Origin: a virus
IMG/VR virus record: IMGVR_UViG_3300036826_000542
Span: 1-35,907 of that record
Reading direction: 5' to 3' (one strand)
DNA length: 35,907 nt
Under the pieces are notes generated by a model. That model saw nothing but the letters and a program-made list of their open reading frames with translations, had not been told where the DNA came from and ran no database searches. Positions 1-35,907 of this stretch are shown piece after piece. The position numbers and the translations under genes are program-made. How positions within the stretch are numbered: the stretch's first letter is position 1; every line of letters starts with the position of its first letter.

Positions 1-171
1 GGATCGTCGCCGACCACCACCTCCGCCGGCTGTTGATCCAGCACAGCCAGAGGAGCGCTGAGCTCGCATGGCGCGCGAGCCTGTCCGTCGACGAGTTGTT
101 GGCGAGCGCCCAGACGGGAGTTCTCGGTCTCTCCGACCAGGCCGGCGCGCGTGTCAGGAGCATCACTGCCG
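1..171. repeat. Terminal redundancy, left copy
   Basis: These 171 bases are repeated at 35737-35907. The only difference is base 44 (C here, G at 35780), which changes His to Gln at about residue 125 of the helicase that spans the join. The simplest reading is a circular molecule of about 35,736 bp opened inside the helicase gene, or a terminally redundant linear genome. Confidence 0.93.
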
Positions 172-1121
172 AGGCGTCGATCCAGCAATGGCTGGAGGAC
201 TTCGGCGCGGAGCGGCCGCTGAACGAGAAGGGCGACCGTCTCGTTGGACATTCCACGGGTCTTCGCTGTCTGGACAAGATCACACTCGGACTGCAGCCTG
301 CTCGTCTGTACCTCCTGCCGGCGTACACCTCCGTTGGCAAGTCGCAGTTGGCCCACCAGGTCGCCTTGCACGTGGCGCGAACCCACGGCCCCGTGCTGCT
401 GGTGTCTCTCGAGATGAGCGACCAGGAGCTCACCGGCCGAGCGCTAGCGATGGAAACGGGCATCGCGCTAGAGGACCTGGCCACGCACGCGATCAACGAG
501 ACGGAGGCCGCCGCGGTGCTGGCAGCCGCCGAGCGGCAGCAGTCCGATCCGCTGCACTACATGGACGGCGCTGATGGGTTGACGACCTCACAGATCCGCT
601 CGCGGGCGATGCAACTGCAAGCCCAGTACGGGCGCCTGGCGCTGATCGTCGCCGACTACGGCCAGCTGCTCACGGACAGCAAGGGCAACAACAGTGGCGT
701 CGAGGACCAGACCCTGGTCAGCCGCAACTTGAAGCGTATGGCTCGAGCGCTCGACGTCCCGCTGTTGGTCCCAGTTCAGATCAATCGCCAGGCAAGCTCA
801 CGCCGTGACCAGCGCCCGCAGCTCTCCGACATTCGGGAATCGGGCAGCTGGGAACAAGATGCAGATGTCGTCATTGCGCTCTACCGCGATGAACTGGTCC
901 ACCCGGACACCGACGACCGCGGGATGCTCGAGCTCATCGTGTTGAAAAACCGCCACAGTGGCCAGCGCCCGCCGTTCACCGCCAAAGCCGTCTGGCATCG
1001 GGGTCGGTATTGGGAGTGGGACCGCAACAGCTACGCCGGACGCGATCACGCCCAGAACGGTGTGGTGGCCGCGGGCCGGAATGGCCACGCCTCATCGCGG
1101 ATGCCGTACACGGATGAGTGA
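1..1121 (+). CDS. dnaB: Replicative DNA helicase, DnaB type (C-terminal part; begins at 35406)
   Basis: This is the RecA-like ATPase part of a hexameric helicase that unwinds DNA at the replication fork. Joined with 35406-35736 it gives a 483-residue protein, close to the usual DnaB length. The Walker A region (YTSVGKSQ, Lys about residue 224) departs slightly from the common form. The Walker B strand LIVADYGQLL and the late segment DVVIALYRDE are typical of DnaB. The frame is open from base 3 because the window cuts the gene. On the circle it follows the initiator gene with a 4-bp overlap, so the two form one replication operon. The C-terminal tail after the ATPase core is not conserved in any way I recognise. 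Confidence 0.93.
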   Translation, partial: IVADHHLRRLLIQHSQRSAELAWRASLSVDELLASAQTGVLGLSDQAGARVRSITAEASIQQWLEDFGAERPLNEKGDRLVGHSTGLRCLDKITLGLQPARLYLLPAYTSVGKSQLAHQVALHVARTHGPVLLVSLEMSDQELTGRALAMETGIALEDLATHAINETEAAAVLAAAERQQSDPLHYMDGADGLTTSQIRSRAMQLQAQYGRLALIVADYGQLLTDSKGNNSGVEDQTLVSRNLKRMARALDVPLLVPVQINRQASSRRDQRPQLSDIRESGSWEQDADVVIALYRDELVHPDTDDRGMLELIVLKNRHSGQRPPFTAKAVWHRGRYWEWDRNSYAGRDHAQNGVVAAGRNGHASSRMPYTDE

Positions 1122-1151
1122 TGACAGAGCCGACGGCACGCGAGTGAGCGC

Positions 1152-3212
1152 GTGGGTCTGACGAACATCGAGTGGTGCCGCACACAGCAAGCGGACGGCA
1201 CGCTCGTTCAGGGATACGTGTTCAACCCCTGGTGGGGCTGCTGCAAGGTCTCGCCCGGGTGCGACCGCTGCTATGCCCAGAGCCAGGCCAAGTACCGCTA
1301 CGCGCGGCAACGCGTCTGGGGTAACCCGAAGACCACGCCGCGGCGCCGGTTCGGCGAGCGTCACTGGCAGGAGCCGTATGCATGGAACCGCACGGCTGAA
1401 CGCACCGGCGTGCGTCGCCGCGTGTTCTGCGCCAGCATGGCCGACGTCTTCGAGGAGCACCCGCAGCTCGAGCTGGAGCGCCAGAAGCTCTGGCCACTGA
1501 TCGAGCAGACACCGAACCTCGACTGGTTGCTGCTCACGAAGCGGCCGCAGAACATCCGCCGCATGCTGCCACCATCCTGGCTCGAACGACCGCGGCCGAA
1601 TGTCTGGCTCGGCACCAGCGCGGAGACCCAGGTGTGGGCCGACCTGCGCATCCCGCGTTTGCTCGAGGTGCCAGCGATCGTGCACTTCGTGTCAGCCGAA
1701 CCGCTGCTCGACAATCTGGACCTTTCGGCCTATCTCGGTCCCGAACGCGTCAACTGGGTCATTGCTGGAGGGGAGTCCGGCGCTGGTCATCGACCGCTCA
1801 ATGCCGAGTGGGTGCGCTCGCTCCAAGTCCAGTGCGCAGCTGGCGGCGCGGGGTTCTTCTTCAAACAGGTCGGTGGCCGAACGCATGCTTCTGGCGGCCG
1901 CTTGCTCGACGGTCGCGAATGGCTGGAGAGTCCGCGAACCACACCTCTGGCGATAGCTCTTCCGGCCGACCTGCCCGACATCATGCGTCGTGCAGAGTTC
2001 GACGCTGCCGAAGCCACGATCGAACGCGGTCGCCAGACGTTCGTGGAAGTCGGCCAGGCGCTCCTCGCGATTCAGGAGGGTCGTGGATACCGCTACGTCG
2101 GCTATGACACGTTCGAGGCCTACTGTGGCGAGCGATGGGGCTGGAGTCGGCGACAGGGCTACCACTACATCGCCGCGGCGACTGTCGACCGCAATGTGCA
2201 ATCGATTGCACATCCGCCAACGCTCACGCATGCCCTCGCGCTTGCTCCGCTGCCAGCCGATGAGCAGCGCGCCATCGTGCAGGACCTCGGCGACCTGCAG
2301 CAGTACTCCACCCGTCGGCTCCGCGACGAGATCAAGGAACGGCGCACGCAACGGGTTCGCGATGCACGCGCGCAGATCCTGGAAAGTGCTCCGCGGGAAC
2401 TGCACCTAGCGTCCGATCGACTGTGGATTGGTCAGGCGGACGCCGGCACCCTGCCGACACCATTCATGGACACCGATCTGTTCGTGACCTCGCCGCCGTA
2501 TGGCATTGGCCTCGAGGGCAGCGATCACGCCGAGGCCACCTGGTCCATGTATTTGACGGACGCACGCCGCTGGGCTGCCGCGATGTATTCGAGCGCGCGC
2601 CCGGAACATGGCCGGCTCTGCCTGAACATCCCACTGGATCGATCGAGAGGCTCGCGCGAGCCGGTGTACGCCGACTGGCTGCAGCTCCTGCGCGAGGCGG
2701 GCTGGAGGTACGAGTCGACGATCGTCTGGAAAGAGGGCAACGTCAGCAACCACCAGGCGCGCGGCTCGGTCGCCAGCCCGAACGCACCGCACGCCGTGGC
2801 GCCGGTCGAAATGATCCTGGTGATGTACCGCGGTCAATGGAACCGCGGCGAGCCGCAGCGTGCCTCCGATATCCGCGAGCTGGACTGGGTTGATTGGTTG
2901 TCGTCGACCTGGACGTTCGCAGGTGAGCACCGCTATCGCGTTGGGCACATGGCGCCGTATCCCGAGGAGTTGCCGCGGCGGCTGATCCAGCTCTTCAGCT
3001 TTCCGGGCGACCTGGTCTCGGATCCATTTGTCGGTAGCGGCACGACGGCGATCGCGGCGCTGAAGCTCGGGCGCCGCTTCTGTGGGTCGGATGTTGATGC
3101 GCAGTGCGTGGCGCTCGCCCGGGCGCGTGTGGCACAGGTGGCTGCGCAGGATAACCACGCTTATCCAGCCAGCCAGCTCGAGCTTCAGACGGCCGTCGCC
3201 GTGGACGGTTGA
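1152..3212 (+). CDS. DUF5131 (phage Gp37/Gp68) fused to a beta-class DNA methyltransferase
   Basis: A 686-residue, three-part protein with a GTG start. Residues 1-245 are DUF5131-like, with a cysteine cluster (C31, C37, C40 before YAQ) that recalls metal-cluster binding. Its chemistry is not settled, so I assign no reaction. Residues about 275-345 form a helical module common in phage and plasmid proteins (IERGRQTFVEVGQALL). Residues about 415-680 are a SAM-dependent DNA amino-methyltransferase: catalytic motif TSPPYGIG comes before the SAM-binding motif DPFVGSGTT, the beta-class order, so the product is N4-methylcytosine or N6-methyladenine. No partner restriction enzyme is visible, so self-protection against host restriction is likely. 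The methyltransferase part is paralogous to that of the gene at 4229-5938. Confidence 0.88.
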   Translation: MGLTNIEWCRTQQADGTLVQGYVFNPWWGCCKVSPGCDRCYAQSQAKYRYARQRVWGNPKTTPRRRFGERHWQEPYAWNRTAERTGVRRRVFCASMADVFEEHPQLELERQKLWPLIEQTPNLDWLLLTKRPQNIRRMLPPSWLERPRPNVWLGTSAETQVWADLRIPRLLEVPAIVHFVSAEPLLDNLDLSAYLGPERVNWVIAGGESGAGHRPLNAEWVRSLQVQCAAGGAGFFFKQVGGRTHASGGRLLDGREWLESPRTTPLAIALPADLPDIMRRAEFDAAEATIERGRQTFVEVGQALLAIQEGRGYRYVGYDTFEAYCGERWGWSRRQGYHYIAAATVDRNVQSIAHPPTLTHALALAPLPADEQRAIVQDLGDLQQYSTRRLRDEIKERRTQRVRDARAQILESAPRELHLASDRLWIGQADAGTLPTPFMDTDLFVTSPPYGIGLEGSDHAEATWSMYLTDARRWAAAMYSSARPEHGRLCLNIPLDRSRGSREPVYADWLQLLREAGWRYESTIVWKEGNVSNHQARGSVASPNAPHAVAPVEMILVMYRGQWNRGEPQRASDIRELDWVDWLSSTWTFAGEHRYRVGHMAPYPEELPRRLIQLFSFPGDLVSDPFVGSGTTAIAALKLGRRFCGSDVDAQCVALARARVAQVAAQDNHAYPASQLELQTAVAVDG

Positions 3213-3520
3213 TGTCTGCGCCACCGCGGGTCATTCACGAATTCGAAGCCGGCCGCGGCACCGTGCGCAGCACGCTCAACCAGTTCAACGGTCGGCACTA
3301 CTTCGACGTCAGGTTGTGGGTGGAACCGCGCGATGCGCCCGGCGCGGAGCTGATTCCGACCAAACGCGGCCTCAGCCTGCCAGTCGAGTTCCTGCCCGAG
3401 CTGACCGAAGCGCTCGAGGCCCTCGCCGAGGCCGTCACTCACGACCAGGGCGAGCTCGTCAGTCGCGCTCGGCGACAGCGCAAGGCGTCTGGAACTGGTG
3501 TTCGAACCGGGATACTCTAG
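3212..3520 (+). CDS. PC4/p15-like DNA-binding protein
   Basis: About 102 residues. The ATG at 3212 overlaps the TGA of the upstream gene (TGATG), so I prefer it to the TTG three bases earlier. The core (residues about 18-65) matches the transcriptional coactivator p15/PC4 fold: a run of beta strands (RSTLNQFNGRHYFDVRLWV), then TKRGLSLP, then a helix (LTEALEALAEAV). Proteins of this family bind single-stranded or melted DNA in bacteria, phages and eukaryotes. The position after a methyltransferase in the replication block fits a DNA-metabolism role. The tail is basic. Confidence 0.72.
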   Translation: MSAPPRVIHEFEAGRGTVRSTLNQFNGRHYFDVRLWVEPRDAPGAELIPTKRGLSLPVEFLPELTEALEALAEAVTHDQGELVSRARRQRKASGTGVRTGIL

Positions 3521-3529
3521 GACGGCGCG

Positions 3530-3566
3530 AAAAAATGCCGCCGCGCTGGACGAAACAGCCGGCGGC
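3530..3566 (-). terminator. A-tract plus GC stem-loop, terminator-shaped on the minus strand
   Basis: Six A residues (3530-3535) precede a stem of GCCGCCG (3537-3543) with CGGCGGC (3560-3566), extended by GCTG/CAGC around a GACGAAA loop with one bulge. Read on the minus strand this is a strong intrinsic terminator ending in T6. All nearby genes run rightward, so in sense orientation it is a leader hairpin before the short frame at 3593. A GATACT -10-like hexamer lies just upstream, near 3511. Confidence 0.6.
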
Positions 3567-3592
3567 GCGACATCGAAGGGAGTTGGTCTCCG

Positions 3593-3658
3593 ATGCAACA
3601 ACAGCCTAGCGGTGTGGCGGTCACGTTGGCGAAGTGGCACTTCGAGGCTGTCGCGTGA
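3593..3658 (+). CDS. Short coupled reading frame (21 aa)
   Basis: ATG at 3593 follows AAGGGAG at a ten-base distance. The frame encodes 21 residues (MQQQPSGVAVTLAKWHFEAV plus a final Ala) and stops at 3656-3658. That TGA overlaps the GTG start of the next gene (GTGA). The good ribosome site and the coupling argue for translation, either as a leader peptide or as a tiny protein. It is not recognisable by sequence. Confidence 0.5.
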   Translation: MQQQPSGVAVTLAKWHFEAVA

Positions 3659-3873
3659 CCGCGGAACCTGACAAGACCCGAGACGAAATCCGCGCCCAGG
3701 GGATCGAGCAGAACCTGCGGGAAGCGTGGGAACTTGTCGACCGCATGAAGCAGGGCATCCCATCGGAACCGCTTGGCCGTACACGCCTCGACAGTCTCGA
3801 GGAGGCCGTCGAGCAGATCAGACACGACCTCGCGGCGATCCGCGAACGGCTGGATCGTCTCGGTGCGCCATGA
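3655..3873 (+). CDS. Small helical protein, unknown function
   Basis: 72 residues from GTG 3655, chosen because it overlaps the stop of the 21-residue frame. The frame is also open upstream to GTG 3634. It is charged and almost entirely helical (EIRAQGIEQNLREAWELVD, then LEEAVEQIRHDLAAIRERLD), so a coiled coil is likely. It overlaps the following membrane-protein gene by ATGA, so the two may act together. No family recognised. Confidence 0.65.
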   Translation: MTAEPDKTRDEIRAQGIEQNLREAWELVDRMKQGIPSEPLGRTRLDSLEEAVEQIRHDLAAIRERLDRLGAP

Positions 3874-4232
3874 ACCGCCAGCCGTGGAGCATGCCGAAGG
3901 GTCACGAGCTATGGCACGTCGCGATCGGTCTCGTCCTCGGCGTGGTCGTCACGTACCTGCTCATGCTCACGCGACGCGATTTCGCGGGGTTCATCCTGTT
4001 CCTCGTCGCCATGTTGTTGCCAGCCATCTGGATGCTGATCAACGGGGTTGCCTATTTCCACGAGCAGGACGTCGAATCCAGAGAGCGCCTCGCTCAACTC
4101 CAGCGCGAGGCCGACGCAGCCCATCGCCGTGCTGAGGCATCGCGCTGGTGGCTGGAGACCGCCAATCGCGCGGCCACCAACAAGCGAGTCGGGCTGGCGT
4201 GGACGGGGCGTAGCCGAGGTGCCGGCCGATGA
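3870..4232 (+). CDS. Small membrane protein with two TM segments
   Basis: 120 residues from ATG 3870, which overlaps the upstream TGA. Two hydrophobic segments are clear: VAIGLVLGVVVTYLLML (about 16-33) and FILFLVAMLLPAIWMLI (about 42-60). A charged C-terminal helix follows (ESRERLAQLQREADAAHRRA), probably a cytoplasmic coiled coil. The arrangement resembles small phage membrane proteins such as holin accessory or spanin-like proteins, but nothing specific identifies it. It ends with an ATGA overlap into the ParB-methyltransferase gene. Confidence 0.7.
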   Translation: MNRQPWSMPKGHELWHVAIGLVLGVVVTYLLMLTRRDFAGFILFLVAMLLPAIWMLINGVAYFHEQDVESRERLAQLQREADAAHRRAEASRWWLETANRAATNKRVGLAWTGRSRGAGR

Positions 4233-5938
4233 CGCGGCCGCGGGTCAAGAACGTTGCGCCTTCGCCGACGGCACGTCCCGACTACCAGGTCCTGCCGCCA
4301 CTGTCCGCCGAGGAATACGCGGCGCTCAAAGAAGACATTCGCGTCTCAGGGCGAGTACGCGACCCGGTCATCACCACGCGCGACGGGACCGTACTGGATG
4401 GCCACAACCGCGTCCGGGCCTGGACCGAGCTGCGCGCCGAGGGCGTCGCGCTCCCCGACTACCCGCGCCTGATTCGCCAGGACCTGGCTGATAGCGACGA
4501 CATCGCCTGCCGTGCCGCGGCACGGCAATACAACCTCCAGCGCCGCCACCTTGACGATGCCGCTAGGCGTGCGCTCATCGCTGATCAGCTGCGGGAGACG
4601 CCGGAACGATCTGATCCCTCAATTGCACGCGATCTCGGTGTCGGCGTGGCCACCGTCAACAGGGTGCGTCACGCGATCTTCGCCTCCTTATCTCGGGAAA
4701 GGTCACCAAGCTATCGCGTAAAGAGCAACGGCATTCGCTATCTAGCCAGTCCTGGTGCGTTGGATCCGGCCATTGAGTCCGACCTGCGCAATGCACCCGC
4801 GACTCCCAATAGCCATATCGCCGCCCGTCTGGGTTGTGCCGGGAAGCGCGTCGCACTCGTCCGTGAGCGCATGGAGCAGGCTGGTGAGATTCCCGTCGTC
4901 CACCTGCGACTCGCCAAGAATGGCACCTATAGTGGCAGCCGACCGCCTAAACTCGTCGACCCGCCCGATATCCCGGTAGGCGAGCAAGACACCATCGCTC
5001 TGCGCCGCGAGCACGCGCGTTTGCGTACTCGTGCGCGGGCCATCGACGCGGAGCTGCGCACGCGCGAACCGGTCGCGAAACCTGAGCCTCCGCCGCTCCC
5101 GCCGTCGCTACCCAAGGGCCTCACCGTCGTCGCCGCGGATGCTGCTGACCTTCGCGAGTTTGTCCGCACCGGAACCGTTGACCTGATCGTCACTTCACCG
5201 CCGCACAATCTCGGTCAGCCCTACGCCGACGGCGTCAACGACGCTCGGCCCTACGCCGACTTCCTGGGGCCGAAGGGCGTCGCCAGGCGCTGGGCCCGTG
5301 AGCTCGCGCGCATCGCGCGACCCGAGAGCGGTCGACTGTGCTTGCACACGCCGCTGCAATCTTGGATCGATGGCGAGCCGCGCTTCGTGGTTGCTGACTG
5401 GCGCCACTGCCTCGAGGCTGCCGGCTGGCGCTTCCGTGGGCTGATCCTGTGGGCCAAGAGCGCCGGCGCCCTGGGTCGGAGCAACGGCACCGCCGGCCTG
5501 GCGATCGGGACGCCGTCGCCCTCGGCGCCGGTGGTCAACACGACGTCGGTTGAAGGCATCCTGGTGCTCTATCGTGGCGATCACTGGAGTCTGGGCAGAA
5601 ACGATGACAACGGACATGACCTGAATGACCGCGCCACGCTCACCAATGGGCTGTGGACGTTTCCCGCTCAACAGCGGCAGTGGGGTGAGAACGGTCAGGT
5701 CGTGCATCCCGCCCCGTATCCCGAGGAGCTGCCGCGGCGCCTTATCTCGCTGTTCAGCTTCCGCGATGCGCTGATCGCCGATCCCTTTTCAGGATCAGGG
5801 ACGACCGCGGCTGTCGCGCACCGCCAGGGTCGCCGCTGCTTCGCCTCTGATCTGAGCCCGACGTACGTTCGCCAGACACTCGAGCGTCTGGCCGGGGAGA
5901 CTTCGCATGTTCGACGATCCGCTCCACACCCCCGATGA
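4229..5938 (+). CDS. ParB/Srx-domain protein fused to a beta-class DNA methyltransferase
   Basis: 569 residues. Residues about 15-100 form a ParB/sulfiredoxin-type domain (DGTVLDGHNRVRAWTEL carries the family's DGHxR signature), followed by helix-turn-helix-like segments (SIARDLGVGVATVNRVRHAI). Residues about 295-560 are an amino-methyltransferase with TSPPHNLG and, later, DPFSGSGTT, again the beta-class order. ParB-methyltransferase fusions are common in phages and probably methylate N6-adenine or N4-cytosine. The segment APYPEELPRRLI before the SAM motif is nearly identical to that of the enzyme at 1152-3212. The ATG overlaps the upstream stop, and the 3' end overlaps HerA by 32 bp. Confidence 0.88.
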   Translation: MTRPRVKNVAPSPTARPDYQVLPPLSAEEYAALKEDIRVSGRVRDPVITTRDGTVLDGHNRVRAWTELRAEGVALPDYPRLIRQDLADSDDIACRAAARQYNLQRRHLDDAARRALIADQLRETPERSDPSIARDLGVGVATVNRVRHAIFASLSRERSPSYRVKSNGIRYLASPGALDPAIESDLRNAPATPNSHIAARLGCAGKRVALVRERMEQAGEIPVVHLRLAKNGTYSGSRPPKLVDPPDIPVGEQDTIALRREHARLRTRARAIDAELRTREPVAKPEPPPLPPSLPKGLTVVAADAADLREFVRTGTVDLIVTSPPHNLGQPYADGVNDARPYADFLGPKGVARRWARELARIARPESGRLCLHTPLQSWIDGEPRFVVADWRHCLEAAGWRFRGLILWAKSAGALGRSNGTAGLAIGTPSPSAPVVNTTSVEGILVLYRGDHWSLGRNDDNGHDLNDRATLTNGLWTFPAQQRQWGENGQVVHPAPYPEELPRRLISLFSFRDALIADPFSGSGTTAAVAHRQGRRCFASDLSPTYVRQTLERLAGETSHVRRSAPHPR

Positions 5939-7715
5939 TCCGCTCGCACAGCTAACGCCCGACCAGGCACGCGCTCTGGCCGAAGGTCACCTGCTCGTGG
6001 TCGAGGACCCCGCGAGCGGCGAGGCGGAAAACGTCATTGCCTACACCGCTAACGACGCTGGTTATGGCTTCGGCGACATCGTGGAGATCGCCGAAGGCCC
6101 CGATCGTTGGGTTGGCACGCTGGTCACTCGCAATCGCAACCGCGGTCGGCTGGGCGGGCAACCATTCGATCCGGTGAAACTGACCGCCTACAGACTGGCC
6201 AATCCAGACGGCACGCCCGCCGACGCCGCCCAGTACCTGCGCGTCTTCGAGGTCCGCGTCCTCGGTCGTTGGGAGCACGAGCAGGTCACCTATCACTTCA
6301 CCCGGCCAGGTCCAGGAGCGCACGGCGCGCGTGTGCGGCCAGATGTTGAGCAGGCGATCCTCGGCTTGCCGGATTTGCTCCGTCGTCCGGACGGGACGAC
6401 CAATGCGATTGGCGGGATCGAGCGGCGGGCCGGCATGATCGGCGTGCCGGTCGCTGAGTGGCAACTCGCCTGGCACTTTCTGCTCGCAGGTGCGACCGGC
6501 GGCGGCAAGAGCAACGGCATCGCCAACCTGGTGCTCCAGGCCGTCGCCTTCAACAAATGCGTGGTCCTGCATGATGTCAAGCCCGATTACGGGTTGATCG
6601 CCGACCCCAATTCGGACCCGTCTGTCGCGCGCTTCTGGCCGATGTTTGGGCAGTTCGGCCTGGTGCCCCGCGGCGCCGGCGACCTCATCCGTCTGCGCTT
6701 TTATCAAGGTCGCCACCAGGCGTATCCGGCCGACTGCCAGGTACTTGGCGTCCAGGCGAGTGACGTGTCGCCGGCGGTCCTGACCGGAGCGTTCTTCCCT
6801 GGCGACGTGCAGAGCGAACAGCTCGCCAGCGAGCGCTTCGAGCAGATCGCCTACGACCTCCAGCGCGCAATGCGTGAAGGTGAGCGCCAGGAGTACACGG
6901 TCACTGACATCCTCCAGGTCGCCCGCGAAGAGCGACGTCAGGCGGAGATCGCCGCGGCGGCCAGACAACCGTGGAACGGAACCAACGTCATGACGCTGCG
7001 CTCGCTGATTTCGAAAGTCGAGCGGCGTCAGCGACGCTTACCGTGGCTGGACGCCGTCGGCGAGCCGCTCGGAGGAACGCGTCCTGATCCCAACGACCCT
7101 CTCGCTGGACGCCGAGCCGGTCGGCGCGTGCAGCGTGCCGATCTGGCCAATCTCGCCGCACCCGGGCGAGTTCTGCTCGTCGAGTATGGCGATGTCGATG
7201 ACGCCAGCTATGCGCTGCTGATGGCGTACTGGCTCAACGAGGGACGCCGTTATCGACACCCGCGCGGCGGTCATGCAACCGGGCTCGTGCAGGTCGTCGA
7301 CGAGGCACACCGGCTGTTCGAGAACAGATCAGTGCAATCGTCGGCGCTCGAGTCGGCCTTTCGCCGCATCCTCCGTGAGGGGCGCAGCCGTGATCATGCG
7401 TTCGTTCTGGCGGTTCAGGATGCGTCGAGCCTGCCTGCACGGGTGCGCCAGCATCTGAACTCGGTGATTGCGTTCGTCCAGAACGTCGACTCGGAGGCGC
7501 GCGCCGCGACTGAAGCGATGGGCTCGCCCGACTACGCCCGCCAGGTGATGACGCTGCACGCCGGGCACGCGCTCGTACGGCTGGTTCGGATGCACGCGCC
7601 GGCGATCGTTCGTCTGGCGCCTTCGCCGTTCGAGTTGCTGCGGTCGGACAATCAGCAGCTCGCGCAGCAGCCGGACGAGGGCACCGCCGACTGGTGGGAG
7701 GACGAGGACGCGTGA
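5907..7715 (+). CDS. herA: HerA/FtsK-like hexameric DNA translocase
   Basis: 602 residues. An N-terminal beta-rich HAS-barrel-like region (about 40-130) is followed by a P-loop ATPase. Walker A is GATGGGKSNG near residue 195 and Walker B is QVVDEAHRLF near 460, with the FtsK/HerA arrangement. HerA pumps DNA to the NurA nuclease during end resection; relatives package DNA into some tailless viruses or act in defence systems. The next gene is NurA, joined by a GTGA overlap, which strongly supports HerA rather than FtsK. The segment AFVLAVQDASSLP lies where the sensor region is expected. Confidence 0.85.
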   Translation: MFDDPLHTPDDPLAQLTPDQARALAEGHLLVVEDPASGEAENVIAYTANDAGYGFGDIVEIAEGPDRWVGTLVTRNRNRGRLGGQPFDPVKLTAYRLANPDGTPADAAQYLRVFEVRVLGRWEHEQVTYHFTRPGPGAHGARVRPDVEQAILGLPDLLRRPDGTTNAIGGIERRAGMIGVPVAEWQLAWHFLLAGATGGGKSNGIANLVLQAVAFNKCVVLHDVKPDYGLIADPNSDPSVARFWPMFGQFGLVPRGAGDLIRLRFYQGRHQAYPADCQVLGVQASDVSPAVLTGAFFPGDVQSEQLASERFEQIAYDLQRAMREGERQEYTVTDILQVAREERRQAEIAAAARQPWNGTNVMTLRSLISKVERRQRRLPWLDAVGEPLGGTRPDPNDPLAGRRAGRRVQRADLANLAAPGRVLLVEYGDVDDASYALLMAYWLNEGRRYRHPRGGHATGLVQVVDEAHRLFENRSVQSSALESAFRRILREGRSRDHAFVLAVQDASSLPARVRQHLNSVIAFVQNVDSEARAATEAMGSPDYARQVMTLHAGHALVRLVRMHAPAIVRLAPSPFELLRSDNQQLAQQPDEGTADWWEDEDA

Positions 7716-8788
7716 CCCAACACCATCAGACGCCGTTCGAGCGTTTCATCGAGCGGGCGCGGCGCTTTTGCTATGAAGACTACGCGCGTAACTTTGGAGG
7801 CATCCCCGAGCACGTCGGCGACATGCTCGCCTCTCAGCCGGCGCAGGCGCTGCTCGTAGGCGCTCGCCGTCACCTGGAGGAGGCGGAGCCGCTGCCCTGG
7901 GGCGAGCCGCGTCTGAGGCGCCTCGAGTTCGGCCGTGTGGATGACGCGCCCGAATTTTTGAACGGTGACGTGGCGGCTGTCGACGGCACCCTACCGCTGC
8001 CGCTCCAGTCGTACTCGGTCGGCCAGGCGATCTGCGTGGGCATTGTGAGCGCCAGCCTCCGGCGTGAACCCACCGAATCTGCCCATTGCGTCACGGCAGC
8101 CATGTTGATGGACCCGCAAGCGAGCACGGCCGGGGACGCGGTCGCCGCGCGCGACACGATCAGACACGGGCTCAACGCGACGGCGTTCATGCGCTATTTC
8201 GAGACACTCCACGCTCTTGAGATTCCAGAGCGGTACGTGTTTCTGGACGGCACGCTGCTCTACGAATGGCACCTGTCCCAGGTCGTGACCGGCGACCTGT
8301 ACCGACAGCTTTTCGAACGCAAGGTACCCATGGGGATCATCAAGTCCATCCACGACAGCAACAGGCTGGGGTACATCGGCGCCGTGCTCGAGCCCGGCGA
8401 GGTGTACATCGACCAGACCGTCGCGGATCACATCGCTGGCGAGGCTGAAACCCTGCGCGAATTCACGCGTCGGGATCCGCAGTTTGTCGTGCCTGCGCTG
8501 CGGCCACTGACGCACGAGGTCTGGCGCGGCGTGTTCAAGCCACGCCACAAAGCATTCGGCTTCGAGGTGCATCGCGAGCATCTTGAGGACATGCTGCGCA
8601 TCGCCGCGGCAAGCGCGCATCTCGATCAGCTCGGCCACGAGATTCCGTATCTGCTGAACCTGGTCGACGTCGAAGTCCGCACTCGATTTGGCCGCAGATT
8701 GCTCGATCAGCGCCTTCGCCAGGTGTTGGCCGAACGCGGGCTGCAGAGCTACTTCGAGGAACTCGATGAGCGCGAGTTACGAGACTGA
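7712..8788 (+). CDS. nurA: NurA-family nuclease
   Basis: 358 residues from GTG 7712, which overlaps the HerA stop. The RNase H-like NurA domain is visible: the first acidic motif AAVDGTLPL near residue 90, FLDGTLLYEW near 177, the Lys-Ser motif GIIKSIHDSN near 210, and a late acidic strand LLNLVDVEVR. NurA degrades DNA, in complex with HerA, to make 3' single strands for recombination. In this element it could serve recombination-dependent replication, end processing around packaging, or attack on competitor DNA. The context does not decide between these. Confidence 0.82.
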   Translation: MTQHHQTPFERFIERARRFCYEDYARNFGGIPEHVGDMLASQPAQALLVGARRHLEEAEPLPWGEPRLRRLEFGRVDDAPEFLNGDVAAVDGTLPLPLQSYSVGQAICVGIVSASLRREPTESAHCVTAAMLMDPQASTAGDAVAARDTIRHGLNATAFMRYFETLHALEIPERYVFLDGTLLYEWHLSQVVTGDLYRQLFERKVPMGIIKSIHDSNRLGYIGAVLEPGEVYIDQTVADHIAGEAETLREFTRRDPQFVVPALRPLTHEVWRGVFKPRHKAFGFEVHREHLEDMLRIAAASAHLDQLGHEIPYLLNLVDVEVRTRFGRRLLDQRLRQVLAERGLQSYFEELDERELRD

Positions 8789-8811
8789 CCTGACACAGGG
8801 AGGCGACGCCA

Positions 8812-9105
8812 GTGACGCGTGCTAAATGGGAATGGGACCTGAGTTGGGACTCGGTGATCGGCCCAGACGTCCCACGGCGTGGCTTGAAGTCCCCGTATAC
8901 GCCAGTAGCCGAAATCGTCGAGCACGAGCGCGGAGTTCCGCTGGCGGAGTGCTTCGCCTGTGGTCAGTTCCGCGAGGATGTCCGCGAGGTGTACGACGAT
9001 TCACTGGGCGACATCGTTGAGGTTTGTCATGCCTGTCGGCAGCGGTTCGGCGTCACCGACAAGGATGTTCGCTCTGGGCCTCTCGGCTCTCCGGACGGCT
9101 TCTAA
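8812..9105 (+). CDS. Small zinc-binding protein
   Basis: 97 residues from GTG 8812, preceded by GGGAGG at good spacing. Two CxxC pairs (CFACGQF near residue 47 and CHACRQRFG near 73) form a zinc ribbon. The N-terminal 45 residues are Trp-rich and unlike any family I know. It lies between NurA and the inverted repeat at 9119 and may be the last gene of the operon starting at 1152. Confidence 0.72.
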   Translation: MTRAKWEWDLSWDSVIGPDVPRRGLKSPYTPVAEIVEHERGVPLAECFACGQFREDVREVYDDSLGDIVEVCHACRQRFGVTDKDVRSGPLGSPDGF

Positions 9106-9118
9106 CTGAGCGTGCAGA

Positions 9119-9167
9119 GACACAACCGGTGCCGGCTGAGAGCGACGGTACGGCCACCGGTTGTGTC
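9119..9167. repeat. 13-bp perfect inverted repeat between genes
   Basis: GACACAACCGGTG (9119-9131) and CACCGGTTGTGTC (9155-9167) are exact inverted copies around a 23-base loop, in the 91-bp gap before the gene at 9197. There is no T-run on either side, so it is not a standard intrinsic terminator. A dimeric-protein operator or an RNA processing hairpin are the alternatives. Confidence 0.7.
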
Positions 9168-9196
9168 GGCCCTTACACTCGCATCTGAGCAGGCCA

Positions 9197-9733
9197 ATGA
9201 GTCTCGCGAATGGCGCCAGGTTCCTTGACTGGGTCTCGCGACGCTTCGATGATGACGCCGAGCCCGCTCGTTGTCTGCGACACCCAGATGAATCTGCGCC
9301 GGCGTTGCTCGAGCTCCTCGATGGCGCGGCCCCCCTGCTCCTGGTCGGACACGCACTGTCCACGTCGGAGGGCGGTGCCGACGGACTGACGCCAACGGCG
9401 TTGGTCGACTTGACGAATCGACCGGACCTGCTCGATCTGGTACGCGTCGCGCGTCTGGAGTCGGCAGGTCGAAGTGCGCATGAGTACACCTGGCACGCGG
9501 TGCGCCGCGGGTTCGCCAACTTCGCAGTCGTGCAACTCAGGATCCATTGTCCTGCTCGAGCCGAGCTGTCGATCGCTTTTCCGACCAGAATTCCTCAGAT
9601 CCGCCAGTTGCTGGAAGCAGCCGCGGCCACTGGCTGGATGACCATCAGTGATGCCACGGGTGAAGTCACGCTCCTGATGGCCGACGTTGGGGTTGGGCTC
9701 GCCGAATGTCTGGGCGCGGAGGAGGCCGACTGA
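9197..9733 (+). CDS. Conserved-looking protein of unknown function
   Basis: 178 residues from ATG 9197. The frame is open 36 bases further up, but that part lies within the inverted repeat. The protein is globular and mixed alpha/beta (APALLELLDGAAPLLLVGHA, EYTWHAVRRGFANFAVVQLR). It overlaps the next, very large gene by TGATG, which implies coupled translation and perhaps a chaperone or accessory role for that protein. No family recognised. Confidence 0.65.
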   Translation: MSLANGARFLDWVSRRFDDDAEPARCLRHPDESAPALLELLDGAAPLLLVGHALSTSEGGADGLTPTALVDLTNRPDLLDLVRVARLESAGRSAHEYTWHAVRRGFANFAVVQLRIHCPARAELSIAFPTRIPQIRQLLEAAAATGWMTISDATGEVTLLMADVGVGLAECLGAEEAD

Positions 9734-12700
9734 TGCCCACGATCCTCCTGGAGGACTTGCAACAGGCGAACGAAGACGAGCTGCGGCAGCATCTCAATGA
9801 CCTGTTGAATCCACCGTCGCCCCCGCCAGAACCGTCACCTCCAGCACCGGATCCCGACTTGATGGCACATCTGGGAGGTGGGCCCGCGGCCGCGTCCAGC
9901 GCGTCCAGTGTTCCGCAAGAGCTGGCGGATCATGTCGACCAGCTACTCTCGCACCCGTCACCGCCACCCAATGTGTCACCGCAGCCAGCGCCCAGTCCCC
10001 CGACGCCATCTGACACGCTGACCAATCCAATCGGCACCGGCAATCGTCCGCAGCAAGCACCACCGCCGCAGGAATTGGCGGATCATGTCGACCAGCTGCT
10101 GGCGCCCCCGTCCCAAACCACGCCGGCTCCTGACACCAGTACGCCGCCATCGGTCGTCCAGGACCTCGGCGATCGCGCCGGAGGATTGGCAAGTCGCGGA
10201 CTGCACGTCCTCGGCCAGGGCGTCATCAACCTCGGCCTGGGCGCCCAGCAAGCCGCCCAGCAGGCGACCTCCGGGGTGATCAATCTGGTCAGCCCCACGC
10301 CATCGCCAGCCGCGACGCCACGTTCGGACGCCAGTGTCTCGCAACCGACGACTGCCGCAGGCACGCAAGCCCCCAGTGGTGCGATCGACGCTTCGAGCCC
10401 CGCGGCGTTCGCCAGGAGCGTGGCCCCCTACGCCCAGTACGCGGCGCAGCAGCTGGGCATCGATCCGACGTGGGTCACGGCCATGATGGCCAGCGAGTCG
10501 AACTACGGCAAGGCGCCCGGCAACGAGCTGTTCGGGGTCAAAGCGTTGCCGGGCCAGAAGTCCCAGACGCTGCTGACGCACGAGGGCGAGTACGGCGGTC
10601 AGCAGATGAACCAGAGCTTCGCCGCGTACGACACGCCACTGGACTCGGTCAACGCCTGGGTCGATCTGATCAAGAACCACTACCAGGGCGCCGTGGGCGC
10701 GCAGACCCTCGGCGACTTCGTCCACGGGCTGAAGCAGGGCGGCTACTTCACGGCGGCGGAGCCCGAGTATCTGGGCATTCTCCAGGGCATCAGCGACCGT
10801 GTCGGCGGCGACGTCCAGGGCGCGCTGCAGAGCGCCGGCCAGACGGCTTCCGCAGTTGCTTCCAAGGTTGGACAGACCGCTTCCAATGTTGGATCAGCCG
10901 TCTCGAGCACGCTCGGCAACGTCTCGCAGTTCGGCGACAAGCAGCTCAGTAGTGCCGAGGCGTACGCCGCGTGCGGGCCAGCCGCGGCGGTGCGCTTCGC
11001 GCAGCTGTACGGCCGCAACCCGACGCTCAGAGAAGCCACCGATCTGGCCGCGCAGCTGGGCTGGACGCTGGACGGTGGCATGGCCGGTCTGAGCTCGGAA
11101 AGCAAGCTGTTCGACGCGATGGGCATCCCGCACCGTACGGTTGGCGCTGACTGGAGGGCACTCGGCCGTGAGGCGCAGTCGGGTAATCCCGTCGTCATCA
11201 GTACGCCGGGCCACTACTTCACCGCGGACGGCTACGACCCGTCCTCCGGCGCGTTTCACGTTGGAAGTAGCGGCACGGACCTGCGCGGCGGCTCCGAATG
11301 GATGACGCCGGACCAGATGCAGAACCGAATGGGCCAACTGCAGGGCGGCCTGGTCGCCGACCATCCGGGCGTGCCGGGCTCGAGCCCGGTGAGTGCTCCC
11401 AAACCGATGCTCGAGGTCGCCTCCGACGCTGCGAGATCCGCTGGTCAGGCTGCCCAACGTGGATTGCAGGTCCTAGACGACGCGGTCCAGAGCACGGCGC
11501 AGGGCGTCCAGAACGTCGGCCAGGGCACGCTGCAGGTGCTCGGCGACACCAGCCGTCAGCCCACGCCCGCCGAGGCGCAGCCACTGCCGTCGGAGGCGCT
11601 CACCAACCCGCTCGGCACGCGCTACATGGCCGCCAACATGCCCGCGAGTCCGGATGGCGCTGTAGGCCCGCAGAACGCGATTTCAGGCCAACCGGGCGGA
11701 AACCCGCTCGACCAGGTGAAGAGCAAGTTCAACGACGCGCTCGACTCGCTCGGCAGCCTGATCCAGTCGCCGCGGGTGCAGTCCCTCCCACAGCAGGCCG
11801 CCGACCTCGCCGGTCAGGCGCCGCTACCGGTTGTTGGCGGCCGGCTGTCCGACCTCGAGGCACCGTTGCGAGGAACGCAGGCGGCGCTGGACGTCGTCGA
11901 ACAGCAGCGTCAACAGCAGATCAACCAGCCCGATCCCACATCGCAGTTCATGCGCAACGTCGACGCTGCGCGCCGCGGTGATTGGGGCGCCTTCGCTCAG
12001 GGAACGTTCGATCTGACGCAGCGTGTCGCGGGTGGCGGACCCATGGGCGGACCCGAAGCGGACGCCAGCCAGGCGGTTTCGGCCGGCCTCACCGCGGCGG
12101 GCATCGATCCCAACGCGGCGCGCGTCCTCGGCCAGGTCGCCAATGTGATCGGCCCCGTCGCCCTCGAGCGCGCCATTCCGGAAGTAGTCGGCGCTGCCGA
12201 GCGGGCCGTCCCGGCAGCCGGGCGGGCGATCACGTCGCCCGAGGCGCAGGCCCTGCTGCGCAGTCGCGCGGTGGCTGGTGGGCGGCCTTTCCTGTTCGGC
12301 CCATCGGAGGAATCGCCACCGACGGAAGCGGGCGCTCAGGGCTTAGAGGGCAGCACTGCAGAAGTCGAGCGATTGCGCCTGGACAAATTTCCCGACTGGT
12401 TGCAATCGACTGTTCGCGAAGCTGCCGAGAACGTCAACTTCGGGGCCGAACAGCGACGTGGCGTCATCTCCAACCCACAGGCTGAGCAGATGGCCGACGA
12501 CCTGCAGCGCAGCGTCGATGACTGGATCGCACGCTCGAAGCCAGGCACGATCTTCAACACGGAGGAGACCCGTGCGTTGCGTAACGTCATCACGGCGCAA
12601 GCGCAAAAAGTCCAGGACCTGGCCCAGGAAGTCACGCAAGCAGCAGGCCGTGGAGAGGTCACCGACCGTCTCACGGCGCAGGCCGCCGCCGAAAGCAACA

Positions 12701-14712
12701 AGCTCGAGGCGCTGGTTCAAGCCATTGAAGGCGGCCGCGCCGAATGGGGGCGAGCTGGACAGGCGTGGCGCGCCGCTACGCGCCTGGTCGATCTTCCGCC
12801 GTCTGAGGCGATCAGCGAGATCTACAAAGCCCTCGGCGGCCGTGACAAGGCGCTCGCCGCGGTCCAGGAGTTCAACCAACTCATCGCCGATGGTGCGAAC
12901 CCGGCGCAAATGGCCAACTTCTGGGCGCGTGTCAAGAGTGCTCCGGTTGGAGCAGAGGACTGGCTCAAGGAGCTTCGCTATAACAGCATGCTCTCCGGTC
13001 CACGCACGCTCGAGGTCAACACCCTTGGCAACCTGTTGGAGAACGTGTGGCGTCTTGGGCGAGATGTCCCAGCCTCGGTCCTTCGTGGGCGGCCTGAGGA
13101 GATCGCCCCGGAGTTGAGCGGGATGTTTGCCGGCTTCAACAAGGGCGCACGCGCCTTCATGGAGACGCTGACCCAGGGCATCACCAGCGAGCGCGCCGCG
13201 GCGGGTGAATTGCCGACCTCGCTTTCGGCCCGACTGACTAATCCTGTCGGCAAGGCCATTGCGACTGCCCTCGAGCCGCCAGGTCGACTCATTGGTGGCT
13301 TCGACGCCTGGGCTCAGGCCATGGCGCGCGGCATGGCGCTCGGACGTCGCGCCGCAGTCATGGCGAGCAACGAGGGCCTGCAGGGCGACGCATGGCACGC
13401 GCGCGTTGCTGAATTGCTCGACAACCCCAGCGACAGCATGCTCAAGGAAGCCAGGGATATTGCGCAGCGCATGGTGTTCCAGAACGACATGGGCGCACTT
13501 GGCAATGCCCTGGGGCAGGTGCAGCGCGTCCCATACATCGGGCACATCCTGCTGCCATTTCTCAGGACGGTCTACAACATCACCGCCCGGGGTATCGATC
13601 GGAGTCCCATTGGCCTGCTGGGCACGGGATGGGATGTAGCGCGCGGCGCTTACGGCCCGCGCACATGGGAGAATGTCCGCAGGCAACTCGGTGAATCCAT
13701 CGGGCCAGGTGGTGGCAAGATGCCACTTGGCGAACGGCTGGGTGACAACATCCTCGGCAGCGCCATCTTCGGAGGCGTGTTCATGCCGCAAGCGTTGTCC
13801 GGCAACATCTCCGCGTCGGGACCTGACGACCGCGAGAAACGCGACATGCTGCGCGCGCAGGGCTGGCAGCCGTACAGCCTCCGTGTGGGCGGCAATTGGG
13901 TTAGCTACGCCAACTGGGGGCCGCTGGCGATCCCTCTCGCGATGGCAGGTTCGTTGGCCGAGGCCGGCCAGTACCGAAAGCAAGAGCAGTTCGATGTGCC
14001 TTCGGTGGTTATGGACGCGATCGGACGGACGGGCAAGCTCGCTACGGAGCAGTCCTACCTTCAGAGCATCGGTGCTATCTACCGCGCGATCGACGACCCG
14101 GAGCGGTACGGCGGCCAGGCCCTCGGGCAGACCGTCACATCGCTGATTCCATACGGCTCAGCCGTCAATACGATTGGACAGGCGCTCGATCCGTACCAGC
14201 GCCAGGTCAGCCGCATCCAGGATGTTGGGCCTACGCAGTTCCTGGGCGAAAGCATCGAGTCACGCTTACCAGGCCTGCGCGGCAATCTGCCCATCGCTCA
14301 GGATCAACTCGGGCGACCGGTGCCCAATCCGCAGACTGGACCGGGCGCACTCGATCCACTGCGCGTCACGCCTATCCAGTCCAATGCCGTGCTGCAGGAA
14401 CTCTTGCGGAATGGGGCCGACGTCGGCGAGCCCGCCCCGTCGGTACGTGGCATCGACCTGACGCCCGATGAGCAACGGACGTTCAACCAGATTGCGGGAC
14501 GCACGATCGAGCGTACGGTGACCGAACTGATGGCATCGCCTGGCTATCAGCAAGCAGACACGTCAACCCGCCAGAAAGCCTTGCAGAATGCCGTTGAGCA
14601 GTCGCGCGCGCTGGCCGGCGCGCAGGTCTTGGCGGGACTCAGTACCGAGGAGATTCGCCGTCGTCAGGAGATCGCGCGGACGAAGCGTGTCCCGGTTCCG
14701 ATTGGAGGTTGA
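9733..14712 (+). CDS. Giant virion/ejection-like protein with glucosaminidase and cysteine peptidase domains
   Basis: 1659 residues; ATG 9733 overlaps the upstream stop. Order: a Pro-rich repetitive N-terminus (1-130); a FlgJ-type glucosaminidase (about 218-356) with a likely catalytic Glu at 255 in MASESNYGK; a helical spacer; a papain/C39-like domain (about 405-545) with Cys 414 in AYAACGPAAAV and His 494 in STPGHYFTADGY; then about 1000 residues of Ala/Gly-rich helical sequence. Motifs such as LSGPRTLEVNTLGNL and LLPFLRTVYNITARG resemble internal virion or large polyvalent phage proteins. It probably cuts peptidoglycan (both glycan and peptide) during DNA entry. A conjugation-type muramidase is less likely, because no transfer genes are present. 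Confidence 0.8.
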   Translation: MPTILLEDLQQANEDELRQHLNDLLNPPSPPPEPSPPAPDPDLMAHLGGGPAAASSASSVPQELADHVDQLLSHPSPPPNVSPQPAPSPPTPSDTLTNPIGTGNRPQQAPPPQELADHVDQLLAPPSQTTPAPDTSTPPSVVQDLGDRAGGLASRGLHVLGQGVINLGLGAQQAAQQATSGVINLVSPTPSPAATPRSDASVSQPTTAAGTQAPSGAIDASSPAAFARSVAPYAQYAAQQLGIDPTWVTAMMASESNYGKAPGNELFGVKALPGQKSQTLLTHEGEYGGQQMNQSFAAYDTPLDSVNAWVDLIKNHYQGAVGAQTLGDFVHGLKQGGYFTAAEPEYLGILQGISDRVGGDVQGALQSAGQTASAVASKVGQTASNVGSAVSSTLGNVSQFGDKQLSSAEAYAACGPAAAVRFAQLYGRNPTLREATDLAAQLGWTLDGGMAGLSSESKLFDAMGIPHRTVGADWRALGREAQSGNPVVISTPGHYFTADGYDPSSGAFHVGSSGTDLRGGSEWMTPDQMQNRMGQLQGGLVADHPGVPGSSPVSAPKPMLEVASDAARSAGQAAQRGLQVLDDAVQSTAQGVQNVGQGTLQVLGDTSRQPTPAEAQPLPSEALTNPLGTRYMAANMPASPDGAVGPQNAISGQPGGNPLDQVKSKFNDALDSLGSLIQSPRVQSLPQQAADLAGQAPLPVVGGRLSDLEAPLRGTQAALDVVEQQRQQQINQPDPTSQFMRNVDAARRGDWGAFAQGTFDLTQRVAGGGPMGGPEADASQAVSAGLTAAGIDPNAARVLGQVANVIGPVALERAIPEVVGAAERAVPAAGRAITSPEAQALLRSRAVAGGRPFLFGPSEESPPTEAGAQGLEGSTAEVERLRLDKFPDWLQSTVREAAENVNFGAEQRRGVISNPQAEQMADDLQRSVDDWIARSKPGTIFNTEETRALRNVITAQAQKVQDLAQEVTQAAGRGEVTDRLTAQAAAESNKLEALVQAIEGGRAEWGRAGQAWRAATRLVDLPPSEAISEIYKALGGRDKALAAVQEFNQLIADGANPAQMANFWARVKSAPVGAEDWLKELRYNSMLSGPRTLEVNTLGNLLENVWRLGRDVPASVLRGRPEEIAPELSGMFAGFNKGARAFMETLTQGITSERAAAGELPTSLSARLTNPVGKAIATALEPPGRLIGGFDAWAQAMARGMALGRRAAVMASNEGLQGDAWHARVAELLDNPSDSMLKEARDIAQRMVFQNDMGALGNALGQVQRVPYIGHILLPFLRTVYNITARGIDRSPIGLLGTGWDVARGAYGPRTWENVRRQLGESIGPGGGKMPLGERLGDNILGSAIFGGVFMPQALSGNISASGPDDREKRDMLRAQGWQPYSLRVGGNWVSYANWGPLAIPLAMAGSLAEAGQYRKQEQFDVPSVVMDAIGRTGKLATEQSYLQSIGAIYRAIDDPERYGGQALGQTVTSLIPYGSAVNTIGQALDPYQRQVSRIQDVGPTQFLGESIESRLPGLRGNLPIAQDQLGRPVPNPQTGPGALDPLRVTPIQSNAVLQELLRNGADVGEPAPSVRGIDLTPDEQRTFNQIAGRTIERTVTELMASPGYQQADTSTRQKALQNAVEQSRALAGAQVLAGLSTEEIRRRQEIARTKRVPVPIGG
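9923..10097 (+). repeat. Duplicated coding segment in the giant protein N-terminus
   Basis: A 22-base stretch (9923-9944) recurs exactly at 10076-10097. Each copy encodes LADHVDQL, followed by a Pro/Ser-rich linker. A third, diverged copy (LRQHLNDLL) lies further up, near 9781. These look like repeated short helices on a flexible linker, possibly docking motifs. Confidence 0.7.
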
Positions 14713-14893
14713 ACTCTTGCTCCACCAATCGCTTCCTCAAACGCCGCGCGCCCATGGGCGACAGCACCCACCAGAAAAGCGCGAGGCCGATGGCGAACAG
14801 GAGTGTTGGTCCCAGGATCACCAACTGCATCCAGTGCAGCGGCTCCATCCCGAACGGATGGTCAAAACCCTTCACAATGAGCCCCAAGTACAC
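14639..14893 (-). CDS. Possible small membrane protein on the opposite strand
   Basis: 84 residues from GTG 14893. The segment LVILGPTLLFAIGLALFWWV is a convincing TM helix followed by positive charges (GARRLRKRL). The same frame is open upstream to about 14989 and encodes a second hydrophobic stretch (LWTLVAFLSACVYLGLIV), but without an ATG, GTG or TTG. It overlaps the last 74 bases of the giant gene and is alone on this strand. It may be a real small membrane protein with an unusual start, or a chance frame. Confidence 0.35.
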   Translation of the reverse strand: MYLGLIVKGFDHPFGMEPLHWMQLVILGPTLLFAIGLALFWWVLSPMGARRLRKRLVEQEFNLQSEPGHASSARSPDDGESPRY

Positions 14894-15017
14894 ACAGGCG
14901 CTGAGGAACGCAACCAGCGTCCAGAGAGTGTCCCTGATCGTCGACCTGGGGGCGGGGCCAACTTTGCTGATGGCGCGCGAGTATATTCAAGCAAACGCGT
15001 GACGGGGTGAAAATGGC
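14713..15017. promoter_or_regulatory. Gap before the 640-aa gene, with probable promoter
   Basis: This 305-bp gap holds most of the possible minus-strand membrane frame. A TATATT -10-like hexamer lies at 14982-14987, in a locally AT-rich patch. No good -35 is seen at 16-18 bp. GGGGTGA at 15004-15010 is a plausible ribosome site for the ATG at 15018. This suggests the 640-residue gene is transcribed on its own. Confidence 0.5.
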
Positions 15018-16940
15018 ATGACGCGGGACGAACTGAACACCATCATCGCCCAGCACAAGGGTCTGGTGAGCGCTCCTGTCGCCGTCAATCCGACCATCGA
15101 CAATCCCGATCCCGCTGGCAAGATCAACACTCCCAAGATTTCCAACCCGAACCCGGACTACAGATACGTCTTCAACGACGGTACCGACTTCACCTTGCGT
15201 GCGTCGCCGACGTCCGATCCCAACAGTACGACGGGGTTCGACACCAACGACCTGCAGGTGGTCGATCCTGGAACGGCATTGAAACCGCCGACGACCAGGC
15301 CGCCCACGTCGCTCGGCCGAATGGTGCGCATCGACGCGCAGGGCAGTGTCATTCCGGACAGCGACACGACCACGCCGGCGGTCAAGCTCGTCGACCCGAA
15401 CAACGCTTCGACGACGATCGACCTGCCGAACCCGAAAGCGGGCGCCCAGCCCAACGGCAAGTTCACGAACATCGTCGACCCGCGCGACCCCGCCGGCAAA
15501 CGCATCATCGGCTTCGTCGACACCGGCGACAACTCCTACCACGCGTTGCCGGCTGAGCCGGACCCAGCCACCGGGCGGCAGATCGTCAATACCGGCACCA
15601 AGATCCTGGCGGTCGACAAGGACAACAAGGTCAGCGAACTGGCGACCATCGACAAACAGTCGCCGTTTCAGGCCGTCACCATCGATGGCAAGGCGTATCG
15701 CTTCGATCCGAACGAGTCCGACATCAGCAAATCGCTGCAGCCGATGGGCGACCAGACGCCGGGACCTATCCGCGACGCCCAGAACAACCCGATGGTCTGG
15801 GACAAGGATCAGGGCAAGTACACCTACGCTCCGGGTGTCACGCCTGCGTCGACGGTCTCGACCAACACCACCTCGCCGTTCCTGATCTGGTACGACGCTC
15901 AGGGCAACGAGGTCAAACGGGTCACCAACCCGAACTACCAGCCGACGCCACCCACACAGCTACAGGCCGACGTCACCGCGCCGAATATTCCCCTGCTAAA
16001 GCCCGACGGCACGGTCCAATGGGTCCCGAATCAGAACCGCGTGCCTGCCGGTCAGGCCATGCAGGACCTGCTGGGTCAGGTGGGTGTCAGGGTCAACGGT
16101 AACCAGATGAGCATGGCCGATGCCAAAGACATGCTCACTGGCGCCGTCAACACCATGAATGCCCAGACGTCGCGTATCAACGCCCAGACGTCGCAGCAGC
16201 AGGCTGAAACCGCGCAGCAGCAGAACGTCACGACCGCGGCGGGCGACATCCTGGCCAATACGCGTGGCAACGCGCAGACCGGCGCAGGACTGCTGCAGCA
16301 GCGTGTCCAGGCGGCGACCGGCGCGCTCAACAGCATCCTGGGCCAGGCCGCCGGCGCCAGGAACCTGATGTCGGCGCCGGCCGGACTCGGCGAGCAGCTG
16401 GTCGGTGGGCTCCAGGGCTGGACCGCCGACCTGATGGGCGGCCAGCGCACGCTGGATTCAGCGGCGCGGCTGGTGCAGGCGGCGGATCCCAGGAGCGACA
16501 TGGCGGACCCGACGACGCATACGGCGATCGGGGTGCTGTCGCAGATGCTCGACAAGTACCAGCAGGTGACGGGTACGCCGCACCCCGCGGTGGCGGCGAC
16601 GCAGGCTGCGGGGCAGAGCGCGGCGAACGGTGGCATGACGGCGCCGGCAACCGTCAATCCACAGCAGCTGCTCAACCAGCAGGCTGCTGGGGCGCAGACC
16701 GCGGCGGCGACCCAGCAGTTTGGCGGTGGTCCGTTTGGAGCGATCGGCACCAATCCGATGCTGGCGGCGCAGCAGGCCGCCAATCGTCAGGCAGCATCCA
16801 ATCAGACCGCTGCCGCGACGCAGCAGTTTGGTGGCGGGTTTGGCGCGATTGGCAGTAACCCGATGCAGCAAGCGTTCGTGGCGCCGGTGACGGCCCCCGC
16901 GCCTGTGGCGCCGCCCAAGATGACGGTGACCTTCGGCTAG
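15018..16940 (+). CDS. Repetitive, probably structural protein (640 aa)
   Basis: The N-terminal half (1-310) is beta-rich and Pro/Asp/Asn-rich, with loosely repeated units such as KAYRFDPNESD and GKRIIGFVDTGDN. Residues about 360-520 are helical and Gln/Ala-rich (NAQTSRINAQTSQQQAETAQ), typical of ejection or tail-needle-like coiled coils. The C-terminus carries two copies of QTAAATQQFGGG followed by FGAIGxNPM. No enzymatic motif is seen. It follows the giant muralytic protein, so a virion internal or tail component is the best guess. The function is not established. Confidence 0.7.
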   Translation: MTRDELNTIIAQHKGLVSAPVAVNPTIDNPDPAGKINTPKISNPNPDYRYVFNDGTDFTLRASPTSDPNSTTGFDTNDLQVVDPGTALKPPTTRPPTSLGRMVRIDAQGSVIPDSDTTTPAVKLVDPNNASTTIDLPNPKAGAQPNGKFTNIVDPRDPAGKRIIGFVDTGDNSYHALPAEPDPATGRQIVNTGTKILAVDKDNKVSELATIDKQSPFQAVTIDGKAYRFDPNESDISKSLQPMGDQTPGPIRDAQNNPMVWDKDQGKYTYAPGVTPASTVSTNTTSPFLIWYDAQGNEVKRVTNPNYQPTPPTQLQADVTAPNIPLLKPDGTVQWVPNQNRVPAGQAMQDLLGQVGVRVNGNQMSMADAKDMLTGAVNTMNAQTSRINAQTSQQQAETAQQQNVTTAAGDILANTRGNAQTGAGLLQQRVQAATGALNSILGQAAGARNLMSAPAGLGEQLVGGLQGWTADLMGGQRTLDSAARLVQAADPRSDMADPTTHTAIGVLSQMLDKYQQVTGTPHPAVAATQAAGQSAANGGMTAPATVNPQQLLNQQAAGAQTAAATQQFGGGPFGAIGTNPMLAAQQAANRQAASNQTAAATQQFGGGFGAIGSNPMQQAFVAPVTAPAPVAPPKMTVTFG

Positions 16941-16978
16941 ACCCAGCGAAACGTTCGTCGCCGTCTGGGCCTCCGATT

Positions 16979-17007
16979 GGCACGCTCAGGGGCACGTTCG
17001 CGGCACG
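16979..17007 (+). repeat. Phased repeat cluster A (GGCACG x3)
   Basis: GGCACG occurs at 16979, 16991 and 17002, spacings of 12 and 11 bp. The same core appears inverted in cluster E at the other side of the region. Confidence 0.65.
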
Positions 17008-17056
17008 GTGGGTGTGCTGAGCTGGCGGCATGACGCACGTGCAAACAGCGCCAGCT

Positions 17057-17095
17057 AACGCCTGGGCAACGCCTGGCAAACGCCCTGGATACGGC
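17057..17095 (+). repeat. Phased repeat cluster B (AACGCC x3 plus TACGGC)
   Basis: AACGCC starts at 17057, 17068 and 17079, and a related TACGGC starts at 17090. All spacings are exactly 11 bp, so the copies face the same side of the helix. Confidence 0.75.
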
Positions 17096-17120
17096 AGTGT
17101 TTGGGGCCCAGGCGGACGAA

Positions 17121-17137
17121 AACGCTCTGACAACGCT
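17121..17137 (+). repeat. Phased repeat cluster C (AACGCT x2)
   Basis: AACGCT at 17121 and 17132 are 11 bp apart, matching the core and period of cluster B. Confidence 0.55.
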
Positions 17138-17226
17138 CCGCGGTGATGCTCGGCAAACGGCCGTGCACGCGAGCGGAGGGCCGAGACCTGGGGCTGAGCG
17201 AACTGTAATGCCGGCCTGGGCGTTCC

Positions 17227-17266
17227 GGACGCCTTCGGCACGCCCAGGGTACGGCTGGGGTACGCC
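17227..17266 (+). repeat. Phased repeat cluster D (ACGCC/ACGGC x4)
   Basis: ACG cores start at 17229, 17240, 17251 and 17262, each in a GG(N)ACGSC context. The spacing is exactly 11 bp throughout. Confidence 0.7.
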
Positions 17267-17368
17267 TCGTTCTCAGGATGGGCGCATGGCCAGCACACGC
17301 CGACCCCGGACAACCGCCGGGCTATGCGTCGACAGGGGGATTGTCTCTCTCGACTTTCAGACTGGTGG

Positions 17369-17408
17369 CGTGCCTCAACCGTGCCAGCAGCGTGCCGCGA
17401 GCGTGCCA
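17369..17408 (-). repeat. Phased repeat cluster E (inverted, GTGCC x4)
   Basis: GTGCC starts at 17370, 17381, 17392 and 17403, all exactly 11 bp apart. On the minus strand the units read GGCACGCTCGC, GGCACGCTGCT, GGCACGGTTGA and GGCACGCCACC. This is the inverted counterpart of cluster A. Confidence 0.78.
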
Positions 17409-17623
17409 GGGGGCGGAAAAACAGGCGGACTTCGGAGGTCCGCCCCAGAAGTCCGCCCTTCGGACAATCCAGATACATTCGCGGCAATCTCGCGAGGTGG
17501 TCACCGACACGCTCTGGATACATTCTGGACACATCAGAGCGCCGTCCCCACTGCTCATTCATTCAATCCATCTCTACCCCTGCTGCCGGACTGCCGGTGT
17601 GCTCGTCCGAGCTGGATTGCCCG

Positions 17624-18556
17624 ATGAGCGCCGCTGGGGTCCAGGAGCTGCGCGGGCACTATGTGCGTCGACTGCCGACGCCGGCCGAGATCGCACGTCG
17701 AGTACCGATCGTCATCACTGAGCGTGATTGTCAGGTTCTGCTCGCGGTGCACTTGCACGGTCTGCTGACGACCGACCTGATCGAGCTGGCGTTCTTTCCG
17801 CCGCGGAATGGAGCACGCTCGTGGTCCTCGTCCAAGGCGTACGAACGTCTGCGCGATCTGTGGCTGTGGGGCTACCTCGAGCGCATCGAGTTGCCCGTCG
17901 CGCGGGTCCTGGGTGGTCGCCGGCCGTTTCTGTACGCGATCGGTCACCAGGCCGTGCCGCTGGTCGAGGCGCGCAGTGGAAGCTGGAGCGCGCCCGTCCA
18001 ACCGCGGCGACTCGATCGGCTCGACCACGTGTTCATTGACCACGATCTCAAAGCCGCGGCGCTGTGGGCGAACATGAAGGTCGAGCTGATCCGTCGTGGT
18101 GGCTGTCGCTGGCTGTGGCTTGGTGAACGCGACCTCAGGGCCAGGCGAATGCGCGTGCGCTCGCCCCAGGGCGACTACTGGCTGCCGTTCCTGCCGGACG
18201 CCTATTTCGAGGTGCTTTATCCAAATGGCGACGTGCAATGTGTCCTGGTCGAGATCGACATGGGGACGCTGACGCTGCGGCGCTTCGGACGCAAGATGCT
18301 GGCGTTCGAGGCAGCACGGGACGAAGATGTGTTCCGCCGTCACTTCAAGCGCGACGACTTCGAGGTCCTGGTGCTGACGCATTCGAACCGCCGCCTGGCG
18401 TCGCTCAGAAACGTCGCTGCCCGGGCAGTGCCTGGCGGGCGCCACGCCGACTACTACCTGGCGACCTTCGACGCGCTCGAGCCGGGTTCGTTTGCTGGCG
18501 CGTGCTGGGAGGACCTGGACGGCGAGACGGTGCAGGGCGTCCTGTACGCCCCGTAG
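17624..18556 (+). CDS. Replication-relaxation family protein
   Basis: 310 residues from ATG 17624. The frame is open upstream, but that part is Arg-rich and lies in the repeat region. An N-terminal winged helix (ITERDCQVLLAVHLHGLLTT, then SKAYERLRDLWLWGYLERI) precedes a central acidic core (RLDHVFIDHDLKAAALW, PDAYFEVLY, LVEIDMGT) of the restriction-endonuclease-like type. This matches the replication-relaxation/MobC-like family found on plasmids and phages, where it is linked to replication or DNA relaxation. The phased repeats immediately upstream are natural candidate targets. Confidence 0.75.
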   Translation: MSAAGVQELRGHYVRRLPTPAEIARRVPIVITERDCQVLLAVHLHGLLTTDLIELAFFPPRNGARSWSSSKAYERLRDLWLWGYLERIELPVARVLGGRRPFLYAIGHQAVPLVEARSGSWSAPVQPRRLDRLDHVFIDHDLKAAALWANMKVELIRRGGCRWLWLGERDLRARRMRVRSPQGDYWLPFLPDAYFEVLYPNGDVQCVLVEIDMGTLTLRRFGRKMLAFEAARDEDVFRRHFKRDDFEVLVLTHSNRRLASLRNVAARAVPGGRHADYYLATFDALEPGSFAGACWEDLDGETVQGVLYAP

Positions 18557-18562
18557 GACCTG

Positions 18563-19006
18563 TCAGCGCCAGAATTGCCACCGTGGGCGCCGTCTAGTCG
18601 CCGCGGCGGCTGCTGAAAGCTCCGCTTCGAGGCGGCCGATCCGCTCGGCCTGTGTCACGACCAGGGCGCGTCTGACTGCCAGTTCCTGCAGCATCGGCGC
18701 GAGGGCGACCTCCAAACGCCTTCGTGCAACCACCCGTGGTATTCCGAGCGCACGGAGTTGTTGCAAAAAGACCCGCAAGCGCTGGCCGGCCTCCCGGTTA
18801 CAACTCGGGTGGGCGATACGTAGATTGGTGTCGCGATTGTCCCCGCCGAGCGCGACGGCGATGATGTGATCGACGTGTGCCTCATCGACTGAGACTGGCT
18901 GTTGGCACAACCCACACCGCCCGAAGTCGCGCGCATGCAAGCGGACCCGGCGCGCACGCGAGAAACTGTGGCGCACCAAGACAACTCCTAGCGCCAGAAC
19001 GCCCAC
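18563..19006 (-). CDS. HNH endonuclease with aromatic C-terminal tail
   Basis: 147 residues from GTG 19006, overlapping the upstream gene by 19 bp. The HNH zinc fold is clear: CGLCQQ, AHVDHIIAVALGG, NLRIAHPSCN. A long helical tail follows (RRRLEVALAPMLQELAVRRA) and ends in RPRWQFWR. The upstream HTH protein ends in KSWWAFWR, a very similar tail. It may nick or cut DNA in concert with that HTH protein. The start could also be an internal GTG. Confidence 0.78.
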   Translation of the reverse strand: MGVLALGVVLVRHSFSRARRVRLHARDFGRCGLCQQPVSVDEAHVDHIIAVALGGDNRDTNLRIAHPSCNREAGQRLRVFLQQLRALGIPRVVARRRLEVALAPMLQELAVRRALVVTQAERIGRLEAELSAAAAATRRRPRWQFWR

Positions 19007-19557
19007 CAGGACTTTCGTCTGGCTGAGGGTGCGGTATCCGCGACAGCGATTTCATCTGCCACCGGCTCGCGCGGTGCCTCGAGCGCCAGGATGCGCTCCT
19101 CGGCCTGGTGCAGTTGCAGGGCAAGCAGTTCGGCGCGTGTTTGCCACATGGCAGCCGCCTCGGCTTTGATCACGACGTCCGCCTGTGCGCGCTCGAGCAG
19201 CTCCAGCGCCCTCAACAACTCGGGTCGGAGTTCGACTGGCGAGTCGTGCACAGCGTGCTTGGCAGCGCTGCTGGGCGTGCCTGGCACGCTATGCCCATTA
19301 ATCCCAGGCGTGCTGGGCACGCTATGCATCGCGTCGATTGCAACACGCCAGACTGGCCCGCGCTCGGTCGGCATCTGCTGGGCCTGGAGCTCGCCGCGCT
19401 TGAGACGCCGGCGGATCGTGTCCACCGAAACACCCAGCGCCGCGGCCGCCTCGGCGATCGTCAGCCAGGTACTGGAGGAGGACTGCTGCGAGGCGTGCTC
19501 GGCATGCTCAGCAGGTTCTTGCACAGCACGCTCGGCGTGCTCGGCAGCATCGTGCAT
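18988..19557 (-). CDS. HTH DNA-binding protein with coiled coil and W-x-F-W-R tail
   Basis: 189 residues from ATG 19557. Residues 1-27 are Ala/Glu/His repeats (AEHAERAVQEPAEHAEHA). Residues about 30-62 form an excisionase/MerR-like HTH (LTIAEAAAALGVSVDTIRRR). A linker with two HSVPxTP copies is followed by a long coiled coil (ELLRALELLERAQADVVIKA) and the tail KSWWAFWR. The architecture suits a dimeric or filament-forming DNA binder. The gene's own DNA carries AGCATGC/AGCACGC repeats at the 5' end and two palindromes inside, so self-regulation is plausible. Confidence 0.75.
   Translation of the reverse strand: MHDAAEHAERAVQEPAEHAEHASQQSSSSTWLTIAEAAAALGVSVDTIRRRLKRGELQAQQMPTERGPVWRVAIDAMHSVPSTPGINGHSVPGTPSSAAKHAVHDSPVELRPELLRALELLERAQADVVIKAEAAAMWQTRAELLALQLHQAEERILALEAPREPVADEIAVADTAPSARRKSWWAFWR
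19275..19322. repeat. Two GCGTGC/GCACGC palindromes 33 bp apart
   Basis: GCGTGCC-T-GGCACGC occupies 19275-19289 and GCGTGC-TGG-GCACGC occupies 19308-19322. They are offset by 33 bp, three times the 11-bp period of the repeats at 17 kb, and share the GGCACGCT core with clusters A and E. They lie in the linker coding region of the HTH gene. Confidence 0.6.
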
Positions 19558-19660
19558 CGCGTGCTACGCATGCTAAGCATGGTGGCGCCTGGCGGGCGGC
19601 GGAGGGCTCGCCACGGTCGCATCACAGGTGGAGAGCAGTCCTCAGATGGATCGTTGGGCG

Positions 19661-19978
19661 TTAGGAGTTTCTTCGGGCACCCCAGTAGAAATTGATGCTC
19701 CCACCGTGGAAATTGATCGTCCCGATCTGGATCACAGGGGCACCCGGACGTGGACGCGGGTGGTAGCCGAGCATTGCGTCGGTGCTCACCTCGAAAAACG
19801 CGGCTAAGCGAACGAGTCGACCCAGCCAGCGTCCACGCGGCGGGCCGTGCTTTTCCCAGCGGGCGATGATGCCGCGGCTGAAGCCGGATCCGAGCTGCTC
19901 GGCGAGTGCGTGCTGACTGAGCTCGTCGTCGTGCACGCAAGCCGCGCAGGGCAGCCGCGGCCTTTTCAGCGGCCTCAT
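19661..19978 (-). CDS. XRE-type regulator, possibly frameshifted at its 5' end
   Basis: About 105 residues from ATG 19978. The Cro/CI-like HTH is visible (LSQHALAEQLG, then SRGIIARWEKHGPPRG), followed by LVRLAAFFEVSTDAMLGY, a typical end of this domain. The start is uncertain. A different frame begins at GTG 20063, coupled to the upstream gene by GTGA, and encodes a sensible helical N-terminus (DEAAEKAAAALRGLRARR) before turning into Arg-rich nonsense. The two parts would make one normal regulator with a +1 shift near 19935. This is a sequencing error, a mutation or a programmed shift. Confidence 0.6.
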   Translation of the reverse strand: MRPLKRPRLPCAACVHDDELSQHALAEQLGSGFSRGIIARWEKHGPPRGRWLGRLVRLAAFFEVSTDAMLGYHPRPRPGAPVIQIGTINFHGGSINFYWGARRNS

Positions 19979-20059
19979 CTCGCGGGCGTGTGCGCCTGGG
20001 CTGACGAAAACCGTCGCGCTGCAGCTGCTGCCATTCGATGTCGAGGTCGTCTGGACCGG

Positions 20060-20254
20060 TCACGCGTGCTCGCCGGGACGTGTCAGGTTGACCTGATCGA
20101 TCGGACAGGCGTATTGGTGCGCGATGAAGGCGGTCTGGCGCTCGACCACGCCCACGGCGGCGGCGAGTTCGGTCTGGTCGAAGGCGATCCTGTACCGCGT
20201 GGCGACCCTACGCTCGGACTGAACCGGCAGTGACGCGTAGGCTGAAGGTGGCAT
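20060..20254 (-). CDS. Small protein, unknown (64 aa)
   Basis: ATG 20254 follows GGGAG at good spacing. The sequence is globular (TRYRIAFDQTELAAAVGVVE, IAHQYACPIDQVNL) and is not recognised. The TGA at 20060 overlaps a downstream GTG, so it belongs to the operon leading to the XRE gene. An A-tract/hairpin lies just upstream. Confidence 0.6.
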   Translation of the reverse strand: MPPSAYASLPVQSERRVATRYRIAFDQTELAAAVGVVERQTAFIAHQYACPIDQVNLTRPGEHA

Positions 20255-20287
20255 CGATCAGTTCTCCCGAAACTGGCGATGTATGGG

Positions 20288-20322
20288 CCCCCGGCGGCCG
20301 ATATCCGACCGGGGGTCTTTTT
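20288..20322 (+). terminator. Stem-loop with T-run on the plus strand
   Basis: CCCCCGG (20288-20294) pairs with CCGGGGG (20309-20315), followed by TCTTTTT. It is terminator-shaped for rightward transcription, but it sits immediately 5' of the leftward gene at 20254, so in that gene's leader it is an A-tract plus hairpin. It is equivalent in layout to the elements at 3530, 31280 and 34174. Confidence 0.7.
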
Positions 20323-20382
20323 CAGTCTACGTCCCACCTTAGCGTGCACCGCCGTGCTCGTCGTAACGCGTAGGTTGGCTCC

Positions 20383-20712
20383 TCATAGTTCGTGCCGCCG
20401 CGCCGCCGCGGTCATACGTTTGAGGAACTTCATCTCGTCCCCCTTTTCGAAGTACGACTGGCTGGCGCGATAGACCCGCCTCCACAGGCGGCGGTCACCG
20501 CGACGCACAAGCAGCGTGCCGACTACGAATAGCGTGCGCTCCTCGCCCTCCACGCCGTGCTCGCCGCAGATCTCGTCGAGCTCCATCGCGGCGGAGGGGC
20601 TGAGTGGTTTCAGTCTGGCCTCGAGCAGCTTTTCGCGAGCCAGGGCCGGCGTGCGGTGATGGCCGCGGAACCAGCGCGCGACCGCCTTCCTGGACAACAG
20701 CCGCCGAGTCAT
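20383..20712 (-). CDS. Basic protein of unknown function
   Basis: 109 residues from ATG 20712, chosen because it overlaps the TGA of the upstream gene (ATGA). It is basic and helical (KAVARWFRGHHRTPALAREK at the start, GDEMKFLKRMTAAARRHEL at the end), with a hydrophobic core strand ERTLFVVGTLLVRR. The N-terminal 30 residues could be a small DNA-binding helical region. No family recognised. Confidence 0.6.
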   Translation of the reverse strand: MTRRLLSRKAVARWFRGHHRTPALAREKLLEARLKPLSPSAAMELDEICGEHGVEGEERTLFVVGTLLVRRGDRRLWRRVYRASQSYFEKGDEMKFLKRMTAAARRHEL

Positions 20713-20954
20713 GGCTGGCAAGCGATGCTACCCGCGTCGCGTCGGACCTGGTCAACGGTGGGGGATGGGCCGAACAACTCGGCCATGCGCAGATCGTGAC
20801 GGCCTTTATCGGTCAGAACGTAGAGGGCGTCGTCGTCCTCGAAGGCCTCGGTGCATGGGCGTAGCCATGCGAGTTGGCCATTGGGCAAGCGCTCGAGCAC
20901 CAGGTCAGTAGGTAGCTGGCCAGCGAGAGTGCTGGCGTTAGACTTCGAGAGCAT
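20709..20954 (-). CDS. Small protein, unknown (81 aa)
   Basis: ATG 20954 is preceded by a near-perfect AGGAGGAA ribosome site, so expression is likely. The sequence (LVLERLPNGQLAWLRPCTEA, then DDALYVLTDKGRHDLRMAEL) suggests a compact winged-helix-like fold, but that is speculative. It is translationally coupled to the gene at 20383-20712. Confidence 0.65.
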   Translation of the reverse strand: MLSKSNASTLAGQLPTDLVLERLPNGQLAWLRPCTEAFEDDDALYVLTDKGRHDLRMAELFGPSPTVDQVRRDAGSIACQP

Positions 20955-21040
20955 CCAATTCCTCCTGGGACGGGTGCGAACTGGCGGCTGGGGTGTCGTA
21001 AGCGCCTCAGCCGTCGATGTGTCTGCAGTACGCGCGCGTG

Positions 21041-21535
21041 TCAGTCAGTGGCGAGGTTCTCCTGAATTGGGAAGTTGAGCCGCGCAAATTCGCCCCAGTG
21101 CTTGCGCGCGGCGGCATCGTAGGCGCGAGCTGCTAGTTCGATCGAGACGTAGTAGCCAAGGGACAAATTCCTGCCGTCAACCGTGATGCGGGCTTGCCAT
21201 GGGTGACCTGTGCACTTCGAGTGAAAGAGGACACCTTTGTAGCCATGCTTGGATTTCGGCCGCTGGTTCTGGTTCTGCTGTGATCGCGTGGCCAGACGCA
21301 GGTTGGCGCGACGGTTGTCGAAGATATCGCCGTTGACATGGTCGACTTCCATACCGTCCGGCGGGGGCAGAATTGCGCGGTGCATGAACACCGCTCGTCG
21401 AGCTGCGCGATATCCGACCATCCGATAGGGATAGGGAGCGTCCGCGCGCGTGGACCATTGCCATTGACTCAAGAGGTCGAAGTCCTCGTCATCGACCAGG
21501 GCAACACCGCCACCACGTAAGCCGATCTCTTTCAC
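21041..21535 (-). CDS. HNH endonuclease with AP2 domain (homing type)
   Basis: 164 residues from GTG 21535, overlapping the upstream stop. An N-terminal HNH part (AVFMHRAILPPPDGMEVDHV, NGDIFDNRRANLRLATRSQQ) is followed by an AP2-like DNA-binding domain (GYKGVLFHSK, WQARITVDGRNLSLGYY, ELAARAYDAAARKHWG). This is the usual layout of free-standing phage homing endonucleases. It lies inside a run of coupled genes, consistent with homing into a cotranscribed block without harm. Confidence 0.88.
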   Translation of the reverse strand: MKEIGLRGGGVALVDDEDFDLLSQWQWSTRADAPYPYRMVGYRAARRAVFMHRAILPPPDGMEVDHVNGDIFDNRRANLRLATRSQQNQNQRPKSKHGYKGVLFHSKCTGHPWQARITVDGRNLSLGYYVSIELAARAYDAAARKHWGEFARLNFPIQENLATD

Positions 21536-21924
21536 GCGTCGCCTCCCTTCTCAAGCCAGGCCAGGATCTTGTCGGCGAGCGGGAACACGTGGTCGACTTT
21601 GACCTCTTCGTGGGTCTGAGCGAACGCGCCGACCAGCTGCGCCGCGGTCTTGATCGCCACCTGGCGGCGAATCTCGCGCGAGCGGTCGTTATCGCCGGAC
21701 GCCGCGCCCTCGTCGAGGACCTGGAGTTCGCGGATGTAGCCGTCGGTGTCAAGGCCCAGGCGCACTGAGGCGCCGCGGCGAGGTTGCGCGAGCGGCGGGT
21801 CAGCGTATTTCGAGAAGTTCAGATAGTCGTCATCGCCGACGAGCTTGAGGCCGCGCGGATTGCTGGATCCAACGATGCCTTCGCGGTGATCGATGACGCG
21901 GCTCCGGTCAGTAGTGGTGGTCAT
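21532..21924 (-). CDS. Probable OB-fold-like DNA-metabolism protein
   Basis: 130 residues from ATG 21924, chosen for its GGGAG ribosome site and its overlap with the 41-residue gene. The N-terminal half looks like a small beta barrel (GLKLVGDDDYLNFSKYADPP, then GASVRLGLDTDGYIRELQVL). The C-terminal half is helical (REIRRQVAIKTAAQLVGAFA, then HVFPLADKILAWLEKGG). Proteins of this shape in phages are often single-strand DNA-binding or recombination accessories. I infer this from shape, not from a recognised family. Confidence 0.6.
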   Translation of the reverse strand: MTTTTDRSRVIDHREGIVGSSNPRGLKLVGDDDYLNFSKYADPPLAQPRRGASVRLGLDTDGYIRELQVLDEGAASGDNDRSREIRRQVAIKTAAQLVGAFAQTHEEVKVDHVFPLADKILAWLEKGGDA

Positions 21925-22046
21925 GACCAGGTCTCCCGCGGCAGTTGGGGTTGGAGAAAGCCGTGCAGCGTCAGGCGATGACCGCAGACAGGGCACGACA
22001 TCGGAGTGGCTAGCTGGCTCGGAGGCGGTGCGACAGCAACGCTCAT
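21921..22046 (-). CDS. 41-aa zinc-finger protein
   Basis: This short frame joins its neighbours by ATGA overlaps on both sides: ATG 22046 within the stop of the 98-residue gene, and its TGA within the start of the gene at 21924. It carries a CPVCGHRLTLH motif, a single zinc knuckle. The double overlap and the zinc motif make it very likely to be real, although it is easily missed because of its size. Confidence 0.7.
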   Translation of the reverse strand: MSVAVAPPPSQLATPMSCPVCGHRLTLHGFLQPQLPRETWS

Positions 22047-22339
22047 GGCAGCAGGTCCGCCCGGGCCGTTTCGTAGGTCAGGTCGATCTTCAGCTCGCGG
22101 TCGAAGTCGTGGCCGGCCAGGAGCGCCAAGACTTCATCGATATCCTCGCGTACGTCCAGGACGCCGGCCTCCTGCTGAAAGAAGAGTCGCGTGCCGTTGA
22201 GCAGGTGGCGGTCGAGCTTGGTGTCGTACTGGCGCCGCGGTTGGACGTAGGCGAGCTGGACCGGGTTGACGTACACGGACAGATAGCCGAGACCGACGGC
22301 GTAGTCGAAACTGGTGAAGCGTGTGAGGTCCACGCTCAT
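22043..22339 (-). CDS. Small protein, unknown (98 aa)
   Basis: From ATG 22339, overlapping the upstream stop. The sequence is globular (FDYAVGLGYLSVYVNPVQLA, then LDRHLLNGTRLFFQQEAGVL) and ends in an acidic helix. It is not recognised. It sits in the middle of the coupled operon between the SWIM protein and the OB-like protein. Confidence 0.65.
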   Translation of the reverse strand: MSVDLTRFTSFDYAVGLGYLSVYVNPVQLAYVQPRRQYDTKLDRHLLNGTRLFFQQEAGVLDVREDIDEVLALLAGHDFDRELKIDLTYETARADLLP

Positions 22340-22542
22340 GGTTCGACCACCAGTTCGGCGAGGCGCTCGACGGCGAGTGAGACAGACGCGACGGCTCGGG
22401 TGAGAGCCTCGGCAGCTGTGGTCAGGCGGGCGATCGCGTCGGTGTCCGCGGCGGCCCAGCATGCGCCGAGCTGCTCGGTTGCGTCGGTCAGGTCGCAGGA
22501 TGCTTTGGTCAGGTACGGCCGAACGATCATGCTCTGATTCAT
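22336..22542 (-). CDS. Small helical protein, unknown (68 aa)
   Basis: From ATG 22542, with ATGA overlaps at both ends. It is almost entirely helical with regular hydrophobic spacing (LTKASCDLTDATEQLGACWA, RLTTAAEALTRAVASVSLAV). It could be a small four-helix or coiled-coil partner of a neighbouring protein. No family recognised. Confidence 0.65.
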   Translation of the reverse strand: MNQSMIVRPYLTKASCDLTDATEQLGACWAAADTDAIARLTTAAEALTRAVASVSLAVERLAELVVEP

Positions 22543-23102
22543 CGGTCAGTCCCCTCGAAGTTGGAGAAGATGTCGGCATAGCGGTCGGCCAGCCGGCGAT
22601 CCTCGGCACGTCGCCAGGAGATCTCGCCGTCTTCCTCGCGGACCATCTCGAGGACCGGCTTTCGTTCAGCCAGTGGCGTGCCGAGGATGCGCGCGAGCTC
22701 GGGATGTGCCTCGCGGGTCAGCGGGTTCGAGTCAGCGCTGTCACCTTCGGCGACGGACGTAGCGGCCGGCTCGTGCTCGGCGAGGCGTTGCTCGAGGACC
22801 TGGCGGAGCCCGTCGACGGTGTCGCTCGCGGGTTGTGGCTGTGGCTCAGATGCTCGGGCGATCGCCTCGAGCCGATAGGCCGTGACGTGTTTGCAGGCGA
22901 GCTGGCGGCGGCGGAAGTCGTAGCAGGAGCAGGTGACGCCATCGGTCCAGTGGTAGAGGCCGCGTTTGGTCTGCGACGGGATGCCGACGGGGCGGCGGCC
23001 GTCGATGAGGCGATCGGGCCGCAGCCATTGGCCGCTATCGGCGGCGATCAGGATGGCTTTTGCGTGGCGTTGTTCGGAGCTGGTGAGCGTGACGGTGGTC
23101 AT
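22539..23102 (-). CDS. SWIM zinc-finger protein
   Basis: 187 residues from ATG 23102. The SWIM pattern CxCx(n)CxH is clear in VTCSCYDFRRRQLACKHVTA (residues about 56-75); such fingers bind DNA or protein. The first 50 residues (ILIAADSGQWLRPDRLIDGR) look like a small folded lead-in, and the C-terminal half is acidic and probably flexible. It is the first gene of the leftward operon and is transcribed from the AT-rich divergent region at 23103-23222. Confidence 0.75.
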   Translation of the reverse strand: MTTVTLTSSEQRHAKAILIAADSGQWLRPDRLIDGRRPVGIPSQTKRGLYHWTDGVTCSCYDFRRRQLACKHVTAYRLEAIARASEPQPQPASDTVDGLRQVLEQRLAEHEPAATSVAEGDSADSNPLTREAHPELARILGTPLAERKPVLEMVREEDGEISWRRAEDRRLADRYADIFSNFEGTDR

Positions 23103-23222
23103 CGGCGTGGAGTCTCGGGAGTCCTTATTGGCCTTCTATCTAGTTCTATCTTATCCTATAGTGTATGATCTCGTCAATAGATTGGACATGACTTGTGACC
23201 GTATCTCGTACTGTCTCGCCGT
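23103..23222. promoter_or_regulatory. Divergent promoter/operator region
   Basis: The most AT-rich stretch of this part of the window separates the leftward operon from the rightward HTH gene. Minus strand: TTGACG (23172-23177) and GATAAG (23150-23155) are 16 bp apart, a good promoter. Plus strand: TTGGCC near 23129 with TATCCT near 23153. TTCTATC repeats at 23134 and 23144 (10-bp spacing), followed by TCCTATA, could be operators that control both directions. Confidence 0.65.
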
Positions 23223-23420
23223 ATGATGTCGGCCATGGCGGAGCGCGTCCTCAAGGTCTCGGAGGCAGCAGACCAACTGCGTGTTCCAGAGGCGACAGTG
23301 CGCCGCTGGATCCGAGAGGGGAAGCTGCAGGCGACAATGCTCGGAGGAACGAAGACGGGTTACCGAATACCCGAGTCAGAGATTGCCCGGCTGCTCGCGC
23401 CGCGGGACACATCTAGGTGA
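23223..23420 (+). CDS. Excisionase-like HTH protein
   Basis: 65 residues. ATG 23223, 23226 or 23235 are all possible and none has a strong ribosome site. The whole protein is one MerR/excisionase-type HTH with wing: LKVSEAADQLRVPEATVRRW, REGKLQATMLGGTKTGYRIP. It is divergent from the SWIM operon, so it is the natural candidate for the regulator that binds the repeats between them. It may also act as an excisionase for the recombinase at 24770. Confidence 0.78.
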   Translation: MMSAMAERVLKVSEAADQLRVPEATVRRWIREGKLQATMLGGTKTGYRIPESEIARLLAPRDTSR

Positions 23421-23445
23421 TTCAGATCTCGACGTGGCTCAGCCG

Positions 23446-23832
23446 ATGACGCCTTTGCGCAGCCCCAGCCCGACAGCACAGGCAAGTGGCGCGGTAGCCC
23501 GTGCTATTCGCGAGGGCAAACTTGTGCGACCTTCTGTCTGCGAGCAGTGCGGTAAGTCCGCGCGCCTGGACGCGGCTCACTATGACTACGCACGGCCACT
23601 GGACGTGCGCTGGCTGTGTCGCGGTTGCCACGTGGCCTGGGACCGTGCTGAGCCTAAAGGCGGGGTTTCACCAGGGGCCGTGACGGTACGTCTGCCGACC
23701 ACGCTGCTCGAGCGCCTTCGGCGAGTCGCAGACGAGCAAGACCGCTCGCTCAATGCCCAGGTCGTGCGGGCCATGCGTGAATGGCTGGAGGACTACCAAT
23801 CACGTTCGTCAGCTGCGGCCGAACCGAAATAG
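23446..23832 (+). CDS. HNH-like zinc finger fused to a ribbon-helix-helix domain
   Basis: 128 residues from ATG 23446. Residues about 30-70 carry CEQCGKSARLDAAHYDY and WLCRGCHVAWD, a treble-clef zinc fold of HNH type. The usual catalytic DH is replaced by AH, so it may bind rather than cut. Residues about 80-120 are Arc-like (AVTVRLPTTLLERLRRVADE, then SLNAQVVRAMREWLEDY). The fusion suggests a DNA-binding regulator or partition protein with two binding surfaces. Confidence 0.7.
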   Translation: MTPLRSPSPTAQASGAVARAIREGKLVRPSVCEQCGKSARLDAAHYDYARPLDVRWLCRGCHVAWDRAEPKGGVSPGAVTVRLPTTLLERLRRVADEQDRSLNAQVVRAMREWLEDYQSRSSAAAEPK

Positions 23833-23856
23833 CTGCGCCGTCCAGGAGCTCGAGCC

Positions 23857-24087
23857 ATGACCACCCTGCCAGCTTTTACCCGTGACCCTGACGTCCACAG
23901 CGGAGCAGCGGTGTTCCCAGGCACGCGCGTGCCGATCTACATCCTGTTCGACTACCTGATGAGCGACGACGAGGATGGACTGGCCCAGTTCCTCGAAGAC
24001 TACGACCACATCTCGCGCGAGGCTGTGAACGCTGTCCTCGAGTGCGCCAAACATGTGCTCACCGATCCGGACGACCTGGAGGATTGA
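23857..24087 (+). CDS. DUF433 antitoxin
   Basis: 76 residues from ATG 23857 with an AGGAG ribosome site. It matches the DUF433/VapB-like pattern: a short lead with DPDVHSGAAVFPGTRVPIY, then an HTH-like part (YLMSDDEDGLAQFLEDYDHI, SREAVNAVLECAKHVL). It is paired with the DUF5615 gene downstream and should neutralise it and repress the operon. Confidence 0.85.
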   Translation: MTTLPAFTRDPDVHSGAAVFPGTRVPIYILFDYLMSDDEDGLAQFLEDYDHISREAVNAVLECAKHVLTDPDDLED

Positions 24088-24437
24088 GCTCCGTAGTACG
24101 GAGCGTGCTCGTCGATGAGGACCTTCCGCCACGCCTGTCGTCCGCGCTGGCAGCCGAGCTCGGCGAGGACGTTCGCTGCTCATCAGTCCGACGTGAGGGC
24201 TGGAGTGGACTCAAAAACGGAGCACTCCTGGCACGCATGACCGAGCACGGTTTCACCATCCTGGTCACCGCGGACCGCAACATCGTGCGTCAGCAGCCGC
24301 TGGCGAGACTCAACCTGGCCACCGTGGTGGTCACCCGACCATTGCAGCGTGCTGCGGTGCTCGCCCGTGTGGCCGCCATCGCTCAGGCGATCCGCGAGGT
24401 GCAGGCTGGTGCCAGCATCGAAGTTCACGCGGCATGA
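24084..24437 (+). CDS. DUF5615 PIN-like toxin
   Basis: 117 residues from TTG 24084, which overlaps the antitoxin stop (TTGA); GTG 24105 is an alternative. The PIN/Mut7-C-like fold shows in VLVDEDLPPRLSSALAAEL (first acidic residues) and HGFTILVTADRNIVRQQPLA. Such proteins are predicted ribonucleases kept silent by DUF433 partners. It probably stabilises the element in its host. Confidence 0.8.
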   Translation: MSSVVRSVLVDEDLPPRLSSALAAELGEDVRCSSVRREGWSGLKNGALLARMTEHGFTILVTADRNIVRQQPLARLNLATVVVTRPLQRAAVLARVAAIAQAIREVQAGASIEVHAA

Positions 24438-24503
24438 GCACCCCAACCGCTCGCGTGACATCCGGTTCTTCACGATATCCGCGCGCGAAATGGCGCCAGG
24501 TGA

Positions 24504-24531
24504 ACGCGTGATAAGTGTCCTTATCCTGCGT
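24504..24531. other. dif-like recombination site
   Basis: Left arm ACGCGTGATAA, six-base spacer GTGTCC, right arm TTATCCTGCGT. The arms are inverted copies matching at 9 of 11 positions, and the total is 28 bp. The inner ATAA-N6-TTAT layout is that of bacterial dif sites used by XerC/XerD. It lies about 240 bp upstream of the tyrosine recombinase gene and between genes, so it is a good candidate for attP or for dimer resolution. Confidence 0.65.
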
Positions 24532-24554
24532 TTCCGCGCGACGAAGCGCTGGGT

Positions 24555-24761
24555 ATGAGCACACGCGTCGTTGCTGCAGGAGTGAGCGCGGTGTCGTTGG
24601 TTGCCATGGCCATCCTGCTGGGTGTGGTCGCCCCGTCGGACCCCATTTTGGGCCAGGCGACGGTTGCCACTCCGTTCCGCAACCTCGCCACGCTTGCGCT
24701 GTGGGGTGCCCTGATCGCGGCGATTGCCACCGTGGTGTTCTATTTCGTCGATCGAGGGTAG
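24555..24761 (+). CDS. Small membrane protein (68 aa)
   Basis: From ATG 24555. There are two TM helices: VSAVSLVAMAILLGVVAP (about 10-27) and LALWGALIAAIATVVFYFV (about 47-65), joined by a short polar loop. No family is recognised. It sits between the dif-like site and the recombinase gene. Confidence 0.6.
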   Translation: MSTRVVAAGVSAVSLVAMAILLGVVAPSDPILGQATVATPFRNLATLALWGALIAAIATVVFYFVDRG

Positions 24762-24769
24762 AGGCGCTG

Positions 24770-25648
24770 GTGACATTCGCCGTAGCGCACACCGTGCCGA
24801 CGTCGCTCGCGCCAACGTTTCGCCAGACCGCGACGGATGACCAACTGGTCGCGCTCTGGCTGCACGGCCGCTCGCGCCATACCCAGCGCGCCTACCGCGC
24901 CGACAGCGAACGATTCCTGGTCTTCGTCGCCAAGCCGCTGGCGATGGTCACGCTCGGCGACCTGCAGGCCTTCGCCGACTCACTGGCTGGCAAGCCCAGC
25001 TCTAGGGCGCGCACGCTGGCCGCGGTCAAGTCGCTGCTCGCGTTCGGCCAGCGGACGGGCTACCTGGCGCTGAACGTCGGCGCCGCGCTCAAGCTGCCAG
25101 CTGGCAAGAACACGCTCGCCGAGCGAATCCTGACCGAGACCGACGTCCATCGGATGCTTGCGCTCGAGCCCGATCGTCGCAACCAGCTGCTGCTGCGATT
25201 GCTGTACATCGCCGGCGTGCGCGTCTCGGAGATCGCGGCGCTGACCTGGCGCGACCTGCAGCCGCGGTCCGATGGCGGCCAGGTCACCGTGTTCGGCAAG
25301 GGCTCGAAGACGCGCACGGTGCTGCTGCCGTCGGCGATGTGGCGCGAGCTGCTGCGCTGGCGCCAACACGCGGCGCTCGACGCCCCCATCTTCGCTTCCA
25401 GCCGCGGCAGTGGCCACCTGCACCCGACGGCGATCGAACGCATTGTCGCCAAAGCCGCGGTGCGCGCGGGCCTCGAGCTGGCGGTCTCGCCCCACTGGCT
25501 GCGCCACTCACATGCCACCCACGCACTCGAGCGTGGCGCACCGATCCACCTGGTCGCCGCCACTCTTGGGCACGCTTCGGTCGCGACCACGGGCAAGTAC
25601 CTGCACGCTCGTCCGACGGACAGCTCGTCGAAGTACCTGGCGATATGA
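24770..25648 (+). CDS. Tyrosine recombinase (XerC/D-like)
   Basis: 292 residues from GTG 24770. An N-terminal SAM-like core-binding domain (HTQRAYRADSERFLVFVAKP) precedes the catalytic domain. The catalytic residues are visible: Arg 151 (AGVRVSEI), Lys in GKGSKTRTV, His 242 and Arg 245 (HWLRHSHATH), His 268 (LGHASVATT) and Tyr 277 (TGKYLHA). Its length and short N-terminal region match the Xer type more than large phage integrases. With the dif-like site close by, it probably integrates or resolves the circle. Confidence 0.9.
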   Translation: MTFAVAHTVPTSLAPTFRQTATDDQLVALWLHGRSRHTQRAYRADSERFLVFVAKPLAMVTLGDLQAFADSLAGKPSSRARTLAAVKSLLAFGQRTGYLALNVGAALKLPAGKNTLAERILTETDVHRMLALEPDRRNQLLLRLLYIAGVRVSEIAALTWRDLQPRSDGGQVTVFGKGSKTRTVLLPSAMWRELLRWRQHAALDAPIFASSRGSGHLHPTAIERIVAKAAVRAGLELAVSPHWLRHSHATHALERGAPIHLVAATLGHASVATTGKYLHARPTDSSSKYLAI

Positions 25649-25851
25649 CGACCGACGAATTCGAGCAGATCGCGGGCAAGCTCGGTGAGCTCGAGGACTA
25701 CCTGCGCGACCAGTGCCGGCTGGCGCGTGCCGTCGGTCGCACCGCCGACGCGGCCGCCTTTGACACCGCGCTGACCATGGCCATATCGGCCCATGCGCTT
25801 GCGCAGCTCCTGCGTGAACCTGAGGATGAGCAGACCAATGTCCGACGCTAA
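25645..25851 (+). CDS. Small acidic helical protein, unknown (68 aa)
   Basis: ATG 25645 overlaps the recombinase stop (ATGA). It is helical throughout (EFEQIAGKLGELEDYLRDQC, AAAFDTALTMAISAHALAQL). Coupling to the recombinase suggests an accessory factor, but no family is recognised. Confidence 0.6.
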   Translation: MTTDEFEQIAGKLGELEDYLRDQCRLARAVGRTADAAAFDTALTMAISAHALAQLLREPEDEQTNVRR

Positions 25852-26157
25852 GTGGCTTCAGTGTCTCGGAAGAAGTACAACCTCGTGATGGCGAGCGACG
25901 AGGCTGGTCGACCCGTGGGTGCGCAGTGGACCGAGTTACCGCCGCACTTCACCCGACCCCACCGCACGCCCATCCGCAGCGTTTCGCGCGCCGAGTTCGA
26001 ACACGAGCTCAGCCAACGCGTCGCCCGGTACGAGCAGCTCTACGAGACGTCATCGGCAAAGATGCTGACTGCGATCAAAGACGGGAGTCGTGTTGAGACC
26101 GCCGACATCGCGCAATGGCTGTTCTGGTACCAGCTGCTCCAGCGCCTGCGCCAATGA
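25852..26157 (+). CDS. Predicted antitoxin partner of DUF6516
   Basis: 101 residues from GTG 25852, directly after the TAA of the previous gene. The C-terminal part (ARYEQLYETSSAKMLTAIKD, then DIAQWLFWYQLLQRLRQ) matches the short proteins that usually precede DUF6516 genes: a helix ending in a Trp/Tyr-rich W..WY.LL.RL. The N-terminal half is unremarkable. The ATGA overlap with the next gene fits a toxin-antitoxin operon with the antitoxin first. Confidence 0.65.
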   Translation: MASVSRKKYNLVMASDEAGRPVGAQWTELPPHFTRPHRTPIRSVSRAEFEHELSQRVARYEQLYETSSAKMLTAIKDGSRVETADIAQWLFWYQLLQRLRQ

Positions 26158-26618
26158 GCGATCCCCACGATTGGAACTCGTGGGACAACTACCAGACCAT
26201 CCACGAGAAAGTGCTCGATGAGCACACGTTCATTTTCGAGAACTTGCTCGAGTGGACGTACCTGGAAGACCCGCTCCTATTGGTGTTGAGCGGACACCTG
26301 ATCTGCGACCACAACGTGATCGTTGCGGTATCCAAAGTTCTCGAGACACGTCTCGGACCACGCGACCGATTGGAAGTTCGTGGTTGGAAATATTCATACA
26401 ACGCCTTCTTCGCCGGTCGGCACAACATCCTGCGGTATGACAATACGCATGCCGACGAACCGCCCGATCAGGAATTTCACCGCCACGCGTTCGATCTGAA
26501 GAGCGGAACCGAACTTCCAACAACACGGCTGCATAGACGTGACATGCCTGTGCTCAGCTCGTTTCTGGACGAAGTTGCCGCCCTGGTCGAAGCCGATGAG
26601 CCGGGCCAATGGTCGTAA
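26154..26618 (+). CDS. DUF6516 family, predicted toxin
   Basis: 154 residues from ATG 26154. The family's pattern is recognisable: a beta strand, then KYSYNAFFAGRHNILRYDNT with the Tyr-Ser-Tyr and RYDN signature, then HRHAF and LHRRDMPVLSSFLDEVAALV. DUF6516 proteins are found paired with small helical partners as presumed toxins; the target is not known to me. It overlaps the next tiny frame by 10 bp. Confidence 0.68.
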   Translation: MSDPHDWNSWDNYQTIHEKVLDEHTFIFENLLEWTYLEDPLLLVLSGHLICDHNVIVAVSKVLETRLGPRDRLEVRGWKYSYNAFFAGRHNILRYDNTHADEPPDQEFHRHAFDLKSGTELPTTRLHRRDMPVLSSFLDEVAALVEADEPGQWS

Positions 26619-26716
26619 TCGTCGACTGGCCGTCTTTCTGGCTCTTGTTCGGCATCGCCCGGGCGGTCGTGCCGATCGTCTATACGTTGCTACGTCGCGT
26701 GCCTTCCCCTCGGTGA
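26609..26716 (+). CDS. 35-aa membrane peptide
   Basis: ATG 26609 overlaps the DUF6516 end, and the TGA at 26714-26716 overlaps the GTG of the next gene. It encodes one hydrophobic helix (WPSFWLLFGIARAVVPIVYT) with a basic tail. Overlaps on both sides and a clear TM segment support it. It is below common gene-size cut-offs. Confidence 0.5.
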   Translation: MVVIVDWPSFWLLFGIARAVVPIVYTLLRRVPSPR

Positions 26717-27255
26717 CCGACGCTGACGCGCTGCTCGCCGCGGCGGAGGCGATCGCGGAAGAAGCCGATCAACGGCTCGCACGCGCAGACATTCGCGCCG
26801 CTATCGCGTTCGCGCCGCAGATCGTCGGCATGGCCTGGAACGTAGTCCCCAGCGGTGGAGAGCCCATCTGGACTGTCCGCCTGGCGGCGCGGCGCCAGGT
26901 GACCAGCGAACTGCTGAACACCGTCCTGAATGGCTTGGCACGGGCGCAGTGCACCTGGACCTGGGGCACAAGCCCGGTTACCGGCTTCGTGGCCTGTCGC
27001 GTCCAGCTGCCCGAGGGCCCATACCTGGAGCTGATCTTTACCCTGCCGCGTATGATCGGGCAACTCGGCGAGGCGCGGCGGCAAAACGTCATGTGCTTGA
27101 CCACGAGCCCATTCCAGCCGGACGCTCACGGCACATTGCTCGGCGATATCGTCTTTTGGTACTTCGATGGTGCGGACCTCACGCGCGTCTTAGGCGAGTG
27201 GTCCACGCGCTGGAGACGTCCACCATCTGGCGACGACGCGGTGCCCACAATCTGA
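26713..27255 (+). CDS. Unknown protein upstream of terminase (180 aa)
   Basis: From GTG 26713, which overlaps the stop of the 35-residue frame; the frame is also open further up. An N-terminal helix (ADALLAAAEAIAEEADQRLA) is followed by a beta-rich part (EPIWTVRLAARRQVTSELLN, YLELIFTLPRMIGQLGEARR). Its position immediately before the terminase genes suggests a packaging or regulatory role. No family recognised. Confidence 0.6.
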   Translation: MTDADALLAAAEAIAEEADQRLARADIRAAIAFAPQIVGMAWNVVPSGGEPIWTVRLAARRQVTSELLNTVLNGLARAQCTWTWGTSPVTGFVACRVQLPEGPYLELIFTLPRMIGQLGEARRQNVMCLTTSPFQPDAHGTLLGDIVFWYFDGADLTRVLGEWSTRWRRPPSGDDAVPTI

Positions 27256-27258
27256 TTG

Positions 27259-27651
27259 ATGCCGACTCCCGGTCAAGTGAGCCACCAGAAAAAGAAGTTC
27301 CTCGAACACTTCCGCGTCGAAGGCAACATCCGCCAGGCTGCTCTTGCCGCTGGCATCGCCCGCGGGAACGTCTGGCGCTGGCGTGAACACGACGAGCATT
27401 TCGCCCAGGCTTTCCGTCAGGCGGAGCTCGAGGCGACCGAATATCTCGAACACATCGCCTTCGGTCGCGCCACGCGCTCAGAGAACGCCAGCGACCTGTT
27501 GCTCATCTTCTTGCTCAAAGCACGCGCGCCAGAGAAGTATCGCGAGCGCGTCGAGCAGAATGTCTCGGGTGCGGTGACGGTTCGCTACACCAACGACTGG
27601 CGGCCCACCCACGACGAGGCGGCCGCAACCAGTGCCACAGGCAGTTCCTGA
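27259..27651 (+). CDS. terS: Terminase small subunit
   Basis: 130 residues from ATG 27259. N-terminal HTH of the TerS type: FRVEGNIRQAALAAGIARGN, VWRWREHDEHFAQAFRQAEL. A helical oligomerisation region follows (LEHIAFGRA, LLLIFLLKARAPEKYRERVE). The segment LLLIFLLKARxPEKYRER is characteristic of small terminases next to large ones. It recognises the packaging site and delivers DNA to TerL, whose gene starts 20 bp before this one ends. Confidence 0.85.
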   Translation: MPTPGQVSHQKKKFLEHFRVEGNIRQAALAAGIARGNVWRWREHDEHFAQAFRQAELEATEYLEHIAFGRATRSENASDLLLIFLLKARAPEKYRERVEQNVSGAVTVRYTNDWRPTHDEAAATSATGSS

Positions 27652-28936
27652 ACGCGACGAGCTGCTGCTGCCATACCCACACGCGGGACAACAGCACGTG
27701 CGCCGCACGGCGCGCCGCTTCAACTGGCTGAGCGCGGGTCGTCGTTGGCGGAAAACATCGCTGGTGATGGCGATCGCCGCGGAGGCAGCGCTCAACGGCG
27801 AGCAGGTGTTCTGGGGCGCGCCGGTCTACGACCAGGTGCGCATCGGTTGGAACGAGCTGCGCCATGGCGCCGCGCGGGTCGCCGACTTCAACCAGTCCAG
27901 CATGACCGCGCGCTTCCCCTCGGGTGGCAGCGTGACCTTCCGCAGCCTGGATAACCCCGATTCGGCGCGCGGTCACACCGCCAGCGGCATCGTGCTCGAC
28001 GAGACAGCCGACATCAAACCAGACGCCTGGCTTGAGGTCCTGCGCCCGATGCTGCTCGACACCGGCGGCTGGCTGTGGGCGGTTGGCTCACCGCGCGGTA
28101 TGAACTGGTTCTGGCAGGAGTGGATGGCGGCGCGCGATCGGACCGATGATTCAATGTGCTGGCAGGCGCCGACACTCGGCGTCGCCGTGCGCGACGGACG
28201 CCTGGTGCGACAGCCGCATCCGATCGAGAACCCACACATTGCCTTCGAGGAGATTCGTGAAACCTGGTCGCGCTTGCCCGAGCGCACCTTCGCGCAAGAG
28301 ATCCTGGCCGAATTCATCGAGACCGGCGGCGGCGTCTTCCGCGGCGTAAGGGCCGTGGCTCGTCTCGAACCACAGCCACCCGAGCGTGGGCATAGTTACG
28401 TGCTCGGTGTCGACCTGGGTATGGTCAATGACTTCACGGCGATTTCCGTGTTCGACTCGAGCACTCAGGAACAGGTGGCGCTGGATCGCTTCAATCGTGT
28501 CGATTGGGAGTTTCAGCTCGAGCGCATCGGCAGGTGGGCGGACCTGTACAAACCGACGGTCATTGCGATCGAAGCCAATTCCATGGGTGGACCGCTTGCC
28601 GAACGACTCGAGCGCGGGTACGTGCGGCTCGACGGAAGCGCTCGTACGGCACTGCCGATTCTGCGCTGGATGCCGACCAATGCCAGCAAGCGCGAAGTGA
28701 TTGATGGGTTGGCGTTGGCCATTGAAACGGGCAGCATCACGTTGTTGGACGATCCGATTCAAACCGCGGAGCTGCTGGCCTACGACGTCGAAAAGCTGCC
28801 GTCTGGGATGTTGAGATTCTCGGCTCCGGGCGGCCTGCACGATGACTGTGTCGTGAGCTTGGCCCTGGCCGTCGCGTTTGGACAGCCAGAACGATTCCAG
28901 GGGTCGCGCGGACACTACAGCTTCGCATCGCGCTAG
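27632..28936 (+). CDS. terL: Terminase large subunit
   Basis: 434 residues from GTG 27632. The ATPase part shows a Walker A-like loop SAGRRWRKTS (34-43), Walker B GIVLDETAD (Asp 123, Glu 124) and the coupling motif AVGSPRG. The nuclease part has the RNase H-like acidic motifs VLGVDLGMVNDF, VIAIEANSMGG and GGLHDDCVVS. The P-loop has Arg where Gly is usual before Lys. All catalytic elements are otherwise present, so it should be active in packaging. It ends on CTAG, shared with the convergent ParB-like gene. Confidence 0.92.
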   Translation: MPQAVPERDELLLPYPHAGQQHVRRTARRFNWLSAGRRWRKTSLVMAIAAEAALNGEQVFWGAPVYDQVRIGWNELRHGAARVADFNQSSMTARFPSGGSVTFRSLDNPDSARGHTASGIVLDETADIKPDAWLEVLRPMLLDTGGWLWAVGSPRGMNWFWQEWMAARDRTDDSMCWQAPTLGVAVRDGRLVRQPHPIENPHIAFEEIRETWSRLPERTFAQEILAEFIETGGGVFRGVRAVARLEPQPPERGHSYVLGVDLGMVNDFTAISVFDSSTQEQVALDRFNRVDWEFQLERIGRWADLYKPTVIAIEANSMGGPLAERLERGYVRLDGSARTALPILRWMPTNASKREVIDGLALAIETGSITLLDDPIQTAELLAYDVEKLPSGMLRFSAPGGLHDDCVVSLALAVAFGQPERFQGSRGHYSFASR

Positions 28937-29877
28937 CCGGCGTGCGCTTCGACCACACGCGTTGCCACCGGTGTCCACCAGGTGCTGCCACATCGCGAAC
29001 AGACCTGTTTCGCCGCGCGAGGCATCGCGCTGATTTCGGTCCCACACATGCCACACGACCAGCGGGTCGGGCGCGTCGCAGTCGCTTCCTTCAAACTCGC
29101 CTGCCAGCGTTCGGCGAGTTTGATGACCTCACGGACCAGGCCTAGCTCGGACGCGTTCGAGATAGTGCGGACCTGGCGGAGCAGTTCGAGCGCGGTGCGT
29201 AGCCGGCCTTCGGTCTCGGCGCGCTGAGCCTGCTCCGTGCGTTTGAACATGCCGTGCCTGGCCTGCCCGCGACGGTGCTGGTACACAGCGCTCCGTATGC
29301 GCCGATGGCGCTCCGGGGCCGGCAGGCCGGGCAGCACGGGCAGCAACTCGCTTATCACTGGCTGCGGCAGATACGCCATTTCGCAGGCAACAGTCAGGGT
29401 GACCTGCTCGGCATCCAGCGCCGTCAGGAGCTCGGGTGAATGACCGACGCGCAGCCACTTCTTGACGGTGAGCTCGCCGAGCCCCGTGCGGCGTGTGATC
29501 TCCAGTCCACTGAGGCCAGCGTCCACGAGCTGGCGGAGCGCCCGTGCGCGTTCAGGACCGCTCAATTGCCGGCGCTGCACGTTCTCGACGAGCGAGACGA
29601 TCAGGCTGCTGGCGGCGTCCGCCTCGAGGCGCACGGTCGCGGGAATGGTGTCCAGACCGGCCAGTCGTGCCGCAGCCACGCGACGACTGCCGAAGAGCAG
29701 GACATAGCGCCCACCTGCCGTGGGCCGCACGCCGATGGGTTCGAGGACGCCGAGTGCACGGATCGACTCGACCAACTCGCCGAGGTCGCCGAGGTCGATG
29801 CGGCTGTTGCGTTCAGCCACTGGCTCGTCGAGCAACTCCAGAGCCACGTGCACGAGCGCGTCGCTGAGCACGTCCAT
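28933..29877 (-). CDS. ParB/RepB-like partition protein with C-terminal zinc ribbon
   Basis: 314 residues from ATG 29877. The ParB N-terminal domain is clear: LGDLGELVESIRALGVLEPI, GRYVLLFGSRRVAAARLAGL, LIVSLVENVQRRQLSGPERA. A KorB-like HTH follows (GLSGLEITRRTGLGELTVKK). The end carries two zinc pairs, CGMCGTE and CSRCGST. It may bind a centromere-like site, but no partner ParA gene is seen in the window. The frame stays open upstream into the TIR of the neighbouring insertion, so the original 5' end may have been altered. Confidence 0.82.
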   Translation of the reverse strand: MDVLSDALVHVALELLDEPVAERNSRIDLGDLGELVESIRALGVLEPIGVRPTAGGRYVLLFGSRRVAAARLAGLDTIPATVRLEADAASSLIVSLVENVQRRQLSGPERARALRQLVDAGLSGLEITRRTGLGELTVKKWLRVGHSPELLTALDAEQVTLTVACEMAYLPQPVISELLPVLPGLPAPERHRRIRSAVYQHRRGQARHGMFKRTEQAQRAETEGRLRTALELLRQVRTISNASELGLVREVIKLAERWQASLKEATATRPTRWSCGMCGTEISAMPRAAKQVCSRCGSTWWTPVATRVVEAHAG

Positions 29878-29930
29878 AACAGTAACGCCGGCGCGGCGAT
29901 TTGTGATGTCCGGGTGACGGAGACCCGCCG

Positions 29931-29951
29931 TGTAGCGACGTGTCACACTTT
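29931..29951 (+). repeat. Terminal inverted repeat, left
   Basis: Begins TGTAGCGACGTGTCACACTT. It matches the minus-strand right end at 19 of 21 positions, with both differences at positions 9 and 10. It lies 11 bp beyond the gene's stop codon. Confidence 0.72.
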
Positions 29952-29961
29952 TCCGGGGCAG

Positions 29962-31137
29962 CTAGGCGGCAACCTCCGACGGCTGACGTCGCGCCTGGCA
30001 GTGTGCGCACTCGCGGGTCAGGACCTGGCGCACCGTCGCAGGCACGATGGCGCTCCAGTCCTCGTGTTCGGTTGCCAGAGTGGTCAGGATCTTCGGCGCC
30101 CGGTAGCCGGCCAGGTGGAGCTCGATGATGCGACGGTTGCGCCTGGCCAGCAGCGGGTGACGGGCAACTTTGCGGCCTCTGTTGGCGCACGAGAGCGAAC
30201 AGTAGCGGCGAATGCGCCCGCTGTGGAGTTGCGCGCAGCGAGCTTGCCAGGGATAGATCCTGAAGGAGGTGCGGCACGCGCGGCAGCGAGCGACTCGCGG
30301 CGCGATGGCGCGCTGGTAACAGATGGGCGAGCAGAACCAGCGGCCGATCGCCTTGCTGGCAGGCGCCTCACCGTGCTTGCCACATTGAGCGCAGACCGTT
30401 TCTACCCGTGGCCCGCGGCTGCCGATGCCGCGGCACTTACGCGAGCAGTACAGGACCGGGCCGCGTTCGAGGCGGGACAGGAAGACCTCGGGCGTGGCAC
30501 CACAGATGACGCAGGTGATCTGGCGGCGGCGGTCATGGCGATGGGCGCACGACCGTGAGCAAAAGCGACGCTCGCGAGCGCGAGAGGGGAGGACCTCGAA
30601 CGGCTCTTCGCAGCGCTCGCAGGTGAGGGTAGTTCGGAGTGGCTCGCCTGGAGATGGAGCAACGAGTCCGGCGCGTTCGGCCCAGTGGCGCCGCCAAGCG
30701 GCAGCCCAGCAGGCTTGCGTACAGAAGCGCGTTTTCTGACTACTCGGATACGTCTCCCACGGAGCGCCGCACTCTTCACAGACGTGCTGGACGCGCTTGC
30801 GTTGGGCCGCGGCGCTACAGGCTCGAGTACAGAAGCGACCAGGGCGTGAAGCCCGCTGGTACGCGGTGCCGCAGTGCTCGCAGTGACGGACGGCGACATG
30901 GCGGCGGCGGTTGGCGCAGGTCGTTGAGCAGAAACGGGACAGGCCGTGCTTCTGCCAGGTGGGTTCGAAGGAGGTGCCGCAGGCCTCGCAGTGGGCTGTG
31001 GCCGGCCGGCGCGTGATCGATTGCCTCCAGCAGGCGGGTGTGCAAAAGCGACCTTTGCCGGCGCGGATGGCATCGACACGAGCATGGAAGTCCGTGCCGC
31101 ACTGCTCGCAAATAGCCGGCACGCGAAGCGGTGCCAC
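29962..31137 (-). CDS. Protein of eight tandem FCS/TRASH-like zinc modules plus C-terminal helix
   Basis: 391 residues from GTG 31137; an in-frame stop lies 12 bp upstream. Eight repeats of CxxC...[FY]CxxxC follow each other (CEQCGTDF/FCTPAC, CEACGTSF/FCSTTC, CEHCGTAY/FCTRAC, CEECGAPW/FCTQAC, CERCEEPF/FCSRSC, CVICGATP/YCSRKC, CAQCGKHG/FCSPIC, CRACRTSF/YCSLSC). A basic helical end follows (LLARRNRRIIELHLAGYRAP), with a ninth half module CAHC. Such fingers bind nucleic acid or protein. The gene is the only content of the inverted-repeat unit. Its function is unknown; a sequence-specific DNA binder acting on the TIRs is one idea. Confidence 0.78.
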   Translation of the reverse strand: MAPLRVPAICEQCGTDFHARVDAIRAGKGRFCTPACWRQSITRRPATAHCEACGTSFEPTWQKHGLSRFCSTTCANRRRHVAVRHCEHCGTAYQRASRPGRFCTRACSAAAQRKRVQHVCEECGAPWETYPSSQKTRFCTQACWAAAWRRHWAERAGLVAPSPGEPLRTTLTCERCEEPFEVLPSRARERRFCSRSCAHRHDRRRQITCVICGATPEVFLSRLERGPVLYCSRKCRGIGSRGPRVETVCAQCGKHGEAPASKAIGRWFCSPICYQRAIAPRVARCRACRTSFRIYPWQARCAQLHSGRIRRYCSLSCANRGRKVARHPLLARRNRRIIELHLAGYRAPKILTTLATEHEDWSAIVPATVRQVLTRECAHCQARRQPSEVAA

Positions 31138-31153
31138 GCTCCGATGCTATCAG

Positions 31154-31174
31154 AAAGTGTGACAACTCGCTACA
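31154..31174 (-). repeat. Terminal inverted repeat, right
   Basis: On the minus strand begins TGTAGCGAGTTGTCACACTT. It lies 16 bp upstream of the GTG start of the zinc-module gene, so the end may also carry that gene's promoter. Confidence 0.72.
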
Positions 31175-31189
31175 CTGCCCTCTTTTCTA

Positions 31190-31217
31190 TTGTTTGTGTT
31201 AAGGCGCGGGTTATAGG
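31190..31217 (+). promoter_or_regulatory. Probable promoter of the rightward block
   Basis: TTGTTT (31190-31195) and TATAGG (31212-31217) are separated by 16 bp in an AT-rich patch just outside the right TIR. It would start the long rightward series of coupled genes beginning at 31339. Confidence 0.5.
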
Positions 31218-31279
31218 GTTTTTCTGAACTGGATTGGCCGCCGGCGATGCTGTCGGTACGTCTCAGCAGCCTGAACAGA

Positions 31280-31327
31280 AAGACACCCTCAGCCACCAAG
31301 GTCGCCAAACCGAGCCGAGGGTGTCTT
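31280..31327 (-). terminator. Leader stem-loop, terminator-shaped on the minus strand
   Basis: AAGACACCCTC (31280-31290) and GAGGGTGTCTT (31317-31327) are perfect inverted copies around 26 bases. The minus strand continues TTCTGTT after the stem. In sense it is a hairpin eleven bases before the ATG at 31339, with GGAG in between. It could stop leftward transcription into the zinc-module gene or act as a leader structure. Confidence 0.6.
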
Positions 31328-31338
31328 GACGGAGCCCG

Positions 31339-31578
31339 ATGATGCCCATCACCGCACTCACTGGCGAGGATAGTCCGCCGCGCTGCCGCCGGTTGTTACC
31401 GGCCGACTGCTTTTACTGCGGCTCGAGTGTCGCCAGCGGCGATGTCCACGTGCCTGGGGCAAACGGCGAGGTCTGGCTGCACGTGCGCCACTGCACCGAG
31501 GAGCTCGGCCTCAACCTGCTCCGTCTGGCCGAATGGCGCCGACGTGCAAACGGGCGAGGCCTGGTGGCCATCGCATGA
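31339..31578 (+). CDS. Small Cys/His protein (79 aa)
   Basis: ATG 31339 or 31342, with GGAG just upstream. A short zinc-like motif is seen: CFYCGSSVASGDVHV, then LHVRHCTEELGLNLLRLAEW. It is the first gene of a run joined by ATGA/GTGA overlaps. No named family recognised. Confidence 0.65.
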   Translation: MMPITALTGEDSPPRCRRLLPADCFYCGSSVASGDVHVPGANGEVWLHVRHCTEELGLNLLRLAEWRRRANGRGLVAIA

Positions 31579-32282
31579 CCGAGCAAGGGCGGATGACCGC
31601 GCGGGAGCGCAGCGAGTTGGGCGCTCTGCTCCGGCGACGCGCGAAGGTTGCCAGGGCGGCCGTCGCCCACGTGAAAGCCGAGCGGCTCGCTGACTTCGAA
31701 GCGCAGCTCGCCTCTGAGTTTGCTGCCGAAGACGAGCGGTTCCGCGATTTGGTCCGCTATGCCAGCGAGGCGGCTCAGCGAGCCGATGGCGAACTCCAAC
31801 TGCGCTGTCAGGAGATGGGCATTCCCGAGCGCTTCCGCCCGAGCCTGCGGGTGTCCTGGAGCAGTCGGGGCGAAAACGCGCTGGCCGAACGACGCGCCGA
31901 GCTGCGCCGCGTTGCCCAGACTCGGGCGGACGCGGACGCCAAAGCCGCCATCGAGCACATCGAAGCCTCCGCCGTGCGCGCCGAAGAAGACCTGCTGCGC
32001 GAGGGACTCTCCACCGGCGCGGCACACGCCGTCCTGGAGCGCCTGCCCACACCCGAAGCGCTGATGCCGCCGCTCGAAGTGCGCGGCCTGTTACAGGCGT
32101 TGCCCGGTCATCACTTCGATCAACCCGCCAGCGAGGCCTACGGTCGCTACGCCTTCCGCATGGAATGGAAGGGCGACGCGAAGGCGCTCGACGAGCTGCT
32201 GCGGCAGAGACTCGGTGCCGGGGTACTCATGCCGGCCATGGGCTCCGATGACGACGATCTCACCGACGGAGACCAGCCATGA
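31575..32282 (+). CDS. Coiled-coil protein, unknown (235 aa)
   Basis: From ATG 31575, overlapping the upstream stop. Residues about 5-150 are long charged helices (RERSELGALLRRRAKVARAA, RRAELRRVAQTRADADAKAA). The last 70 residues look folded (LLQALPGHHFDQPASEAYGR, YAFRMEWKGDAKALDELLRQ) and end in an acidic tail. It may be a scaffold-like or DNA-metabolism protein. No family recognised. Confidence 0.62.
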   Translation: MTEQGRMTARERSELGALLRRRAKVARAAVAHVKAERLADFEAQLASEFAAEDERFRDLVRYASEAAQRADGELQLRCQEMGIPERFRPSLRVSWSSRGENALAERRAELRRVAQTRADADAKAAIEHIEASAVRAEEDLLREGLSTGAAHAVLERLPTPEALMPPLEVRGLLQALPGHHFDQPASEAYGRYAFRMEWKGDAKALDELLRQRLGAGVLMPAMGSDDDDLTDGDQP

Positions 32283-32833
32283 GTTCGCGATCGCAGCACT
32301 CGGAGCGCGACGACCTGGTGCGCACTCACGAACAGATTCACGGCGACTACCCGCACGATGAGCGCAGACGCTGGCACCAGACGCAAGCGCATCAGCTCCT
32401 GGGTGAAAACGGCGGATTCACCGCCTGGCACGTGCCGGCCGATCCGACTCCGGCCCTCGGCGAGTACGTGCTGACCATCGATATGGAAGCTGGCGAGACA
32501 CTGCTCGAGCAGCGCACCTATCGCATGATCCCGTGCGGCGACCTGCTCGCCCCTCCCGTTTGGATCAAGATATCCGCCAAGACGCGCGCGGACGGGCGCG
32601 TGAAGTGGCTCGGGCGGTATGAGGATGCCGAGGGCAACCCGCGCTTCGTCTTCGGCGGCTCGGGTGAGGGCTGGGTTCCGCTGACCGACTACCAGGCCAA
32701 GGTCGCGCGGTTCGAGACAGACTGGCCGGCTGAGATCGGCGTGCTCAGCAAACCGTCCATCAGCACGCGCGAAGAATTTGAGCAGCTCCTCGCACAACGC
32801 GCAGGAAGCGATGGCGCGGGAGCAGCCCCGTGA
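32279..32833 (+). CDS. Unknown protein (184 aa)
   Basis: From ATG 32279, in an ATGA overlap. A hydrophilic N-terminus is followed by a beta-rich middle (GEYVLTIDMEAGETLLEQRT, WIKISAKTRADGRVKWLGRY, PRFVFGGSGEGWVPLTDYQA) and an Ala-rich tail. No known motif. It is coupled to genes on both sides. Confidence 0.62.
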   Translation: MSSRSQHSERDDLVRTHEQIHGDYPHDERRRWHQTQAHQLLGENGGFTAWHVPADPTPALGEYVLTIDMEAGETLLEQRTYRMIPCGDLLAPPVWIKISAKTRADGRVKWLGRYEDAEGNPRFVFGGSGEGWVPLTDYQAKVARFETDWPAEIGVLSKPSISTREEFEQLLAQRAGSDGAGAAP

Positions 32834-33165
32834 CCACAGTTGCAGCCATCAGTTGCCAGCGCTGTGGGGCACCGCACGCCGTGTACCTGACCAAACGCAT
32901 GACAACTCAGGTGTTGATCGTCAACAGCGGTGACGAGGAGCTGCGCGAGACCGCGCAGACAGCACTCGACGATGCCGACGCCATCGATGCCGCCGAACAA
33001 CAAAATGGCGAAGTAGACGAGGCGCGAGTCATCCACGAGCGCCGTGGGGCTCGCTGGCTGGATGCGCGCGAGGGACCCGCCCAATGCGCGTGCGGCGAAC
33101 GGATCGACGTCGTCGATCTCCTCGGTCGCATGGTTCGCCACTTCGACGAGTGCCACCACGCATGA
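32830..33165 (+). CDS. Small zinc-finger protein (111 aa)
   Basis: GTG 32830 overlaps the upstream stop (GTGA). It has ISCQRCGAPHAVYL at the start and AQCACGERIDVVDLLGRMVR with HFDECHH at the end, so a split zinc site is likely around an acidic helical insert (ELRETAQTALDDADAIDAAE). Function unknown. Confidence 0.65.
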   Translation: MTTVAAISCQRCGAPHAVYLTKRMTTQVLIVNSGDEELRETAQTALDDADAIDAAEQQNGEVDEARVIHERRGARWLDAREGPAQCACGERIDVVDLLGRMVRHFDECHHA

Positions 33166-33413
33166 CGCGCGTCGTCCACCTCCGCCGCGAGCCGTACGAC
33201 GTGCGCATCGACCGGCCCTCCAAATGGGGCAATCCCTATCGGATGCCCGAGGACGGCGACCGGGCAACGGTCATCGCGAAATACCGCGACTACATCTTGA
33301 GCGAGCCGGCACTTCTGGCCGCACTGCCCGAGTTGCGGGGAAGGGCGCTCGGCTGCTGGTGCAAACCGCTCGCCTGCCACGGCGACGTGCTCGTGGAGTT
33401 GCTGGATGGGTGA
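33162..33413 (+). CDS. DUF4326 protein
   Basis: 83 residues from ATG 33162, in an ATGA overlap. The family pattern is complete: VVHLRREPYDVRIDRPSKWG, NPYRMPEDGDRATVIAKYRD, LRGRALGCWCKPLACHGDVL. DUF4326 is widespread in phages and mobile elements; its biochemical role is not known to me. The conserved Cys/His pair in CWCKPLACHGD suggests metal binding or catalysis. Confidence 0.9.
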   Translation: MTRVVHLRREPYDVRIDRPSKWGNPYRMPEDGDRATVIAKYRDYILSEPALLAALPELRGRALGCWCKPLACHGDVLVELLDG

Positions 33414-33801
33414 GGTGCTCGAGTTCGTCGACCGTGCTGCGAGCAATGAGGTCGACGCTTGGACCCGACAGAACCGTCGCCTGCGCTGGGTAGTGCGTTG
33501 TCTGTTGCACCACAAGCCAGTGACGCACGTCCAGACGGACAAGCACGGCAAGCTGGAGGGTGACTGCGACGACTGCTCGCATCGAGGGCTCGTCGCCAAC
33601 GCCTGGCTTCGCGCCTTCCAGCGGCGCAAGTCGCTAGTCTGGCGCAATACCAGCGGCGAGCTGCGGAAATCGCTGCTCACGTGGGTGTGGGATACCGAGC
33701 AGGCGCGGGGGGACAGCACCTGGCGACGGCAGCCTGATGCACCGCGGCCACCCAACGGAGGTGGCGCACCGCTGCGCCTACCGAGGACGGCAGCCGCATG
33801 A
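33406..33801 (+). CDS. Unknown protein with zinc-like motif (131 aa)
   Basis: From ATG 33406, overlapping the DUF4326 end by 8 bp. A basic helical core (WTRQNRRLRWVVRCLLHHKP, AWLRAFQRRKSLVWRN) carries CDDCSHRGLVA with upstream His residues. The tail is Pro/Gly-rich. No family recognised; nucleic-acid binding is plausible from charge alone. Confidence 0.6.
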   Translation: MGEVLEFVDRAASNEVDAWTRQNRRLRWVVRCLLHHKPVTHVQTDKHGKLEGDCDDCSHRGLVANAWLRAFQRRKSLVWRNTSGELRKSLLTWVWDTEQARGDSTWRRQPDAPRPPNGGGAPLRLPRTAAA

Positions 33802-33888
33802 GCGCGCCGCCGGCCGCCGATGCCGGAATCAAAGGAAGTCAGGTAGCAAGACTATCGGCAGGTCGGGAAGGTGTGCTACGTTGCGGTC

Positions 33889-34137
33889 ATGCCGTCGAAG
33901 GCGCCCGCTACGTTGACACCCAGACAGGTCGCCGAGCAGCTGGGCGTCGACGAGAAGACGATCCGCAACTGGATCCAGGCGGGCGTGCTCGAGGCCTCAC
34001 GCACCACAGCCGGCCACTACCACCTGAAGGCGAGCGTCGTCCCGAGACTGAAGAAGCTCAGCCAGCAGGGGCCGCTGAACACCAGGACGTTGCGACGCCA
34101 CATGCAGCAGGAGGACCGTACCCCGCCACCCTCGTAG
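33889..34137 (+). CDS. HTH DNA-binding protein (excisionase/MerR-like)
   Basis: 82 residues from ATG 33889; GTG 33871 is an in-frame alternative. The HTH is clear: LTPRQVAEQLGVDEKTIRNW, QAGVLEASRTTAGHYHLKAS. A basic tail follows. It is the second such HTH on the element (the first is at 23223) and lies just before the initiator operon, so it may control replication genes. Confidence 0.75.
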   Translation: MPSKAPATLTPRQVAEQLGVDEKTIRNWIQAGVLEASRTTAGHYHLKASVVPRLKKLSQQGPLNTRTLRRHMQQEDRTPPPS

Positions 34138-34173
34138 TCGACCGACATCCGGGCCGCCAGGCTTTGGACACAC

Positions 34174-34220
34174 AAAAACACCCGTCGCGCGAAACCCTGG
34201 CCGGACCAGCGCAGCGGGTG
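34174..34220 (-). terminator. A-tract plus stem-loop before the initiator operon
   Basis: Five A residues (34174-34178), then CACCCG (34179-34184) pairing with CGGGTG (34215-34220), with an inner CTGG/CCAG stem. On the minus strand it ends TTTTTGTGT and is terminator-shaped. In sense it precedes GAGGTGATT and a short frame at 34238. Same layout as at 3530. Confidence 0.58.
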
Positions 34221-34237
34221 CCTTCGAGGTGATTCCT

Positions 34238-34294
34238 GTGACGAGAATACACCATCGCTGCGGCATGCCAAGTCCGCGATTCGGAGTGGCATGA
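34238..34294 (+). CDS. 18-aa coupled leader frame
   Basis: GTG 34238 follows GAGGTGAT at about five bases. It encodes 18 residues (VTRIHHRCGMPSPRFGVA, first residue read as Met) and its TGA overlaps the ATG of the initiator (ATGA). The good ribosome site and the coupling suggest that translation of the initiator depends on it. Confidence 0.45.
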   Translation: MTRIHHRCGMPSPRFGVA

Positions 34295-35409
34295 CGCGGG
34301 CAACCGCACAACGTCCGCGACGCATCGCTGATCGACTCTCGCCGTTGATCGCAACGGTCGGCATTACGGCGATCCCGAATCTGCTCATTCGGCACCAGGC
34401 TCGCCTGCGACTCACCAGCAACGAGCTTGTCTACCTGCTTCATGTCCTGGCGCATCGCTGGGACAACTCAGGCTGGCCTTGGCTCGCGCTCAACGAGGTC
34501 GCGATCGCTACAGGTTCGGCGCCACGCTCCGTCAGAGACTGGCGAGCGGCTTTGCTGGCCAAGGGCTACCTCACCCTACGCCCTCGTGGCCGTTCGGGTG
34601 GTGGGCGCGCCGCTGATGAGCACGATCTCTCGGGATTGTTCGGAGCGCTAGAAGCGCTGGCAATCGAAGAAGCCGTGCACCACGCGACGCTACAGGCTCG
34701 CCAGAACCTTCCAGCGCCAACCTTCTATCGTGGCGTTGAGGACGTCCCCCAACTGCCGGCTGCAGTCGAACAGCGTCGCCCGGGACTCCGCACGCAGCGG
34801 GTCCGGGCGCATGCGGTCAGGGAGAGCAATGCGGCAGAAACCGGCCTCATTGCTCGGGGGGCAATAGGGCCGGTTTCTGCCGCATTAATAGGGCCGGAAC
34901 CGGCATGTTTCGCATCTCGCCCTTTAAAAGAAACCGTTAACAAGAAACCATTAACCCCCCTACCCCCAAGGGGGCGAGGGGTTGTGGATCCCGATAAGCG
35001 ACCGCGCCCGGGTCCGAAGCGTAAAGAAGTCGGGCCGTCGACCGAACTCTCAGTCTCCGACACGGTGGCGTGGGACCTGGTCGTCGCTTTCCATGCGCGG
35101 CTCAAGTGCGATGCAACCGCCCTCGCCGCGAGCAGCCAGCGACAGGAGCTGCGAGCAGCACGTCGCCTGCTCGCGCGTGGCGCCTCGGCGTCCGAAGCCA
35201 GGCACTTCGTCGACGACGTTCTGGACACACCCGGGCGCTGGGCAGCGCCAACGCTGCGCCTCTACGACCGCGAGCGCGAGGGCTGGCTTGCACGCCGCAG
35301 CGGCGGTGAGCGTGTGCCAGCGAATCTTTCGAGCGCGTATCAGCACGATCCGTGGCAGGGTCGACGTCCACCGATCGCCGAGGAAGACCTGGCTCGAGCC
35401 GCCATATGA
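34291..35409 (+). CDS. Replication initiator with N-terminal HTH
   Basis: 372 residues from ATG 34291. The N-terminal 110 residues form a winged-helix DNA-binding part (LTSNELVYLLHVLAHRWDNS, EVAIATGSAPRSVRDWRAAL, LLAKGYLTLRPRG) as in phage and plasmid initiators. A low-complexity linker (about 180-250) is encoded by an origin-like DNA segment. The C-terminal 120 residues are helical (DLVVAFHARLKCDATALAAS, ARRLLARGASASEARHFVDD) and may bind the helicase. The gene overlaps dnaB by ATGA. The layout resembles lambda O with its internal ori. Confidence 0.75.
   Translation: MTRATAQRPRRIADRLSPLIATVGITAIPNLLIRHQARLRLTSNELVYLLHVLAHRWDNSGWPWLALNEVAIATGSAPRSVRDWRAALLAKGYLTLRPRGRSGGGRAADEHDLSGLFGALEALAIEEAVHHATLQARQNLPAPTFYRGVEDVPQLPAAVEQRRPGLRTQRVRAHAVRESNAAETGLIARGAIGPVSAALIGPEPACFASRPLKETVNKKPLTPLPPRGRGVVDPDKRPRPGPKRKEVGPSTELSVSDTVAWDLVVAFHARLKCDATALAASSQRQELRAARRLLARGASASEARHFVDDVLDTPGRWAAPTLRLYDREREGWLARRSGGERVPANLSSAYQHDPWQGRRPPIAEEDLARAAI
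34828..34955. other. Origin-like palindrome and tandem repeats inside the initiator gene
   Basis: A perfect 19-bp inverted repeat (34828-34846 with 34868-34886) encloses a second hairpin ATTGC/GCAAT. It is followed by another GGGCCGG repeat (34890-34903), an AT-rich TTTAAAAG patch and two abutting 14-bp repeats, AAGAAACCGTTAAC (34928-34941) and AAGAAACCATTAAC (34942-34955). Repeats plus an AT-rich unwinding stretch inside the initiator gene are the hallmarks of an intragenic origin. Confidence 0.68.
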
Positions 35410-35907
35410 GTCAACACGACGAACCACGGGACAGCCAGGACGCTCCGCCGCACGACGTCAGCGCCGAGCAGGGCGTCCTGGGATCCGTGCTGAAGAATCC
35501 GCGCTCGATCCACCAGGTCATCGACCAGCTTGTGCCAGAGGCGTTCTACGACACGCCGCACCGCCTCACCTATGCGGCGATGGTCTCGCTGGTTCGGCAG
35601 GACATCGCGATCGACTACCACACGCTTCTGGCGGAGCTCGAGCGCCAGAACGCCCTGCAACGCGTCGGCGGCGCCGACTTCGTCATTGGCATCAACCTCG
35701 CGACACCCACGGCCGCCTTTATCGAGTACTACGCGCGGATCGTCGCCGACCACCACCTCCGCCGGCTGTTGATCCAGCAGAGCCAGAGGAGCGCTGAGCT
35801 CGCATGGCGCGCGAGCCTGTCCGTCGACGAGTTGTTGGCGAGCGCCCAGACGGGAGTTCTCGGTCTCTCCGACCAGGCCGGCGCGCGTGTCAGGAGCATC
35901 ACTGCCG
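35406..35907 (+). CDS. dnaB: Replicative DNA helicase, DnaB type (N-terminal part; continues at base 1)
   Basis: ATG 35406 overlaps the initiator stop (ATGA). The DnaB N-terminal domain is recognisable: DVSAEQGVLGSVLKNPRSIH, then VPEAFYDTPHRLTYAAMVSL and LQRVGGADFVIGINLATPTA, with the linker leading into the ATPase part. This N-terminal domain forms the hexamer collar and binds primase or loader. The window end cuts the gene; the rest is at 1-1121. No separate primase or helicase loader is recognised in the window. Confidence 0.93.
   Translation, partial: MSQHDEPRDSQDAPPHDVSAEQGVLGSVLKNPRSIHQVIDQLVPEAFYDTPHRLTYAAMVSLVRQDIAIDYHTLLAELERQNALQRVGGADFVIGINLATPTAAFIEYYARIVADHHLRRLLIQQSQRSAELAWRASLSVDELLASAQTGVLGLSDQAGARVRSITA
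35737..35907. repeat. Terminal redundancy, right copy
   Basis: Matches 1-171 except for G at 35780 where base 44 is C. See the left copy. Confidence 0.93.

Follow-up and report, generated by a model that had tools for sequence, protein, structure and literature searches.

Mobile insertion cassettes, in which a single gene lies between inverted ends and no transposase is encoded, have already been described (for example, PMC3913671). Intron-encoded I-TevI of phage T4 offers a second point of comparison: it represses itself by binding, with a zinc finger and a C-terminal helix-turn-helix (HTH), to an operator that lies upstream of its own gene (PMC2988022). The locus analyzed here lies in a window of 35,907 nucleotides (the whole of IMG/VR record IMGVR_UViG_3300036826_000542) and resembles both systems in part. 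Like the mobile insertion cassettes, it has a single cargo gene held tightly between inverted repeats without a transposase, and the statement of the initial annotation that no described element has this layout was therefore too strong. Unlike them, it shows no target duplication, and a parent insertion sequence with these ends was not found. With I-TevI the encoded protein shares a zinc element and a C-terminal HTH, here a predicted one, in the DNA-binding part. However, I-TevI has only one zinc finger, carries a GIY-YIG nuclease and is located in an intron, so that the likeness is one of analogy only. The features of the locus are as follows.

29931-29951, plus strand: left arm, TGTAGCGACGTGTCACACTTT, 21 bp, with likeness running outward to 29927
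31154-31174, minus strand: right arm, TGTAGCGAGTTGTCACACTTT as read on the minus strand, with likeness running outward to 31178
29962-31137, minus strand: zinc gene, 391 aa, eight tandem FCS-type zinc modules (open reading frame and motif reading, Pfam, PHROG)
aa 10-36, 50-74, 86-107, 120-143, 173-197, 209-235, 249-273 and 285-317 of the zinc protein: the eight modules
29965-30150, minus strand: C-terminal tail (aa 330-391) of the zinc protein, with helices predicted at low confidence, occupying the position of the nuclease in relatives
31144-31149, minus strand: candidate extended -10 element (TGaTAGCAT; TGATAGCAT), read from the sequence, 6 nt ahead of the GTG start
28933-29877, minus strand: ParB/Spo0J-type gene, next to the zinc gene; its ATG is at 29877, and the left arm occupies the stretch 54-74 nt upstream

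The record is labelled as a viral contig. Its ends (1-171 and 35737-35907) share a direct repeat of 171 bp (170/171 identical) and a dnaB gene reads in frame across the join of the ends, so that the record forms a closed circle of about 35.7 kb, which the single mismatch may have hidden from the end-repeat classification. Besides ParB, the genes encode a tyrosine integrase, TerL-like and Replic_Relax proteins, a HerA/FtsK-like ATPase, methyltransferases and two small HNH proteins. The region 5907-18556 contains the HerA/FtsK-like ATPase, a glucosaminidase/C39 protein of 1668 aa and the Replic_Relax protein beside the TerL-like gene, and no capsid or portal gene was recognised. What is labelled a "virus" may in fact be conjugative or plasmid-like, or a phage-plasmid. 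Relatives of TerL were found at 78 loci (26-44% identity), none of which shares the neighbourhood around the zinc gene, and DNA similarity to plasmids was confined to a stretch of 49 bp. Two large methyltransferase fusions are located at 1152-5938; DUF5131 is part of one, and the other has a ParB-like N-terminal region.

The zinc protein contains the pattern CxxC...[FY]CxxxC eight times. It matches Pfam zf-FCS_1 with an E-value of 2.9e-6, which passes the cut-off, and phrog_1271 (HNH endonuclease) with an E-value of 2e-24, the latter via its zinc part. The tail of about 60 residues matched no Pfam family; its helices are predicted, with low confidence, in an HTH-like order, and by this prediction the tail is probably an HTH. 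Structure models were too uncertain for a structure search (pLDDT 41 for the whole protein and 54 for the tail). A comparison with the nuclease domains of the relatives revealed no nuclease remnant at or beside the zinc gene. Eight FCS-type modules together with a short helical tail make it most likely that the zinc protein is a DNA-binding protein. The GC content of the gene (0.68; 0.77 at third codon positions) equals that of its neighbours, and its composition thus gives no sign of a recent arrival.

To place the zinc array among known proteins we compared it by tblastn, which detected relatives in Streptomyces and Kitasatospora plasmids, mycobacteriophages, and haloarchaeal viruses and plasmids; matches to single phages were weak. 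In most relatives a series of such modules precedes a C-terminal nuclease, which is DUF559/Vsr-like at loci L091-L093 and L098 and of the HNH type at L090, L097, L099 and L100. Identity between the zinc protein and the plasmid proteins is about 30% across about 280 residues. The proteins of Streptomyces sp. NBC_00708 (WUT01669.1), Kitasatospora (WP_331727163.1) and Mycobacterium phage Camster (L098, 2450-3331) have the run of CxxC...[FY]CxxxC modules in common with the window protein. However, the plasmid and mycobacteriophage proteins contain fewer modules (six were recognised in the plasmid ones) and end in a Vsr/DUF559 domain, whereas the window protein contains eight and lacks a nuclease, ending instead in the short helical tail. 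Likewise, the haloarchaeal HNH endonucleases (HRTV-28 gp29, BLv36 ORF4 and pNG400) and PHROG 1271 have similar zinc modules but carry a C-terminal HNH domain, which the window protein lacks. By sequence, the zinc protein belongs to a family that otherwise consists of nucleases and is a variant without a nuclease domain. In the viral contigs no relative turned up for the zinc protein, ParB, the right neighbour or the HerA/FtsK-like gene, and a search run without a positive control found the zinc protein neither in the species-genome collection nor in 396 genomes from the phylum of L086.

These comparisons point to a little-described family in which phage and plasmid nucleases probably target DNA through long arrays of zinc modules; the window protein is a member that keeps the array without the nuclease. 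Module-by-module reading of DNA by such arrays, and recognition by the window protein of the repeats at the ends of its own gene, are directly testable.

The near-perfect 21-bp inverted ends reported by the initial annotation are confirmed. The arms match at 19/21 positions, or at 22/25 when extended outward (29927-29951 and 31154-31178); the only two mismatches within the 21 bp are adjacent and lie near the middle of the arm. With 36.8 bits (composition-scored) they form the top inverted pair of the window at spacings of 200-3000 bp. Allowing up to three mismatches, the arm consensus is present only twice in the whole record, namely at the arms, where dinucleotide shuffles predict 0 occurrences. 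Tight framing of a single gene with eight zinc modules was also correctly described, since the left arm is separated from the end of the zinc gene by 10 nt and the right arm from its start by 16 nt. When the 150-bp flanks of 40 genes were compared, the best repeat was 19/21 for the zinc gene and 12-15/21 for every other gene. The observation of inverted arms is therefore real and confirmed chiefly by position. Two details were absent from the earlier description: the similarity of the arms overshoots the presumed TG/CA end, by 3 of 4 bases outward, and a target duplication is missing. The RNA structure of the right gap is nothing special (z 0.39). Another inverted repeat, AAGACACCCTC...GAGGGTGTCTT, is located at 31280-31327, just upstream of plus-strand genes.

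We slightly favour protein-binding sites over the ends of an insertion cassette as the function of the arms, with a probability of roughly 0.4. Both arms occupy gaps upstream of minus-strand genes, the right one upstream of the zinc gene and the left one upstream of parB, and they are unique in the record. The zinc gene transcript is a candidate for leaderless transcription from the putative extended -10 element, in which case the right arm would span about -17 to -37, that is, the -35/spacer region; a sigma-70 scan listed no promoter. Binding sites are favoured because of these positions, because the similarity passes the TG/CA "end" and a target duplication is absent, because the array is homologous to nuclease fusions while no nuclease is present in or beside the gene, and because the composition of the zinc gene shows no recent arrival.

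If the two inverted sequences of 21-25 bp are binding sites rather than transposon ends, the simplest ligand would be the zinc/HTH protein itself, which would repress its own gene from the arms in the manner of I-TevI. ParB would be an alternative ligand; no canonical parS was found within the window at a match of at least 12/16. The open frame of parB extends as far as a GTG at 29946, within the left arm.

Several results argue against binding sites. Although regulators often have several sites, no further copies of the arm site were found in the record, and additional sites with a degenerate dyad occur there at chance level. The dyad inside each arm is unremarkable (8/17 and 10/17 positions matched, values equalled by about 15% and 4% of all 17-mers, respectively). 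Relative to the two genes the arms are inverted and not direct, and beside the left arm no matching -10 element was found. Furthermore, an insertion would equally give a tight framing bounded by TG...CA.

That last point belongs to a rival reading, raised already by the initial annotation, that is possible but that we would put at clearly below even odds: the unit would be a non-autonomous insertion cassette with one cargo gene and TG...CA terminal inverted repeats, mobilised in trans in the past by a transposase that this element lacks, and now fixed. It would explain why arms matching at 19/21 and ending in TG/CA sit in inverted orientation exactly at both ends of the zinc gene, and why the flanking repeat of this gene stands out from those of all the others in the record. 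Terminal inverted repeats bound the cargo, and the reported absence of a transposase holds throughout the record, where none was found (the few open reading frames outside the scan are all small). The transposon-like layout of tight ends, one gene and no transposase thus stands, but the transposon reading itself gained no positive support. No boundary of the unit showed a target duplication when the ends were shifted by -5 to +4 positions and lengths of 2-14 bp were allowed, and the arm similarity overshoots the cassette end. The record holds no second copy, and the composition of the gene resembles that of its neighbours.

The search for other genes between these ends, proposed earlier, was equally negative. 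The viral contigs contained no match to the ends, either exact or with two wildcard positions added, and a shorter end pattern gave five matches there, all unpaired. In 85,000 species genomes (257 Gb) the wildcard pattern had eight unpaired matches compared to about 30 expected by chance, as calculated from its 17 fixed bases. Half of the eight fall within coding sequences and the other half between listed open reading frames; none is beside a recognisable transposase. These searches used near-exact patterns, which a diverged parent element could escape. In the suggested comparison with IS3, IS481 and IS21, the likeness of the arms to repeats around sampled transposases of these families did not exceed chance level, with at most 10-11 of 19 positions matching (89 loci from 60 genomes of one phylum). 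Homologues flanked by similar ends were not found either: none of eleven distant relatives had flanking repeats above 15/21, and the actinobacterial plasmid and mycobacteriophage genes lack flanking inverted repeats, in contrast to the 19/21 arms of the window gene. Neither the viral contigs nor the species genomes yielded a relative of the element in which an empty site might be seen. These negative results weaken the reading as an old or rare insertion cassette.

It is unlikely that the arms are alike by chance or through some other unrelated cause, without a common function. An equally good pair was present in 1 of 427 windows simulated with a second-order Markov model, and the corresponding Gumbel p of about 0.003 precedes any credit for the placement of both arms in the gaps on either side of one gene; the maximum in an earlier set of 40 first-order simulated windows was 32.1 bits. 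A chance likeness is made unlikely by the location of the arms at exactly both ends of one gene and by their uniqueness among the genes.

The remaining readings draw on other genes of the record:

18563-19006: second HNH gene
21041-21535: HNH-AP2 gene, free-standing, of the homing-endonuclease type
24515-25648: tyrosine integrase

We consider it improbable that the zinc array binds the two ends of its own unit and helps to move or copy it with a nuclease from another gene, for example one of the two HNH genes. The fusion of related arrays to HNH or Vsr/DUF559 nucleases, the presence of these two HNH genes, one of them homing-type, and the precise framing of the zinc gene by the arms are in line with such a unit. 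On the other hand, the genes of the relatives are not framed by inverted repeats, no second copy was seen, and free-standing homing genes spread when cleavage at a distant site is repaired and have no need of terminal repeats (PMC2988022). Just as doubtful is an invertible cassette, in which the arms would be crossover sites of a site-specific recombinase that flips the zinc gene on or off: the inverted sites around one gene, the tyrosine integrase and the adjacent position of the sole two mismatches near the arm middle would fit, but the integrase is 4 kb distant with no similar site beside it, a central mismatch would hinder strand exchange, and a single consensus in one orientation was seen.

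Two toxin-antitoxin-like pairs are located at 23281-26618: an Arc/RHH protein is encoded near a PIN-like protein at 23281-24437, and a small open reading frame is followed by a TumE-like toxin at 26115-26618.
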